From Pseudomonas sessilinigenes (GTDB lineage Bacteria; Pseudomonadota; Gammaproteobacteria; Pseudomonadales; Pseudomonadaceae), in assembly GCF_003850565.1 (NCBI RefSeq), contig NZ_CP027706.1, positions 558,001 to 622,000 of the forward strand: a stretch of 64,000 nt of DNA, written 5' to 3'. A model generated the notes under the pieces. The model made no database searches, was not told the DNA's origin, and saw only the letters and a list, made by a program, of their open reading frames with translations. This document shows positions 1 to 64,000 of this stretch, piece after piece. The first letter of the stretch is position 1. Each line of letters starts with the position of its first letter. Made by a program: the position numbers and the translations under genes.

Positions 1-615
1 GCCGACTACATGCGTGTGCTGCGCCGGCTGAACCCGGATGGCGAGTTGCGCTACTACCCCGGTTCCCCGGAGCTGGCCCGGCGCCTGATGCGCAACCAGG
101 ATCGGGCGCTGCTCAACGAGAAGCATCCCGAGGATGGCCTGCTGCTCAAGGACAACATGAAGGGTGATCGGCGGGTGGCGGTGCACCTGGGCGAGGGTTG
201 GCATGTGGCCCGGGCGCTGCTGCCGGTGGCGGAGAAACGGGCGGTGATGTTGATCGACCCGCCGTTCGAGAAACTCGACGAGATGCAGCGTTGCGCCGCG
301 TCGATGAAGGAAGCCATCGGTCGCATGCGCCAGACCGTGGCGGCCATCTGGTATCCGGTCAAGGACCAGCGCGCCCTGCGCCGTTTCTACCAGGACCTGG
401 CCGGTACCGGTGCGCCGAAGCTGCTGCGGGTGGAATTGCTGGTGCATCCGCTGGATACGCCCAACAGCCTCAATGGTTCGGGCCTGGCGATTGCCAACCC
501 GCCATGGGGCCTGGAAGAAGAACTGCGCGAACTGCTGCCGTGGCTGTCGAAAAAGCTCGGCCAGACCCAGGGCGGCTGGCAGATGGACTGGTTGATCGCC
601 GAAGAGCAGCGGTAA
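1..615 (+). CDS. rlmJ: 23S rRNA (adenine(2030)-N6)-methyltransferase RlmJ, 5'-truncated by the window edge
   Basis: The reading frame is open from the first base, so the N-terminal part, including the SAM-binding loop, lies outside the window. RlmJ uses S-adenosylmethionine to methylate A2030 of 23S rRNA. The visible C-terminal ~204 residues contain the catalytic DPPF motif of N6-adenine methyltransferases (LIDPPFEK, near base 250), preceded by the conserved stretch LLKDNMKGDRR. The gene ends at the TAA at 613-615 and converges on msrA. PAO1 has the same rlmJ-msrA neighbourhood (recalled). The family call is firm; only the start is missing. Confidence 0.92.
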   Translation, partial: ADYMRVLRRLNPDGELRYYPGSPELARRLMRNQDRALLNEKHPEDGLLLKDNMKGDRRVAVHLGEGWHVARALLPVAEKRAVMLIDPPFEKLDEMQRCAASMKEAIGRMRQTVAAIWYPVKDQRALRRFYQDLAGTGAPKLLRVELLVHPLDTPNSLNGSGLAIANPPWGLEEELRELLPWLSKKLGQTQGGWQMDWLIAEEQR

Positions 616-684
616 GTTGCAAGCGGCAAGCGGCAAGCTGCAGCGCTACCACTTGCCGCTTGAGGCTTGCAGCTTGTAGCTGCT
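616..684. repeat. Short AAGC(G/T)GCAAGC-type Pseudomonas repeat forming a hairpin between convergent genes
   Basis: The spacer between rlmJ and msrA is made of CAAGCGG-type units. CAAGCGGCAAG (620-630) pairs perfectly with CTTGCCGCTTG (652-662), so the RNA can fold into an 11-bp hairpin from either strand. Related sequence recurs near 37998-38056 and 44590-44662. It probably serves as, or replaces, the shared terminator of the convergent pair. Confidence 0.7.
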
Positions 685-1332
685 TTAGATCGGGCAGGTC
701 ACCCCGGTACCGCCGATACCGCAATAACCTTCCGGGTTCTTCGCCAGGTACTGCTGGTGATAAGCCTCGGCGAAGTAGACGGTCGGCGCCTCTTCGATCT
801 CGGTGGTGATGGTGCCCAGGCCAGCCTTGGTCAGCTCGGCCTGGAACACGTCCTTGCTGTGCAGCGCCTGCTGCAGCTGGGTCGGGTTGGTGGTGTAGAT
901 CACCGAGCGGTACTGGGTGCCGATATCGTTGCCCTGGCGCATGCCCTGGGTCGGATTGTGCAGCTCCCAGAACATCGCCAGCAGCTGCTGGTAGCTGACC
1001 TTTTCCGGCTCGTACACCACCAGCACCACTTCAGTGTGGCCGGTCAGGCCCGAGCAGACTTCCTCGTAGGTGGGGTTCGGGGTGAAGCCCCCGGCGTAAC
1101 CCACGCAGGTGCTGAACACGCCTTCGCGTTGCCAGAAGCGCCGCTCCGCGCCCCAGAAGCAGCCCAGGCCGAAGATCGCGAAGTCCACATTGCCCGGGAA
1201 TGGACCCAGCAGTGGATTGCCGTTGACGAAGTGTTCCTCCGGAACGGTCATGGGAGTTTCACGGCCAGGCAGGGCTTGTTCTTTGGTTGGAAGCACGTTT
1301 TTGTTCACCAGGATTTCCGAGCGCAAGACCAT
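685..1332 (-). CDS. msrA: Peptide-methionine (S)-S-oxide reductase MsrA
   Basis: A 215-residue cytoplasmic MsrA, which repairs the S epimer of methionine sulfoxide in proteins. The catalytic motif GCFWGAE is present near residue 57, with the family's N-terminal extension before it ([12 protein letters not shown]). The C-terminal segment [14 protein letters not shown] contains further cysteines that could resolve the sulfenic acid. The ATG is preceded by a strong GGAGGA ribosome site in the right position. It lies 69 bp downstream of dipA on the same strand and may be read through from it. Length and motifs are typical. Confidence 0.95.
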
Positions 1333-1401
1333 GTCGCAGTCCTCCAGTCAGTGGGATAGTCATTATTCAGACACGCAGTTTGCCCGAGTGTCGCGACGCT
1401 G

Positions 1402-4095
1402 TCAGGCAATTGGACCGCGAGGATATCGTTTGAGCCGGGCGATCAGCTCGCTGCCGGGAATCGGCCGGTCGAACAGGTAGCCCTGGCCCACGTCGCAGCG
1501 ATGGCGCCGCAGGAAGGCCAGTTGTTCGGCGGTCTCGACGCCTTCGGCCACGACCTTGATCTTCAGGTTGTGGGCCATGGCGATCACCGCCGAGGTGATT
1601 TCCATGTCGTCCTGGTTGTCGGGGATGTCATGGATGAAACTGCGATCGATCTTGATGATATCGATGGGGAATTTCTTCAGGTAGCTCAGGGACGAGTAGC
1701 CGGTGCCGAAGTCGTCCATGGCCAGGGTCAGGCCAAGTTTCTTCAGTTGCTCGAGTTGCTGGTGGGTGTCGTCGGTGGCCTCCAGCAGCAGGCCCTCGGT
1801 CAGCTCCAGCTCCAGCAGCGACGGCGGCAGTTGCTCTTCCTTGAGGATGTTGGCGATGGAGGCTACCAGGTCCGGGTCGGAGAACTGCTTGGGCGACAGG
1901 TTGATGGCCACGTGCAGGTTGCCCATGCCGGCGGCGGTCAGTTGCTTGCTCATGCGGCAGGCCTGGCGGGCGATCCATTTGCCGATGGGGATGATCAGGC
2001 CGGTTTCTTCCGCCACGCTGATGAACTGGTCCGGGCGGATCATGCCCTTTTCCGGGTGGTTCCAGCGCAGCAGCGCTTCCATGCCCAGCAGGCGACCACT
2101 GCGCAGGCACAGCTTGGGCTGATAGAACACATCCAGTTCGTTCTGGGTCAGGGCGCGACGCAGGTTGTTCTCGACGAACAGCTTGTAGCTGGCTTCGGCG
2201 TTCAGGGCCTCGGTGAACACCTGTACCTGATGCTTGCCGTTGGCCTTGGCCTTGTGCAGGGCCAGCCCGGCATTGCGCATCAGGGTCTGTGGGTCGCGCC
2301 CGTGCAAGGGAGCGCTGGCCAGGCCCACGGAGCCGGTCACGCTGATGAGCTGGTTGTCGACGAACATGGGCTTGTCCAGGGTCATCAACAATTGGCTGGC
2401 GATTTGCTGGCCGGTCTCCAGGTCGGTGTTGTCCAGCAGCACGGCGAATTCGTTGCTGGCGAAGCGCGCCAGGCTGCCGCTGGGGCTCAGGCTGTTGCGC
2501 AGGCGCCGGGCCAGGCTGATCAACAGCTTGTCGCCGGTCTGGTGGCCGAGGCTGTCGTTGATCCGCTTGAAATTGTCGATGTCCACCAGCAGCAGGCTGA
2601 TCGGGGTATCGCTGTCTCGGGCGAAGCGTTCATCGAGATTGCGGATAAATGCCGGGCGGTTGCCCAGGTTGGTCAGGTTGTCGGTGTAGGCCAGGCGTTC
2701 GATGCGCTGCTGGGCCAGCTTGGTCTGGGTGATGTCTTCGTAGATGCCGATGTAGTGGGTCAGCTCGCGATTGTCGCCATAGACCTTGGAGATCGACAGT
2801 TGGCCCCAGTAGGGCTCGAGGTTTTTACGCCGGCTCTTGAACTCGCCTTGCCAGCTATTGCTCTTGGCCAGGCTGGAAGGGGCGTCGAACAGCAGCTCGC
2901 TGAGATTTTCCAGGGCCGGCAATTCCGACAGGCGGTGGCCGTGGACTTCTTCGGTGCTGTACTGGGTGATCGCCGTGAAGCTTGGGTTGACGTATTCCAC
3001 CACGCCGTCGCAGTTGACCAGCAGGAAGGCGTTGGCGCTTTGTTCCACGGCGCGTTGGAACAAGTGCAGGGCGCTGGTGGCAGCCCGCCGATTGTGGTTG
3101 TTGATGACCTGGGCGAACTGATCCGCCAACTCGCCGGCGAAGGCGATCTCGTCCGACTGCCAGGCGCGGGTCATGCCGGTCTGTTCCAGGCACAGCACGC
3201 CGACGACCTGCCCGTCGATGCGGATGCTGGCGTCGAGCATGGCGTTCACATCCCGCGGGCGCAGGCTTTCGGCCATTTCCCGGGTGCGTGGATCGCGCAT
3301 GGCATTCTGCGCGTCGATGGCCCGGCAGCTGTGCAGAGCTTCCATGTAATCGGGAAAGCTGCTGGCATCGATGGATTCGGGCAGGCTGTATTCCTGGGAA
3401 GCACGGTGATAGGCGGCAATCGGCACCAGTTGCTGGTCTTCCAGGTTCCAGATGCTGGCGCAGTCGATCTGGTAGATGTCGCAGGCACTGCGAGTGATCA
3501 GCTCGGCGGCTTCCTTCAGGGAATTGCCGGTGCTGTAGCGCTGGCGGGTCAGGAGCAGGATCAGGTCCTGCTGCGCACGTACCCGCTCCAGATGTTGCAG
3601 TTGTTCCTGTTGCGCGCGCTGGTTCAGCTCCAGGGCGATCTGCAGCCGGCTGTTCTGGGTTTCCAGATCCTGGGTCGGCATTGGCGGGGCGTGGCCGAAC
3701 AGGCCTTCGACCACCAGCAGATAACCGCGCAGTAGATGCCGGTTGTGCTGCTTGTAGGCTTCACCCAGCTCCAGGATGCTCAGCGGGCCCTGGCCGGTGT
3801 GCAGGGTGTAGCGGATCAGGTAATGGGGGCTGTTGCTCAGTTGCTGCTGGATATTGTCGTGCAGCTGATAGCGCGCTTCGGGCTCCATCAGGCTTGCGTA
3901 GGGCGAGCCGACCAGGGCACAGAGCTCCACGGCGGGCAGGCCGAACTGGCGTTCGCAGTTGGGATCGAGAAATAGCAGTGCCCAGCTAGCTTCATTCAGC
4001 CGTTCGAAACGCAACATGCCGAGCCGCGAAGGCACAGGCAACTGCGTCACTACCTCGGCCACCATACGGCTGGCGGCATCGGGTTGGCTTTTCAT
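1402..4095 (-). CDS. dipA: Cyclic-di-GMP phosphodiesterase DipA (PAS-GAF-PAS-GGDEF-EAL)
   Basis: An 897-residue protein, matching recalled PAO1 DipA/Pch (PA5017, ~899 aa) in length and in its place between aceF and msrA. Visible parts: an N-terminal PAS-like region (~30-130), a short coiled coil (~145-180), a GAF domain (~185-335), a second PAS (~345-460), a GGDEF domain (~465-625) and a C-terminal EAL domain (~640-890). The GGDEF signature reads ASNEF (~546-550), so cyclase activity is unlikely. The EAL domain keeps MEALLRW (~672), the DDFGTGYSSL loop, KIDRSF and AEGVE, so phosphodiesterase activity should be intact. No transmembrane segment is apparent. In P. aeruginosa this enzyme drives biofilm dispersal and flagellar heterogeneity; the same role here is inference. 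Confidence 0.9.
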   Translation of the reverse strand: MKSQPDAASRMVAEVVTQLPVPSRLGMLRFERLNEASWALLFLDPNCERQFGLPAVELCALVGSPYASLMEPEARYQLHDNIQQQLSNSPHYLIRYTLHTGQGPLSILELGEAYKQHNRHLLRGYLLVVEGLFGHAPPMPTQDLETQNSRLQIALELNQRAQQEQLQHLERVRAQQDLILLLTRQRYSTGNSLKEAAELITRSACDIYQIDCASIWNLEDQQLVPIAAYHRASQEYSLPESIDASSFPDYMEALHSCRAIDAQNAMRDPRTREMAESLRPRDVNAMLDASIRIDGQVVGVLCLEQTGMTRAWQSDEIAFAGELADQFAQVINNHNRRAATSALHLFQRAVEQSANAFLLVNCDGVVEYVNPSFTAITQYSTEEVHGHRLSELPALENLSELLFDAPSSLAKSNSWQGEFKSRRKNLEPYWGQLSISKVYGDNRELTHYIGIYEDITQTKLAQQRIERLAYTDNLTNLGNRPAFIRNLDERFARDSDTPISLLLVDIDNFKRINDSLGHQTGDKLLISLARRLRNSLSPSGSLARFASNEFAVLLDNTDLETGQQIASQLLMTLDKPMFVDNQLISVTGSVGLASAPLHGRDPQTLMRNAGLALHKAKANGKHQVQVFTEALNAEASYKLFVENNLRRALTQNELDVFYQPKLCLRSGRLLGMEALLRWNHPEKGMIRPDQFISVAEETGLIIPIGKWIARQACRMSKQLTAAGMGNLHVAINLSPKQFSDPDLVASIANILKEEQLPPSLLELELTEGLLLEATDDTHQQLEQLKKLGLTLAMDDFGTGYSSLSYLKKFPIDIIKIDRSFIHDIPDNQDDMEITSAVIAMAHNLKIKVVAEGVETAEQLAFLRRHRCDVGQGYLFDRPIPGSELIARLKRYPRGPIA

Positions 4096-4405
4096 GGGGA
4101 AACTCGCTTCGAAATTGCTGATCGCGCCGGGCTCACGCCCTCTTTACTGTTGCCTGCGGCAAGGTTGCATCATGGCGCATCGACTGACAAGTAAGATGAA
4201 GGCTAAGTGCTATAAACCTGTATCGGCAGGCAGGCGGATTTCTGCAAAGTTACTTTGGGCAGTTTACAGGCCTGGAGCGACGGACGGTTGATGGTACGGC
4301 ACTGGCAAAAAAAAGCCCCGCCAAACTGGCGGGGTTGAGGTACGAGCGTGGCGCTCGAAAGGGGTGCGTCGCCGGCCCTGCTTGGCAGAAGGGCCGGCTC
4401 GCTGG
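4096..4405. other. aceF-dipA intergenic region
   Basis: A 310-bp spacer with no credible gene. Its high-coordinate side carries the aceF terminator (listed separately). The rest must contain the dipA promoter on the minus strand, but no convincing -35/-10 pair could be chosen by eye. It is AT-richer than the flanking genes. Confidence 0.6.
4307..4334 (-). terminator. Rho-independent terminator of the aceE-aceF operon
   Basis: Read on the minus strand, CCCCGCC-AGTTT-GGCGGGG forms a 7-bp GC stem with a 5-nt loop, followed directly by a run of eight T. It lies about 70 bp beyond the aceF stop codon. Confidence 0.92.
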
Positions 4406-6403
4406 TTACAGCAGGATGGTGCGGATGTCTGCCAGCAGGTCGCCCAGGCGCTTGGTGAAGCGCGCGGCGGCTGCGCCGTTGATCACGCGGTGATCGTAGG
4501 ACAGCGACAGTGGCAGCATCAGCTTCGGTTGGAAGGCCTTGCCGTCCCAGACCGGTTGGATCGCTGCCTTGGAAACGCCGAGAATCGCCACTTCCGGTGC
4601 ATTGACGATCGGCGTGAAGCCGGTGCCGCCAATGTGGCCGAGGCTGGAGATGGTGAAGCAGGCGCCTTGCATCTCGTCCGCAGAGAGCTTCTTGGTCCGG
4701 GCTTTTTCCGCCAGGGAAGCGGCCTCGGCGGCCAGTTGCAGCAAGCTCTTCTGGTCGACGTTCTTGATCACTGGGACCAGCAGGCCGTCCGGAGTGTCCA
4801 CGGCGAAGCCGATGTGCACGTACTTCTTGCGGATGATCGCCTTGCCGCTTGGGGCCAGGGAACTGTTGAAGTCCGGCAGCTCCTTGAGCAGGTGCGCGCA
4901 GGACTTGAGCAGTAGCGGCAGGATGGTCAGCTTGACGCCGGCCTTCTCGGCCACGGCCTTCTGGGCAACGCGGAAGGATTCCAGCTCGGTGATGTCCGCC
5001 GAGTCGAACTGGGTCACGTGTGGCACGTTCAGCCAGCTACGGTGCAGGTTGGCGGCGCCGACCTGCATCAAGCGGGTCATGGCCACTTCTTCGATTTCAC
5101 CGAACTTGCTGAAGTCCACAGCAGGGACTGGCGGGATGCCTGCGCCGCCGGTGGCGCCAGCCGCAGCGGCCGGAGCCTCCTTGGCCTTCTGCATCATCGC
5201 CTTGACGTACACCTGCACGTCTTCCTTCAGGATGCGACCGTGCGGGCCGCTTGGGCTCACGGCGCTCAGTTCGACGCCGAACTCGCGGGCCAGTTGGCGC
5301 ACAGCCGGGCCGGCGTGAACCTTGGCGCCAGGCTTGGCCGGAGCGACAGCCGGAGCAGCCACTGGGGCGGCCGCGGCAGGAGCGGCAGCAGCAGGAGCCG
5401 CAGCGGCTTGGGCCGGAGCGGCAGCCGGGGCTGGAGCGGCCGCAGGCGCAGCGCCTTTGACTTTCAGCTTGAGGATCAGGTCGCCGGTACCGACTTCGTC
5501 ATCCAGCTTGATGGAAACGCTTTCCACCACGCCAGCGGCCGGAGACGGGATCTCCATGCTCGCCTTGTCGGATTCCAGGGTAATCAGCGACTGGTCGGCT
5601 TCGACGCTGTCGCCAGCCTTGACCATCACTTCGATGATCTTGGCCTTGCCGGCCGAGCCGATGTCCGGAACGTGGATGTCCTGGACGCTGTCGGCCACCG
5701 GGGCTGCTGGAGCGGCAGCCGGGGCCGGCGCAGCGGCTGGAGCCGCTGCAGGGGCTTGGGCTGGAGCCGCGGCGGCAGGGGCTGCTGCACCGGCTACTTC
5801 CAGGTCCAGGATCAGGTCGCCGGTACCGACTTCGTCGTTGAGCTTGACGCTGATGGCCTTGACCACGCCAGCGGCAGGCGATGGGATTTCCATGCTGGCC
5901 TTGTCGGATTCCAGGGTGATCAGCGACTGATCGGCTTCGACGCTATCGCCGACCTGGACCTGGATCTCGATGATCTGGGCCTTGCCGGACGAGCCGATGT
6001 CCGGCACGTGCACTTGCTGCAACGCGGCTGCGGCAGGCGCAGCACTTGCCGCAGGGGCAGCAGGGGCAGCAGGGGCAGCAGGGGCAGCAGGGGCAGCAGG
6101 GGCTGGCGCCGGAGCCGGTTCGGCCTTGGCTGCAGCCGCAGGAGCGGGTGCCGGGGCCGCAGCTGCGGCGCCCTCGACTTCCAGCTCCAGCAGTTCGTCG
6201 CCTTCTTTCAAGCGATCGCCCAGCTTCACTTTCAGGCTTTTGATGACACCGGCTTTCGGGGCCGGCACTTCCATGCTGGCCTTGTCCGATTCCAGGGTCA
6301 GGATGCTCTGGTCGGCTTCTATGCGGTCGCCGACTTTCACAAACAGTTCAATTACTTCACCTTCACCGCTGCCGATGTCAGGTACGCGAATGAGTTCGCT
6401 CAC
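4406..6403 (-). CDS. aceF: Pyruvate dehydrogenase E2, dihydrolipoamide acetyltransferase (three lipoyl domains)
   Basis: A 665-residue E2 core subunit that transfers acetyl from lipoyl-lysine to CoA. Three N-terminal lipoyl domains each carry the DKASM lipoylation motif (Lys41, Lys168, Lys280) and are joined by long Ala/Pro linkers. A peripheral-subunit-binding domain follows (~365-400, AVRQLAREFGVELSAV), then the catalytic acetyltransferase domain, ending with DHRVINGA (His638). The Asn at 642 replaces the Asp of the E. coli enzyme; Azotobacter E2 also uses Asn, as recalled. The start is GTG with a GAGGAG site that overlaps the aceE stop, giving an 11-bp gap and tight coupling to aceE. The first inter-lipoyl linker contains a perfect 9-bp tandem repeat. 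E1-E2 order and the downstream terminator indicate a two-gene operon. Confidence 0.97.
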   Translation of the reverse strand: MSELIRVPDIGSGEGEVIELFVKVGDRIEADQSILTLESDKASMEVPAPKAGVIKSLKVKLGDRLKEGDELLELEVEGAAAAAPAPAPAAAAKAEPAPAPAPAAPAAPAAPAAPAAPAASAAPAAAALQQVHVPDIGSSGKAQIIEIQVQVGDSVEADQSLITLESDKASMEIPSPAAGVVKAISVKLNDEVGTGDLILDLEVAGAAAPAAAAPAQAPAAAPAAAPAPAAAPAAPVADSVQDIHVPDIGSAGKAKIIEVMVKAGDSVEADQSLITLESDKASMEIPSPAAGVVESVSIKLDDEVGTGDLILKLKVKGAAPAAAPAPAAAPAQAAAAPAAAAPAAAAPVAAPAVAPAKPGAKVHAGPAVRQLAREFGVELSAVSPSGPHGRILKEDVQVYVKAMMQKAKEAPAAAAGATGGAGIPPVPAVDFSKFGEIEEVAMTRLMQVGAANLHRSWLNVPHVTQFDSADITELESFRVAQKAVAEKAGVKLTILPLLLKSCAHLLKELPDFNSSLAPSGKAIIRKKYVHIGFAVDTPDGLLVPVIKNVDQKSLLQLAAEAASLAEKARTKKLSADEMQGACFTISSLGHIGGTGFTPIVNAPEVAILGVSKAAIQPVWDGKAFQPKLMLPLSLSYDHRVINGAAAARFTKRLGDLLADIRTILL
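6051..6102 (-). repeat. Perfect 9-bp tandem repeat within aceF (Ala/Pro linker)
   Basis: The unit gcaggggca is repeated about 5.8 times without mismatch, coding on the minus strand for a run of Ala-Ala-Pro triplets between the first and second lipoyl domains. The unit length is a multiple of three, so copy-number change would lengthen or shorten the flexible linker without a frameshift. Confidence 0.9.
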
Positions 6404-6414
6404 AAAAAGTCTCC

Positions 6415-9060
6415 TCAGCAGTCCAGTGGGTTGCGCTTGTCCGGATCGATACCGAACTTGACGATGGCGTCAGCCACCACCTTAGGTTCGATCTCGCCGC
6501 GGTCGGCCAAGGCTTCCAGGGCTGCCAGCACTACGAAGTGACGGTCGACTTCGAAGAAGTGACGCAGTTTCTTGCGGCTGTCGCTGCGACCGAAACCGTC
6601 GGTACCCAGGACCTTGAACTCTTTGGATGGAACCCACTGACGGATCTGTTCGGCGAACAGCTTCATGTAGTCGGTAGAGGCAATGACCGGGCCTTTGCGA
6701 CCGGCCAGGCACTCTTCGACATAGCTCTGCTTCGGCTTCTGGCCTGGGTGCAGGCGGTTGCTGCGCTCAACGGCCAGGCCGTCGCGACGCAGTTCGTTGA
6801 AGCTGGTCACGCTCCATACATCGGCGGCAACGTTGAACTCCTCGCGCAGGATCTTCGCCGCTTCGCGGACTTCGCGCAGGATGGTGCCGGAGCCCATCAG
6901 CTGTACATGGTGCGCGGCATCGCGGTTGTCGTCCTCGAGCAGGTACATGCCCTTGATGATGCCGTCCTCGACGCCTTCCGGCATGGCCGGCTGCTGGTAC
7001 GACTCGTTCATCACGGTGATGTAGTAGAAGACGTCCTGTTGCTCTTCGGTCATCTTCTTCATGCCGTCCTGGATGATCACCGCCAGCTCGTAGCCGTAGG
7101 TCGGATCGTAGGTGCGGCAGTTCGGGATGGTGCCGGCCAGCATGTGGCTGTGACCGTCTTCGTGCTGCAGGCCTTCACCGTTCAGGGTGGTACGGCCGGC
7201 GGTACCGCCGATCAGGAAACCACGGGTACGGCTGTCGCCAGCGGCCCAGGCCAGGTCGCCGATCCGCTGGAAGCCGAACATCGAGTAGAAGATGTAGAAC
7301 GGCAGCATCGGCTGGTTGTGGCTGGAGTACGAAGTACCGGCAGCGATGAAGGAGCTCATGGCGCCCGCTTCGTTGATGCCTTCCTCGAGGATCTGGCCCT
7401 TCTTGTCTTCCTTGTAGAACATCACCTGGTCTTTATCGACTGGCTCGTAGAGCTGGCCGACCGAGGAGTAGATGCCCAGTTGGCGGAACATGCCTTCCAT
7501 ACCGAAGGTACGGGCTTCGTCCGGGATGATCGGCACGATGCGCGGGCCGATTTCCTTGTCCTTGACCAGTTGCGCGAGGATGCGCACGAAGGCCATGGTG
7601 GTGGAGATTTCACGATCGCCGGAACCATCGAGGATTGCCTTGAGGGTATCCAGTGGTGGCGTCGGCACGCTGAAGCTCATGGCGCGGCGCTGTGGCACGA
7701 AACCACCCAGTGCGGTGCGACGCTCGCTCAAGTAGCGGGCTTCGGCGCTGCCGTCTTCCGGCTTGAAGAACGGCAGGTTCTCGAGGTCCTCGTCCTTGAC
7801 CGGAATGTCGAAGCGGTCGCGGAACAGCTTCAGGCTGTCGACGTCGACCTTCTTGGTGTTGTGCGCGGTGTTCTTGGCTTCGCCGGCACCGGTGCCATAA
7901 CCCTTGATGGTCTTGGCCAGGATGACGGTCGGCTGCTCTTTGTGGTTGACCGCCTGGTGGTAGGCCGCATAGACCTTGTACGGGTCATGGCCACCGCGGT
8001 TGAGTTTCCAGATCTCGTCGTCGGACAGATCGGCAACCATCGCCTTGAGTTCAGGGGTGTTGAAGAAGTGCTCGCGGACGAATGCACCGTCCTTGGCCTT
8101 GTAGTTCTGGTACTCGCCGTCGATGACTTCGTCCATGCGACGCTGCAGGATGCCGTCGACGTCCTTGGCCAGCAGTGGGTCCCAGAGGCGGCCCCAGATG
8201 ACCTTGGTGACGTTCCACTGGGCACCACGGAACACGCCTTCGAGTTCCTGGATGATCTTGCCGTTGCCGCGAACCGGGCCGTCGAGGCGCTGCAGGTTGC
8301 AGTTGATGACGAAGATCAGGTTGTCCAGCTTCTCGCGGCCAGCCAGGGAGATGGCGCCCAGGGCTTCTGGCTCGTCGCACTCGCCGTCGCCCAGGAAGCA
8401 CCAGACTTTCTGCTTGCCGGCCGGGATGAAGCCGCGAGCTTCCAGGTACTTCATGAAGCGTGCCTGGTAGATCGCCTGTATCGGGCCCAGGCCCATGGAT
8501 ACGGTCGGGAACTGCCAGAAGTCAGGCATCAGCCATGGGTGTGGATAGGACGACAGGCCGTTGCCATCCACTTCCTGGCGGAAGTTGTTCATCTGTTCTT
8601 CGCTGATACGGCCTTCCATGAAGGCGCGCGCGTAGACGCCAGGGGAGGTGTGGCCCTGGAAGTAGATCAGGTCGCCGCCGTGCTCGTCGGTCGGAGCCTG
8701 GAAGAAGTAGTTGAAGCCGATGTCATACAGCGTGGCGCTGGAGGCGAAGGAAGAAATGTGGCCGCCCAGGTCCGAATCTTTCAGGTTGGTGCGCATCACC
8801 ATGGCCATCGCGTTCCAGCGCACCAGCGAGCGAATGCGGCGTTCCATGAACAGGTCGCCAGGCATGCGTGCTTCGTGGGTTACCGGGATGGTATTGCGGT
8901 ATGGCGTGGTGATGGCGTAGGGCAGTTGCGAGCCGCTGCGGGTCGCGAGTTCGCCCATGCGGGTCATCAGATAGTGAGCGCGGTCTTCGCCTTCTTTGTC
9001 GAGAACCGATTCCAGGGCGTCCAGCCATTCCTGGGTTTCGACGGGATCGAGGTCTTGCAT
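6415..9060 (-). CDS. aceE: Pyruvate dehydrogenase E1 component (homodimeric type)
   Basis: An 881-residue thiamine-diphosphate enzyme that decarboxylates pyruvate and acetylates the lipoyl groups of AceF. The length fits the single-chain gammaproteobacterial E1 (~880-890). The TPP-binding stretch is seen as GDGECDEPEALGAIS followed by NCNLQRLDGPVRGN, and the loop GEAKNTAHNTKK and the conserved segment GINEAGAMSSFIAAGTSYS are also present. The ATG is preceded by GGAG. It opens the aceE-aceF operon, divergent from glnE. The 380-bp upstream region holds two FadR-type palindromes that may regulate it. There is no sign of damage. Confidence 0.97.
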   Translation of the reverse strand: MQDLDPVETQEWLDALESVLDKEGEDRAHYLMTRMGELATRSGSQLPYAITTPYRNTIPVTHEARMPGDLFMERRIRSLVRWNAMAMVMRTNLKDSDLGGHISSFASSATLYDIGFNYFFQAPTDEHGGDLIYFQGHTSPGVYARAFMEGRISEEQMNNFRQEVDGNGLSSYPHPWLMPDFWQFPTVSMGLGPIQAIYQARFMKYLEARGFIPAGKQKVWCFLGDGECDEPEALGAISLAGREKLDNLIFVINCNLQRLDGPVRGNGKIIQELEGVFRGAQWNVTKVIWGRLWDPLLAKDVDGILQRRMDEVIDGEYQNYKAKDGAFVREHFFNTPELKAMVADLSDDEIWKLNRGGHDPYKVYAAYHQAVNHKEQPTVILAKTIKGYGTGAGEAKNTAHNTKKVDVDSLKLFRDRFDIPVKDEDLENLPFFKPEDGSAEARYLSERRTALGGFVPQRRAMSFSVPTPPLDTLKAILDGSGDREISTTMAFVRILAQLVKDKEIGPRIVPIIPDEARTFGMEGMFRQLGIYSSVGQLYEPVDKDQVMFYKEDKKGQILEEGINEAGAMSSFIAAGTSYSSHNQPMLPFYIFYSMFGFQRIGDLAWAAGDSRTRGFLIGGTAGRTTLNGEGLQHEDGHSHMLAGTIPNCRTYDPTYGYELAVIIQDGMKKMTEEQQDVFYYITVMNESYQQPAMPEGVEDGIIKGMYLLEDDNRDAAHHVQLMGSGTILREVREAAKILREEFNVAADVWSVTSFNELRRDGLAVERSNRLHPGQKPKQSYVEECLAGRKGPVIASTDYMKLFAEQIRQWVPSKEFKVLGTDGFGRSDSRKKLRHFFEVDRHFVVLAALEALADRGEIEPKVVADAIVKFGIDPDKRNPLDC

Positions 9061-9169
9061 GGCTTGCTCCAGGGCGGAAAGGCTTCCAGAATCGGTTGCC
9101 TGAGTTTGCGACTGGCCTTGTGGGCAGACGTTATGAATTCTTGGATTGCCGGAGGTTGCTCCAGCGATG

Positions 9170-9184
9170 TGTAGTTTTACTACA
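9170..9184. promoter_or_regulatory. FadR-type operator-like palindrome, site 1 upstream of aceE
   Basis: TGTAGTTTTACTACA is TGTAGT-N3-ACTACA, an exact 6-bp palindrome. Its core matches the FadR-subfamily GntR consensus TNGTNNNACNA (recalled). It is centred about 117 bp upstream of the aceE start. A second site lies 52 bp further upstream. Confidence 0.6.
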
Positions 9185-9221
9185 AATCATCGGCCGTTTC
9201 AGCCTTTCGAATGTATAGACG

Positions 9222-9236
9222 AGTAGTAAAACTACA
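9222..9236. promoter_or_regulatory. FadR-type operator-like palindrome, site 2 upstream of aceE
   Basis: AGTAGTAAAACTACA carries GTAGT-N3-ACTAC with the same TNGTNNNACNA core. Its last 14 bases are the exact reverse complement of the first 14 bases of site 1. The centres are 52 bp apart, close to five helical turns, which would put both on one face of the DNA. Confidence 0.6.
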
Positions 9237-9440
9237 GAGGAATGGCTTGTGGCCTCCTGCTGCGTTGTGAGAAAAATCGTTACTCTTGGTCTTTTGTCGA
9301 CAGGAATTAGCGGATATTTGATTCTTGGTGCCAAAGAATGGCTATTTTCAGCTATTTCTAACCTTTGTTCGACACTCCGCCTGCTGCCCGCCCTTCATAT
9401 TTCCTTCAGCCTGCATTTTCACGCCCATCAAGGATAGCCC

Positions 9441-12380
9441 ATGAGTCTGCCTGCGCTTGTTCAAGTCCCCGCGATTCTCCAGCCACTGGCCAGCCGTGCG
9501 GAGCAGTCCCTGCGCAGCGCGGTGGCGGCCCTGGACGCAGGTCCTGGCCTGGCGGGCTGGAACGATGAGCGTTGGGCGGAATTCGCCAGGGTCAGTGCGG
9601 CCAGCGACTTCGTCATTGAACAGAGCTTGCGTGACCCTTTGATGTTGCTGGAACTGGTGGAGTCTGGCGAGCTGGATCGTGCTTTCGCTCCGGGCGAGCT
9701 GTGTGCCCAGATCGCCACTGCGGTGCAAACGGCCGAGACCGAGGACCAACTGGGGCGAGTGCTGCGACGCCAGCGTACCCGGCACCAGGTACGGATCATC
9801 TGGCGCGACCTGACCCGCCGCGCAGACCTGGTGCAGACCTGTCGCGATCTTTCCGGCCTGGCCGATGCCTGTATCGACCAGGCTTACGCCTGGCTATACC
9901 TGCGCCATAGCCAGCAGTTCGGCGTGCCCATGGGCGGGCGCAGCGGCGAACCGCAGCAGATGGTGATCCTTGGCATGGGCAAGCTGGGAGCGGTGGAGCT
10001 CAACCTGTCTTCGGACATCGACCTGATCTTCGCTTATCCGGAGGGGGGCGAAACCGTGGGTGCCAAGCGCGCCCTGGACAATCAAGAGTTCTTCACCCGC
10101 CTGGGGCAGCGCCTGATCAAGGCCCTGGACCCGATTACCGTCGACGGTTTCGTGTTCCGCGTCGACATGCGCCTGCGCCCCTATGGTTCTTCCGGTGCCC
10201 TGGTCCTGAGTTTCAATGCCCTGGAGCAGTACTACCAGGACCAGGGGCGTGACTGGGAGCGCTACGCGATGATCAAGGCCCGAGTGGTGGCGGGGGACCA
10301 GGCCGCCGGTGCGCAATTGCTGGATATGCTGCGGCCCTTCGTCTATCGGCGCTACCTGGACTTCTCCGCCATCGAGGCGTTGCGCACCATGAAGCAGCTG
10401 ATCCAGCAGGAGGTGCGGCGCAAGGGCATGGTCGACAACATCAAGCTGGGTTCGGGCGGTATCCGCGAAGTCGAGTTCATCGCCCAGGCATTCCAGCTGA
10501 TCCATGGCGGTCGTGACCTGAGCCTGCAGCAGCGTCCTTTATTAAAGGTACTGGGCACCCTGGAGGGGCAAGGTTATCTGCCGGCCGCGGTGGTTGGGGA
10601 GTTGCGCGAGGGGTACGAGTTCCTGCGTTATACCGAGCATGCGATCCAGGCCATCGCCGACCGCCAGACCCAGATGCTGCCGGACAACCCGCAGGACCAG
10701 GCGCGAATCGCCTTCATGCTGGGCTTTGCCGATTGGGAGGCATTCCATGAACGGCTGATGCACTGGCGAGCCCGGGTGGAGTGGCACTTCCGCCAGGTGA
10801 TCGCCGATCCTGACGAAGATGACGGTGCGCAGAGCGAAGTGGTGGTGGGTGGCGAGTGGCTGCCGCTCTGGGAAGAGGCCCAGGATGAAGAGGCCGCCTG
10901 CCGCCAGCTGCAGGACGGTGGCTTCAACGATGCGCCCAGGGCCCTGAAGGCGCTCGCTGGCCTGCGCAGTAGCCCACAGCTGCGGGCCATGCAACGTTTG
11001 GGGCGCGAGCGCCTGGATGCCTTCATTCCGCGTTTGTTGGCCCAGGCGGTTGAACACGCCAGTCCGGATCTGGTGCTGGAGCGGGTGCTGCCCTTGGTGG
11101 AGGCGGTGGCGCGGCGTTCGGCGTACCTGGTACTGCTGACCGAGAACCCAGGCGCCTTGCGCCGACTGTTGACCTTGTGCGCGGCAAGTCCCTGGATCGC
11201 CGAGCAGATCGCCCGTTTCCCGCTGTTGCTGGATGAGCTGCTCAATGAGGGCCGTTTGTTCAAGCCGCCCCTGGCGCCGGAGCTGGCGGCGGAGTTGCGC
11301 GAGCGCCTGACGCGGATTCCCGAGGACGACCTGGAGCAGCAGATGGAGGCCCTGCGTCACTTCAAACTGGCCCACCGCTTGCGGGTGGCAGCTTCGGAAA
11401 TTACCGGCAGCTTGCCTTTGATGAAGGTCAGCGACTACCTGACCTGGCTCGCCGAAGCCATTCTCGAACAGGTGCTGGCCCTGGCCTGGCGCCAGACTGT
11501 GGCGCGCCATGGCACGCCGCTGCGCACCGATGGCAGCCTCTGCGATCCGGGGTTCATCATCGTCGGCTACGGCAAGGTCGGCGGCATCGAGCTTGGCCAT
11601 GGCTCCGACCTGGACCTGGTCTTCATCCATGATGGCGACCCTCAGGCGGAGACCGATGGGCCCAAGCCTATAGACGGGGCGCAGTTTTTCACCCGGTTGG
11701 GGCAGCGCATCATCCATCTGCTGACAACCCAGACCAACTCGGGGCAGCTCTATGAAGTGGACATGCGCCTGCGTCCTTCAGGGGCTTCGGGCCTGCTGGT
11801 CAGCTCCCTGGGGGCATTCGCCCGCTATCAGGAGCAAGAAGCCTGGACCTGGGAGCATCAGGCACTGGTGCGGGCGCGGGTGCTGGTGGGAAGCCAGGAT
11901 GTCGGCCAGGCGTTCGAGAAGGTACGGGCCGCCGTGCTGGGCAAGCATCGTGACCTGGATAAGCTGCGCCAGGAAGTCAGCGAGATGCGGGCCAAGATGC
12001 GCGACAACCTGGGCACTCGCCTGACCGCTGCCGGTACCGCGGCGAATGCCTTCGAGGCCAGTGCGCCGTTCGACCTCAAGCAGGACGCCGGAGGTATCGT
12101 CGATATCGAATTTATGGTGCAATACGCGGCCCTGGCGTGGTCCGAAGAGCACCCGTCACTCGTACGGTTTACCGATAACATCCGCATTTTGGAAGGCCTG
12201 GAGCACGTCGGCTTGATGCCGACCAGCGATGCCAGCCTGCTACGCGAGGTCTATAAGGCCTATCGTTCCGCAGCTCATCGGCAGGCGTTGCAGAATGAGG
12301 CCGGGATCATTACCGGTGATCAGTTCGTGACCCAAAGGCGGGAAGTGTTGCGGATTTGGCACGAGCTGGGGCTAAGCTAG
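9441..12380 (+). CDS. glnE: Bifunctional glutamine synthetase adenylyltransferase/adenylyl-removing enzyme
   Basis: A 979-residue GlnE, the enzyme that adenylylates and deadenylylates glutamine synthetase in response to PII and glutamine. Two nucleotidyltransferase domains are visible, each with the G-x-GK-x-G...SD-x-DL-x-F signature: GMGKLGAVELNLSSDIDLIF near residue 178 (deadenylylation half) and GYGKVGGIELGHGSDLDLVF near 710 (adenylylation half). AAGGA precedes the ATG at a suitable distance. The gene is complete and of normal length. It is divergent from aceE, as in PAO1. No NtrC-type site was recognised upstream. Confidence 0.97.
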   Translation: MSLPALVQVPAILQPLASRAEQSLRSAVAALDAGPGLAGWNDERWAEFARVSAASDFVIEQSLRDPLMLLELVESGELDRAFAPGELCAQIATAVQTAETEDQLGRVLRRQRTRHQVRIIWRDLTRRADLVQTCRDLSGLADACIDQAYAWLYLRHSQQFGVPMGGRSGEPQQMVILGMGKLGAVELNLSSDIDLIFAYPEGGETVGAKRALDNQEFFTRLGQRLIKALDPITVDGFVFRVDMRLRPYGSSGALVLSFNALEQYYQDQGRDWERYAMIKARVVAGDQAAGAQLLDMLRPFVYRRYLDFSAIEALRTMKQLIQQEVRRKGMVDNIKLGSGGIREVEFIAQAFQLIHGGRDLSLQQRPLLKVLGTLEGQGYLPAAVVGELREGYEFLRYTEHAIQAIADRQTQMLPDNPQDQARIAFMLGFADWEAFHERLMHWRARVEWHFRQVIADPDEDDGAQSEVVVGGEWLPLWEEAQDEEAACRQLQDGGFNDAPRALKALAGLRSSPQLRAMQRLGRERLDAFIPRLLAQAVEHASPDLVLERVLPLVEAVARRSAYLVLLTENPGALRRLLTLCAASPWIAEQIARFPLLLDELLNEGRLFKPPLAPELAAELRERLTRIPEDDLEQQMEALRHFKLAHRLRVAASEITGSLPLMKVSDYLTWLAEAILEQVLALAWRQTVARHGTPLRTDGSLCDPGFIIVGYGKVGGIELGHGSDLDLVFIHDGDPQAETDGPKPIDGAQFFTRLGQRIIHLLTTQTNSGQLYEVDMRLRPSGASGLLVSSLGAFARYQEQEAWTWEHQALVRARVLVGSQDVGQAFEKVRAAVLGKHRDLDKLRQEVSEMRAKMRDNLGTRLTAAGTAANAFEASAPFDLKQDAGGIVDIEFMVQYAALAWSEEHPSLVRFTDNIRILEGLEHVGLMPTSDASLLREVYKAYRSAAHRQALQNEAGIITGDQFVTQRREVLRIWHELGLS

Positions 12381-12408
12381 ACAGCCTGAGAAGGTTGTCC
12401 ATGTATTG

Positions 12409-12426
12409 GCAAGCCTGCGGGCTTGC
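12409..12426 (+). terminator. Possible weak terminator hairpin after glnE
   Basis: GCAAGCC-TGCG-GGCTTGC forms a perfect 7-bp stem with a tetraloop about 30 bp after the glnE stop. No T-run follows, so termination efficiency is doubtful. Confidence 0.4.
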
Positions 12427-12471
12427 CTAAATTAAACCGGCGGTGAACCCGCGGTGCTGGATTCTCGAGGC

Positions 12472-12491
12472 GGGGAGGCGAATGCCTCCCC
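12472..12491 (+). promoter_or_regulatory. GC-rich hairpin in the waaF leader
   Basis: GGGGAGGC-GAAT-GCCTCCCC is a perfect 8-bp stem with a 4-nt loop that ends 20 bp before the waaF start codon. It could act as an attenuator, an RNA-stability element or a terminator remnant. The sequence does not say which. Confidence 0.45.
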
Positions 12492-12511
12492 TGCTCGTTT
12501 ATGGAAACCAC

Positions 12512-13546
12512 ATGAATATTCTGATCGTTGGGCCCAGTTGGGTCGGTGACATGGTGATGGCGCAGACACTTTTCCAGTGCCTGAAACAACGTCATCCTCA
12601 ATGCGAGATCGACGTGCTGGCCCCCGAATGGAGCCGGCCGATTCTCGAGCGTATGCCCCAGGTGCGTCGGGCCTTGAGCTTCCCCCTGGGCCATGGCGCA
12701 CTGGAGTTGGCGACCCGGCGCGGCATCGGCAAGTCCCTGGCCGGCCAGTACGATCAGGCCATCCTGCTGCCCAATTCGCTGAAGTCGGCCCTGGTGCCGT
12801 TCTTCGCCGGCATTCCCAAGCGCACCGGCTGGCGTGGCGAATTCCGCTATGGCTTGCTCAATGACGTGCGCAAGCTCGACAAGGAACGCTATCCGCTGAT
12901 GATCGAGCGGTTCATGGCCCTGGCCTATGAGCCGGGCGCCGAGCTGCCGCAGCCTTATCCACGGCCGAGCCTGCAGATCGAGATGCACAGTCGTGATGCG
13001 GCCCTGGCCAAGTTCGGGCTGGCCCTGGATCGCCCGGTATTGGCGCTGTGCCCAGGGGCCGAGTTCGGTGAGGCCAAGCGCTGGCCCTCCGAGCATTACG
13101 CGCAGGTGGCCGAGACCAAGATCCGTGAGGGTTGGCAGGTCTGGTTGTTCGGTTCGAAGAACGATCATGCCGTGGGCGAGGATATCCGTGGCCGGCTGAT
13201 TCCCGGGTTGCGTGAGGAGTCGGTCAATCTCAGTGGTGAAACCTCCCTGGCCGAGGCCATCGACCTGTTGTCCTGCGCCGATTCGGTGGTGTCCAACGAC
13301 TCGGGGCTGATGCATGTCGCTGCTGCGCTCAACCGCCCGCTGGTGGCGGTGTACGGCTCCACCTCGCCGGGTTTCACCCCACCTTTGGCCGATCAGGTCG
13401 AAGTGGTGCGGCTGGGTATCGAATGCAGCCCATGTTTCGATCGCACCTGTCGTTTTGGCCATTACAACTGCCTGCGCCAATTGTTGCCGCAGCCGGTGAA
13501 CGAAGCCTTGCAGCGTTTGCAGGGCTCTGCGGTCGAGGTCCAATAA
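12512..13546 (+). CDS. waaF: ADP-heptose:LPS heptosyltransferase II
   Basis: A 344-residue GT9 enzyme that adds the second L,D-heptose to the inner core at the cytoplasmic face of the inner membrane. The start is set at the ATG giving MNILIVGPSWVGDMVM, the canonical WaaF N-terminus; an upstream in-frame start would add 23 unrelated residues. Donor-site motifs are seen as CPGAEFGEAKRWP and SNDSGLMHVAAAL, and a cysteine-rich tail (ECSPCFDRTC) is typical of Pseudomonas WaaF. It opens a tightly packed LPS operon; the next gene starts one base after its stop. Confidence 0.95.
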   Translation: MNILIVGPSWVGDMVMAQTLFQCLKQRHPQCEIDVLAPEWSRPILERMPQVRRALSFPLGHGALELATRRGIGKSLAGQYDQAILLPNSLKSALVPFFAGIPKRTGWRGEFRYGLLNDVRKLDKERYPLMIERFMALAYEPGAELPQPYPRPSLQIEMHSRDAALAKFGLALDRPVLALCPGAEFGEAKRWPSEHYAQVAETKIREGWQVWLFGSKNDHAVGEDIRGRLIPGLREESVNLSGETSLAEAIDLLSCADSVVSNDSGLMHVAAALNRPLVAVYGSTSPGFTPPLADQVEVVRLGIECSPCFDRTCRFGHYNCLRQLLPQPVNEALQRLQGSAVEVQ

Positions 13547-13547
13547 G

Positions 13548-14609
13548 TTGCGGGTACTGCTGATCAAGACCTCTTCGCTGGGTGATGTGATCCATGCCTT
13601 GCCGGCACTCACCGATGCCATGCGAGCGATCCCCGGAATCAAGTTCGACTGGGTCGTGGAGGAGGGGTTCGCCGAGATTCCCTCCTGGCATCCGGCAGTG
13701 GGCAAGGTGATTCCAGTGGCGATCCGCCGCTGGCGCAAGAATATCTGGCAAACCATCAAGAGCGGCGAGTGGCGGCGCTTCAAGCAGAGCGTGCGCTCCA
13801 CCAAGTACGACCTGGTGATCGATGCCCAGGGCCTGCTCAAGAGCGCCTGGTTGACCCGCTATGTCCGTGCTCCGGTAGCGGGGCTGGACAAGAACTCGGC
13901 CCGTGAGCCCCTGGCTTCGCGTTTCTACTCCCGGCGTTTGGCTGTGGCCCGTGGGCAGCATGCGGTAGAGCGGGTGCGCCAGTTGTTCGCCTTGGCCCTG
14001 GGCTATGACCTGCCCCAGGGCCTGGGTGATTACGGCCTGAACGTCGAGAAGCTGGTGGAGTTGCCACGCAAGAAGCCATTCGTGTTGTTCCTGCACGGCA
14101 CCACCTGGGACACCAAGCACTGGCCCGAGGCCTACTGGCGCGAGCTGGCCGAGCGCATGGGGATGCTTGGGGTCGAGGTCCGGTTGCCCTGGGGCAACGC
14201 AGCCGAGAAGGCCCGTGCCGAACGCATCGCCAGTGGCCTCAAGAGTGCCACGGTCTTGCCCAAGCTGAACCTGGCTGGCGTCGCCAAGGTGTTGGCCGAT
14301 GCCCAGGCCTGTGTCGCCGTGGATACCGGATTGGGGCACCTGGCCGCTGCACTGGATGTGCCCACGATTTCCCTGTTCGGCCCTACCAACCCGGGATTGA
14401 CCGGCGCCTATGGCCGAGTGCAGATCCACATGGGCAGTGATTTCCCCTGTGCGCCCTGCCTGCAAAAGCAATGTACCTACCAGCCCACTGCCGTAGACCG
14501 GCAGCGTTATGACCTTACGCGTGAGTTGCCCCTGTGCTTCACGCGCCTGAATCCCGAGCGTGTCGCCAGCCGACTGAGCACCTTGTTATTGGCTGAGGAG
14601 CCACGCTGA
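13548..14609 (+). CDS. waaC: ADP-heptose:LPS heptosyltransferase I
   Basis: A 353-residue GT9 enzyme that adds the first heptose to Kdo. The start codon is TTG, one base after the waaF stop, giving the family N-terminus MRVLLIKTSSLGDVIHALPA; no ATG or GTG fits. FLHGTTWDTKHWPE and VDTGLGHLAAALDVPTISLF are the conserved nucleotide-sugar-binding stretches. The tail FPCAPCLQKQCTY resembles WaaF's. Its TGA overlaps the waaG ATG, indicating translational coupling. Confidence 0.95.
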   Translation: MRVLLIKTSSLGDVIHALPALTDAMRAIPGIKFDWVVEEGFAEIPSWHPAVGKVIPVAIRRWRKNIWQTIKSGEWRRFKQSVRSTKYDLVIDAQGLLKSAWLTRYVRAPVAGLDKNSAREPLASRFYSRRLAVARGQHAVERVRQLFALALGYDLPQGLGDYGLNVEKLVELPRKKPFVLFLHGTTWDTKHWPEAYWRELAERMGMLGVEVRLPWGNAAEKARAERIASGLKSATVLPKLNLAGVAKVLADAQACVAVDTGLGHLAAALDVPTISLFGPTNPGLTGAYGRVQIHMGSDFPCAPCLQKQCTYQPTAVDRQRYDLTRELPLCFTRLNPERVASRLSTLLLAEEPR

Positions 14610-15733
14610 TGCAATTGGCTTTTGTCCTGTATAAATATTTCCCCTTCGGCGGCCTGCAGCGCGATTTCATGCGCATTGCCCTGGAGTGCCAGCGTCGCGG
14701 CCATGGGATTCGCGTCTACACCCTGATCTGGGAAGGTGATGTCCCGCCTGGCTTCGAGGTGCTGGTGGCGCCGGTCAAGGCGCTGTTCAATCATCACCGC
14801 AATGAAAAACTCAGTGCCTGGATGGAGGCCGACCTGGCCAAGCGTCCGGTGGACCGGCTGATCGGCTTCAACAAGATGCCGGGCCTGGATGTCTACTATG
14901 CCGCCGACGGCTGTTTCGAGGACAAGGCGCAGAACCTGCGGCACTCCCTGTACCGTCGCTGGGGGCGCTACCGGCATTTTGCCGAGTACGAGCGGGCCGT
15001 GTTCGCCAAGGATGCCAAGACCGAGATATTGATGATCTCCGAGGTCCAGCAACCCTTGTTCATCAAGCACTACGACACACCGCTGTCGCGCTTCCACCTG
15101 TTGCCGCCGGGGATTGCCCAGGACCGTCGAGCCCCCGCCAATGCGGCCGAGATCCGGGCTGATTTTCGGCGTGAGTTCGCCCTCAAGGACGATGACCTGT
15201 TGCTGGTGCAGATCGGCTCCGGGTTCAAAACCAAGGGCGTGGATCGCAGCCTCAAGGCCCTGGCGGCCTTGCCTGCGGCGCTGAAGAAACGCACCCGGCT
15301 GTTTGTAATTGGCCAGGATGACCCCAAGGTATTCCAAGTGCAGAGCGCTGCCCTGGGCTTGAGCGAACACGTGCAGTTCATGAAGGGGCGCAGCGATATC
15401 CCGCGTTTCCTGCTGGGCGCCGATTTGCTGATCCATCCGGCCTACAACGAAAACACGGGTACCGTGTTGCTGGAGGCCCTGGTGGCTGGCTTGCCGGTGC
15501 TGGTCAGCGCGGTCTGCGGTTATGCCCATTACATTGCCGAGGCCGAGAGTGGCCTGGTGCTGGATGAGCCGTTGGAGCAAGGGCAGCTCAATCAATACCT
15601 CACCACCATGCTCAGCGACGATGCCGCTCGTGCGACCTGGAGCCGAAATGGCCTGGCGTTTGCCGAGACGGCCGACCTCTACAGCATGCCGCAGCACGCT
15701 GCGGATGTGATTCTGGCGGAGCAAGACCGATGA
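14609..15733 (+). CDS. waaG: LPS core alpha-1,3-glucosyl(glycosyl)transferase WaaG
   Basis: A 374-residue GT4 (GT-B fold) enzyme adding the first outer-core hexose to heptose II; in Pseudomonas this residue is reported to be a galactosamine. The N-terminus FVLYKYFPFGGLQRDFMRIA is diagnostic for WaaG. The EX7E motif is ENTGTVLLE near residue 285, followed by ALVAGLPVL. Start ATG overlaps the waaC stop by one base, and the stop overlaps waaP by four. Confidence 0.95.
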   Translation: MQLAFVLYKYFPFGGLQRDFMRIALECQRRGHGIRVYTLIWEGDVPPGFEVLVAPVKALFNHHRNEKLSAWMEADLAKRPVDRLIGFNKMPGLDVYYAADGCFEDKAQNLRHSLYRRWGRYRHFAEYERAVFAKDAKTEILMISEVQQPLFIKHYDTPLSRFHLLPPGIAQDRRAPANAAEIRADFRREFALKDDDLLLVQIGSGFKTKGVDRSLKALAALPAALKKRTRLFVIGQDDPKVFQVQSAALGLSEHVQFMKGRSDIPRFLLGADLLIHPAYNENTGTVLLEALVAGLPVLVSAVCGYAHYIAEAESGLVLDEPLEQGQLNQYLTTMLSDDAARATWSRNGLAFAETADLYSMPQHAADVILAEQDR

Positions 15734-16536
15734 AGTTGATGCTTGCCGAACCCTTCAAGAGCCTCTGGGCCGGACGCGATGCGTTCGCCGCCGTCGAGGA
15801 GCTCAAGGGCCAGGTTTACCGTGAGCTGGAAGCGCGTCGTACCCTGCGTACGGAAGTCGAGGGTCGCGGTTATTTCGTGAAGATCCATCGAGGGATCGGA
15901 TGGGGCGAAATCCTCAAGAACCTGGTCACTGCCAAGCTGCCAGTGCTGGGGGCCGGCCAGGAGTGGCAGGCCCTGGAGCGCCTGCATCAGGTCGGTGTGC
16001 CGACCATGACGGCCGTGGCCTATGGTGAGCGTGGTGCCAACCCGGCGGACCAGCACTCCTTCATCGTCACCGAGGAGCTGGCGCCCACTGTCAGCCTTGA
16101 AGATTTCAGCATCGACTGGATCAAGCAGCCGCCAGAGCCGGCGCTCAAGCGAGCGCTCATCGCCGAAGTGGCGCGCATGACCGGCACCATGCATCGTGCG
16201 GGGGTCAATCATCGCGACTGCTACATCTGCCACTTCCTTTTGCATACCGACCGGCCGATTCGTCCTGGCGAGCTGAAGCTCTCGGTCATCGACCTGCATC
16301 GTGCGCAGACCCGCTCGAAGATCACCCAGCGCTGGCGTAACAAGGACCTGGCGGCCCTGTATTTTTCGGCCCTGGATATCGGCCTGACCCGCCGCGACAA
16401 ATTGCGTTTTCTCAAGGGCTACTTCCAGCGGCCACTGCGCCAGATCCTGGCCGAGGAAGCGGCGCTGCTGTCCTGGCTCGAGGGCAAGGCGGAAAAGCTC
16501 TACGCACGCAAGCAACGGTACGGAGATGCGCTCTGA
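15730..16536 (+). CDS. waaP: LPS core heptose(I) kinase WaaP
   Basis: A 268-residue protein-kinase-like enzyme that phosphorylates heptose I. In P. aeruginosa it is essential for core completion and outer-membrane transport of LPS. The catalytic loop reads NHRDCYICHFLL (~residue 162), with the metal-binding segment VIDLHRAQ following. VKIHRGIGWGEILKNL near residue 57 carries the nucleotide-binding lysine region. ATGA overlap with waaG. It is the same length as recalled PAO1 WaaP. Confidence 0.95.
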   Translation: MKLMLAEPFKSLWAGRDAFAAVEELKGQVYRELEARRTLRTEVEGRGYFVKIHRGIGWGEILKNLVTAKLPVLGAGQEWQALERLHQVGVPTMTAVAYGERGANPADQHSFIVTEELAPTVSLEDFSIDWIKQPPEPALKRALIAEVARMTGTMHRAGVNHRDCYICHFLLHTDRPIRPGELKLSVIDLHRAQTRSKITQRWRNKDLAALYFSALDIGLTRRDKLRFLKGYFQRPLRQILAEEAALLSWLEGKAEKLYARKQRYGDAL

Positions 16537-17270
16537 TGGCTAGTTGGAACCTGGACCCGGCCTACCAGGCCCTGGCACAAGATTTCGGCAGCCTGGATGC
16601 GGTGTTTGCCCTCAAGGGCGAACACCTGACCCGCGATCCGCTGTCCGATGTCGTGCGTGTCGAGCGTGACGGGGTCAACTATTACGTCAAGCGCTATACC
16701 GGAGCGGGCAAGAATCTGCGGCGCTACCTGGGCAAGCCGCGGGTCAAGTTCGAGTGGCAGAACCTCAAGCGTTTCGCCAAGTGGGGTATTCCCACCGCCG
16801 ACGTGGTGGCCTGGGGGCTGGAGCGTCGCTGCCTGGCCTATTCCCGGGGGGCGATGATTACCCGCGAACTGCCACGGACCGAAGACTTGTCGGTGCTGGC
16901 CGATCGTAGCGATCCGCGACTCAAGGACCGACGCTGGGTCGATGGCATCAGTCGCCAGTTGGCGACCTACACCCGTACCATGCACCAGCATCGCTTTACC
17001 CATAACGATTTGAAGTGGCGCAACCTGCTGGTCGATGACCAGGACCGGTTGTACCTGATCGACTGTCCGAACGGTGATTTCTGGCGGGGATTCTGGCTCA
17101 AGTACCGCATCACCAAGGATCTGGCCTGCCTGGACAAGGTGGGCAAATATCACCTTTCGGCTACCCAGCGCCTACGTTTCTATATGCAGTATCGTCAACG
17201 TGATCGCCTGACGGCTTCGGACAAAGAGCGTATTCGCCATGTGGTGAGATTTTTTGAGGGGCGTGAATGA
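16536..17270 (+). CDS. wapP: LPS core kinase, InaA/WapP family
   Basis: A 244-residue kinase-fold protein in the position of PAO1 PA5008 (WapP), thought to phosphorylate an inner-core heptose after WaaP. The catalytic loop is HNDLKWRNLL (~155), with the DFG-equivalent LIDCPNGDFW. YYVKRYTGAGKNLRRYLG near residue 50 provides the ATP-site lysine. Its ATG overlaps the waaP stop and its stop overlaps the next gene. The substrate is inferred from neighbours. Confidence 0.85.
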   Translation: MASWNLDPAYQALAQDFGSLDAVFALKGEHLTRDPLSDVVRVERDGVNYYVKRYTGAGKNLRRYLGKPRVKFEWQNLKRFAKWGIPTADVVAWGLERRCLAYSRGAMITRELPRTEDLSVLADRSDPRLKDRRWVDGISRQLATYTRTMHQHRFTHNDLKWRNLLVDDQDRLYLIDCPNGDFWRGFWLKYRITKDLACLDKVGKYHLSATQRLRFYMQYRQRDRLTASDKERIRHVVRFFEGRE

Positions 17271-18019
17271 CTGATTTCCTGGCGTCCGAGGAACGTGCGC
17301 TGCTGGAGCGCAACGGGCTCGGCACTTTCGATCAGCTGTGGGCCAGGCAACTGGATGCGGTGGACGAACCCAATACCGGACGTGGCGGCCATAGCAGCGT
17401 CTATCGGTTGGATGTGGAAGGGCGAGGGTTCTATCTCAAGCGCCAGACCAATTACCTGACCCACACCTTGCGCCATCCTTTTGGCGAGCCGAGCTTCTCG
17501 CGTGAGTTTCGCAATATCCGCCGTTATCAGCAGTTGGGAATTCCAGCCCTGCAGGCGGTGTTTTTCGGGATGCGCAAGGTCAATGGCGAGTCCCGGGCGA
17601 TCCTCATGACCCGGGCCCTGGATGGCTGGGATGACCTGGATGCGTTGTTGGCGCAATGGGCCCAGATGCCGGAGCTCCAGCGCCAGGCGGTGCTCAAGGC
17701 CTGTGGGCATTTGGCTCGCCAACTGCACGGCCTGCGCCAGGTGCACGGCTGCTTTTATCCCAAGCATATTTTCCTGCGTCCGGAAGGGGCGGGTTACCAG
17801 GCGCAACTGATCGACCTGGAGAAAACCCGGCCATTGCTGTTCGGCCAGCGCGACCGGGTCAAGGATCTCGAGCCGCTGTTGCGCCGAGCTTCGGTGTGGG
17901 GTGTCGAGGATGTGCGCTGCCTGTTGGCGACCTACCTGGACCAACCCTTGGACAGCTCGCTGTTGGATGCCTGGGTCGCCCGTCTCAGTGCCCGTAGCAG
18001 CCACAAGGAATCTCGCTGA
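17267..18019 (+). CDS. wapQ: LPS core kinase-like protein, WapQ family
   Basis: A 250-residue kinase-fold protein, third of four consecutive kinase genes, matching PA5007 (WapQ) by position. A nucleotide-site segment (FYLKRQTNYLTH, ~48) and a metal segment (QLIDLEKTRPLLFG) are present. The catalytic loop reads HGCFYPKHIFL: Cys stands where kinases have the catalytic Asp and His replaces the metal-binding Asn, so the mechanism is non-canonical or the protein is a pseudokinase. ATGA overlap upstream, one-base overlap downstream. Confidence 0.8.
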   Translation: MTDFLASEERALLERNGLGTFDQLWARQLDAVDEPNTGRGGHSSVYRLDVEGRGFYLKRQTNYLTHTLRHPFGEPSFSREFRNIRRYQQLGIPALQAVFFGMRKVNGESRAILMTRALDGWDDLDALLAQWAQMPELQRQAVLKACGHLARQLHGLRQVHGCFYPKHIFLRPEGAGYQAQLIDLEKTRPLLFGQRDRVKDLEPLLRRASVWGVEDVRCLLATYLDQPLDSSLLDAWVARLSARSSHKESR

Positions 18020-19473
18020 TGCGTTTGTCCGAGCTGAAGAATGCCGGGCGCAACCCGACCCTGCCCCTGAGCCTGGAGCTGGCGGATGCCGCTGGCCCGG
18101 CACAGTTGCAGCTGTTGAGCCTGCTGCGGGTGCTGCCAGGGCAGCGTTATGTCGGCGCTGGCGTATGGCGCGGGCGTACGGTGCTGGCCAAGTTGTTGGT
18201 GGGGCCCAAGGCCGCAAGGCATTTCCAGCGGGAATTGCAGGGTGTGCGCCTGTTGGCAGAGCAGGGGCTGACCACGCCGCTACTGTTGGCCGATGGTCTG
18301 CAGGAGGGTGAGGGTGGTTGGCTGCTCTTCGAATTCCTGGAGGGCGCGCAGAGCCTGGGCGACGCTTGGAACCAGGTGCAGGCATTGCCGGTGTTGGCCG
18401 ATGAGCAGGTCGCGGTCCTGGCCGAAGCCCTGAGCTCGATCGGCCAGTTGCACGCCAAGGGGTTGTGGCAGGAAGACCTGCACCTGGACAACCTGTTGCG
18501 CCACGGTGGCCAGTTGCATTTGATCGATGGCGCGGGAATTTGTGTCGAGGAAGCAGGCAAGCCCTTGTCTCGCCAGAAGGTCCTGGAGAATCTCGGGGTG
18601 TTCTTCGCCCAGTTGCCCAAGAGCCTGGAGCCATTCACCGAAGAGCTGCTGGTGCATTACCTGCTGAGCAACGCCGAGCACGCCTTGCCCTTGGAGGCCC
18701 TGCAAAAGCAGGTGGACAAGGTTCGTGCCTGGCGCCTGCGGGATTTCCTGGCCAAGGTCGGTCGTGAGTGCACGCTGTTCTGCGTGCAGCGCGGGCCTTT
18801 TGCCCTGAGGGCGATTCGCCGTGAGGAGGAAGCGGCGATGTTGCCAGTGCTGGCGCAGGCCGACACCTTGCTGGACCAGGGGCACCTGTACAAGACCGGC
18901 GGCGCGGCCAGTGTCGGCCGGATCGAGTCTGCAGGGCGCACGCTGGTGCTCAAGCGCTACAACATCAAGGGTTTCGCCCATTGGCTCAAGCGTTTCTGGC
19001 GCCCGAGCCGGGCCTGGCATTCCTGGCGCGAGGGCAATCGCCTGGCATTCCTCGGGATCGCCACCCCCAAGCCCTTGGCAGTACTGGAACAACGCTTCCT
19101 CTGGTTGCGCCGGCGAGCCTACCTGGTGACCGAGTACCTGGCGGGGCCGGACGTCATCGAGCGCTTCGCGCCTTTCGTCGATAGCGGTGCGCCCCCGGAG
19201 CAGGAGTTGCAGGCCCTGGACCGGCTTTTTGCCGAGTTGATTCGAGAGCGCATCAGCCATGGCGACCTCAAGGGGCACAACCTGTTCTGGCAGGAGGATC
19301 GTTGGGCCCTGATCGACCTGGACTCCATGTGCCAGCATTCCAGTCCAGGGAGCTTCGCTGCGGCTTATGCCCGTGATCGCGCGCGTTTCATGCGCAACTG
19401 GCCTGAAAGCAGCAAGTTGTATCAAGTGATTGATCAGCGCTTGCCCAAGGCTCCCGACGCGTCTGCGGCCTGA
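18019..19473 (+). CDS. Tandem two-domain LPS kinase-like protein (PA5006-type)
   Basis: A 484-residue protein holding two kinase-like folds in tandem. The first (~1-240) has EDLHLDNLLRHGG as catalytic loop and LIDGAGI as metal motif. The second (~280-480) has LVLKRYNIKGF, then SHGDLKGHNLFW and LIDLDSM. Both loops keep Asp and Asn, so both could be active. It is the last gene of the waaF-led cluster before a promoter at ~19611. It corresponds by position to PA5006; its acceptor (an outer-core or inner-core phosphate site) is unknown. Confidence 0.8.
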   Translation: MRLSELKNAGRNPTLPLSLELADAAGPAQLQLLSLLRVLPGQRYVGAGVWRGRTVLAKLLVGPKAARHFQRELQGVRLLAEQGLTTPLLLADGLQEGEGGWLLFEFLEGAQSLGDAWNQVQALPVLADEQVAVLAEALSSIGQLHAKGLWQEDLHLDNLLRHGGQLHLIDGAGICVEEAGKPLSRQKVLENLGVFFAQLPKSLEPFTEELLVHYLLSNAEHALPLEALQKQVDKVRAWRLRDFLAKVGRECTLFCVQRGPFALRAIRREEEAAMLPVLAQADTLLDQGHLYKTGGAASVGRIESAGRTLVLKRYNIKGFAHWLKRFWRPSRAWHSWREGNRLAFLGIATPKPLAVLEQRFLWLRRRAYLVTEYLAGPDVIERFAPFVDSGAPPEQELQALDRLFAELIRERISHGDLKGHNLFWQEDRWALIDLDSMCQHSSPGSFAAAYARDRARFMRNWPESSKLYQVIDQRLPKAPDASAA

Positions 19474-19592
19474 CCTGCGACCTGTGGTCGCTGCCATCGC
19501 CGCGATGAGCCCTGGAGGATCTCCCAGGGGCGTGGCGGCGATGGGACGGGCGCGCCGCGACGTCGTCTGGCTTGTGGCTTGCCGCTAGAGGC

Positions 19593-19616
19593 TTGCCCCT
19601 GCTTTTACGCTATAAT
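19593..19616 (+). promoter_or_regulatory. Putative sigma-70 promoter for wapO and downstream genes
   Basis: A perfect TATAAT (19611-19616) follows TTGCCC (19593-19598). The 12-bp spacing is too short for a classical pair, so only the -10 is strong. It lies ~93 bp before the wapO start, in a 235-bp spacer, and would start a second LPS transcription unit. Confidence 0.5.
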
Positions 19617-19708
19617 CCCGCCCTTTCGTTGTTTCTCGCGCTTTGCGAGCACACTTTATTTTCAAGGCGCTTTGCGCCCGCATGCAGACTAAACGAGGCT
19701 AGACCCCT

Positions 19709-21466
19709 GTGGCATTGACGATTCTTGGCCTGTCCGGCGCCCTTAGCCATGATCCTTCAGCAGCCCTGTATATCGACGGCAAGCTGATTGCCGCCGCTGA
19801 AGAAGAGCGTTTCGTGCGCGACAAGCATGCAAAGAACCGCATGCCCTACGAGTCGGCGAAGTTCTGCCTGGAACAGGCCGGGATCAAGCCTTCCGACGTT
19901 GATGTGGTGGCGATTCCTTTCGCCCCGATCAGCTTGTTCGGCAAGGCGCGCTGGCACTACGCCAAGCGCTACTGGTATGCCCCGGATCGTGCCCTGGACG
20001 CGATCCTGATGGGCAACCGCCGCTACAAGCGCTATCGCAAGAAGATCGTCTGGTGCCTGGAGCAGCTGGGCTTCGATCCGAAGAAGATCAAGATCGAGCC
20101 GGTCGAGCACCACCTGGCCCACGCTTCCAGCGCCTACCACTGTTCCGGCTTCAAGGAGAAGACCGCGATCCTCGGGATCGACGGCAAGGGCGAGTACGCC
20201 ACCACCTTCTTCGGCTATGGCGAGAACGGCAAGATCCACAAGCTCAAGGAGTTCTACGACCCGGACTCCCTGGGCGGCCTGTATGGCGCGATCACCGAGT
20301 TCCTCGGTTTCGAGATGCTCGATGGCGAGTTCAAGGTCATGGGCATGGCGCCTTACGGCGATGCCAGCAAATACGACTTCTCGCGCCTGGCCAGCTTTGA
20401 AAACGGCGAGCTGGTGATCAACACCGACTACGCCAACGTCATTGGCCTGCGCCGCTATAAAGAGAAGGGCAAGGGTTTCTACTTCTCGCCTAAGTTGATC
20501 GAGTGGCTGGGTCCCAAGCGTGAAGGCGACATCGCCGACGAGCCGTACATCCACTACGCCGCCAGCATGCAGGCGCTGTTCGAGAAGCTGGCCCTGCAGA
20601 TGATCGACCATTATCTGGGCGACACGCTGAAGGAAACCGGCAAGCTGGCCTTCGCCGGCGGCTGTGCGCTCAACGTCAAGCTGAACCAGAAGATCATCGC
20701 CCGTCCGGATGTGAAGGAGCTGTTCGTCCAGCCGGCCTCCGGCGATGCCGGTACCGCCGTCGGTGCCGCGGCCTACGTCTCCCACGCCCGTGGCGTACCG
20801 GTGGAGAAGATGGAGCACGTCTACCTTGGTCCGTCGTACTCCAACGAGGACGTGATCGCCGCCTGTGCCCGGCATCCGAACAAGCCGGCCTGGCGCCAGA
20901 TCGACAACACCCCCGAGCGCATCGCCAAAATCATGGTCGATGGCAACCCGGTGGCCTGGTTCCAGGGCCGCATGGAGTTCGGCCCGCGCGCCCTGGGTGG
21001 TCGCTCGATCATCGGTTGCCCAAGCGCCTCGGGCGTGGCCGACCGCATCAACGAGCAGATCAAGTTCCGTGAGCGCTGGAGGCCTTTCTGCCCGTCGATG
21101 CTCGACACCGTCGCACCACAGATGATCAAGGTCGACCATCCGGCTCCGTTCATGACCTTCACCTTCGAAGTGGCTGAAGAGTGGAAGACCCGGGTGCCGG
21201 AAGTGGTCCACGAGGACGGCACGTCCCGGGCCCAGGTGCTCAAGCGCGAATACAACCCGCGCTACTACGACATGATGAAGGCCCTGGAGGTCTTGACCGG
21301 CAACGGCGTGTCGCTGAACACCTCGCTGAACCGCCGTGGCGAACCGATGATCTGCTCGCCAACCGACGCCCTGAACATGTTCTACGGGTCCGACCTGCAG
21401 TACCTGATCATGGAAGACATCCTGGTGGTCAAAGACGGCGTGGATCCTTATGACACGGTCGGCTGA
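19709..21466 (+). CDS. wapO: LPS core carbamoyltransferase WapO (NodU/TobZ type)
   Basis: A 585-residue carbamoyltransferase expected to put the 7-O-carbamoyl group on heptose II from carbamoyl phosphate and ATP. The N-terminal half is the Kae1-like ASKHA domain (LGLSGALSHDPSAAL; VEHHLAHASSAYHCSGF with metal-binding His; GIDGKGEYATTFFGYG). The C-terminal YrdC-like carbamoyl domain has GRMEFGPRALGGRSII and NTSLNRRGEPMICSP. The start is GTG in the family's MALTILGLSG context. It overlaps wapH by 17 bp. By position it matches PA5005. Confidence 0.9.
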   Translation: MALTILGLSGALSHDPSAALYIDGKLIAAAEEERFVRDKHAKNRMPYESAKFCLEQAGIKPSDVDVVAIPFAPISLFGKARWHYAKRYWYAPDRALDAILMGNRRYKRYRKKIVWCLEQLGFDPKKIKIEPVEHHLAHASSAYHCSGFKEKTAILGIDGKGEYATTFFGYGENGKIHKLKEFYDPDSLGGLYGAITEFLGFEMLDGEFKVMGMAPYGDASKYDFSRLASFENGELVINTDYANVIGLRRYKEKGKGFYFSPKLIEWLGPKREGDIADEPYIHYAASMQALFEKLALQMIDHYLGDTLKETGKLAFAGGCALNVKLNQKIIARPDVKELFVQPASGDAGTAVGAAAYVSHARGVPVEKMEHVYLGPSYSNEDVIAACARHPNKPAWRQIDNTPERIAKIMVDGNPVAWFQGRMEFGPRALGGRSIIGCPSASGVADRINEQIKFRERWRPFCPSMLDTVAPQMIKVDHPAPFMTFTFEVAEEWKTRVPEVVHEDGTSRAQVLKREYNPRYYDMMKALEVLTGNGVSLNTSLNRRGEPMICSPTDALNMFYGSDLQYLIMEDILVVKDGVDPYDTVG

Positions 21467-22580
21467 ACGCCATGTGCTGCAGTTCTGCCACGGCTATGAC
21501 GGGCCGTTCCTGGACTGCGCGCGGCAATATGCCAACCTGTTCGCGGGCAGCGGCTATCGGGTGACCACGGTCTTTCTGACCGGGGTCGCCGATGCCGAGG
21601 TCGCCGCGGGTTGCGCGTCCGACGAAGTGCTGTTCATGGAGTACAGTTCCAAGGCCATTCGTGGCCTGAAGCTGGGCGCTATCCGTGACCTGCGCAAGAT
21701 CGCCGCATCGCGCAACTTCAGCTTCTGCATCGCCCATCGCTTCAAGCCGATCTACATCGCCCTGCTGGGGACGCGCCTGCCGGTGATCGGCGTCCACCAT
21801 GCGTTCAGCGACTACAAGCGCGGCAGCCGCAAGCTGTTCGCCGGGCTGTTCGGCAAGCGCCTGAGCCTGCTCGGGGTCTCCGACGCGGTGCGCGACGATA
21901 TGCGTGCCTGCCTGCCCAAGTGGCCGGCGCAGCGGATCCAGACCCTGTACAACCGGATCGACCTGGAGGCCTTGCAGGCCAGCCAGTTGAGCCGGGCCGA
22001 AGCCCGTACCGAGCTGGGCCTGCCCGCCGATGCCTGGATCGTCGGCAACGTCGGGCGCCTGCATCCGGACAAGGACCAGGCCACCTTGTTGCGTGGTTTC
22101 GCCGCGGCAGTGGCGCAGCTCCCCCAGGGCAGCCAGTTGGCGATCCTGGGTACCGGCCGCCTGGACAAGGACCTCAAGTCCCTGGCCCGGGAGTTGGGAA
22201 TCGCCGACCGCGTGCTGTTCCTCGGCCAGGTCCCTGAGGCCCGGCGCTATTTCCGGGCGTTCGATGTATTCGCCCTGAGTTCCGACCACGAGCCTTTCGG
22301 CATGGTCCTGCTGGAGGCCATGGCCGCCGGCGTGCCCTTGCTGGCCACTGCCTGTGGTGGCGCCAAGGAAGTGGTCGAGGGGGTGGGCATCCTGTTCCCT
22401 CTGGGTGATGTCGAGCACCTGGCCCAGGGCCTGCAGCACCTGGCGGCGATGGATGAACATCAGCGCCGGGTCTGCGCCGAGCTGATGTCCGATCGCCTGC
22501 GCGAGCGTTTCTCCGATCGGGCCGTACGCGACGTATTCTGGCGCTTGCCACAAGTCACCGAACTGACCGCGAGGGGCTGA
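21450..22580 (+). CDS. wapH: LPS outer-core glycosyltransferase WapH (GT4)
   Basis: A 376-residue GT-B glycosyltransferase. GNVGRLHPDKDQATLLRGF (~196) opens the donor domain, and the EX7E motif is EPFGMVLLE followed by AMAAGVPLLATACGG. It corresponds to PA5004 (WapH), which adds a glucose to the outer core; the exact sugar here is inferred. The start lies inside the end of wapO and its stop overlaps the next ATG, so expression is coupled. Confidence 0.85.
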   Translation: MTRSAERHVLQFCHGYDGPFLDCARQYANLFAGSGYRVTTVFLTGVADAEVAAGCASDEVLFMEYSSKAIRGLKLGAIRDLRKIAASRNFSFCIAHRFKPIYIALLGTRLPVIGVHHAFSDYKRGSRKLFAGLFGKRLSLLGVSDAVRDDMRACLPKWPAQRIQTLYNRIDLEALQASQLSRAEARTELGLPADAWIVGNVGRLHPDKDQATLLRGFAAAVAQLPQGSQLAILGTGRLDKDLKSLARELGIADRVLFLGQVPEARRYFRAFDVFALSSDHEPFGMVLLEAMAAGVPLLATACGGAKEVVEGVGILFPLGDVEHLAQGLQHLAAMDEHQRRVCAELMSDRLRERFSDRAVRDVFWRLPQVTELTARG

Positions 22581-23476
22581 TGCTCAATCGATTCCAAGGC
22601 TGGCGCGAGCGTGGCTGGTCCGTCATCGACGCGTCGACCTATGCCGATGCCTGGCAGCGTTTCGGTGGCAGCGTGGCGACCCATCCGTTGGTCGTTGCGC
22701 AGTTGGCCGACCTGGCACAGATTCCAGTGCGCTACCTGGCCTTCGAATGCGCTGGCCAGTTGCAGGCGGCCATCGCCACCTGGGGTCGGGACTTGGCGCT
22801 GTCCAAGGATGTGCTCAAGCGCGCGGGCAAGAAGGGCTTGTTCGACATCGGCAATGCCGAGTTGATCCTGCCGGCCGCCGCAGATGCTCAAGTTCCACTG
22901 CGCCATCGCGGGCGCTACCTCTCGGCCCTGAACGAAGGACGCTTCAGCGGCCAGCGACCCCAGGCCGAGCAGCTCGCCATGGCCAGGACCCCCGAAGAAC
23001 TGTCGAAGAAGTTCCGCTACAACCAGCGTCGTGAACTGCGCTTGCTGGAAGAGGCGGGCGGTGTGGTGCGTCCGGTGAGCGAGTTCACCAGCCCTGAACT
23101 GGCGGCTATCTACTGCGATCTGTTCCAGCGTCGCTGGGGGTTTGCCGCCACCGGTGCCGAGCGCATGGCCGAGGTGCTGGAGCGTCTGCGCGAGTTGTTG
23201 ATCGGCTCGGTGATTTTCCTCAATGATGCGCCGATTGCCGTGCAGTTGATCTATCGGGTCGAGGCGCCGGAGTGGATCAGCGTCGAGTATGTGAACGGTG
23301 GCGTCGACCCCGAGACTCGCGAGTTCAGCCCAGGCAGTGTGCTGAGTTTCCTCAATACCCAGAGCGCCTGGGAACAGGCTCGAGCCTTGAACAAGCCTCT
23401 GCGCTTTTCCTTCGGTCGTGCCGACCGAGAGTACAAGGACCGTTGGTGCAATCCTGTGCCGGTTTTCCAGGTGTGA
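22580..23476 (+). CDS. Mig-14-like protein (GNAT-fold family)
   Basis: A 298-residue protein resembling Mig-14 of Salmonella, an inner-membrane-associated factor for resistance to cationic antimicrobial peptides. The C-terminal half has the acetyltransferase-like stretch GSVIFLNDAPIAVQLIYRVE and the arginine-rich RYNQRRELRLLE that aligns with FemAB/GNAT-like proteins. There is no signal peptide. It corresponds by position to PA5003. Its place within the LPS operon suggests a role in surface charge, but no enzymatic activity can be assigned. Confidence 0.75.
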   Translation: MLNRFQGWRERGWSVIDASTYADAWQRFGGSVATHPLVVAQLADLAQIPVRYLAFECAGQLQAAIATWGRDLALSKDVLKRAGKKGLFDIGNAELILPAAADAQVPLRHRGRYLSALNEGRFSGQRPQAEQLAMARTPEELSKKFRYNQRRELRLLEEAGGVVRPVSEFTSPELAAIYCDLFQRRWGFAATGAERMAEVLERLRELLIGSVIFLNDAPIAVQLIYRVEAPEWISVEYVNGGVDPETREFSPGSVLSFLNTQSAWEQARALNKPLRFSFGRADREYKDRWCNPVPVFQV

Positions 23477-23484
23477 GTCAGCCC

Positions 23485-24897
23485 ATGAGTCGCAAGCAGC
23501 AACTGCTCAAGCGCCACCGGCGCAATAAACGAATCGCCTTGCTGATTGGCCTGGTGCTGATGCTGCTGGCTGGCGTCCTGGTGGCTTGGTGGTTGCCATT
23601 GCTGCTGGCGGTGGGTGCCTGGCTGGCTCACGAGGCCTGGTTCGCCGATCACCTGTTCTATTCGCCCAAGGATGACTATCTCTACGATTTCGGCGATCAG
23701 GCTCGGCAGATCCCCGTGCGCCTGGAGTCCGGGCGCCTGGTGCCGGAGTCGCCGTTGGAGCTGGCCCCTGGAGAAACCCTGGTTCTCGGGGTGCAGGTCA
23801 AGAGTTCCTGGCTGGGTCGGTTCTTCGATCCGACCATCGAGGTCGCAGGTGGCCAGAGCCTCGATCGCCAAGGTTTTGAGCGCGGGGTCGATGGCCTGCG
23901 CTACCTCAACCTGAGCGGCTTGACCGATTCGTTGGCCAGTGGCGAGCTGCAGTTGCGCGGGCGTCACTGCCGAATCCGTATCCAGCCGCAGTTGCTGGCG
24001 TGGCGCGATCCCGATTATCGCTGCCAGCGGGTCATGGTTATCGCTCCCCATGCCGACGATGCCGAGCTGGCGGCGTTCGGCCTGTACAGCCAGGCGGACG
24101 AAGCCTGGATCGTGACCCTGACGGCAGGGGAGATCGAGGCCGAGCACTACCAGGCCATGGGCCTGGAGCCGGCTGCGGCGGCGCAGCTCAAGGGGCGCTT
24201 GCGAGCCTGGGACAGTATCGCCGTGCCTCGCTGGGCCGGAGTTCCCGAAGCCCATTGCGTGCAATTGGGATACTTCTGCCTGCAACTTTCCGCGATGCAG
24301 GCGGCTCCAGAGCAGCCAGTGGCTTCCCGTGAGGCGCAATTGAGCGATATCCGCCTGTTCCGCCAGTTCAATCCGTTCCCGTTGCCCGCCGACCACGATG
24401 GTTTGCCGACCTGGAACAACCTGCTGGCCGACCTGCGCGAGTTGCTGCTCAAGGCCCGTCCCGACGTCATAGTGCTGCCCCATCCTTCGCTGGACCCGCA
24501 CCCGGACCATATCTGTGCCCAGGCAGCCGTGATGCAGGCGCTGGAGGGGCTGGAGTGGCAGCCGGACACCGTGCTCGGCTACGCCAATCACCTGCACGAC
24601 AATGATCGCTGGCCGATGGGTGACTCGGGGGCCGGTATTGCCTTGCCGCCGGTGTTCGACGCGAGCAGCGTGCTACGGCCCTGGTGCCTGTCGCTTTCCC
24701 AGGCCGAGCAGTATGACAAGGCCATGGCCCTGGGCATGATGCACGACCTGCAACCGAGGATGCCGTTCAAGCGGCGCCTGCGCAGATCGATACAACGCCT
24801 CTTGGCCGGCAGGGTGCCTTCGGCCTTGGGCGAGAACGAGTTTTTCCGCAAGGCGGTCAGGCGGCACGAGCTGTTCTGGCTGCTGCGGCAGCGATAA
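23485..24897 (+). CDS. dnpA: PIG-L family de-N-acetylase DnpA
   Basis: A 470-residue membrane-anchored deacetylase. The start chosen is the ATG giving MSRKQQLLKRHRRNKR, followed by two hydrophobic segments (~18-50). The PIG-L zinc motif is PHADDAELAAFG (~188) and the second metal site is LPHPSLDPHPDH (~330). PAO1 DnpA (PA5002) affects fluoroquinolone tolerance and probably removes an N-acetyl group from a core sugar; in this locus the likely substrate is outer-core HexNAc. An 8-bp gap separates it from the Mig-14-like gene. Confidence 0.87.
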   Translation: MSRKQQLLKRHRRNKRIALLIGLVLMLLAGVLVAWWLPLLLAVGAWLAHEAWFADHLFYSPKDDYLYDFGDQARQIPVRLESGRLVPESPLELAPGETLVLGVQVKSSWLGRFFDPTIEVAGGQSLDRQGFERGVDGLRYLNLSGLTDSLASGELQLRGRHCRIRIQPQLLAWRDPDYRCQRVMVIAPHADDAELAAFGLYSQADEAWIVTLTAGEIEAEHYQAMGLEPAAAAQLKGRLRAWDSIAVPRWAGVPEAHCVQLGYFCLQLSAMQAAPEQPVASREAQLSDIRLFRQFNPFPLPADHDGLPTWNNLLADLRELLLKARPDVIVLPHPSLDPHPDHICAQAAVMQALEGLEWQPDTVLGYANHLHDNDRWPMGDSGAGIALPPVFDASSVLRPWCLSLSQAEQYDKAMALGMMHDLQPRMPFKRRLRRSIQRLLAGRVPSALGENEFFRKAVRRHELFWLLRQR

Positions 24898-24949
24898 ACA
24901 GACATAACCAAAGGGGCGCTTTACAGCCCGAATCGACAGTGAGTCTTTT

Positions 24950-25828
24950 GTGATCAATCCTCGTCCGCGAATCTTGTTCCTCATGCCCTACTTCGGGCGC
25001 TGGCCTTTCTGGATGCCGTTCTTCCTGGAAAGCTGCCGACGCAATCCGGATATCGACTGGCTGTTCTTCAGCGACTGCGGCGTCCCGGACAATCTGCCGC
25101 CAAATGTCAGGCATGAAAGCATGAGCTTCGCCGACTACTGCGCTCTGGTTTCCCAGCGCCTGGGCATCGATTTCGCGCCCAAGGCCGCCTACAAGATTTG
25201 CGATATCCGACCGGCATTCGGGCTCATCCATGCCGATCGGCTGGAAGGCTACGATTTCTGGGGCTTTGGCGATATCGACCTGGTCTATGGCGATCTGCGG
25301 GCTTATTTCACGGCAGAACGCCTGGCCAAGCACGACCTGTTCTCCACCCACGAGCGGCGGATCGCCGGGCACTTGTGCCTGATTCGCAACAACGACCACC
25401 AGCGCGAGTTGTTCCGCAAGATCAAGAATTGGCAGGAGCGCTTTGTCGACCAGCAGCATCATGCCCTGGACGAGGGAGCGTTCACGCGGATCTTCCTCTG
25501 GCGCAAGAATTTCCCGGAGCCGCTGTTCAAGCTGGTGGGCAAGTTCAACCCGGAGCGCCGTCGCAGCGAGTTCACCGAGGCGTTCAGCACCCCGGGTGGA
25601 GTCATCAAATGGCATGACGGCAGCCACGACTTCCCCACGTGCTGGTACTGGAAGGATGGGCGCCTGACCAATGATCTCGATGGCGCTCGTACCTTTCCTT
25701 ATTTTCACTTCGTGTGCTGGAAGCGCAATGAATGGTCGGAGCTGGCGGAGCCTGATGCACAGGCGGTCCAGGCCCTGGCCAACGAGTCGTCCTGGCTCAT
25801 CGATGCCACAGGTTTCCATCGGGGATAG
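24950..25828 (+). CDS. DUF6625-like putative GT-A glycosyltransferase
   Basis: A 292-residue cytoplasmic protein starting at GTG (24950; an internal ATG 11 codons on is an alternative). The segment GFGDIDLVYGDLRAYF supplies a DxD-type metal/nucleotide-sugar motif, and RPRILFLMPYFGRWPFWMPF at the N-terminus resembles the start of a Rossmann-like GT-A fold. A late HFVCWKR pattern fits DUF6625 proteins found in glycan loci. It lies between dnpA and ssg and is spaced 2 bp from ssg, so it is part of the LPS operon. As recalled, PAO1 has nothing between PA5002 and PA5001, so this is probably a lineage-specific core-modifying gene. Donor and acceptor are unknown. Confidence 0.65.
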   Translation: MINPRPRILFLMPYFGRWPFWMPFFLESCRRNPDIDWLFFSDCGVPDNLPPNVRHESMSFADYCALVSQRLGIDFAPKAAYKICDIRPAFGLIHADRLEGYDFWGFGDIDLVYGDLRAYFTAERLAKHDLFSTHERRIAGHLCLIRNNDHQRELFRKIKNWQERFVDQQHHALDEGAFTRIFLWRKNFPEPLFKLVGKFNPERRRSEFTEAFSTPGGVIKWHDGSHDFPTCWYWKDGRLTNDLDGARTFPYFHFVCWKRNEWSELAEPDAQAVQALANESSWLIDATGFHRG

Positions 25829-25830
25829 TT

Positions 25831-26982
25831 ATGAGCCAGCGCTTCAAAGTCCTGCAATTGCAGCCGGACTACAACGTCAAATCCCATGATTTCGCCGACT
25901 TGGCCGAACAGATCGTCAAGGCCTTGCCCGACGAGCGTTATGAGGTCACCGCAGCGTTCCTGCGTGGCCGTCCCGGGCCTAACGACCCGGTGAGCCGGGC
26001 CGATCACTCGGTGTATTTCGAGTTTTCCGACAAGTCCCTCAAGGGCATGCGCCTGCGGGCCATGTGGCGGCTGTACCAGTTCTGCCGCAAGGAAAAGTTC
26101 GATGTGGTGATCTGCAACCGCTTCAAGCCGGTGAACATGATGCTGGCGCTCAACCGTTGGCTGAAGGTGCCGTTGTGCATCGGCATTTCCCACGGTTTCG
26201 GCGAGTACGATCGGTTCTACCGGCGGCGCCAGACCCAACGCCTGATCGATCGGCACTGGCGCTTCGTCGGCGTATCGCCAGCGGTCAAGCAGTACCTGCT
26301 CGATTGCCGGTGCGGTTTTACCGACCAGAACACCTGGGCCATCACCAACGCCATCGATATCGAGCAGGCTGAAGCCCTGCAGCATTCCCGCGAGCGCTCC
26401 CGGGAGTTATTGGGGCTGGATCCGACAGTCCGCCTGGTTGGCGCCCTGGGGCGGCTGGTGCCGGTCAAGGGGCATACCTACCTGCTGCAGGCGTTCGCCC
26501 AGCTCAAGGACAAATATCCACAAACCCAGTTGGCGATCATCGGTGCCGGGCGCGAAGAGGCCAATCTGCGGGCCGAGATCCAGCGCCTGGGCCTGGAGGG
26601 CCGTACTCACCTGCTGGGCTTCAAGGAAAATGCTTTGCAGTACGTGCGGGCTTTCGACATCTGGACCATGCCGTCGCTGGCCGAAGGCTTGGGCCTGGCC
26701 TTGCTGGAGGGCATGAGCGGGCGGTTGCCAGTGATCGCCTCCAACGTGCCGGCCATGCTGCCCTTGATCGAAGGAGCCGGCGGCCTGGCGGTGGAGCCGG
26801 CCAATGTGCCGTCGCTGGCGGCGGCGCTGGATGCCTACCTGGGACTGTCCGACGAGGAACTGGTCGCCAAGGGACAGCAAGCCTATCGCTATTTGCAAAA
26901 AGAACATGATATCGAGGTATTCCGTGGGCAATACCTGCAGTTGATCGACTCGGGTTTGAGTCAGGCGGGCAAGGGGCAGTAA
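25831..26982 (+). CDS. ssg: Cell-surface polysaccharide glycosyltransferase Ssg (GT4)
   Basis: A 383-residue GT-B enzyme. GALGRLVPVKGHTYLLQAFA (~205) and the EX7E motif EGLGLALLE followed by GMSGRLPVIAS are visible, with NAIDIEQ before the donor domain. It matches Ssg of P. alkylphenolia/PAO1 PA5001, needed for complete LPS, motility and phage sensitivity. It overlaps wapR by one base. Confidence 0.85.
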   Translation: MSQRFKVLQLQPDYNVKSHDFADLAEQIVKALPDERYEVTAAFLRGRPGPNDPVSRADHSVYFEFSDKSLKGMRLRAMWRLYQFCRKEKFDVVICNRFKPVNMMLALNRWLKVPLCIGISHGFGEYDRFYRRRQTQRLIDRHWRFVGVSPAVKQYLLDCRCGFTDQNTWAITNAIDIEQAEALQHSRERSRELLGLDPTVRLVGALGRLVPVKGHTYLLQAFAQLKDKYPQTQLAIIGAGREEANLRAEIQRLGLEGRTHLLGFKENALQYVRAFDIWTMPSLAEGLGLALLEGMSGRLPVIASNVPAMLPLIEGAGGLAVEPANVPSLAAALDAYLGLSDEELVAKGQQAYRYLQKEHDIEVFRGQYLQLIDSGLSQAGKGQ

Positions 26983-27866
26983 TGACAGACCAGCAACCTG
27001 TGGTGACGGTAATCATCGCCTCCTACAACCATGCGCCCTACATCGAGCAGAGCATCCTCAGCGTCATCAATCAGACTTACTCGAACATCGAGTTGCTGGT
27101 GGTGGATGATGGTTCCAAGGATGACAGCGTCGAGCGCATCCAGCGTCTGCAAGAGCAATATGGCTTTGATTTCCGGGTCCAGCAGAACCAGGGACTGACC
27201 AACACGCTCAATGGCGCCATAGCCCGGGCCAGGGGCAGTTTGATCGTGCCGTTCGGCTCGGACGACATCATGATGCCCGAGCGTATCGCCATCCAGGTGG
27301 CCTACATGGATGGCAAGCCTGAGGTGGGTATCTGTGCGGGCAACATCGAGCTGATCGACAGCGATGGCAATCTGTTCCCTGAGAAGCGTCAGCGCCGTGA
27401 CGTGCCGTTCCGGCGCCTGGACTTCGAGGATATGTTCCTGGAGCGCAAGCCCTATCCGCCGGCGCCGACCCTGATGATTCGCCGCGAAGCGCTGGACAAG
27501 GTCGGTGGCTTCGATCCGAACATCCGCCTCGAAGACTTGCTGATCGAGTTGAAAGTCACCCATGCGGGTTACTTCATCGATGGCCTGAACGTGGTGATGG
27601 CACGCTATCGCAAGCACGCCACCAATTCCTACAAGAACCACCGGTTCATGATCGACAACATCCTGCGTACCTATGCCTTGTTCAGTGATCATCCGCTGTA
27701 CGACGAGGTGCGCTACAAGGCCTTGAACTCGATGTTTCTCAAGGTTTCCAATCGCGACCGAGCGTTGGCTCGTGAGCTGCTGGCACAGATTCCGCTCAAG
27801 GCCTGGAACAAGAAAACCTGGCGCGGGCTGGCCCGCCTGTACTTTTCTGCACTTGAGAAAGACTGA
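26982..27866 (+). CDS. wapR: Alpha-1,3-rhamnosyltransferase WapR (GT2)
   Basis: A 294-residue GT2 enzyme: VTVIIASYNHAPYIEQSILS at the N-terminus, ELLVVDDGSKDDS, GSDDIMMPERI (DxD) and a C-terminal RLEDLLIELK (acidic catalytic-base region). In P. aeruginosa WapR adds the rhamnose to which WaaL attaches O antigen. It is the last gene of the plus-strand LPS cluster and is followed by a strong terminator. The call rests on position (PA5000) and family. Confidence 0.85.
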   Translation: MTDQQPVVTVIIASYNHAPYIEQSILSVINQTYSNIELLVVDDGSKDDSVERIQRLQEQYGFDFRVQQNQGLTNTLNGAIARARGSLIVPFGSDDIMMPERIAIQVAYMDGKPEVGICAGNIELIDSDGNLFPEKRQRRDVPFRRLDFEDMFLERKPYPPAPTLMIRREALDKVGGFDPNIRLEDLLIELKVTHAGYFIDGLNVVMARYRKHATNSYKNHRFMIDNILRTYALFSDHPLYDEVRYKALNSMFLKVSNRDRALARELLAQIPLKAWNKKTWRGLARLYFSALEKD

Positions 27867-27896
27867 CCTCAAGGTTCGCCCGAGTTCGCGCCCTAC

Positions 27897-27928
27897 AAAA
27901 AAGACAGCCCACTGGGCTGTCTTTTTTT
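27897..27928. terminator. Bidirectional terminator between wapR and the waaL-kinase gene
   Basis: AAGACAGCCC-ACT-GGGCTGTCTT forms a perfect 10-bp stem flanked by six A on the left and seven T on the right. It therefore works for both convergent genes. Confidence 0.95.
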
Positions 27929-27952
27929 GACTCTTGCTTGCGGGTGAAATCG

Positions 27953-29782
27953 TTATGCTGCTTTTAGCAGTCCCTGTGCCTGGTTCGCGGAGGTTAGTTG
28001 AGCGTAGCCAGAGCGCAGTGCATCGAGATGCTCATGGAAAAGCCACTGGTTATCTTCGGTATAACGCTGCATATGGCGCAGGTTGCGCTGGCGTAACGAA
28101 GACCTCAGGGGCGACGGATAGATCCGCAGGTCGGCTAGGTCGATCAGGCCGAACCCACCGCTTTCCAGGACCAGTACATTGGCCAGGTGCAGTGAACGGA
28201 AATACACGCCGTGTTCATGCAGGCTGGCCATGTAGACACCGAAGGCCCTGACCAGTTTGGCGCGTTCATCTGCAGATCCCGCGACCTGCAGGCAATGGCG
28301 CAGGGTTTGCCCGGCCAGCGGCTGGTAGCGAACGGCGCTACTGCCGTCGGCAAGACGGTACAAGTCCATGATGCTTGGCGTGACAATTCCCAGTTCACCC
28401 AGCTGTTCGCTGTTGCTGGCAAATCGTTCCGAGTAGGGGTTGAAACCACCTGAAGTGTACCAGCGGCGTGGGCGGAACAGCTTGAGGAAGCTGCCATCGT
28501 TGAGGCGCATGACCTTTGGTCCAAGACCATCGGACTCGATCACCCGGGCATCGCAAGTGAGTTGTTCCAAGGCGGCCGGTGCCAGTGTTTGCATGACGTG
28601 GGGAGGTGTGCGGCGAGCCCTTTGGGCAATGCACAGTGCGGCAATCAAGGCCAGGGGTATCCATAGCAGGAACCAGTGTTCCTTGGGACGTGACAACACT
28701 CCGCCGCCTTCGGTCAGTCCCGCACCGATACCAAATACCAACCAGCTCGAGGCAAGAACAACCAGTGGCGTACTGCGTAGCTGCCAACTCTTGAACAATC
28801 CCCAGGCCTGCATGAACAACCAGGGGACCAGGCCGACGATGCCAACGTAGTACAACACGCCCAAGGCAAAGTTATGAGGCTCGTCCAGGAAATAGCCGAT
28901 ATTCACATCCACGGCGAGGTTGGCGTTAAAGCCGTGGCCAATCCAAGGGTGCTCGGCAATGTAGTTCAGGACCAGCGCCCATATTTCAAGGCGATAGGAG
29001 TCCCCGCGTTCTCCCAGCATATGCGGGAACATCAGCAATACTGCCATTGCACCAGTCAGCATTGTCGTCAGCAGTATCAACGAACGCTTGTTCGAGTACA
29101 TGAAGCAGATCCAGGCGACCGCCAGCGTCAGCGCTACCAATGGCGTTCGAGAGCCTGTGGCAAGGACGGCGGCGAACATGACGGCCATGGCCGGAATGCT
29201 GAGCAGCAGAACCCGCATGCGTTGGCAACTCATGCTCAACCAGAGCCAGTACACCACGAAGAAGCCGAAGACGTGGGAGCTCAACAATGGATTATCAAAG
29301 GCCCCTCCGCCAATCATGCGTGCTCCGGGCGTGTAGGCCAGGCTGAATGTATACAGATTGAAGAGCGAGGCGACGAGCGCAACCATCGCTGCGCAAAAGC
29401 ACAAGGGTCGTAGCACATCAAGCCGATAGCTGACTAACAGGCTGCAACCGACAAAGAGCATCAGCAGGTGCGCAGGGGGTTTGAACTCGCCGGGCAGGCT
29501 ATCGACGGGAGGGCTCCAAGCCAGGCTGATCAAGGCCCAGATACAAAACAGCAGCACTGCAATGAAAATGGGTTCGCGCAATAGGCTCTTCAACTTGGTA
29601 GGTCGTATGCACAGCGCGATCAGTGTTGGAATGCTGAACAGGCCGTAATAAAGCTTATGTAAGAGACTGCGTTCCGGGAGGAAAAACAGTGCGCACAGCA
29701 GCAATAAATAGCCAGTCGGTAGAATCCATAGGCAAATAAAATCGAATAGTCGATTGGATAAATTGCGAAGAGCGCAGGGCAT
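27953..29782 (-). CDS. waaL: O-antigen ligase WaaL fused to a C-terminal LPS-kinase-like domain
   Basis: About 609 residues from the ATG at 29782; an in-frame TTG at 29860 would add 26. The first ~400 residues form a polytopic inner-membrane protein with about ten or more hydrophobic segments and the Wzy_C/WaaL features: ATGSRTPLVALTLA, the periplasmic SYRLEIWALVLNYIAEHPW with its Arg, and EPHNFALGVLYYVGIVGL with its His. Residues ~410-609 look like a Kdo/WaaP-type kinase fold: FLKLFRPRRWY (ATP-site Lys), YFRSLHLANVLVLE (catalytic loop with Ser in place of Asp) and GLIDLADLRIY (metal motif). PAO1 encodes ligase and a kinase-like protein as separate genes (PA4999, PA4998; recalled), so this looks like their fusion. 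The sequence is AT-richer than its neighbours, as is common for O-antigen ligases. It is divergent from msbA. Confidence 0.85.
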   Translation of the reverse strand: MPCALRNLSNRLFDFICLWILPTGYLLLLCALFFLPERSLLHKLYYGLFSIPTLIALCIRPTKLKSLLREPIFIAVLLFCIWALISLAWSPPVDSLPGEFKPPAHLLMLFVGCSLLVSYRLDVLRPLCFCAAMVALVASLFNLYTFSLAYTPGARMIGGGAFDNPLLSSHVFGFFVVYWLWLSMSCQRMRVLLLSIPAMAVMFAAVLATGSRTPLVALTLAVAWICFMYSNKRSLILLTTMLTGAMAVLLMFPHMLGERGDSYRLEIWALVLNYIAEHPWIGHGFNANLAVDVNIGYFLDEPHNFALGVLYYVGIVGLVPWLFMQAWGLFKSWQLRSTPLVVLASSWLVFGIGAGLTEGGGVLSRPKEHWFLLWIPLALIAALCIAQRARRTPPHVMQTLAPAALEQLTCDARVIESDGLGPKVMRLNDGSFLKLFRPRRWYTSGGFNPYSERFASNSEQLGELGIVTPSIMDLYRLADGSSAVRYQPLAGQTLRHCLQVAGSADERAKLVRAFGVYMASLHEHGVYFRSLHLANVLVLESGGFGLIDLADLRIYPSPLRSSLRQRNLRHMQRYTEDNQWLFHEHLDALRSGYAQLTSANQAQGLLKAA

Positions 29783-29939
29783 GCTTAGACGTTCATTCCG
29801 AAAATTAGGTCGGGCATGATAACGGCTAACCTCCAGTGGTGTCGTTTGTCTGCTGAACAATAACTGACAGAGGGGGATTTTCAGTGCGAAAGATAAGCTG
29901 TGCTAAAGTCACTCTCCTTTTTGACTACGTTCGCGTGAT

Positions 29940-31745
29940 ATGACCGACTCCAGCCCCGGCGTAAGCCCTTCAAGTCTGAAAATCTATTTCCGCCTTCTCG
30001 GCTATGTGCGGCCTTATATTGGGTTGTTCCTCATCAGCATCATCGGGTTCCTGATCTTCGCCTCGACCCAACCCATGCTTGGGTACATCCTCAAGTACTT
30101 CGTCGATGGCCTGTCCAATCCACAAGCCGTGCTGTTCCCCAGCGTGCCTTATCTGCGTGACATGCAGCTGCTGCAGGCCGTGCCCCTGTTGATCGTATTG
30201 ATTGCCGCCTGGCAAGGCCTCGGCTCCTATCTGGGCAACTACTTCCTGGCCAAGGTGTCCCTGGGGCTGGTGCATGATCTGCGGGTAGAGCTGTTCAACA
30301 ACCTGCTGACCCTGCCCAATCGCTATTTTGACAAACATAACTCTGGGCACCTGATCTCGCGCATCACCTTCAACGTAACCATGGTGACAGGGGCGGCGAC
30401 GGATGCGATCAAAGTGGTGATCCGCGAAGGCATGACAGTGGTCTTCCTGTTTGCCTCCCTGTTGTGGATGAACTGGCGCTTGACCCTGGTGATGATCGCC
30501 ATCCTGCCGCTGATTGCCGTCATGGTCCGCACTGCCAGCAAGAAATTCCGCAAGCAAAGCAAAAAAATCCAGGTAGCCATGGGTGACGTGACTCACGTTG
30601 CTTCGGAAACCATCCAGGGTTATCGCGTCGTACGCAGTTTCGGTGGTGAGGTCTATGAGCAGCAGCGGTTTCTCGCTGCCAGTCAGGGCAATACCGATAA
30701 GCAGTTGCGTATGACACGCACTGGAGCCATCTATACGCCGTTGCTGCAATTGGTGATCTACAGCGCCATGGCGATATTGATGTTTCTGGTGCTCTACCTG
30801 CGCGGCGATGCTTCGGCGGGTGAAATGGTTGCCTACATCACGATGGCTGGCTTGCTGCCCAAGCCTATCCGTCAGTTGTCCGAAGTCAGCTCCACCATCC
30901 AGCGAGGGGTGGCCGGTGCCGAAAGTATTTTCGAGCAGCTGGATGTCGAGCCGGAAGTCGATCGCGGCACCGTGGAGAACTCCAATGTCAGTGGCCGCCT
31001 GGAAGTACGCAATCTGAGCTTTACCTATCCTGGTACTGAGCGTCAGGTGCTTGATGACATCAGCTTCAGCGTCGAACCGGGAGAGATGGTGGCGTTGGTC
31101 GGGCGTTCAGGCAGTGGCAAGTCGACCCTGGCCAATCTGATTCCGCGCTTTTACCACCATGACAAAGGTCAGATCCTTCTGGATGGTACGGAGATCGAAG
31201 ACTATCGCTTGCTGAATCTGCGTCGGCATATTGCCCAGGTCACTCAGCATGTGACCCTGTTCAGTGACAGTGTTGCCAACAATATTGCCTATGGCGACTT
31301 GGCTGGTGCGCCGCGTGAGGACATCGAAAAGGCGGCCGGCGATGCCTATGCGATGGATTTCATCTCACAGTTGCCTGACGGGCTGGACACTCAGGTTGGC
31401 GAGAATGGCGTGCTGCTTTCAGGTGGTCAGCGCCAGCGCTTGGCAATTGCCAGGGCCCTGTTGAAAAACGCCCCGCTACTGATCCTTGATGAGGCTACCT
31501 CGGCCCTGGATACGGAGTCTGAGCGGCATATCCAGGCGGCACTGGACAAGGTCATGAAGGGGCGTACTACCCTGGTGATTGCCCATCGCCTGTCGACCAT
31601 CGAGAAGGCCGACCTGATCCTGGTCATGGATCAGGGGCGGATTGTCGAGCGTGGCACTCATGTGGAGTTGCTGGCTCAGAACGGTCATTACTCGCGCCTT
31701 CATGCCATGGGCTTGGAGGAGCCGGCCCCTACCGGAGCCGTATGA
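29940..31745 (+). CDS. msbA: Lipid A-core flippase MsbA (ABC exporter)
   Basis: A 601-residue half-transporter that moves core-lipid A across the inner membrane. Six transmembrane helices lie in residues ~25-320, followed by the nucleotide-binding domain: Walker A GRSGSGKST, Q-loop VTQHVTLF, signature LSGGQRQRLA, Walker B LLILDEATSALD and H-loop IAHRLST. It is complete and typical. A GC-rich hairpin follows at 31752-31774. As recalled, PAO1 has hldE directly downstream; here a sulfotransferase pair intervenes. Confidence 0.95.
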   Translation: MTDSSPGVSPSSLKIYFRLLGYVRPYIGLFLISIIGFLIFASTQPMLGYILKYFVDGLSNPQAVLFPSVPYLRDMQLLQAVPLLIVLIAAWQGLGSYLGNYFLAKVSLGLVHDLRVELFNNLLTLPNRYFDKHNSGHLISRITFNVTMVTGAATDAIKVVIREGMTVVFLFASLLWMNWRLTLVMIAILPLIAVMVRTASKKFRKQSKKIQVAMGDVTHVASETIQGYRVVRSFGGEVYEQQRFLAASQGNTDKQLRMTRTGAIYTPLLQLVIYSAMAILMFLVLYLRGDASAGEMVAYITMAGLLPKPIRQLSEVSSTIQRGVAGAESIFEQLDVEPEVDRGTVENSNVSGRLEVRNLSFTYPGTERQVLDDISFSVEPGEMVALVGRSGSGKSTLANLIPRFYHHDKGQILLDGTEIEDYRLLNLRRHIAQVTQHVTLFSDSVANNIAYGDLAGAPREDIEKAAGDAYAMDFISQLPDGLDTQVGENGVLLSGGQRQRLAIARALLKNAPLLILDEATSALDTESERHIQAALDKVMKGRTTLVIAHRLSTIEKADLILVMDQGRIVERGTHVELLAQNGHYSRLHAMGLEEPAPTGAV

Positions 31746-31751
31746 TCCTGT

Positions 31752-31774
31752 CCTGGGGGGCTTGCCCCCCCAGG
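31752..31774 (+). terminator. Hairpin after msbA
   Basis: CCTGGGGGG-CTTGC-CCCCCCAGG forms a 9-bp GC stem a few bases past the msbA stop. No T-run follows, so it may be a weak or Rho-assisted terminator or an RNA-stabilising end. Confidence 0.5.
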
Positions 31775-31820
31775 GTTATCCGTCAAGGCACCTACTTGAG
31801 TTTGTATCGTCTTTCTTACA

Positions 31821-31834
31821 GTCTTGACCAAGAC
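31821..31834. promoter_or_regulatory. Inverted repeat in the AT-rich leader of the sulfotransferase gene
   Basis: GTCTTG-AC-CAAGAC is a perfect 6-bp inverted repeat overlapping TTGACC, a fair -35 hexamer, and followed by TAAATAATTT. No good -10 is found at 16-18 bp. It could be an operator over a promoter for the sulfation pair. Confidence 0.35.
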
Positions 31835-31923
31835 TAAATAATTTCCCATTACCTGCTTGTTATGTTTCCCGCCTGAATCTTTGATTGGATCGAGAGGGCT
31901 ATCCCTTTCGTGCGGGTGTCGGA

Positions 31924-32628
31924 ATGTTGCAACGCTTTGTATGGAAGTTATTGCCAAAGACTCAGCGGCACTTCTTGCTTGGGCGCCTGTCGGTGGTGGA
32001 CCGTCAGGTGGTAAACAAGTCCATGTCCGCCAATGTTCGTTTTCCTGAAGCTTTTTCCAGACATTCCTGCCTGTTCATCCATGTTCCCAAATGTGCCGGC
32101 AGCAGCATCTGCTCGGCATTGTTCGATGGCTGGATGCCAGGGCACTTGCCGTTGTACTGGTATGAACACCAGTTCCCGGAAGCATTTTCCAACTGCTTCA
32201 AGTTCGCTTTTGTCCGCGATCCTCTCGAGCGGGCCTATTCGGCCTACACCTTCCTGCGTAGCAACGATCTAGGGCGCCGGGATCGAGCCGCTCAGGACCT
32301 GGTTACGCATTATCGAGACTTTGATGATTTCGTCAGCCACTGGCTGCATCCGGAAAATGTCCACAAGCAGATGCATTTTGCTCCCCAGAGCGATTTCCTC
32401 ATTAACTCCCTTGGTCGTCTGTCCCTGGATTTCATGGGGTACCAGGAGCATTTGCCGCGTGACTTCCAGCTGTTGTGCGAGCGCCTGGGCGTCGAGGCGC
32501 AGCTCCCGCATGTCAACGGTACCCAGCAACGTGAGACGGCCCCAGTCAGGGAAATATGCTCAGTACGTACCCGACGCCTGGTACGTCGGGTTTATCAACG
32601 CGACTACGAGATGCTCGGTTATGAATAA
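31924..32628 (+). CDS. Sulfotransferase family 2-like protein (putative glycan/LPS sulfotransferase)
   Basis: A 234-residue cytoplasmic protein (start chosen at ATG, MLQRFVWKLLPKTQ; a TTG 13 codons upstream is in frame). LFIHVPKCAGSSI (~48-60) is the 5'-phosphosulfate-binding loop of Sulfotransfer_2 enzymes, with Lys in the catalytic place, and FAFVRDPLERAYSAY (~95-109) is the 3'-phosphate-binding Arg/Ser motif. It would transfer sulfate from PAPS to a hydroxyl. Its last 8 bases overlap cysC, which makes PAPS, a strong functional link. The gene is visibly less GC-rich than msbA and hldE and follows an AT-rich leader, suggesting transfer. Position inside the LPS cluster makes core LPS or O antigen the likeliest acceptor, but this is inference. 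Confidence 0.8.
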   Translation: MLQRFVWKLLPKTQRHFLLGRLSVVDRQVVNKSMSANVRFPEAFSRHSCLFIHVPKCAGSSICSALFDGWMPGHLPLYWYEHQFPEAFSNCFKFAFVRDPLERAYSAYTFLRSNDLGRRDRAAQDLVTHYRDFDDFVSHWLHPENVHKQMHFAPQSDFLINSLGRLSLDFMGYQEHLPRDFQLLCERLGVEAQLPHVNGTQQRETAPVREICSVRTRRLVRRVYQRDYEMLGYE

Positions 32629-33229
32629 GCCTGCCTGCGCGACCATGGAACAACCGCAGATTCGCCCTTATACCCTGTCGCTTTCATCTGGCGCCCGCGC
32701 GGCCCTCAAGCACCAGCAGCCGTGTTGTCTGTGGCTGACGGGCTTGTCGGGGGCAGGCAAGTCGACCCTGGCCAACTTGCTGGAGCTGCGGCTCAATGAA
32801 CTGGGCCTGCACACCTTCGTGCTCGATGGAGACAACGTGCGTACCGGTTTGTGCCGGGATCTGGGGATGGATGCACAGGCACGCAAGGAGAACATCCGAC
32901 GCATGTCCGAAGTGGCGCGGCTGATGGTAGAGGCGGGGCTGGTGGTGATCGTTTCGGCGATCTCGCCATTTCGTGTCGAGCGTGATGCGGCACGAGCATT
33001 GTTCGCCACCGGGCAATTCTTCGAGGTGTACATCAGCACACCGTTCGATACTTGCGCCCAGCGCGATCCCAAGGGGCTGTACAAGGCGGCGAGAGAGGGG
33101 CGCATCAAGAATTTCACCGGCCTGGACAGCCCCTATGAGGCCCCTTTGCAAGCCGAATGCGAGATCGATACGGCGAGCATGGCACTACCGGAGGCGATTC
33201 GCTGCCTGTTGCAGCTTCTACAGCGCTGA
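32621..33229 (+). CDS. cysC: Adenylylsulfate (APS) kinase, stand-alone CysC
   Basis: A 202-residue P-loop kinase converting APS to PAPS. Walker A is LTGLSGAGKSTLA; DGDNVRTGLCRDLGM, ENIRRMSEVARLM and SPYEAPLQAE are the conserved APS-kinase segments. The ATG at 32621 lies within the end of the sulfotransferase gene; ATG 32645 is an alternative. Pseudomonads mostly assimilate sulfate through APS reductase and do not need PAPS for cysteine, so a dedicated copy coupled to a sulfotransferase points to sulfation of a product. Complete, no degenerate motifs. Confidence 0.92.
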   Translation: MNKPACATMEQPQIRPYTLSLSSGARAALKHQQPCCLWLTGLSGAGKSTLANLLELRLNELGLHTFVLDGDNVRTGLCRDLGMDAQARKENIRRMSEVARLMVEAGLVVIVSAISPFRVERDAARALFATGQFFEVYISTPFDTCAQRDPKGLYKAAREGRIKNFTGLDSPYEAPLQAECEIDTASMALPEAIRCLLQLLQR

Positions 33230-33292
33230 ATAGACGGGGGAATTTCTTCGTCGGCCCCATGCAAGCCATAGAACTAGGCGGCGCCAACCCTG

Positions 33293-33301
33293 TGCTAATA
33301 T
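33293..33301 (+). promoter_or_regulatory. Extended -10 promoter element for hldE
   Basis: TGC-TAATAT is an extended -10 (TGn plus a five-of-six -10 hexamer) 35 bp before the hldE start codon. No clear -35 is seen, which is acceptable for extended -10 promoters. Confidence 0.5.
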
Positions 33302-33335
33302 CGCGCCCCTGTTCATTTTGTATGTGGGATGCTCC

Positions 33336-34769
33336 ATGAAGTTGTCCATGCCGCGATTCGATCAAGCCCCCGTCTTGGTGGTCGGCGATGTCATGCTCGA
33401 CCGTTACTGGCATGGTGGTACCTCACGGATTTCCCCTGAGGCGCCAGTACCGGTGGTCAAGGTCGAGCAGATCGAGGACCGCCCGGGCGGTGCCGCCAAC
33501 GTTGCCCTGAACATTGCTGCACTCGGTGCGCCCGCGTCCCTGGTCGGGGTAACGGGCGACGACGAGGCGGCCGACAGCCTTGCCAATAGCCTGCAAGGCG
33601 CCGGTGTACGCGCCCTGTTCCAGCGCATCAAGCATCAGCCGACCATCGTCAAGCTGCGGGTCATGAGCCGCCACCAGCAATTGCTGCGTATCGATTTCGA
33701 AGAACCTTTCGCCACTGACGCCCTGGCCCTGGCAGCTGAAGTCGACACACTGCTCGAAGGCATCAAGGTGCTGGTGTTGTCCGACTACGGCAAGGGTGCG
33801 CTACGCAACCACCAGGCGTTGATCGCCGCCGCTCGGGCGCGGGGCATTCCGGTGCTGGCCGATCCCAAGGGCAAGGATTTTTCCATTTACCGTGGCGCCA
33901 GCCTGATCACCCCGAACCTCAGCGAGTTCGAGACCATCGTGGGTGGTTGCACCGATGAGCATGACCTGGTGAACAAAGGCGCCAAGCTCATGCATGACCT
34001 GGAGCTGGGGGCATTGCTGGTGACCCGTGGCGAGCACGGCATGACGCTGCTGCGCCCGGGGCACCCGGCCCTGCACCTGCCAGCCCGTGCTCGTGAAGTG
34101 TTCGACGTCACCGGCGCCGGGGACACGGTGATCTCCACCCTGGCCGCTGCCATCGCAGCGGGTGAGGAGCTGCCCCATGCAGTGGGCCTGGCCAACCTGG
34201 CCGCAGGCATCGTGGTTGGCAAGCTGGGGACCGCGGCCATCAGCGCACCCGAGCTGCGCCGGGCGATCCAGCGCGAAGAAGGTACCGAGCGTGGCGTGCT
34301 GAGCCTCGACCAGCTATTGCTGGCCATCGACGATGCCCGGGCGCACAACGAGAAGATCGTTTTCACGAACGGTTGTTTCGACATCCTCCATGCTGGCCAT
34401 GTGACTTATCTTGAGCAGGCCCGGGCCCAGGGAGATCGCCTGATCGTGGCGATCAACGACGACGCCTCGGTCAGCCGCCTGAAAGGCCCTGGCCGGCCGA
34501 TCAACAGTGTCGATCGGCGCATGGCGGTACTGGCCGGACTGGGCGCTGTGGATTGGGTGATCAGTTTTCCCGAGGGTACCCCGGAAAACCTGCTGTCCCA
34601 GGTACGGCCAGATGTACTGGTCAAGGGCGGGGACTACGGCATCGATCAGGTGGTGGGCGCCGATATCGTCACGGCTTATGGCGGTACCGTGAAGGTGCTG
34701 GGCTTGGTGGAGAACAGTTCCACCACGGCCATCGTCGAGAAGATCCGCAAGACCGACAAAACCCAGTAA
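33336..34769 (+). CDS. hldE: Bifunctional heptose-7-phosphate kinase/heptose-1-phosphate adenylyltransferase
   Basis: A 477-residue HldE making ADP-D-glycero-D-manno-heptose, the precursor for WaaC and WaaF. The N-terminal ribokinase-like domain (~1-320) shows PGGAANVALNIAALG and DVTGAGDTVIST. The C-terminal nucleotidyltransferase (~345-477) shows FTNGCFDILHAGHVTYL (HxGH) and VAINDDASVSRLKG. The start is ATG (MKLSMPRFDQ), and length equals the E. coli enzyme. It converges on the 34975-35946 gene across a terminator interrupted by a repeat element. Confidence 0.96.
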   Translation: MKLSMPRFDQAPVLVVGDVMLDRYWHGGTSRISPEAPVPVVKVEQIEDRPGGAANVALNIAALGAPASLVGVTGDDEAADSLANSLQGAGVRALFQRIKHQPTIVKLRVMSRHQQLLRIDFEEPFATDALALAAEVDTLLEGIKVLVLSDYGKGALRNHQALIAAARARGIPVLADPKGKDFSIYRGASLITPNLSEFETIVGGCTDEHDLVNKGAKLMHDLELGALLVTRGEHGMTLLRPGHPALHLPARAREVFDVTGAGDTVISTLAAAIAAGEELPHAVGLANLAAGIVVGKLGTAAISAPELRRAIQREEGTERGVLSLDQLLLAIDDARAHNEKIVFTNGCFDILHAGHVTYLEQARAQGDRLIVAINDDASVSRLKGPGRPINSVDRRMAVLAGLGAVDWVISFPEGTPENLLSQVRPDVLVKGGDYGIDQVVGADIVTAYGGTVKVLGLVENSSTTAIVEKIRKTDKTQ

Positions 34770-34783
34770 TCACGCCAGAGCTG

Positions 34784-34976
34784 AAAACGGCGCCTGGTTA
34801 ATGCCTGTCAGTTAATCGGTGGTCCCCTGCAGGAGCAGCCGGTCGACGCTCGATTGCTCGCGATGGTCGAATGGTAGCGCGTGTTTACTGGGTAAACGCC
34901 GTGCTCTGAAGCCCATCGCGGGCAAGCCTCGCTCCTACAATTGCCTTGACTGATCGGCCCCCTGGGGCGCCGTTTT
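34784..34976. terminator. Bidirectional terminator hairpin split by a repeat element
   Basis: AAAACGGCGCC (34784-34794) and GGCGCCGTTTT (34966-34976) are perfect 11-bp reverse complements with A/T tails correct for terminating both convergent genes. They are now separated by 171 bp, nearly all of it the inverted-repeat element at 34798-34960. Removing the element and one copy of the flanking CCTGG leaves a classical terminator with a 3-nt loop. The right arm overlaps the first two bases of the minus-strand stop codon. Confidence 0.75.
34798..34960. mobile_element. MITE/REPIN-like inverted-repeat element, copy 1
   Basis: A non-coding element of about 163 bp. It begins ATGCCTGTCAG and ends CTGATCGGCC, an imperfect version of the ATGCCGATCAG/CTGATCGGCAT termini of copy 2 (56270-56440). 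Internal arms include CTGCAGGAGCAGCCGGTCGACGC, GCTCGCGATGG, then CCCATCGCGGGCAAGCCTCG in inverted arrangement. CCTGG occurs on both flanks (34793-34797, 34961-34965), a possible target duplication. Copy 2 lies in the opposite orientation and is clearly related. Confidence 0.7.
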
Positions 34977-35946
34977 ATCCCTGGCGCCGGGTCTTGGCGG
35001 GCACGATCCTGCGCAGGATCTGCCGCGCCCTGCCGGTCAGGCGGGCAAGCTGGGTATCTTTCTCCGGCTCGTCCAGGCCTCGCTGCCTGAGCCAGTCCTT
35101 CCAGCGAATTCGTTCATCGCTCACGACCCAGCCTTCCTGTTGGGCGAAGCTTTCCGCCAAGTGCAGGCCACGAGTGCTGGCAGGGTGCAGTTGGTCTTTC
35201 TTCAAGGTGTACAGCTCGGCACAGGGCTGGCCGTTCTCCAGGGGCATCAGGTACAGGTCGGGGCGCTTGCGATCCAGGCGGGCCACCAGTTGGTCACCCT
35301 CCAGGCGTTCGTCGACGTGGAACAGGCTCAGGGACTTGGCGTCCTTGGGAACATCCAGGCGCAGGTCATAGATCAGCTGCAACGAGGCTGTCGGCAGGTG
35401 CACGTAGGCCCGAGGGCGCTCCAGCAATTGCAGGTTGGCGCAGCGTACCGGGCGGGCGGCGCCGGATAATGGCGTCAGGCGAAAGGCTGGAGCCTCCCGA
35501 TAATGCAGGGCCCCGGCATAGGGGGCGGGCAGCCAGGTGTCGTTGAAGCGCCCTGCCAACCAGCCCTCTGGCGTCTCCAGCAGGCATTCCTCGGCGATTT
35601 CCTGGATGGCGGTATGCAGTGGCAGGTTCAGCTCATGGGCGGGGACATAACCCGAGATCAGCTTCAGGACCACGTCGCCCCGGTCCTGGCGGCGCTGGCG
35701 CACCAGGACCCAGTAGTCGCGGTTCTGCCAGTGCAGGGTCAGGCGCACCGATACCCCGAGGTTGGCCAGTTCCAGGGCAAAGCGTTCGTTGTCGGCGACA
35801 GTCACCGGGCGCCTGCGTTGCAGGGTCTGGGCGAAGTTCAGGGGCATCCCTACGCTCTGGTAGCTGAGCCCTTCGGGAGTGGCTTCGACGAACAGGGGCA
35901 GGGTCTTGAAGTTGCTGGGGTTCTTTCTGATCAGCGGTCGCGACAT
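34975..35946 (-). CDS. Conserved hypothetical protein with a Nudix-box-like segment
   Basis: A 323-residue soluble protein, not recognised as a defined enzyme. Residues ~110-128 (LPLHTAIQEIAEECLLE) resemble the helix of a Nudix box (...REUxEExGU) but lack its leading glycine, so catalytic competence is uncertain. The C-terminus is basic (LTGRARQILRRIVPAKTRR). There is no signal peptide or membrane segment. Similar Pseudomonas proteins are often labelled 'metal ABC transporter ATPase', but no Walker motif is visible, so that label is not supported. It is the last of three minus-strand genes (FAD oxidoreductase, aldo-keto reductase, this one), 41 bp after the reductase. Confidence 0.7.
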   Translation of the reverse strand: MSRPLIRKNPSNFKTLPLFVEATPEGLSYQSVGMPLNFAQTLQRRRPVTVADNERFALELANLGVSVRLTLHWQNRDYWVLVRQRRQDRGDVVLKLISGYVPAHELNLPLHTAIQEIAEECLLETPEGWLAGRFNDTWLPAPYAGALHYREAPAFRLTPLSGAARPVRCANLQLLERPRAYVHLPTASLQLIYDLRLDVPKDAKSLSLFHVDERLEGDQLVARLDRKRPDLYLMPLENGQPCAELYTLKKDQLHPASTRGLHLAESFAQQEGWVVSDERIRWKDWLRQRGLDEPEKDTQLARLTGRARQILRRIVPAKTRRQG

Positions 35947-35987
35947 CTCAGCTCCTTCCTGCGTCGGGGGCGGCCGCCTCGGCGGCG

Positions 35988-36800
35988 TCAGTGCTTGCCC
36001 AGGACTTGCGCCACGATGGTTACGTTGTGGGCCAAGTGCAGTGGATTGATGGTCCCGACGATAGCACTGGCGACCCCGGGCCGGTCAAACAGCAGTTCGA
36101 AGCTGGCTCGCACCGGATCGATGCCCGGGCTCAGGCAGGCATGGCCGCTGGCCAAGGCCTTTTTCACCAGGATGCCCTTGCCATGGGTCGCGGCATAGTC
36201 AATGACTGGCCGCTCGGCCTGTTCGTTCAGATTGTAGGTAACCATGGCGCAATCGCCTTGCTCCAAGGCCCTGAGCCCACCCTCGACGGTCTTGCCGGAA
36301 AAGCCGAAGCCGCGAATCTTGCCTTCTTGCTTGAGCTGCGCCAGGGCCTGGTAGACCTCGCTCTGGTCGAGGATGGCCAGGTCATTGCCATCGGAGTGCA
36401 CCAGCACCAGGTCGATGAAGTCGGTTTCCAGGCGCTGCAGGCTACGCTCGACGGACAAGCGCGTATGGGCGGCACTGAAGTCATGCCGGGAAACGCCGTC
36501 ACAGAACTCTTCGCCCACTTTGCTGACGATCACCCATTCGTGGCGCTGGCCGCGCAACAGCGGGCCCAGGCGCTCCTCGCTACGACCGTAGGCCGGGGCG
36601 GTGTCGATCAGGTTGATGCCCAGGTCACGGGTTAGCTTGAGCAGCATCCGGGCTTGCTGATCGTCGGGGATCTGGAAGCCGTTGGGGTATTTCACTCCCT
36701 GGTCGCGGCCCAGCTTCACGGTGCCAAGGCCCAGGGGCGAGACCATCAGGCCGGTGCTGCCCAGTGGGCGGTGCAGGTCGTGCAGTGTGGCTTGGCTCAT
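35988..36800 (-). CDS. Aldo/keto reductase
   Basis: A 270-residue (alpha/beta)8 NADPH-dependent oxidoreductase. The start is the ATG giving MSQATLHDLHRPLGSTGL, which overlaps the upstream stop (ATGA). Catalytic residues are in INLIDTAPAYGRSEERLG (Asp, Tyr), VIVSKVGEEF (Lys) and DLVLVHSDGND (His); SAIVGTINPLHLAHN is the cofactor-phosphate end. It is coupled to the FAD-dependent oxidoreductase, as in PAO1 PA4991-PA4992. The substrate is unknown. Confidence 0.9.
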   Translation of the reverse strand: MSQATLHDLHRPLGSTGLMVSPLGLGTVKLGRDQGVKYPNGFQIPDDQQARMLLKLTRDLGINLIDTAPAYGRSEERLGPLLRGQRHEWVIVSKVGEEFCDGVSRHDFSAAHTRLSVERSLQRLETDFIDLVLVHSDGNDLAILDQSEVYQALAQLKQEGKIRGFGFSGKTVEGGLRALEQGDCAMVTYNLNEQAERPVIDYAATHGKGILVKKALASGHACLSPGIDPVRASFELLFDRPGVASAIVGTINPLHLAHNVTIVAQVLGKH

Positions 36801-37972
36801 GGCAGCAGCTGCTCCCAGGCCGGTTGTCCCAGGGCGGGCTTGGGCAGCTCCGGCAGGGCTTCGTTGTGGGCAGGCTTGATGCCGTCCCGCTCCAGGGCTG
36901 CCAGGACCCGGTCGGCAAAGTCGGGAGCCAGGGCCAGCTTGGTCGGCCAGCCCACCAGCAGGCGATCCTGTTCGGCCAGGAAGGCATTGTCCGGGCGCGT
37001 CAGGCCCGATTGTGCCGGTTCGGCCCGGTCCACCCGCAAGGTGGCCCACTGTGCCTGGCTCAGGTCGATCCAGGGGAGCAGTTGGGCCAGTTCCTTCTGG
37101 GCGGCGGCGATTTGCGCCGCCGGTTCCCGGGCCACGCCCTCGGCTTCAGCGAGATCGCCTCCCAGGTACCAGACCCACTGGCCATCGGCGGCCGGATGGG
37201 TGGTGACCGTGACCCGTGGCTTCGGGCCTCCGCCCAGGCAGTGGGCGTAGAGGGGGCTGAGAGTCGGTCCCTTGACCAGCACCATGTGCAATGGCCGTCG
37301 TTGCATGGTCGGCTGGCTCAGGCCCAGGGCCTTGAGTACATCGGCGGTTCCAGCACCAGCGCTGAGCACGATGCGTTGCGCGCGAATATCCCGCTCATCG
37401 ACCCGCAGGCCCACCAAGTGGCCGTCTTCCATCAGGGGTTCGATCTTCTGTCCGGCCAGCAGGCCGTCGCCGGCCAGTTCGGCCAGGCGTGCAATGAGGT
37501 CCGGCACGTCCACCACCAGTTCGGCCAGGCGGTAGACCTTGCCCTTGAAACGCTTGTCCTGCAGGGCCGGCGGCAGTTGCTCGCCCTTGACCTGGTCGAC
37601 CCGGCCGCGCACGGCCTTGCTGGCGAAGAAGCTGGTGAGATTGCCGGCCAGGGTTCCCGGGGACCACAGATAGTGAGCCTCGGACAGCATGCGCACACCC
37701 GACAGGTCCAGCTCGCCGGTGCCGGCCAGCGCCTCGCGCCAGCGCCTGGGCATGTCGGCGATCGCCTCCGAGGCCCCGGTGAGGGCGCCATGCAGGGCGT
37801 ACTTGGCGCCACCGTGGATAATCCCTTGGGATTTCACGCTCTGTCCGCCGCCGAGCGTGGCGTTCTCCACCAGTACGGTGGAAAAGCCTTGGCGGCGCAG
37901 ACGGGCGTTGAGCCAGAGACCGGCGACGCCTGCGCCGACGATCAGCACATCGGTGGAAATAGCGGATGGCAT
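36797..37972 (-). CDS. FAD-dependent oxidoreductase (DadA/GlpD-like)
   Basis: A 391-residue flavoprotein. The N-terminal dinucleotide-binding fold is DVLIVGAGVAGLWLNARLRR, with the second FAD contact IVLSAGAGTADVL (~218) and a C-terminal DRLLVGWPTKLALAPDF segment. The GGGQSVKSQGIIHGG stretch is like the DAO family (GlpD, LhgO). It may oxidise a hydroxy- or amino-acid; no substrate can be named. It is the first gene of a three-gene minus-strand set. Confidence 0.85.
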   Translation of the reverse strand: MPSAISTDVLIVGAGVAGLWLNARLRRQGFSTVLVENATLGGGQSVKSQGIIHGGAKYALHGALTGASEAIADMPRRWREALAGTGELDLSGVRMLSEAHYLWSPGTLAGNLTSFFASKAVRGRVDQVKGEQLPPALQDKRFKGKVYRLAELVVDVPDLIARLAELAGDGLLAGQKIEPLMEDGHLVGLRVDERDIRAQRIVLSAGAGTADVLKALGLSQPTMQRRPLHMVLVKGPTLSPLYAHCLGGGPKPRVTVTTHPAADGQWVWYLGGDLAEAEGVAREPAAQIAAAQKELAQLLPWIDLSQAQWATLRVDRAEPAQSGLTRPDNAFLAEQDRLLVGWPTKLALAPDFADRVLAALERDGIKPAHNEALPELPKPALGQPAWEQLLP

Positions 37973-37997
37973 GCAGCGACCTCGGGAAACAAAAACG

Positions 37998-38056
37998 AAG
38001 CCGCAAGTTTCAAGCCTTGAGCCTCAAGCTGCAAGCCTGCTGCACTTGCCGGGCGC
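37998..38056. repeat. Short AAGC(C/T)GCAAGC-type Pseudomonas repeat
   Basis: The spacer between the SMR pump gene and the FAD oxidoreductase gene carries AGCCGCAAG, TTCAAGCC, CCTCAAGCTGCAAGC and ACTTGCCG units, related to the repeats at 616-684 and 44590-44662. Confidence 0.6.
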
Positions 38057-38084
38057 TTGGGGGCGTCGCAGGTCATGGGTTTTT

Positions 38085-38417
38085 CTAGTGACCCGCGGTT
38101 TTCGAGAACAGCTGGATCACCAGTACGCCGATGACGATCAGGGCCATGCCGAGCATGGCCGGGATATCCAGTTTCTGCCCGTAGAGCACCAGCGCGGCGA
38201 TGCTGACCATGACGATCCCCAGGCCGGACCACACGGCATAGGCCACCCCTACCGGGACCGTGCGCATCACCAGGGTCAGCATCCAGAAGGCCACGCCATA
38301 GCCGGCGATGACCAGCAGCAGGGGTTGCGGTGTGCTAAGGCCCTTGACCGCTTTCAATGAAACAGTGGCAATCACTTCCGCGCAGATGGCGATAGCCAGG
38401 TAGTAGTAAGCGTTCAT
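38085..38417 (-). CDS. Small multidrug resistance (SMR) efflux protein, EmrE-like
   Basis: A 110-residue inner-membrane protein with four hydrophobic helices. The first helix has AICAEVIATVSLKAVKG, with the essential Glu (position 14) of EmrE, and helix 3 has YAVWSGLGIVMVS. SMR dimers exchange protons for cationic drugs or guanidinium. It is divergent from a LysR regulator that probably controls it. It corresponds to PA4990. Confidence 0.92.
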   Translation of the reverse strand: MNAYYYLAIAICAEVIATVSLKAVKGLSTPQPLLLVIAGYGVAFWMLTLVMRTVPVGVAYAVWSGLGIVMVSIAALVLYGQKLDIPAMLGMALIVIGVLVIQLFSKTAGH

Positions 38418-38493
38418 GGGAGGGGTCCTCGTAACTGGGGCTGCTTTCTGAGGTCGGCATTCTAGGGCTTGCCCGGATGGGGTAAAGTCATTT

Positions 38494-38514
38494 CCTATCT
38501 GGATAAGAGATAGG
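38494..38514. promoter_or_regulatory. LysR-type operator in the divergent SMR/lysR region
   Basis: CCTATCT-N7-AGATAGG is a perfect 7-bp inverted repeat just 7 bp before the LysR start codon, in the 104-bp spacer shared with the SMR pump gene. It fits a LysR-family binding site used for autoregulation. Confidence 0.6.
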
Positions 38515-38521
38515 TTGCGTC

Positions 38522-39412
38522 ATGAACACACAGTGGAGCCTGGAGCAGTTGCGCTTGTTCGTTGGCGTAGCCGAGTTGCGTTCGTTTTCGGCGGTGGCTC
38601 GCCAGCAGCGCAAGGCCCAGTCTGCGATCAGTAATGCCATTGCCCTGTTGGAAGATGACCTGGGGGTCAGCCTGTTCGAGCGTAGCAGTGGCCGCCAGCC
38701 GAAGCTGACCGAGGCCGGAACGGCCCTGTTGCAGGAGGCCCGGGAGATCTTGCGCCAATGCGATCGCCTCAATGGTCGGGCGCTGGCGCTGATGCGGGGC
38801 CAGGAAGCCCGTTTGCGACTGGCCCAGGACGAAGCGATGCCCTATCAGCCAGTGCTCGACAGCCTGGAGGCCTTGTCCGAGCGGTTCCCCAGCCTGGAGG
38901 TGCAATTGGCCAGCAGTGCCCAGGGGGATGTGGCGCGCAAGCTGGTGGAGCGGCGTGCCGACCTGGGGCTGCTGTTCCACCACGAGCAGATGCCCGAGAC
39001 CCTGGAACGCCAGGCCCTGGGCAGCGTCGAGATGGTCACGGTGTGTGGGGTCAGTCATCCGTTGGCCGGGGAGAAACGGGTCAACCGGCGGATATTGGCC
39101 ATGCATCGGCAATTGCTGATCGCGCCGCAGCTCAGTGGTTATCCCGGGGGCGATCAGGTCAGTCCCCAGGTCTGGCGGGCCGACAGTTTCTATGTCCTGG
39201 CGGAATGGCTGATGCGTGGCCTGGGCTGGGCCTGGTTGCCACGGCATGTGGTGCAGTATTCGGCCTACCAGCACCAGATGGTGGAGTTGGCCAGTGATTG
39301 GACGCCTCCGGCGCTGGTGGTGGAGTTGGCCTGGCGCCGTGATGAGCCCCTGGGGCTGGCTGCCTGCTGGCTGGCGGAACGTTTTGCCGTGCACCTGAAG
39401 GCGATCGGCTAA
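38522..39412 (+). CDS. LysR family transcriptional regulator
   Basis: A 296-residue regulator. The winged-helix DNA-binding domain is residues ~1-62 (SLEQLRLFVGVAELRSFSAVARQQRKAQSAISNAI and following; the helix-turn-helix is around 20-40), followed by a linker helix and the effector-binding domain. It is divergent from the SMR efflux gene and corresponds to PA4989. The effector is unknown; control of the pump gene is inferred from the arrangement and the palindrome between them. Confidence 0.9.
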   Translation: MNTQWSLEQLRLFVGVAELRSFSAVARQQRKAQSAISNAIALLEDDLGVSLFERSSGRQPKLTEAGTALLQEAREILRQCDRLNGRALALMRGQEARLRLAQDEAMPYQPVLDSLEALSERFPSLEVQLASSAQGDVARKLVERRADLGLLFHHEQMPETLERQALGSVEMVTVCGVSHPLAGEKRVNRRILAMHRQLLIAPQLSGYPGGDQVSPQVWRADSFYVLAEWLMRGLGWAWLPRHVVQYSAYQHQMVELASDWTPPALVVELAWRRDEPLGLAACWLAERFAVHLKAIG

Positions 39413-39434
39413 AAAACCGATAAACTCCGCCGCC

Positions 39435-40715
39435 ATGAATAGAACTCTCTACACCGTACTGTTTTACCTGGGGCTGCCATTGGTGGCGATTCGGCTATGG
39501 CTGCGCTCGCGCAAGGCGCCGGCTTATGCCAAGCGCATTGGCGAGCGTTTCTCCGTTGGCCTGCCGGCCATGCAGCCCGGTGGCATCTGGGTGCATGCGG
39601 TGTCGGTGGGCGAGAGCATTGCCGCCGCCCCGATGATCCGCGCACTGTTGGCCCGCTATCCGCAATTGCCGATTACCGTGACGTGCATGACCCCCACCGG
39701 TTCGGAGCGGATCCAGGCGCTGTTCGCCAACGAGCCACGGATCCAGCACTGCTACCTGCCTTATGACCTGCCGTGTGCCGCTGCCCGGTTTCTCGAGCGG
39801 GTGCAGCCCAGGCTGGCGGTGATCATGGAGACCGAACTCTGGCCTAACCACATCGATCAATGCGCCCGGCGCGGGATTCCGGTGGCACTGGCCAATGCAC
39901 GGCTGTCCGAGCGCTCGGCGCGCGGTTATGGGCGGTTTTCTGGCCTGAGCGCGCCGATGCTGGCGCAGATGAGCCTGTTCGCAGTACAGACCAGGGCCGA
40001 GGCCGAGCGCTTTCTGCAGCTGGGCGCACGTCCTGAAACGGTGGAGGTGACCGGCTCGATCAAGTTCGACCTGACCATCGATCCTCAGCTGTTGCAACGT
40101 GCTGCGCAGTTGCGCCAGCAATGGCAGGCCGTGGAGCGACCGGTGTGGATCGCCGCCAGTACCCATGAGGGTGAAGATGCCGTGGTGCTCGACGCCCACC
40201 GGCAATTGCTGGCCAGCTACCCCAATGCCCTGTTGATCCTGGTGCCGCGGCATCCGGAACGCTTCGACCCGGTATTCGAACTGTGCCGGCAGCAAGGGAT
40301 GGCGACGATCCGTCGCTCCAGCGCCGAGCCGGTGAGCGCAGATACCTCGGTGTTGCTGGGGGATACGATGGGCGAGTTGTTGTTCCTCTATGCCCTGGCC
40401 GACAGCGCCTTCGTCGGCGGCAGCCTGGTGCCTAACGGCGGTCATAACCTGTTGGAGCCCGCTGCCCTGGCCAAGCCGGTGATCAGCGGCCCGCACCTGT
40501 TCAATTTCCTGGAGATCGCCGCGATGCTGCGCGAGGCCGGGGCCTTGCAGGAGGTGGATGATGCCCAGGGGCTGGCCGAGGCGGTGCAGCGTCTGTTCGA
40601 GTTGCCCCAGGACGCCCGGACGATGGGCGAAGCGGGGCTGTCGGTCATGCGGGCCAATCAGGGTGCGCTGCAGCGCCTGCTCGACGGCCTGGGGCGTCTG
40701 TTGCCGCCACGCTGA
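39435..40715 (+). CDS. waaA: 3-deoxy-D-manno-octulosonic acid (Kdo) transferase
   Basis: A 426-residue GT30 enzyme that adds Kdo to lipid IVA. The N-terminal membrane anchor (~4-20) is followed by HAVSVGESIAAAPMIRALL with the catalytic Glu, METELWPNHIDQC, GSIKFDLTID, LVPRHPERFDP and NGGHNLLEPAALAKPVISGP. It starts 22 bp after the LysR gene and ends before a strong bidirectional terminator. Complete. Confidence 0.95.
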   Translation: MNRTLYTVLFYLGLPLVAIRLWLRSRKAPAYAKRIGERFSVGLPAMQPGGIWVHAVSVGESIAAAPMIRALLARYPQLPITVTCMTPTGSERIQALFANEPRIQHCYLPYDLPCAAARFLERVQPRLAVIMETELWPNHIDQCARRGIPVALANARLSERSARGYGRFSGLSAPMLAQMSLFAVQTRAEAERFLQLGARPETVEVTGSIKFDLTIDPQLLQRAAQLRQQWQAVERPVWIAASTHEGEDAVVLDAHRQLLASYPNALLILVPRHPERFDPVFELCRQQGMATIRRSSAEPVSADTSVLLGDTMGELLFLYALADSAFVGGSLVPNGGHNLLEPAALAKPVISGPHLFNFLEIAAMLREAGALQEVDDAQGLAEAVQRLFELPQDARTMGEAGLSVMRANQGALQRLLDGLGRLLPPR

Positions 40716-40737
40716 GCCTGGTTGTTCACGCAGGATG

Positions 40738-40767
40738 AAAAAGGCCACCCGCTTGGGTGGCCTTTTT
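40738..40767. terminator. Bidirectional terminator between waaA and tolC
   Basis: AAAAAGGCCACCC-GCTT-GGGTGGCCTTTTT forms an 8-bp GC stem extended by A/T pairs, with T-runs in both directions, between convergent genes. Confidence 0.95.
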
Positions 40768-40781
40768 CATGGGCGGATACT

Positions 40782-42224
40782 TCAGGGGCGAGCCTTGAGT
40801 TGTTCGGCGGCGGCCTTGGCCAGGTCCGGAGGCAAGAAGTCGCGGTCCGGGTTGTAGTCGGCCTTGAGGTAGCGGGCCAGGTCTTGCAGGTCCCCTGGGT
40901 TCAAGGTACCGGCGGCCTGTTTCAGGCGCAGGTTGTCGAGGATGTAGTCGTAGCGGCTGTTGTTGTAGTTGCGCACCGAGTTGTAGAGCTGGCGCTGGGC
41001 ATCGAGCACGTCGACGATATTGCGCGTGCCTACCTGATAGCCGATTTCCGTGGCTTCCACGGCGCTCTGGTTGGAGATGATCGACTGGCGTCGGGCCTGG
41101 ACCTGTTCGACGTCGGTATTCACCGCGCGATGCAGGTTGCGGGTGTTCTCCACCACCTGGCGGCGCAGGGACTCGCGCTGCTGCTCGGACTGGCTCAGGC
41201 GCGAGTAGGATTCGCGAACCTGGGAGCTGGTCAGGCCACCGCTGTAGATCGGGATGTTCAGTTGCAGGCCGATGGAGCGCTGCTCGACATCGCCGTGGTA
41301 GGGCGGGGCAAAAGGGTTGGGGTTGGGGTTGCTGAAGCCCAGGGCATCGTTGTCGCCCTTCTTGTACTGCACCACCGCGTCCAGGGTCGGGGCGTGGCCG
41401 GCCTTGCGCTGCTTGAGGGTCTCCTCGGCGGCGCTGACTGCGTAGTTGCTGGCCAGCAGGTTGAGGTTCTGCTTGGCGGCGGTGTCGACCCAGGCCTTGG
41501 CGTCGTTGGGGACCGGCGCCAGCACCGGCAGGGTGTGGACGATACCCTGGATCGAATTGTATTCTCGGTTGGTCAGGGTGATCAGGGCCTCGAAGGCATC
41601 GTCCACCTGGCGTTGGGCAACGATGCGGTTGGCCCGGGCGGTGTCGTAGCTGGCCTGGGATTGCAGCACGTCGGTCTTGTCCGACAGGCCGACGTCGAAG
41701 CGCTCGTTGGATTGGTCGAGCTGGCGCTTGAACGCGGCTTCCTCGGCCTTGGTCGAGGCCAGGTTGTCCTGGGCCCGCAGTACGGCAAAGTAGTTTTCCG
41801 CGCTTTGCAGGATCAGGTTCTGCTCAGTGGCCGAGAGTTGCAGTGCGGCTTGCTCGTTGACTTCCTTGGCGGCTTGCAGCTGGAACCAGCGGTCGGCGCG
41901 AAACAGCGGTTGGGCCAGGGTCGCCCGGTAGACATTACCGCTGCGGTTGGCGGTCATTGCCGGTTCGTCGAGCTTGGTGCGGGTGTTGTTCAAGTCCGCA
42001 CCGGCCGACAGGTTCGGCAGCAAGCCGGCGCGGGCCTGTGGCACGACTTCTTTCTGGGCACCGTACTGGGCGCGCGCAGCGGCCAGGTCGGCATTGTTGT
42101 CCACGGCTTCCTGGTAGACGCTGACCAGGTCGGTCTTGGTGGTGGTCAAAGGCGCTTCAGCTGCCCATGCCATTCCATTGGACGCACAAGACACGGCAAT
42201 AGCCAGTGAGAGTTTGCGCAGCAT
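40782..42224 (-). CDS. tolC: TolC family outer-membrane efflux channel
   Basis: A 480-residue outer-membrane factor with a cleavable signal peptide (MLRKLSLAIAVSCASNGMAWA). Two repeated OEP halves are visible, each with a coiled-coil hairpin; VGLSDKTDVLQSQASYDTAR in the first and VGTRNIVDVLDAQRQLYNSV in the second are the duplicated equatorial motifs. It corresponds to PA4974, the TolC of type I secretion and tripartite pumps. It lies next to the nudF-yqiB-cpdA-yqiA-parE block as in E. coli, with thiC-cytX inserted between. Confidence 0.93.
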   Translation of the reverse strand: MLRKLSLAIAVSCASNGMAWAAEAPLTTTKTDLVSVYQEAVDNNADLAAARAQYGAQKEVVPQARAGLLPNLSAGADLNNTRTKLDEPAMTANRSGNVYRATLAQPLFRADRWFQLQAAKEVNEQAALQLSATEQNLILQSAENYFAVLRAQDNLASTKAEEAAFKRQLDQSNERFDVGLSDKTDVLQSQASYDTARANRIVAQRQVDDAFEALITLTNREYNSIQGIVHTLPVLAPVPNDAKAWVDTAAKQNLNLLASNYAVSAAEETLKQRKAGHAPTLDAVVQYKKGDNDALGFSNPNPNPFAPPYHGDVEQRSIGLQLNIPIYSGGLTSSQVRESYSRLSQSEQQRESLRRQVVENTRNLHRAVNTDVEQVQARRQSIISNQSAVEATEIGYQVGTRNIVDVLDAQRQLYNSVRNYNNSRYDYILDNLRLKQAAGTLNPGDLQDLARYLKADYNPDRDFLPPDLAKAAAEQLKARP

Positions 42225-44580
<2,356 letters not shown>

Positions 44581-44589
44581 GAGGCAGCG

Positions 44590-44662
44590 GTACGCGGCTA
44601 GCGGCAAGTAGCCGGCGAGGGCCCACGGCTCTTGCTTGCCGCTTGCCGCTTGCCGCTGCTCC
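44590..44662. repeat. Short AAGC(G/T)GCAAGC-type Pseudomonas repeat between thiC and cytX
   Basis: GCTAGCGGCAAGTAGCC followed by CTTGCTTGCCGCTTGCCGCTTGCCGCTG, a tandem of CTTGCCG units, can pair GCGGCAAG with CTTGCCGC. It is related to 616-684 and 37998-38056. It lies between co-directional genes, so here it may tune mRNA stability or partial termination. Confidence 0.6.
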
Positions 44663-44697
44663 TTGCCTTTGTCCCTTTTCCTTTCGAGATCACCGCC

Positions 44698-45984
44698 TTG
44701 AGCAGTCCAGTCAGTACCTACTCTCCCGACCACACGGTAACTGCCGACCAGCGCGTATTGGGCGCCCGGGATCTGTTTTCCCTGTGGTTCTCCCTCGGTA
44801 TCGGCCTGATGGTGCTGCAAACCGGCGCGCTGCTGGCGCCAGGGTTGGGGCTGGCGCACGGGTTGCTGGCGATCCTGCTCGGCACGGCGGTGGGCGTGCT
44901 GCTGTTGGCGGCCGTGGGGGTGATCGGTAGTGATACCGGCCTGTCTGCCATGGCGGCCCTCAGGCTCAGCCTGGGCCGGCATGGCGCCCGGTTACCGGCG
45001 TTACTCAATTTGTTGCAACTGGTGGGCTGGGGTTCGTTCGAGATCATCGTCATGCGCGATGCCGCCAGCCTCCTGGGAGCCCGGGCCTTCGGCGAAGGCA
45101 GCGCCTGGACCAGTCCAGTGCTCTGGACCCTGTTGTTCGGGGCGCTGGCCACCTTGTTGGCGGTCAGCGGCCCCTTGACCTTCGTTCGCCGGATCCTGCG
45201 CAAGTGGGGGATCTGGCTGCTGCTGGCCGCCTGTGTGTGGCTGACCTGGAACCTGTTCGTCCGGGCCGACCTGGCGGCGCTCTGGGCCCGGGCCGGAGAT
45301 GGCACGATGCCGTTTGCCGTGGGTTTCGACATCGCCATTGCCATGCCGTTGTCCTGGTTGCCGTTGATTGCCGACTACTCGCGATTCGGCAAGAGCGCCA
45401 GGCGCGTATTCGCCGGTACTACCCTGGGGTTCTTCATCGGCAATTTCTGGCTGATGGGCCTGGGGGTCGCCTATGCCCTGGCATTCGCTCCCAGTGGCGA
45501 GGCCAATGCCTTGCTGCTGGCGCTGGCGGGGGCCGGCCTGGGGATTCCGTTATTGCTGATCTTGCTGGACGAGTCGGAGAACGCCTTTGCCGATATTCAT
45601 TCGGCGGCCGTTTCCAGCGGTATCTTGTTGCGCCTGAAGGTCGAGCACCTGGCCCTGGCCATCGGCGTGCTGTGCACCCTGATCGCGTGCCTGGCGCCGT
45701 TGGCCCAGTACCAGAACTTCCTGCTGCTGATCGGTTCGCTATTCGCGCCGCTGTTTGGCGTGGTGCTGGTGGATCACTTCATCGTGCGTCGACGCAGGGC
45801 TCCGGAGTCGCTGGTGGCCTTGCGCGGCCCCGCGCTGCTGGCCTGGCTGAGCGCAGTGGTTGCCTATCACCTGCTGGCCAACCTGGCCCCGGAGCTGGGG
45901 GCGACCCTGCCGTCGTTGCTGCTGGCAGGGCTAATGCACGGGTTGCTGAGCCTCAGTTACCGTCGGGAAGCAGCTCGGGCTTGA
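44698..45984 (+). CDS. cytX: Putative hydroxymethylpyrimidine transporter CytX (cytosine permease family)
   Basis: About 428 residues, with ~12 hydrophobic helices of the NCS1 family. The chosen start is TTG (44698), giving SSPVSTYSPDH, the usual CytX beginning; the longer in-frame start lies inside the repeat and would add a non-homologous leader. Conserved stretches are LGARDLFSLWFSLGIGLMVL (~17) and the mid-protein PLSWLPLIADYSRF. Position behind a TPP-controlled thiC supports uptake of the thiamine pyrimidine precursor HMP. The last 32 bases overlap the convergent lipoprotein gene. Confidence 0.8.
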   Translation: MSSPVSTYSPDHTVTADQRVLGARDLFSLWFSLGIGLMVLQTGALLAPGLGLAHGLLAILLGTAVGVLLLAAVGVIGSDTGLSAMAALRLSLGRHGARLPALLNLLQLVGWGSFEIIVMRDAASLLGARAFGEGSAWTSPVLWTLLFGALATLLAVSGPLTFVRRILRKWGIWLLLAACVWLTWNLFVRADLAALWARAGDGTMPFAVGFDIAIAMPLSWLPLIADYSRFGKSARRVFAGTTLGFFIGNFWLMGLGVAYALAFAPSGEANALLLALAGAGLGIPLLLILLDESENAFADIHSAAVSSGILLRLKVEHLALAIGVLCTLIACLAPLAQYQNFLLLIGSLFAPLFGVVLVDHFIVRRRRAPESLVALRGPALLAWLSAVVAYHLLANLAPELGATLPSLLLAGLMHGLLSLSYRREAARA

Positions 45985-46699
45985 AGATGCCTCGCAGGCG
46001 CTCGTAGGGAATCTGCAGTTCGACGTGGCCCAGGGGCGCTGGCGCGATGGCTGCGACGTCGTACTTGAGCGTCACCGAACGGCTGGTCAGGGCCACGTTC
46101 GGGGTTTTCTGGAATGGCCAGGCCTTCACGAACTCGGCCTCGCGATCCAGGTGGGTGCTGATCAGCCAGTTGTTGTGAGCCACCCGGGCGGCTTTCCAGA
46201 ACATGTCTTCCTGGCCTGGCAGCAGGATGTCGCCCAGGCCCAGGGCCTTGTGCTGCTGGCGTGAGTAGTTGATGAAGCCGCGCCCTGGCGTGCCGTTGGT
46301 CGTGCCATTGTCCAGGTAGCTGGCCAGTTCGATGATCACCAGGCCGTCATGCTGTTCGCGTACCTTGGATTGCAGGTAGATGCCATGGTGGTCGGCGGCG
46401 CTGCGCAGGAACTGCTCGCGATAGGCGCCGAGGCTGGCCGGCAGCGGTGCGTCGGGGCTGGTGCGGGCCATTTGCAGCAGGCGTTTCTCGATGATGGCGT
46501 CCAGCTGCGGCTCGGCAGGAAAGTGCACGGTATCGAGGTTGACCAGCGGGCAGTCAGCGCCGCTGCAGCCGGGCTTGAGCTGTTCGGACTTGTCTCGGGT
46601 AACTTCCAGCGGGGTCTTGTAGCTTGGTTGGAACAGGCTCTGACAGGCGCCCAGGGTCAGGGCGATGCAGGCCACGGAGGCAATTTTTACAAGCGACAT
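45953..46699 (-). CDS. Predicted lipoprotein with RsiV/DUF3298 domain
   Basis: A 248-residue lipoprotein: signal peptide with lipobox LTLGAC (Cys19). The C-terminal half (VALTSRSVTLKYDVAAIAPAP...ELQIPYERLRGIFKP) fits the RsiV/PdaC DUF3298 fold, known from anti-sigma and deacetylase-associated proteins. Residue 20 (Gln) after the lipid Cys favours outer-membrane sorting. Corresponds to PA4972. Function unknown. Confidence 0.75.
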   Translation of the reverse strand: MSLVKIASVACIALTLGACQSLFQPSYKTPLEVTRDKSEQLKPGCSGADCPLVNLDTVHFPAEPQLDAIIEKRLLQMARTSPDAPLPASLGAYREQFLRSAADHHGIYLQSKVREQHDGLVIIELASYLDNGTTNGTPGRGFINYSRQQHKALGLGDILLPGQEDMFWKAARVAHNNWLISTHLDREAEFVKAWPFQKTPNVALTSRSVTLKYDVAAIAPAPLGHVELQIPYERLRGIFKPELLPDGN

Positions 46700-46925
46700 G
46701 GGCGTCCTTCATAAACCAGGAGGGGAGGCAAAAGTTACCGGCTTCGACTGTCGGCGGGGCAGTCGGTTCGCCACTAAGCTCAATAGAGGCAATTAGAGTA
46801 GGTTTAGCCCCTCGCCGTCTATCCCGCTGAGGCTAAAGGGGCTGCATCGGCAGGCGCGAGCGCGTTAGGATTGCGCGAAGTCGAGGAGGATCCTCGGAGT
46901 GAACAGGCTGTACACGAGGATTGTT

Positions 46926-47543
46926 ATGACTGACTTTGCCAACTCCACGCCTAGTGCCGTCCAGATCATCGGGCGTGAAAACTGCCATCAGGGCTTCTAT
47001 CGGCTCGACCGTTTGCAACTGCGCCATGAGCTGTTCGCCGGTGGCATGGGGCAGGAAATCAACCGTGAGGTCTTCATCCGTCACGATGCGGTCTGCGTAC
47101 TGCCGTACGACCCGCAACGCGATGAAGTGGTGTTGATCGAACAGTTCCGCGTCGGTGCCATGGGCAAGGCTGCCTCGCCCTGGCTGGTGGAACTGGTGGC
47201 GGGATTGATCGACAAGGACGAGCAACCCGAGGCAGTTGCCCGTCGCGAGGCCCAGGAGGAAGCCGGCCTGGACATCTCGGCATTGTGGCCCATGACCCAG
47301 TATTTTCCGTCTCCGGGCGGCAGTACCGAGTTCGTCCATTTGTTCCTGGGGCGTTGCGACAGCAGCGCCGCCGGCGGGCTGTACGGCCTGGAAGAAGAGG
47401 CCGAGGACATCCGGGTTGTGGTCATGGCCTACGAGGATGCGCAGCAGGCCGTGCGTGACGGGCGGATCTGCAACGCGGCCAGCATCATTGCGCTGCAGTG
47501 GCTGGCGCTCAATCGTGTGGAAGTGAGGGGGTTATGGTCGTAA
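46926..47543 (+). CDS. nudF: ADP-ribose pyrophosphatase NudF
   Basis: A 205-residue Nudix hydrolase splitting ADP-ribose to AMP and ribose 5-phosphate. The Nudix box is GLIDKDEQPEAVARREAQEE followed by AGL, and FPSPGGSTEFVHLFLG after it is characteristic of NudF. The start is ATG (MTDFANST) with GAGG upstream rather than a longer frame. It overlaps the next gene by 10 bp. Gene order nudF-yqiB-cpdA-yqiA-parE is as in E. coli. Confidence 0.94.
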   Translation: MTDFANSTPSAVQIIGRENCHQGFYRLDRLQLRHELFAGGMGQEINREVFIRHDAVCVLPYDPQRDEVVLIEQFRVGAMGKAASPWLVELVAGLIDKDEQPEAVARREAQEEAGLDISALWPMTQYFPSPGGSTEFVHLFLGRCDSSAAGGLYGLEEEAEDIRVVVMAYEDAQQAVRDGRICNAASIIALQWLALNRVEVRGLWS

Positions 47544-47986
47544 ACAAGGCGCGTGATCGCTACCGGGTGGACCTCGCGGGGCTGCAAGCTTCCTGCGAGG
47601 CCAACTACGCCCGGCTGATGCGCTTGTTGCCCGACATGCGCAACCAGCCCGAAGCCCGGCGTATCGCGGTGACCCAGGGCGACCAGATGCTTGGTGTATT
47701 GGCCCTGGAAGTGGTGTTGGCCTGTCCCTATACCACCACTTTGCAGGTTCGCCAGGAGCACAGCCTGCCCTGGTTGCCGGTGCCGCAGCTGGAAGTGCAG
47801 GTCTATCACGACGCCCGCATGGCCGAGGTGGTCAGTGCCGAGCATGCCCGGCGTTTTCGCAGCATTTATCCCTACCCCAATGCCTTCATGCACCAGCCGG
47901 ATGAAAAGGCCCAGCTGAACGTGTTCCTGGGGGAGTGGCTCAGTCACTGCCTGGCCTGCGGCCATGAGTTCGAAGTCGTGCGCTAG
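47534..47986 (+). CDS. DUF1249 protein (YqiB-like)
   Basis: A 150-residue cytoplasmic protein of unknown function. It matches YqiB/DUF1249 by position and by RYRVDLAGLQASCEANYARL at the N-terminus and KAQLNVFLGEWLSHCLACGH at the C-terminus. Its start overlaps the nudF stop; GAGGGGG precedes it. Probably co-expressed with nudF and cpdA. Confidence 0.85.
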   Translation: MVVNKARDRYRVDLAGLQASCEANYARLMRLLPDMRNQPEARRIAVTQGDQMLGVLALEVVLACPYTTTLQVRQEHSLPWLPVPQLEVQVYHDARMAEVVSAEHARRFRSIYPYPNAFMHQPDEKAQLNVFLGEWLSHCLACGHEFEVVR

Positions 47987-48104
47987 CTCGCCCCGGTACA
48001 GGATCAAGATGTGAACTGGGTCCGCTTCGGCAGTTTCCCCCTGGCGACTTCCCCAGCATAATTGCCCCATTCATCCTGCCTTGATCCTGCCCTGGGAGAA
48101 CGCC

Positions 48105-48920
48105 TTGCCAAGCGTATCCGCTTCGCCCGCCGACGACTCGGTATTGCTGGTGCAACTGTCGGACAGCCATCTGTTTGCCGAGACGGACGGCGTGCTGTTG
48201 GGCATGAACACCGCAGACAGCCTGCAGCGGGTCATCGACCTGGTGCTGGTACAACAGCCGCAGATCGATTTGCTGCTGGCCACTGGCGATCTGTCCCAGG
48301 ATGGCAGCCTGGAGTCGTACCAGCGCTTTCGCCAGTTGAGCGCGCAGCTCCCGGCGCCGGCTCGATGGTTGCCCGGCAACCACGATGAACCGCATGTCAT
48401 GCAGCTGGCGACCGGCGATAGCGTGCTGCTGCAACAGGTGGTGGATATCGGCAACTGGCGCATTACCCTGCTCGATTCCTCCGTGCCCGGTTCGGTGCCC
48501 GGGTTTTTGCAGGACGACCAGTTGCAATTGCTGGAGCGTTCATTGCGCGAGGCGCCGCAGCGCCACCACCTGGTGTGCCTGCATCACCATCCGGTATCCA
48601 TCGATTGTGCCTGGATGGAGCCCATCGGGCTGCGCAACGCCCAGGCCCTGTTCGAGGTCATCGAAGGCCATCCGCAGGTCCGAGCCCTGTTGTGGGGGCA
48701 TGTGCACCAGGAGATCGACCGGATGCGCGGCGATGTGAGGCTGTTGGCCTCGCCATCCACCTGTATCCAGTTCGAGCCCCGTAGCGACGATTTCAAGGTC
48801 GACGAACGGGCTCCGGGCTACCGCTGGTTGCGGTTGCTGGCCGACGGGCGGCTGGAAACCGGCGTGCAGCGGGTCGAGGGCTACGATTTCACCATCGACT
48901 ACGGCAGCAACGGTTACTGA
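48105..48920 (+). CDS. cpdA: 3',5'-cyclic-AMP phosphodiesterase CpdA
   Basis: A 271-residue metallophosphoesterase degrading cAMP. Motifs in order: QLSDSHLF (DxH), ATGDLSQDG (GD), GNHDEPH (GNHD), HHHPV and WGHVHQE (GHxH). The chosen start is TTG (48105), preceded by GGGAGA; an in-frame TTG 24 bp upstream lacks a ribosome site. The likely consequence is lower cAMP-Vfr signalling, as known in P. aeruginosa. Confidence 0.92.
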   Translation: MPSVSASPADDSVLLVQLSDSHLFAETDGVLLGMNTADSLQRVIDLVLVQQPQIDLLLATGDLSQDGSLESYQRFRQLSAQLPAPARWLPGNHDEPHVMQLATGDSVLLQQVVDIGNWRITLLDSSVPGSVPGFLQDDQLQLLERSLREAPQRHHLVCLHHHPVSIDCAWMEPIGLRNAQALFEVIEGHPQVRALLWGHVHQEIDRMRGDVRLLASPSTCIQFEPRSDDFKVDERAPGYRWLRLLADGRLETGVQRVEGYDFTIDYGSNGY

Positions 48921-48985
48921 AGCGACTTCGTTACCTGGCGCCATCCCTGTAGACTGCGGCTTTTGTCTAGGTACAGGGAGTCCGC

Positions 48986-49594
48986 ATGTCCGGTTCGATC
49001 CTTTATATCCACGGTTTCAACAGTGCCCCTGCTTCCACCAAGGCCAGCCAGTTGCGCAGTGTGATGGAGCAACTTGGCCTGGCCGGACAATTGCGTGTAC
49101 CGGCCCTGCATCATCATCCTCGCCAGGCCATCGGCCAGCTGGAGCAGGCGATCACCGAACTCGGTCGGCCATTGCTGGTCGGCAGCTCGCTCGGCGGCTA
49201 CTATGCGACACACCTTGCCGAGCGCTATGGTCTGAACGCCTTGCTGATCAACCCAGCGGTCAATCCGCACCGCCTGTTCGACGGTTACCTGGGACCGCAG
49301 AAGAACCTGTATACCGATGAAGCCTGGGAGCTGACCCTCGATCACGTGGCGGCCCTGGAAGCATTGGAGGTCGCGCCGCCCAAGGACCCCGAGCGTTATC
49401 AGGTATGGCTGCAGACCGGGGATGAGACGCTGGACTATCGTCATGCCCAGGCGTATTACCGCGCTTGCGCCTTGCGTATCCAGGCGGGCGGCGATCATAG
49501 TTTCCAAGGTTTTACCGGCCAACTGCCGGCGATATTGAGTTTTGCCGGCATTACTGCCGATCTGTACCAGGCGATCGACTTCACCGCACTGTGA
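48986..49594 (+). CDS. YqiA/YcfP-family alpha/beta-hydrolase esterase
   Basis: A 202-residue alpha/beta hydrolase. ILYIHGFNSAPASTKA opens the fold, the nucleophile elbow is LVGSSLGGYY, and the late GGDHSFQGF supplies the catalytic His. It corresponds to YqiA upstream of parE in E. coli and to PA4968. Natural substrate unknown (short acyl esters suggested for the family). Confidence 0.88.
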   Translation: MSGSILYIHGFNSAPASTKASQLRSVMEQLGLAGQLRVPALHHHPRQAIGQLEQAITELGRPLLVGSSLGGYYATHLAERYGLNALLINPAVNPHRLFDGYLGPQKNLYTDEAWELTLDHVAALEALEVAPPKDPERYQVWLQTGDETLDYRHAQAYYRACALRIQAGGDHSFQGFTGQLPAILSFAGITADLYQAIDFTAL

Positions 49595-49637
49595 AGCTGA
49601 GCCCCATATTTCATTGAACGACTAACGACGAGAACCC

Positions 49638-51542
49638 ATGGCCACTCCCAGCGCTAGCTCCTATAACGCAGACGCCATCGAAGTCCTCTCGGGACTCGAC
49701 CCGGTGCGCAAACGCCCGGGCATGTACACCGACACCACGCGGCCCAACCACCTGGCCCAGGAAGTCATCGACAACAGTGTCGATGAAGCCTTGGCCGGCC
49801 ACGCCAAGTCGATACAGGTCATCCTGCACGCCGACCACTCCCTGGAGGTGTCCGACGACGGTCGCGGCATGCCGGTGGACATCCACCCGGAAGAGGGCGT
49901 GTCCGGCATCGAGCTGATCCTCACCAAGCTCCATGCCGGCGGCAAGTTTTCCAACAAGAACTACCAGTTCTCCGGCGGTTTGCACGGGGTGGGTATTTCC
50001 GTGGTCAACGCCCTGTCCAGCCAGGTACGGGTGCGGGTCAAGCGCGATGGCAGCGAGTACCAGATGACTTTCGCCGACGGCTACAAGGCTTCCGAGCTGG
50101 AAGTGGTTGGCAGTGTCGGCAAGCGCAACACCGGTACCTCCGTGTTTTTTGCACCGGCCCCTAAGTATTTCGACTCGCCGAAGTTCTCTGTCAGCCGCCT
50201 CAAGCACGTGCTCAAGGCCAAGGCTGTACTGTGCCCGGGGCTGCTGGTCAGCTTCGAGGACAAGGGCACCGGCGAGAAGGTCGAGTGGCATTACGAAGAC
50301 GGCCTGCGCTCCTACCTGGTGGATGCCGTCAGTGAGTTCGAGCGCCTGCCGGCCGAGCCGTTCTGCGGCAGCCTGGCGGGCAATAAGGAGGCCGTGGACT
50401 GGGCCCTGCTGTGGCTGCCCGAGGGTGGCGACAGTGTCCAGGAAAGCTACGTCAACCTGATTCCCACCGCCCAGGGCGGCACCCACGTCAACGGCTTGCG
50501 CCAGGGCTTGCTGGATGCCATGCGCGAGTTCTGCGAGTTCCGCAACCTGTTGCCCCGCGGCCTCAAGCTGGCGCCAGAAGACGTCTGGGAGCGGATCGCC
50601 TTCGTCCTGTCGATGAAGATGCAGGACGCGCAGTTCTCCGGCCAGACCAAGGAACGCCTGTCGTCCCGCGAGGCCGCGGCGTTCGTTTCCGGGGTGGTCA
50701 AGGACGCCTTCAGCCTGTGGCTCAACGCCAACCCCGAACTGGGCATGCAATTGGCCGAACTGGCCATCAGCAACGCCGGTCGGCGCCTGAAGGCCAGCAA
50801 GAAGGTCGAGCGCAAGCGCATCACCCAGGGCCCGGCATTGCCGGGCAAGCTGGCCGATTGTGCCGGGCAGGACCCGATGCGCTCCGAACTGTTCCTGGTG
50901 GAAGGTGACTCCGCCGGTGGTTCGGCCAAGCAGGCACGAGACAAGGAGTTCCAGGCGATCCTGCCGCTGCGCGGGAAGATCCTCAACACCTGGGAAGTGG
51001 ACGGCAGCGAGGTTCTGGCCAGCCAGGAAGTGCACAACATCGCCGTGGCCATTGGTGTCGATCCGGGCGCCGAGGACATGAGCCAGCTGCGCTACGGCAA
51101 GATCTGCATCCTCGCCGATGCCGACTCCGACGGCCTGCACATCGCCACCTTGCTCTGCGCCCTGTTCGTCCAGCATTTCCGTCCGCTGGTGGATGCCGGC
51201 CACGTCTATGTGGCCATGCCGCCGCTGTACCGCATCGACCTGGGCAAGGAGATCTACTACGCCCTGGACGACGCTGAGCGCGACGGCATCCTCGATCGCC
51301 TGGTGGCCGAGAAGAAACGCGGCAAGCCGCAAGTCACCCGATTCAAGGGCCTGGGTGAAATGAACCCGCCGCAACTGCGCGAGACCACCATGGATCCCAA
51401 CACCCGGCGCCTGGTGCAGTTGACCCTGGACGACGCCGAGGCCACTGCGGAAATCATGGACATGCTGCTGGCCAAGAAACGCGCCAGTGACCGCAAGTCC
51501 TGGCTGGAGTCCAAGGGCAACCTGGCCGAGGTGCTGGCCTGA
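49638..51542 (+). CDS. parE: DNA topoisomerase IV subunit B
   Basis: A 634-residue ATPase subunit of topoisomerase IV. GHKL motifs: DNSVDEALAGHA, DDGRGMPVDIH and SGGLHGVGISVVNAL. The TOPRIM segment has VEGDSAGGSAKQARDKEFQA and ILADADSDGLHIATLL. Complete. Its stop overlaps the ATG of the next gene (TGATG). Confidence 0.97.
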   Translation: MATPSASSYNADAIEVLSGLDPVRKRPGMYTDTTRPNHLAQEVIDNSVDEALAGHAKSIQVILHADHSLEVSDDGRGMPVDIHPEEGVSGIELILTKLHAGGKFSNKNYQFSGGLHGVGISVVNALSSQVRVRVKRDGSEYQMTFADGYKASELEVVGSVGKRNTGTSVFFAPAPKYFDSPKFSVSRLKHVLKAKAVLCPGLLVSFEDKGTGEKVEWHYEDGLRSYLVDAVSEFERLPAEPFCGSLAGNKEAVDWALLWLPEGGDSVQESYVNLIPTAQGGTHVNGLRQGLLDAMREFCEFRNLLPRGLKLAPEDVWERIAFVLSMKMQDAQFSGQTKERLSSREAAAFVSGVVKDAFSLWLNANPELGMQLAELAISNAGRRLKASKKVERKRITQGPALPGKLADCAGQDPMRSELFLVEGDSAGGSAKQARDKEFQAILPLRGKILNTWEVDGSEVLASQEVHNIAVAIGVDPGAEDMSQLRYGKICILADADSDGLHIATLLCALFVQHFRPLVDAGHVYVAMPPLYRIDLGKEIYYALDDAERDGILDRLVAEKKRGKPQVTRFKGLGEMNPPQLRETTMDPNTRRLVQLTLDDAEATAEIMDMLLAKKRASDRKSWLESKGNLAEVLA

Positions 51543-52521
51543 TGCACAGAGGTTTTGCCCTGGCCCTGGCGCTATCGGCAACCTCGGTGATGGCCGCGCC
51601 GGTCCCCGAGCTGAGCTTGCTGTCCGAACATCCCGTGGAGGGCATGCGCGGTGGCAACCTGTCTGGACTCGCCCTGTGCGGCCAGGAGCTGTGGACCGTT
51701 TCGGACCGCGACGACGACCAGATCTATCGGCTCGATACCCGCGACACCGTCTGGCAGGCCGAGACGGTCAAGCTGGAGGTGCCGCCGGTGCCCGATACCG
51801 GGCTGCCCTGGGGGCTGAAGTCGCGCACCTGGGCAGCATCGTTCATTCGTGGTGGCGACCTGGATTTCGAAGGCATTTCCTGCGATGGCGCGGGTAATAA
51901 GTATGTGGTCAGCGAGGCCCATGCCTCGGTGCTGCAGGTGCCGGTCCAGGGCGCGCCCAACTGGTTGAAGATCTCTGCGTTGATGGTTCGCGAGGCCCGG
52001 GCCAGTGGCATGCTGCTGCACTTCAACGCCTTGTTCGAAGGCCTGGCGGTGAGCCCCGCGGGGGATCGTATCTGGCTGGCGGCCGAGCGCGAACGGCGTG
52101 GCCTGTTGCTGATCAAGCGGGGCCAGACTACCTGGGATTGCGATGGCGGTTGCGTGCTGCTTAGTGAAGCCGGCTCGCAAATGCAGCCTGAGCAGGTGCC
52201 CCATGCCAAGGCCGTGACCCGTGACTTCGCCGACCTCTCGCTGTTCGATGGCAAGCTGTTCACCCTGGAGCGCAACGCCTACCAGATCTGCCGTCGGGAT
52301 GCGCAGAGCGCCAAGGTCGAGCAGTGCTGGTCCTTTGCTGCCGAGGCTCTGGTGGAGTCGCGACGTTATCCTCAGCCCTACGGCCTGGCCGAGGCCCTGG
52401 TGGTGGATGCCGAGGGGGCCTGGATCGGCCTGGACAACAACAATGGCGCCCGTGCCGATGGCGAGTCCCGCCCGATCGTCTGGCGCTTTGCCGCGCCGCA
52501 AGGCGGCTGGAGTGCCAAGCC

Positions 52522-52525
<4 letters not shown>
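51542..52525 (+). CDS. Secreted/periplasmic phytase-like esterase family protein
   Basis: A 327-residue protein with a signal peptide (MHRGFALALALSATSVMA). NLSGLALCGQELWTVSDRDDDQIYRL and LDFEGISCDGAGNKYVVSE are typical of the beta-propeller 'esterase-like phytase' family; a FNALFEGLAVSPAGDRIWLA repeat follows. Corresponds to PA4966. Function unproven. Located between parE and parC with one-base overlap upstream and GTGA overlap downstream. Confidence 0.78.
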
Positions 52526-55309
<2,784 letters not shown>

Positions 55310-55315
55310 GAGGCA

Positions 55316-55341
55316 CGATCAGCCATTTAACTGGCTGATCG
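55316..55341 (+). terminator. Hairpin after parC
   Basis: CGATCAGCCA-TTTAAC-TGGCTGATCG forms a perfect 10-bp stem starting 7 bp after the parC stop, followed by a weak TTGTT. Confidence 0.7.
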
Positions 55342-55393
55342 TTGTTGGAACACTGGAGTCATGGCGCATATTCACGGATGATATGCGCTTTCA

Positions 55394-55427
55394 AACGCCG
55401 GCCTGGTCCGGCGTTATTCTGTTTTTT
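55394..55427 (+). terminator. Second terminator downstream of parC
   Basis: AACGCCGG-CCTGGT-CCGGCGTT forms an 8-bp stem followed by ATTCTG and a T-run of seven, a good Rho-independent terminator before the lipoprotein gene. Confidence 0.8.
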
Positions 55428-55476
55428 TGAGTATTTTCACTGTGGTTGGTCTGGTGGCCGCCACCTGGATGGGATG

Positions 55477-56187
55477 ATGACTGTTCTGCGCCTTCCTTTT
55501 ATTTTCCTGCTCGCGGGCGTTCTCGGCCTGGCGGGTTGCAGCGTTCACCAGCCGGTGTCGCTGTATCAGCTGGACAGCGGAAGTCCAGCCCAGCCGGCCA
55601 GCACCGGCATGTCGGTATTGCTGGGGCCGGTCCTGATTGCCGATTACCTGCAGCGTGAAACCCTGCTGCAGCGCCAGGATGATGGCAGCCTGCAGGCCGC
55701 CACCGACGGCCGTTGGGCCGGCAGCCTCTCTTCGGATATCGACCAGTTGCTGCTGCGCCAGGTCGCCGGCCACCTGGACAGCCAGCGAGTGGTGTTGGCC
55801 CCGGCCACCAACGGCTTTACTCCGGATGTGCAGGTACTGCTGTCGATCACCCGCCTGGATTCCGGCAAGACCCAGCCGGCGGTGCTGGATGCCCAGTGGC
55901 GCCTGATCGATCGCCGCGGCCAGGTACGTGACAACCGCATCGTCCACCTGCAGGAGCAGCATGCAGGCACCACGGCATCCCAGGTCCAGGCCCAGGGCGT
56001 ACTGTTGCAGCGCCTGGCCGAGCAGTTGTCCGGCGCCCTCAAGCCGCTGGCCAACCAGCCGGCCGTGGCGGAAGTGCCGCGCAAGGCGCCCGCTGCACCG
56101 GCCCCCAAGCCTGCCGAGCAGGAAAAGCGGCCGAAGATCCCAATGGCAACGCCTATCCGTACGGATATGGAAGTGTTCCGCTTCTGA
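55477..56187 (+). CDS. PqiC/DUF330-like auxiliary lipoprotein
   Basis: A 236-residue lipoprotein (start at the second of two adjacent ATG; the first at 55474 adds one Met). Signal peptide LPFIFLLAGVLGLAGC with lipidated Cys. LYQLDSG and VLLGPVLIADYLQRETLLQR with a later SDIDQLLLRQVAGHL are typical of the ABC-transport-auxiliary/PqiC family that partners MCE lipid-transport systems. No MCE or ABC gene is adjacent, so it is an orphan. The C-terminus is Pro/Ala/Lys-rich. Corresponds roughly to PA4963 in position. Confidence 0.7.
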   Translation: MTVLRLPFIFLLAGVLGLAGCSVHQPVSLYQLDSGSPAQPASTGMSVLLGPVLIADYLQRETLLQRQDDGSLQAATDGRWAGSLSSDIDQLLLRQVAGHLDSQRVVLAPATNGFTPDVQVLLSITRLDSGKTQPAVLDAQWRLIDRRGQVRDNRIVHLQEQHAGTTASQVQAQGVLLQRLAEQLSGALKPLANQPAVAEVPRKAPAAPAPKPAEQEKRPKIPMATPIRTDMEVFRF

Positions 56188-56202
56188 GCCAAACCGCTGC
56201 AA

Positions 56203-56237
56203 GACAAGGCCCGCCTCATGGTGGGCCTTGTCGTTTC
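56203..56237 (+). terminator. Terminator after the PqiC-like lipoprotein gene
   Basis: GACAAGGCCC...GGGCCTTGTC is a perfect 10-bp stem (56203-56212 with 56223-56232), extendable by GCC/GGT, followed by GTTTCT. Confidence 0.75.
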
Positions 56238-56253
56238 TGGGGGCAGGCACAAG

Positions 56254-56457
56254 AAAGCCCGCGCAGGGCTAATGCCGATCAGTTAAGGAAGCTGTAGGGG
56301 CGAGGCTTGCCCGCGATGGACTGCAGAGCGCTGCGTGTATCCAGTCAGCACGTGCAAACGTTAACGCCCATCGCGAGCAACCGAGCGTCGACCGGTTGCT
56401 CCTGCAGGGACCGCCTCGCTTGGCTGATCGGCATCACGCACAGGGCGGGCTTTGTTG
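56254..56457. terminator. Second bidirectional terminator hairpin split by a repeat element
   Basis: AAAGCCCGC (56254-56262) and GCGGGCTTT (56445-56453) are exact reverse complements; with flanks CAAG/GTTG the match extends to 12 of 13. The repeat element at 56270-56440 lies between them. Removing it and one CAGGGC copy restores a compact terminator between the convergent lipoprotein and membrane-protein genes. Confidence 0.7.
56270..56440. mobile_element. MITE/REPIN-like inverted-repeat element, copy 2
   Basis: A non-coding ~165-bp element with perfect 11-bp terminal inverted repeats ATGCCGATCAG (56272-56282) and CTGATCGGCAT (56424-56434). Inside are GGGGCGAGGCTTGCCCGCGATGG and, inverted, CCCATCGCGAGCAACCGAGCGTCGACCGGTTGC. 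It is clearly related to copy 1 (34798-34960) in the opposite orientation. CAGGGC flanks it on both sides (56264-56269, 56441-56446), a possible target duplication. Confidence 0.75.
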
Positions 56458-56470
56458 AATGGAGCAGGCC

Positions 56471-58000
56471 TTACAGCTTGGCGCGGGTCTCGTGCATCCG
56501 GGCCAGTTGTCGCTCCAGCATCGAAGGGTAAGGCTCCATCAGGCGTTCGACGCAGCAGGCGCCTTCAGGGCTGGCTATCGGGCGGATACGTGCGCGCTGG
56601 CGCAGTAGGGCATCATCGTTGACCTTGCGCTCCACCAGCAGCAGGTTGCGGCTGTGCTGGGACAGGGCCAGGGCATCCTGGGCTGGCTCGGTCAGCAGCA
56701 AGTCGATCTGGCTCAGGCCGAACAGGCCCTCGCCCAGGGTCAGCCCCAGTTGCAGTTGCAGGGTGATGCCGCTGTCTGCCACTTCGATCTGCAGGGCATG
56801 GCCCAGGGCGCGCAGCAGCTCGCCGCAGCAGATGGCATTGGTCAGGTAGTCGTCGCCGCTGTCTTCGCTGTGGAACAACATCAGCGTGCTGCCGTCGTTC
56901 AGGGTATGCAGTTCGCTCTGGTACAGCGATGCAGCCTGGTCCAGGCAGTCGCGATAGCGTTCGAGCAATTCCGTCAGGCGGGCACGAGGCAGGCGTCGCA
57001 ACTGTTCCTGGGCCCCGAGCTGCACGGCAAGCACCGCGCTGTGCTGGGGCTCGGCCGGAATCTGGGGTTGCGGTTTCACTGCGGGTGCGGGGGCCGAGGA
57101 TTGATCGCGCAGGTCGGCGAACGGGTCCTCTTCTTCATCCAGCTCGTCTTCCTCGGCATTGACCACATGCCGTGGCGCAGGCTTCAGACCGGCTACGGGC
57201 GCGCTTTCATCGAAGCTCGGATCACGCAGGTTACGTACTTCGAATGCGGGCAACTCGTCTTCTTCATCCTGCTGGGCAGGCTGGGCTTGAGGCTCGGGCT
57301 CGGGGATTTCCGGAGCCAGGCGTGCGTGCAGCTGGCGCGCCAGGTCGCCGATCTCATCCTGGCGCTGGATGGCCGGAGTGTGCTCGTCCAGGTCGCGCAG
57401 CCACACCCGCAGTTGCAGCAGCGGGGTGGAGATATGGCGGCCCAGGCGCAGGCTCAAGGCGAGGGCCAGGGCCAGCAGGATGGCACTGAGAATGCCCATG
57501 CTTTGCAGGCTGATGGTCATCGGCTGCTGGAACTGGGCCATGTCCAGGCTGAGCCGCAGGTTGCCGGCAGTCACATCCTGGAAGGTGATCTTGGTCTGGT
57601 ACACGCCTTCGGTTTCGCCCAGCAGGTTGCTCTTCGGGCGTTGTCCGGCTTCGGCGAGGATGCGGTTGTCGACGCTATAGATCGCCGCGTGGGCCACCAG
57701 CGGGTTCTTGGTCAGGTTATTGAGCAAGACGTTGAGGCTGAGGATGTCGTTGGACACCAGCAGTTCAGTGGCTGAAGTGGCGGTCTGCGTGGTCAGGCTC
57801 TGGCCCAGGGCGTCGGCCTGTTCGTGCATGGCTTGCTTGAACTGCAAGCCCATCACGCCGGCATAGATCACCAGGGCCAGGGCGACCAGGATCACGTTAT
57901 GGCTGGCGATGCGCAATGCAATCGGCACACGGCGGTGGCGCAGTGCACGGAAGATCAGCAGGAAGAAGTTGTCGTTTTTAACTGGCGTGGGCCGGTTCAC
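56471..58000 (-). CDS. SMP/AhpA-like inner-membrane protein with HAMP and cyclase-homology-like C-terminus
   Basis: A 509-residue protein with two transmembrane helices (~32-52 and ~165-188) enclosing a periplasmic sensor-like domain, then a HAMP-like stretch (RLGRHISTPLLQLRVWLRDL), an acidic/Pro-rich linker (~235-330) and a C-terminal domain whose LYQSELHTLNDGSTLMLF resembles class III nucleotide cyclases. The metal-binding Asp pair of an active cyclase is not evident. Corresponds to PA4961. It may be a membrane sensor; partner unknown. Confidence 0.65.
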   Translation of the reverse strand: MNRPTPVKNDNFFLLIFRALRHRRVPIALRIASHNVILVALALVIYAGVMGLQFKQAMHEQADALGQSLTTQTATSATELLVSNDILSLNVLLNNLTKNPLVAHAAIYSVDNRILAEAGQRPKSNLLGETEGVYQTKITFQDVTAGNLRLSLDMAQFQQPMTISLQSMGILSAILLALALALSLRLGRHISTPLLQLRVWLRDLDEHTPAIQRQDEIGDLARQLHARLAPEIPEPEPQAQPAQQDEEDELPAFEVRNLRDPSFDESAPVAGLKPAPRHVVNAEEDELDEEEDPFADLRDQSSAPAPAVKPQPQIPAEPQHSAVLAVQLGAQEQLRRLPRARLTELLERYRDCLDQAASLYQSELHTLNDGSTLMLFHSEDSGDDYLTNAICCGELLRALGHALQIEVADSGITLQLQLGLTLGEGLFGLSQIDLLLTEPAQDALALSQHSRNLLLVERKVNDDALLRQRARIRPIASPEGACCVERLMEPYPSMLERQLARMHETRAKL

Positions 58001-58134
58001 TGAGCTCGGCTCTTTTGTCCGTGAAGTTGACGCGCAGTATAGCGACAGGCCCTAGGCCGGCAAAGCGCTGGCTGTGCCCGATGGTCAGCGAAAGTGGGTA
58101 GAATGCGCTTTTTTTTCCACCTCGGGGGTGCGCC

Positions 58135-59349
58135 TTGCGCGAAATTGTCCTGATAAACATCACCGGCGAAGATCGTCCCGGTCTGACTGCGGCCATTACC
58201 GGCGTTCTGGCCCAGGGTGGTGTGAACATCCTCGACATTGGCCAGGCCGTGATCCACGACACCTTGTCGTTTGGCATCCTGGTCGAGATCCCGGACAACG
58301 AGCAGAGCTCCTCGGTGCTCAAGGACATCCTGTTCACCGCCTACAAGCTCGACCAGCAGGTGCGCTTCACCCCGGTATCCGAGGCGGATTACCAGCAGTG
58401 GGTGGCGGGGCAGGGTAAAAAGCGCCATATCGTCACCCTGCTGACTCGCAAGGTGACCGCCGAGCAACTGCAGCGGGTGAGTTCGATCACTGCCCAGTAC
58501 GGCTTGAACATCGACCATATCGATCGCCTGTCGGGGCGCATGCCGCTGGACATGCCGGCCGATCAGGGCAAGGGCTGCATCGAGTTTTCGGTGCGTGGCG
58601 AGGCGGCCGACCCCCAGGCGCTGCGAGCCGAGTTCCTCAGCGTGGCCCAGGAACTGAACGTCGACATCGCCTTCCAGGAGGACTCGCTGTTCCGTCGTAA
58701 CCGGCGCCTGGCGGTATTCGACATGGACTCGACCCTGATCGAGGCCGAGGTCATCGACGAGCTGGCCAAGGCAGCCGGTGTCGGTGATCGGGTGGCAGAG
58801 ATCACCGAGCGGGCGATGGCCGGTGAACTAGACTTTCGCGCCAGCTTCAAGGAACGCCTGGCCTTGCTCAAGGGGCTGGACATCAATGTCCTGGACTCCA
58901 TCGGCGCATCCCTGCGCTTGACCGAGGGCGCCGAAACGCTGTTCGCCGAGCTCAAGCGACTGGGCTACAAGACGGCCATTCTCTCTGGTGGTTTCACCTA
59001 TTTCGCCAAGCAGTTGCAGGCCAAGCTGGGCATCGACTACGTGTTCGCCAACGAACTGGAAGTGGTCGATGGCAAGGTGACCGGCGTGGCCGTAGAGCCA
59101 ATCGTCGACGCGCAACGCAAGGCGGACCTGCTGCGTGAGCTCGCGCACAAGGAAGGCCTGCGCCTGGAGCAGACCATCGCCGTTGGCGACGGCGCCAACG
59201 ACCTGCCGATGCTGGGCATTGCCGGGCTGGGTGTGGCGTTCCGTGCCAAGCCGCTGGTCAAGCAGTCGGCCAAGCAGGCGATCTCGACCCTGGGCCTGGA
59301 TGGCGTGCTGTATCTGCTGGGCTTGCGTGATCGCGACGGGCAGGCCTGA
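58135..59349 (+). CDS. serB: Phosphoserine phosphatase SerB
   Basis: A 404-residue HAD enzyme for the last step of serine synthesis. Two N-terminal ACT domains (~1-75 and ~90-170) carry serine regulation; HAD motif I is AVFDMDSTLIE, motif II LSGGFTYF, motif IV GDGANDLPML. The start is TTG preceded by GGGGGTG and gives the family N-terminus MREIVLINITGEDRPG. A strong bidirectional terminator follows. Confidence 0.96.
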   Translation: MREIVLINITGEDRPGLTAAITGVLAQGGVNILDIGQAVIHDTLSFGILVEIPDNEQSSSVLKDILFTAYKLDQQVRFTPVSEADYQQWVAGQGKKRHIVTLLTRKVTAEQLQRVSSITAQYGLNIDHIDRLSGRMPLDMPADQGKGCIEFSVRGEAADPQALRAEFLSVAQELNVDIAFQEDSLFRRNRRLAVFDMDSTLIEAEVIDELAKAAGVGDRVAEITERAMAGELDFRASFKERLALLKGLDINVLDSIGASLRLTEGAETLFAELKRLGYKTAILSGGFTYFAKQLQAKLGIDYVFANELEVVDGKVTGVAVEPIVDAQRKADLLRELAHKEGLRLEQTIAVGDGANDLPMLGIAGLGVAFRAKPLVKQSAKQAISTLGLDGVLYLLGLRDRDGQA

Positions 59350-59372
59350 CCGCGCACGAGTCTTCACCCATG

Positions 59373-59401
59373 AAAAACGCCGCTGATCAGCGGCGTTTTT
59401 T
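59373..59401. terminator. Bidirectional terminator between serB and psd
   Basis: AAAAACGCCGCTGA-TCAGCGGCGTTTTT is a perfect palindrome with A and T runs at each end, between convergent genes. Confidence 0.95.
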
Positions 59402-59422
59402 GTTTGCGGTGTTATTCAGGCA

Positions 59423-60283
59423 TCAGGCCTTGGGCGCGCCCAGGCCCTGGCCCATGCGGACCGGCGAACCGGCCGCCAGCTCTTCGGCCCACTGCACCTG
59501 GTCTGGGCCGAACAGCACGATGGCGGTGGAGCCCAGCTTGAAGCGGCCCATCTCGGCGCCTTTCTCCAGGTGGATCGGGGCGCGGGCGGCCTCGTCGTAG
59601 CGCACGGTCTTGAGCTCGCGCTTGGGTGGGGTTACCAGGCCGGCCCAGACGGTTTCGATCGAGGCCACGATCATCGCGCCTACCAGCACCAGGGCCATGG
59701 GGCCACGCTCGGTATCGAAGATGCACACCACGCGCTCGTTGCGGGCGAACAGCTCGGGGACGTTTTCCGCGGTGGTCTGGTTGACCGAGAAGATCCGTCC
59801 TGGGACGTAGACCATCTCGCGCAGGGTGCCGGCCAGTGGCATGTGCACCCGGTGGTAGTCCTTGGGGGACAGGTAGATGGTGGCGAAGTCGCCGCCCATG
59901 AACGGCGCGGCCAGGGCCGGATCGCCGCCCAGCAGCTCCAGCACGCTGTAGCTGTGGCCCTTGGCCTGGAACACCCGGCCATGCTCGATCGGACCGAGCT
60001 GGCTGACGGCGCCGTCGGCGGGGCTGAGCACTGCACCTGGGGTTGGGTCCAGCGGTCGGGCGCCATCCTTCAGGGCGCGGGTGAAGAAGGCATTGAAATG
60101 CTCGTAGGCGGTCACGTCCTCCACTTGGGCTTCGGACATGTCCACTTGGTACTGCTTGGCGAACCAGCTGGTGAAGGCATTCTTGAACCAGCGCACGCGG
60201 CACTCGGCGACGCAGCCGGCCAGGCGCGAGAGCAGGTGGTGAGGCAGCAGGTACTGGCTGATGATGAACAAACGCTTTTTCAT
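59423..60283 (-). CDS. psd: Phosphatidylserine decarboxylase proenzyme
   Basis: A 286-residue proenzyme making phosphatidylethanolamine in the inner membrane. The self-cleavage site is [11 protein letters not shown], where Gly-Ser cleavage creates the pyruvoyl group. Conserved PADG and the [11 protein letters not shown]is motif are present. Lies 18 bp after rhdA and is probably in one operon with it. Confidence 0.95.
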
Positions 60284-60301
60284 TGGGTGTCCTTAAAAAC
60301 C

Positions 60302-61117
60302 TTAAATCTCTACGGGCGTATCGGGATGATTGCCCCATTCGCCCCACGAACCGGCGTAGCCCTTGACCCGTGGATACCCCAGCGCCTTGGCCACCAGGTA
60401 GGTGAAGCCGGAGCGGTGATGGGTCTGGCAGTGGGTGATGACTTCTTTGTCTTTGCTGATGCCCAGGTCCTCGAGGATCTGTGGCATGTCGCGGCGGATG
60501 CGCAGGTGGCGGGCCTGGTCCATGCCGGCGGTCCACTCGAAATTCACTGCGCCGGGAATATGCCCGCCCTTGGCGGCCAGGACTTTCTCGCCCGAGTACT
60601 CCAGTGGGCCGCGAGCGTCCCAGATCGCCAGGTCGGCGGCGCCGAGGCGGCTTTGCAGGTATTCGCGGGTGGCGGTGGGTTCGTCATGCAGGGTCAGGGG
60701 GACCGCAGCACCATTGGAAGCCGGGACTTCGACGGATACCGGCAGGTTTTCCGCCAGCCAGGCCGGCAGGCCGCCATCCAGGTAGTGATAGCGCTGGTGC
60801 CCGATCACATCCAGCAGCCAGATGAAACGTCCGGCCCAGCCGCCACCTTCGTCGTCATACACCACGTAGACCGCCTCGGGGTTGTGCCCGAGTTCACCGA
60901 ACAGCGTCTCCAGGGCCGCCTTGGGTGGCAGCAGTCCTGGGGCCGGCGCCTGGCCGAGCTGGGTGCGCTTGGGGTCGACGAAGCGTGCTCCGGGAATATG
61001 CCCGGTGCTGTAGCGGGCAGCGCTGGTCAGGTCGACCAGGATCAGGTGGCGGGCGTCGAGGCGGGCGAGCAGCTCGCTAGGCTCGATGACCAGCGGCAAG
61101 CCGGAAAAATCAGACAT
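60302..61117 (-). CDS. rhdA: Thiosulfate sulfurtransferase (rhodanese) RhdA
   Basis: A 271-residue two-domain rhodanese. The C-terminal active loop is HCQTHHRSGFTY, with catalytic Cys as in Azotobacter RhdA (HCQTHHRS, recalled). The N-terminal rhodanese fold lacks the Cys (YVVYDDEGGG). Start ATG (MSDFSGLP); a longer in-frame start would add unrelated residues. Between an HDOD gene and psd. Confidence 0.93.
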   Translation of the reverse strand: MSDFSGLPLVIEPSELLARLDARHLILVDLTSAARYSTGHIPGARFVDPKRTQLGQAPAPGLLPPKAALETLFGELGHNPEAVYVVYDDEGGGWAGRFIWLLDVIGHQRYHYLDGGLPAWLAENLPVSVEVPASNGAAVPLTLHDEPTATREYLQSRLGAADLAIWDARGPLEYSGEKVLAAKGGHIPGAVNFEWTAGMDQARHLRIRRDMPQILEDLGISKDKEVITHCQTHHRSGFTYLVAKALGYPRVKGYAGSWGEWGNHPDTPVEI

Positions 61118-61160
61118 GTCAGGTCCCCAGGGCACAAAGGATGGAATTGTAGCGCAAGCG

Positions 61161-62699
61161 TCACTGGCTGCGGTTGGTAAAGCTGTGCAAGGCTTTTTCG
61201 ATGCACTGGGCGGTCTTGCCGAAGGCCTGGACACTGGTTTGCGAGAACGGCACGCCGCCCTGGTCGGCGATCGCCAGCAGTTGTACTCGGTCATTGCAGG
61301 ACAGTGAGCGGATCAGCAAGTGCTCGCCACGAAACAACTGGCGCAGGGCGCCGGGCAAGTGCGCGGCGAACTGTCGGCAGTTGTCCGGCGTCAGGCGGAT
61401 CTGTGCGGACTTCTCCAGCAGGCGCTGCAGCAGGGGGCTCTGCTTGGCCAGGAAACTCAGGCCTGCGGCTTCCTTGGGCAGGCCGTACAGCTGTTGTACC
61501 CGTAACTGGCTGTGACTGCGGTCCACCATCAGCAACATGATCCGCTGCATGCCGCAGGCTGCCAGGGCATCCCGGGCAAAACCGGTCAGATGCACGGCGT
61601 TGGTGAAGGGGCTTGGCTCCAGCAACAGCTCGCCACAGAGTTTGCGCCACTGGGTCAACTCCAGGGCGGTGGGCGGCGGTGCCGGCAGTTCGCCGTTGTG
61701 CAGGCGCCGTACATTCCAGGGCCAGATCAGGGCCTGGGCCGGATGCCAGAGATCGGGCTGGCTGTCGTTGCGGGCACTGTTGGCGGCTTGTTGGTGCAAC
61801 TGCTGCTGGACCTCGGCGACCGGGATCTGCAGATACAGGGCGGTGAGGTTCTGCCAGCGTTGGCCGTGGGGATTGTTCCAGGAGTACTGCGCTGCCAGGG
61901 CCATGCCGTTGGCCAACAATACGCAATTGGCCGGCTGGTTCAGCCAGCGGCGCAGTTCCGGATCGGCATCCAGGCGTTGCTGTTGGCGCAATGGGTTGTC
62001 GCCATCGCGCGCGATCAGCATGACCTTGGCCAGCAAGTGTTGTTCCTGGGTCAGTAGCCGATAGCCCTGTTGCACCCAGATCGGCAGATGCCATGCCTGT
62101 ACCAGGGCCTGGCACAGTTCCATGAGGCGTACGCCGAACAATTGCATTTCGACCTTGCGTGCAGGCTCATGCTTATAGATGACCCGCAGCTCCCATTCGT
62201 CCATGAGCTTGGGGTAGGTCATGGCCATGGCCCATAGCGGCGAGAGAAACAGCAGGCTGCCCCAGTGGATGTCCTGCCACAGGCGGGCCAGGCGCCCGGC
62301 AAAAAAACCGTTGGCTTGCTGGGTGGCGTGCTGGCTGATCAGTTGCAGCTGTCGCAGGGCCTGGGGGATCTGTTCTTCGGGCAGGGTCGGCAGTTGTTCC
62401 AGCAATTCCTGGGTGCGCTTGAGCCCCAGGCGATTGACCGCGATCTCGAGGCTCTCCGCCGGCTCGCTCATGCTGCCTTGGGAATGCCGGTTGGCTTCGC
62501 GGATCACGCACAGTGCCAAGGCCGGGCTATTCTGCATCAGGTCGGCGATTTCTCGCAGCGAACTGCGGTTGTTGGCAATGGCTTTGCAGACCCGGTCATG
62601 GCTGGTTTGTGGCACTGGCAAGCGCACGGCATTGAGCAGTCTTACCCAGGCGTCGAGAGAGGTGGGCGGGGTCTGTGGGACGCTGGTTTCATTGGACAT
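61161..62699 (-). CDS. HDOD domain protein
   Basis: A 512-residue protein (start chosen at the ATG giving MSNETSVPQ; a TTG adds four residues). Residues ~25-210 form the HDOD signalling domain, which lacks catalytic HD residues. The C-terminal part has a GAF-like look (GFARDALAACGMQRIMLLMV, RGEHLLIRSLSC). Corresponds to PA4955. HDOD proteins often act in motility and c-di-GMP signalling; it lies next to motA, which fits, but function is unknown. Confidence 0.8.
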   Translation of the reverse strand: MSNETSVPQTPPTSLDAWVRLLNAVRLPVPQTSHDRVCKAIANNRSSLREIADLMQNSPALALCVIREANRHSQGSMSEPAESLEIAVNRLGLKRTQELLEQLPTLPEEQIPQALRQLQLISQHATQQANGFFAGRLARLWQDIHWGSLLFLSPLWAMAMTYPKLMDEWELRVIYKHEPARKVEMQLFGVRLMELCQALVQAWHLPIWVQQGYRLLTQEQHLLAKVMLIARDGDNPLRQQQRLDADPELRRWLNQPANCVLLANGMALAAQYSWNNPHGQRWQNLTALYLQIPVAEVQQQLHQQAANSARNDSQPDLWHPAQALIWPWNVRRLHNGELPAPPPTALELTQWRKLCGELLLEPSPFTNAVHLTGFARDALAACGMQRIMLLMVDRSHSQLRVQQLYGLPKEAAGLSFLAKQSPLLQRLLEKSAQIRLTPDNCRQFAAHLPGALRQLFRGEHLLIRSLSCNDRVQLLAIADQGGVPFSQTSVQAFGKTAQCIEKALHSFTNRSQ

Positions 62700-62770
62700 G
62701 GTCGGGCGCAATCATTGTCTGCTGGGAACACGCCCGGAGTGGGCCAAACTGGCTTTTCGCCTTAACTGGC

Positions 62771-62797
62771 TATAGTCTGGCGCAGTTTTGCCGATAA
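62771..62797 (+). promoter_or_regulatory. FliA (sigma-28)-type promoter for motAB
   Basis: TATAGTCT (62771-62778), 11 bp, then a perfect GCCGATAA (62790-62797). The consensus is TAAAGTTT-N11-GCCGATAA, so 6 of 8 and 8 of 8 positions match. It is ~70 bp before the motA start. Confidence 0.8.
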
Positions 62798-62865
62798 GTA
62801 GAAGAAGAGTTTTAAGAACTTCCGAATATGACCTTGAACCCGACCCAATAAGTACTCTCCTATCT

Positions 62866-63717
62866 ATGGCTAAAATCATCGGCATCATCGTCGTATTCGC
62901 TAGCGTGCTCGGCGGATACGTGCTCTCCCACGGTAAAATTGCAGCGCTGATCCAGCCTTTCGAGGTGCTGATCATCGGCGGTGCAGCCTTCGGTGCATTC
63001 TTGCAGGCCAACCCGGGCTACATGACGATGCACGTCATCAAGAAGTCCCTGGGGATGTTCAGCTCCCGCTTCACCCACACCTTCTACCTGGAAGTGCTGG
63101 GCCTGATCTACGAGATCCTCAACAAGAGTCGTCGCGAAGGCATGATGGCCATCGAGGGCGATATCGAGGACGCGGCCGCCAGCCCGATCTTCGCCAAGTA
63201 CCCGGCGGTGCTCAAAGACGAGCGCATGACGGCCTACATCTGTGACTACTTGCGCATCATGTCCTCCGGCAACATGGCTCCCCATGAGCTGGAAGGCCTG
63301 TTCGACATGGAATTGTTCAGCCTCAAGGAAGAACTCGAGCATCCATCCCATGCGGTCACCGGTATTGCCGACGGCATGCCCGGTTTCGGTATCGTCGCGG
63401 CGGTACTGGGTATCGTGGTGACCATGGCGTCCCTGGGGGACGGCGACCAGAAGTCCATTGGCCTGCACGTAGGCGCAGCGCTGGTAGGTACCTTCTTCGG
63501 TATTCTCGCGGCCTATGGCTTCTTCGGCCCGCTGGCCCACTCCCTGGCCCACGACGCCAAGGAAGAACTGAACGTCTACGAGGCTATCAAGGCTTCCCTG
63601 GTGGCTTCCGCTTCCGGCATGCCACCTTCGCTGGCGGTAGAGTTCGGGCGCAAGGTCCTGTACCCGGCGCATCGTCCTAGCTTCGCCGAGCTGGAACAAG
63701 CGGTTCGCGGTCGCTAA
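62866..63717 (+). CDS. motA: Flagellar motor stator protein MotA
   Basis: A 283-residue stator subunit with four membrane helices (~1-20, 33-52, ~170-195, ~200-225). MAKIIGIIVVFASVLGGYVL starts the protein. The cytoplasmic loop between helices 2 and 3 carries the charged residues that meet FliG. PGFGIVAAVLGIVVTMASLG is the helix 3 Pro/Gly signature. The ATG at 62866 has no strong ribosome site. It is followed 3 bp later by motB. Confidence 0.95.
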   Translation: MAKIIGIIVVFASVLGGYVLSHGKIAALIQPFEVLIIGGAAFGAFLQANPGYMTMHVIKKSLGMFSSRFTHTFYLEVLGLIYEILNKSRREGMMAIEGDIEDAAASPIFAKYPAVLKDERMTAYICDYLRIMSSGNMAPHELEGLFDMELFSLKEELEHPSHAVTGIADGMPGFGIVAAVLGIVVTMASLGDGDQKSIGLHVGAALVGTFFGILAAYGFFGPLAHSLAHDAKEELNVYEAIKASLVASASGMPPSLAVEFGRKVLYPAHRPSFAELEQAVRGR

Positions 63718-63720
63718 GTC

Positions 63721-64000
63721 ATGGAGAACAATCAGCCGATTATCATCAAGCGCGTCAAGCGCTTCGCTGGCGGGCATCACGGGGGGGCGTGGAAAATCGC
63801 CTTCGCCGACTTCGCCACGGCGATGATGGCGTTCTTCCTGGTGCTGTGGCTGTTGTCCACGGCCACCCCGGAACAGAAGATCGCCATCGCCGGTTACTTC
63901 AAGGACCCGATCGGCTTTTCCGAAAGCGGCACGCCCTACATCATCGACCTGGGCGGCTCGCCGGAACTGGCGCCGGAAAACACCCTGAACCCCGAGATCA
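63721..64000 (+). CDS. motB: Flagellar motor stator protein MotB, 3'-truncated by the window edge
   Basis: The first 93 codons of MotB. WKIAFADFATAMMAFFLVLW holds the single transmembrane helix with the essential proton-carrying Asp. The plug/linker begins after it; the peptidoglycan-binding OmpA domain lies outside the window. Confidence 0.95.
   Translation, partial: MENNQPIIIKRVKRFAGGHHGGAWKIAFADFATAMMAFFLVLWLLSTATPEQKIAIAGYFKDPIGFSESGTPYIIDLGGSPELAPENTLNPEI

Follow-up and report, generated by a model that had tools for sequence, protein, structure and literature searches.

A candidate LPS-core sulfation gene pair, a Sulfotransfer_2-family sulfotransferase and a stand-alone APS kinase, between msbA and hldE in Pseudomonas

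Known sulfation systems and the gene pair

The LPS sulfotransferase LpsS of Sinorhizobium meliloti was reportedly described by Cronan and Keating in 2004. LpsS is a member of the Stf0 family according to PMC12445080. Vibrio sp. KMM 8419, as described in PMC11641403, has a sulfated capsule cluster in which a second cysC copy lies with cysN, cysD and sulfotransferase genes. The pair studied here resembles both systems: like LpsS, its sulfotransferase belongs to a plant-associated Gram-negative bacterium, and, like the Vibrio cluster, it combines cysC with a sulfotransferase gene in a surface glycan cluster. However, LpsS is an Stf0 protein that modifies LPS, whereas the protein described here belongs to Sulfotransfer_2 and its LPS acceptor is putative; the Vibrio genes form a large capsule cluster with cysN and cysD, whereas ours are two overlapping genes at an LPS core locus. 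The nearest solved fold is that of heparan sulfate 2-O-sulfotransferase (PDB 4ndz, 3f5f), a carbohydrate sulfotransferase solved with PAP, but this animal enzyme has a different acceptor and is 22% identical over the aligned part. A search of the open-licence PMC literature found no report of sulfated Pseudomonas LPS, of this pair or of this sulfotransferase, and passages of PMC8719888, PMC13101516, PMC8370652 and PMC8306577 contained nothing on sulfated Pseudomonas LPS or such a sulfotransferase. LPS sulfation and capsule clusters with cysC and sulfotransferase genes are already known; what appears new is the pair at a Pseudomonas LPS locus, with its predicted acceptor.

The window, i.e., the whole stretch of 64,000 nucleotides analysed here, comes from a 6.9-Mb genome (C1:558001-622000), and its features are listed in Table 1. 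The start of cysC lies inside the 3' end of the sulfotransferase gene, the 8 bp ATGAATAA being common to both. Coordinates and profiles agree with an earlier note on this DNA, which had described a Sulfotransfer_2-like gene overlapping a complete stand-alone cysC by 8 bp in the msbA-hldE interval. The two genes adjoin msbA, hldE and the LPS core cluster and are thus both inside a glycan biosynthesis locus; the genes of the core cluster likely make the acceptor of the sulfotransferase. In the ligase-kinase fusion of this cluster, a Wzy_C O-antigen ligase and a C-terminal LPS-kinase-like domain (Kdo/WaaP, below cut-off) share one 635-aa frame; some other Pseudomonas loci encode the ligase and the kinase separately.

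Table 1. Coordinates of the gene pair, its leader and the surrounding LPS genes in the window
Feature	Position	Strand	Details
Sulfotransfer_2-family sulfotransferase	31924..32628	+	ATG 31924, TAA 32626-32628, 234 aa
Stand-alone APS kinase CysC	32621..33229	+	ATG 32621, TGA ending 33229, 202 aa
Leader of the pair	31746..31923	+	GC-rich hairpin 31752-31774, then AT-rich block CTTACAGTCTTGACCAAGACTAAATAAT with promoter-like hexamers
msbA, lipid A-core flippase, usual 5' neighbour	29940..31745	+	TIGR02203, 836.3 bits, over cut-off
hldE, heptose precursor synthesis, usual 3' neighbour	33336..34769	+	NF008454, 770 bits, over cut-off
Rest of LPS core cluster	16536..29860	.	Pfam
WaaP-family kinases in core cluster	16536-17270, 17267-18019		Pfam
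Carbamoyltransferase in core cluster	19709-21466		wapO type, Pfam
Glycosyltransferases in core cluster	21450-22580, 25831-26982, 26982-27866		Pfam
Mig-14 in core cluster	22580-23476		Pfam
PIG-L deacetylase in core cluster	within 23272-24897		Pfam
DUF6625 in core cluster	24950-25828		Pfam
O-antigen ligase-kinase fusion in core cluster	27953-29860	-	Pfam

A Pfam scan assigned the first protein of the pair to Sulfotransfer_2 (PF03567; E 1.6e-17, 64.9 bits against a cut-off of 22), the best stretch being residues 85-233 at profile positions 75-251 of 252. In the same scan, at E up to 1, the only further matches were a sub-threshold one to Sulfotransfer_1 and two unrelated weak ones, and the Stf0 family was absent. 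What we take to be the PAPS 5'-phosphosulfate loop (PK.GGSS type; HVPKCAGSS, residues 53-61) and the 3'-phosphate site (R...S; RDPLERAYS, residues 98-106) were found together with the conserved residues H74, H151 and Q155, and these motifs are conserved across 137 family members. The predicted structure has a pLDDT of 94, and its best structural alignment was with heparan sulfate 2-O-sulfotransferase, i.e., the fold of a PAPS sulfotransferase; an earlier prediction built on 16 close sequences reached a pLDDT of only 56 and was set aside as poor. With Foldseek alone, the best match had an E of 0.011, short of the 0.001 threshold, and a sequence search of solved structures gave nothing useful with a small alignment and only one weak sulfotransferase match (3rnl, E 0.057) with a larger one. 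The N-terminal helix is amphipathic and basic. The family proposed in the earlier note is thus borne out, and its condition for rejection, a protein lacking a sulfotransferase fold or PAPS-site residues, does not hold; the protein is predicted to carry out PAPS-dependent sulfate transfer. A role in defence was rejected, since neither this protein nor CysC matched a PADLOC family at E 0.001.

CysC matched APS_kinase in Pfam (E 1.1e-62) and exceeded both APS kinase cut-offs (NF003013, 245.7 bits against 163; TIGR00455, 228.8 against 138.7). Its best solved match was 3uie, over residues 18-182, and alignment with the solved APS kinases 3uie and 2pey revealed the P-loop GLSGAGKST and the motifs DGDNVR, ISPFR, RDPKGLYK and FTGLDSPYE, suggesting that it phosphorylates APS to PAPS. 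It shares kinase family and motifs with stand-alone APS kinases and with the other APS kinase of the genome (41% identity). However, that copy is part of a frame of 651 aa, the form that a CysNC would take, whereas CysC here is unfused and tied to a sulfotransferase. Where APS reductase is present, cysteine synthesis needs no PAPS. The host genome has an APS reductase over cut-off and should therefore make cysteine without PAPS, which fits the premise of the earlier note. The genome also encodes CysQ, which can remove PAP. It has one Sulfotransfer_2 protein and no Sulfotransfer_3 or Sulfotransfer_1 protein, and so no other sulfotransferase of these three Pfam families.

The leader is conserved in part upstream of the orthologs (27 leaders aligned). 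Its description as AT-rich holds for positions 31781-31860 (GC 0.40) but not for the leader overall (GC 0.50). The 6-bp inverted repeat noted earlier is present (AGTCTT/AAGACT at 31820-31825/31830-31835); however, one such repeat is close to chance, the mean being 0.76 pairs per shuffled leader, and it is perfect only in the window, with one mismatch in 5 of 26 relatives, so we rejected it as a regulator site. The combined pattern TTAC..TTGACYA..ATAw occurred in 22 of the 27 leaders against 0 of 1080 shuffled ones (27 leaders x 40 shuffles), and a promoter-like site lies at 31815-31842. A simple promoter scan found 2 sites against 0.7 (sd 1.0) in shuffles, an excess that is not significant. 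Directly 3' of msbA, the window has a strong GC-rich hairpin; a perfect stem of at least 6 bp within 80 nt after msbA was found in 15 of 27 loci, a count that has no shuffled control. Thirteen of these 15 stems start at most 17 nt after msbA, and their sequences differ. A terminator scan found no hairpin with a T-run. We read the hairpin as the putative end of the msbA unit and the conserved block as a putative promoter of the pair.

Distribution, pairing and descent of the two genes

Of 398 Pseudomonas genomes drawn, 92 gave a sulfotransferase match at E 1e-3 or better, and the 80 with a match at E 1e-45 or better were counted as holding a close ortholog. The 12 left out comprised fragments (G087, G080, G389, G220, G105, G314) and distant proteins (G248, G303, G165, G027, G016, G381). 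Loci were inspected, and residues counted, for 79 of the 80 orthologs (all but G335). The earlier note had proposed a survey of msbA-hldE loci and had named absence of the pair elsewhere as a ground for rejection, but the pair is found well beyond the window: cysC lies directly downstream in 70/80 orthologs, so the pairing is beyond chance, and within 60 bp in 69/79, and 71/79 orthologs are located between msbA and hldE. The PAPS motifs, with K56, S60, S61, S106 and H151, are kept in 76/79. The closest named relatives of the sulfotransferase, 84-88% identical, are from P. protegens, P. piscis and other Pseudomonas strains, which most probably places the host near P. protegens; named carriers include P. 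protegens, P. brassicacearum and P. chlororaphis. In the stretches inspected, seven pairs (G022, G066, G085, G155, G229, G235, G250) lie away from msbA and hldE; six of their sulfotransferases share 53-57% identity with the window protein, and the seventh shares 63%. At least three kinds of surroundings were seen among these pairs, which indicates that the two genes stay together when their place changes.

The observation that the sulfotransferase gene (GC 0.545, GC3 0.647) is less GC-rich than its neighbours holds against msbA (0.568, 0.709), cysC (0.611, 0.739) and hldE (0.638, 0.772). However, the low value is not special to it, because the GC3 of the waaL-kinase gene is lower still (0.585), and we find it unconvincing as a sign of foreign origin. 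Recent insertion or cargo was also rejected: the locus is kept in most carriers, and sulfotransferase distances follow those of HldE (Mantel r 0.764, n 60). Rather than inserted between msbA and hldE, as had been proposed, the pair is an old resident of the locus in many species. Pairwise distances of sulfotransferase and CysC agree (Mantel r 0.88, n 68), and restricting the comparison to the 60 loci that have HldE gives 0.812, a modest excess over shared descent. Among close relatives (15 pairs), mean dN/dS was 0.101 (sulfotransferase) and 0.115 (CysC), compared with 0.032 (MsbA) and 0.019 (HldE), so both genes are under purifying selection and are constrained less than housekeeping genes.

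Three orthologs (G343, G146, G161) have lost the PAPS residues, and cysC is absent at the locus in all three. The G343 and G146 proteins are each 62% identical to that of G161, and the three probably form one clade with a single loss event. At the loci concerned, the gene adjoins hldE (L102 3074-3703, minus strand; L103 3168-3749, minus; L104 2716-3309, plus); K56, S60, S61, S106 and H151 are lost while the frame stays open over about 200 residues, and the product is perhaps a former sulfotransferase with another role. Seven genomes have an intact sulfotransferase without a local cysC. Each holds another CysC match at E 1e-38 or better (place listed for six), but so do 200 of the 398 genomes, and these matches therefore carry little weight.

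In fifteen genomes a related cysC (63-68%) is present although the sulfotransferase is absent, which shows that cysC can do without it; G080, with a CysC of 61% beside a broken sulfotransferase gene, was kept outside this group. At the ten loci inspected among the 15, hldE follows in all, and msbA lies directly before cysC in six and is separated from it by two other core genes in four. Sulfotransferase fragments in L106, L113, L030 and L156 point to loss of the sulfotransferase, and the CysC proteins that remain have their closest relatives in paired genomes or among themselves. Such persistence would be expected if CysC were a general PAPS source for other sulfotransferases or needs, loosely linked to its neighbour. 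A Sulfotransfer_3 protein was found elsewhere in 15/15 cysC-only genomes, a count confounded by kinship, against 5/14 genomes drawn without ortholog and without close cysC (four of these 14 hold a more distant CysC match), and also in 7/7 genomes with the sulfotransferase but no local cysC and in 8/10 paired genomes. In the cysC-only genomes CysC may serve the Sulfotransfer_3 protein, and kinship can also explain the association. We consider a general PAPS source quite improbable: the host has no Sulfotransfer_3 protein, cysC mostly lies directly downstream of the sulfotransferase gene and accompanies it away from msbA, and the distances of the two proteins agree. Family, PAPS motifs, fold, selection and co-occurrence are instead consistent with a PAPS-making and PAPS-using pair, as the earlier note had supposed.

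The surroundings of a Sulfotransfer_3 gene were inspected in L222 (9380-10270, plus strand), where it lies between a 2123-aa gene and a gene that we take to be phage tail-collar-like. The L222 genome has cysC and lacks a Sulfotransfer_2 partner.

The LPS core as candidate acceptor

The acceptor had been left as an LPS core, an O antigen or another surface glycan; the neighbours in the window and gene neighbourhoods in several families indirectly favour the LPS core. In G027, the core cluster contains a non-orthologous Sulfotransfer_2 protein (26%) and a CysC (57%), in the order carbamoyltransferase, sulfotransferase, ligase-like gene (below the Pfam cut-off), glycosyltransferase, pyruvyltransferase-like gene, cysC, kinase (other strand), msbA and hldE. 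An order-wide search gave 36 genomes with a match besides our own, and wide loci were inspected in nine, a quarter of them. Three of the nine, in two other families, lie in LPS core operons. In L234, the sulfotransferase (37%) is accompanied by two heptosyltransferases, WaaP-family kinases, a wapO relative (77%), an O-antigen ligase and hldE (68%). In both L235 and L236, two heptosyltransferases and WaaP-family kinases likewise adjoin the sulfotransferase or lie close to it. No CysC match was found in the 20 kb inspected in these three, which, together with the seven Pseudomonas genomes lacking a local cysC, suggests that PAPS can come from elsewhere. The remaining six, among them some full-length matches, lie in glycan-type clusters of other kinds or in an ambiguous context.

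These six relatives and the seven relocated Pseudomonas pairs would suit a genuine PAPS-dependent pair that acts on another surface glycan, a lipid or a small molecule, its adjacency to msbA being inherited and not functional. We regard this as unlikely, considering that most orthologs remain between msbA and hldE, that three of the nine order relatives are in core operons and that a non-orthologous sulfotransferase and cysC occur in the G027 core cluster. Sulfation of the O antigen or outer core, and not of the inner core, could be suspected from the O-antigen ligase and further glycosyltransferases at the locus. However, among seven compared loci with the sulfotransferase, four have a window-like ligase-kinase fusion and three another module, and among five cysC-only loci one has the fusion and four another ligase module. 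With two different ligase modules across these 12 loci, the sulfotransferase does not track the O-antigen ligase, and the carbamoyltransferase (12/12) and PIG-L (11/12) are present despite the differing modules. The companions in L234-L236 are, moreover, heptosyltransferases and WaaP-family kinases, and sulfation of the O antigen or outer core seems to us highly doubtful.

Two further candidate sulfation genes were seen at the order-wide loci. In the L234 core operon, a second, Sulfotransfer_3-type protein is encoded directly 3' of the sulfotransferase (10627-11472, plus strand). In L242, a glycan-type cluster has a 633-aa CysNC-like frame (57% to CysC; 8820-10721, minus strand) and, at a distance of about 2.3 kb, a Sulfotransfer_2-like gene, by prediction another PAPS-making and PAPS-using neighbourhood.

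Proposed pathway and its meaning

Based on the enzyme families, intact PAPS motifs, predicted fold, purifying selection, pairing and neighbourhood, we think that the two genes are probably a dedicated LPS-core sulfation module, in which the lipid A-core would be sulfated before its export by MsbA. CysC would convert APS to PAPS. The cytosolic sulfotransferase, which may be held at the inner membrane by its N-terminal helix, would transfer sulfate from PAPS to a hydroxyl of the lipid A-core oligosaccharide at the cytoplasmic face, most likely in the inner, heptose-containing part of the core. MsbA would then flip the sulfated lipid A-core, and CysQ would clear PAP, the product of the transfer. 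Enzyme activity, membrane docking, and the acceptor and its position are all predictions from sequence. We give an even chance to a wider reading, in which roughly one Pseudomonas species in five has a sulfated LPS inner core, the work of an old core-modifying enzyme that also occurs in other families of the order. This enzyme would have been lost repeatedly, would in some genomes sit together with its PAPS-making partner at a different place, and in one clade would have been retained, without its PAPS site, for a different role.

How cells encounter antimicrobial peptides, phages, tailocins and plant or insect hosts depends in part on the LPS core. If the core is indeed sulfated, the modification would add negative charge that routine analysis can mistake for phosphate, as sulfate and phosphate differ in mass by only about 0.01 Da. 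A close ortholog occurs in 80 of the 398 Pseudomonas genomes drawn, and the named carriers P. protegens, P. brassicacearum and P. chlororaphis are species with biocontrol strains.
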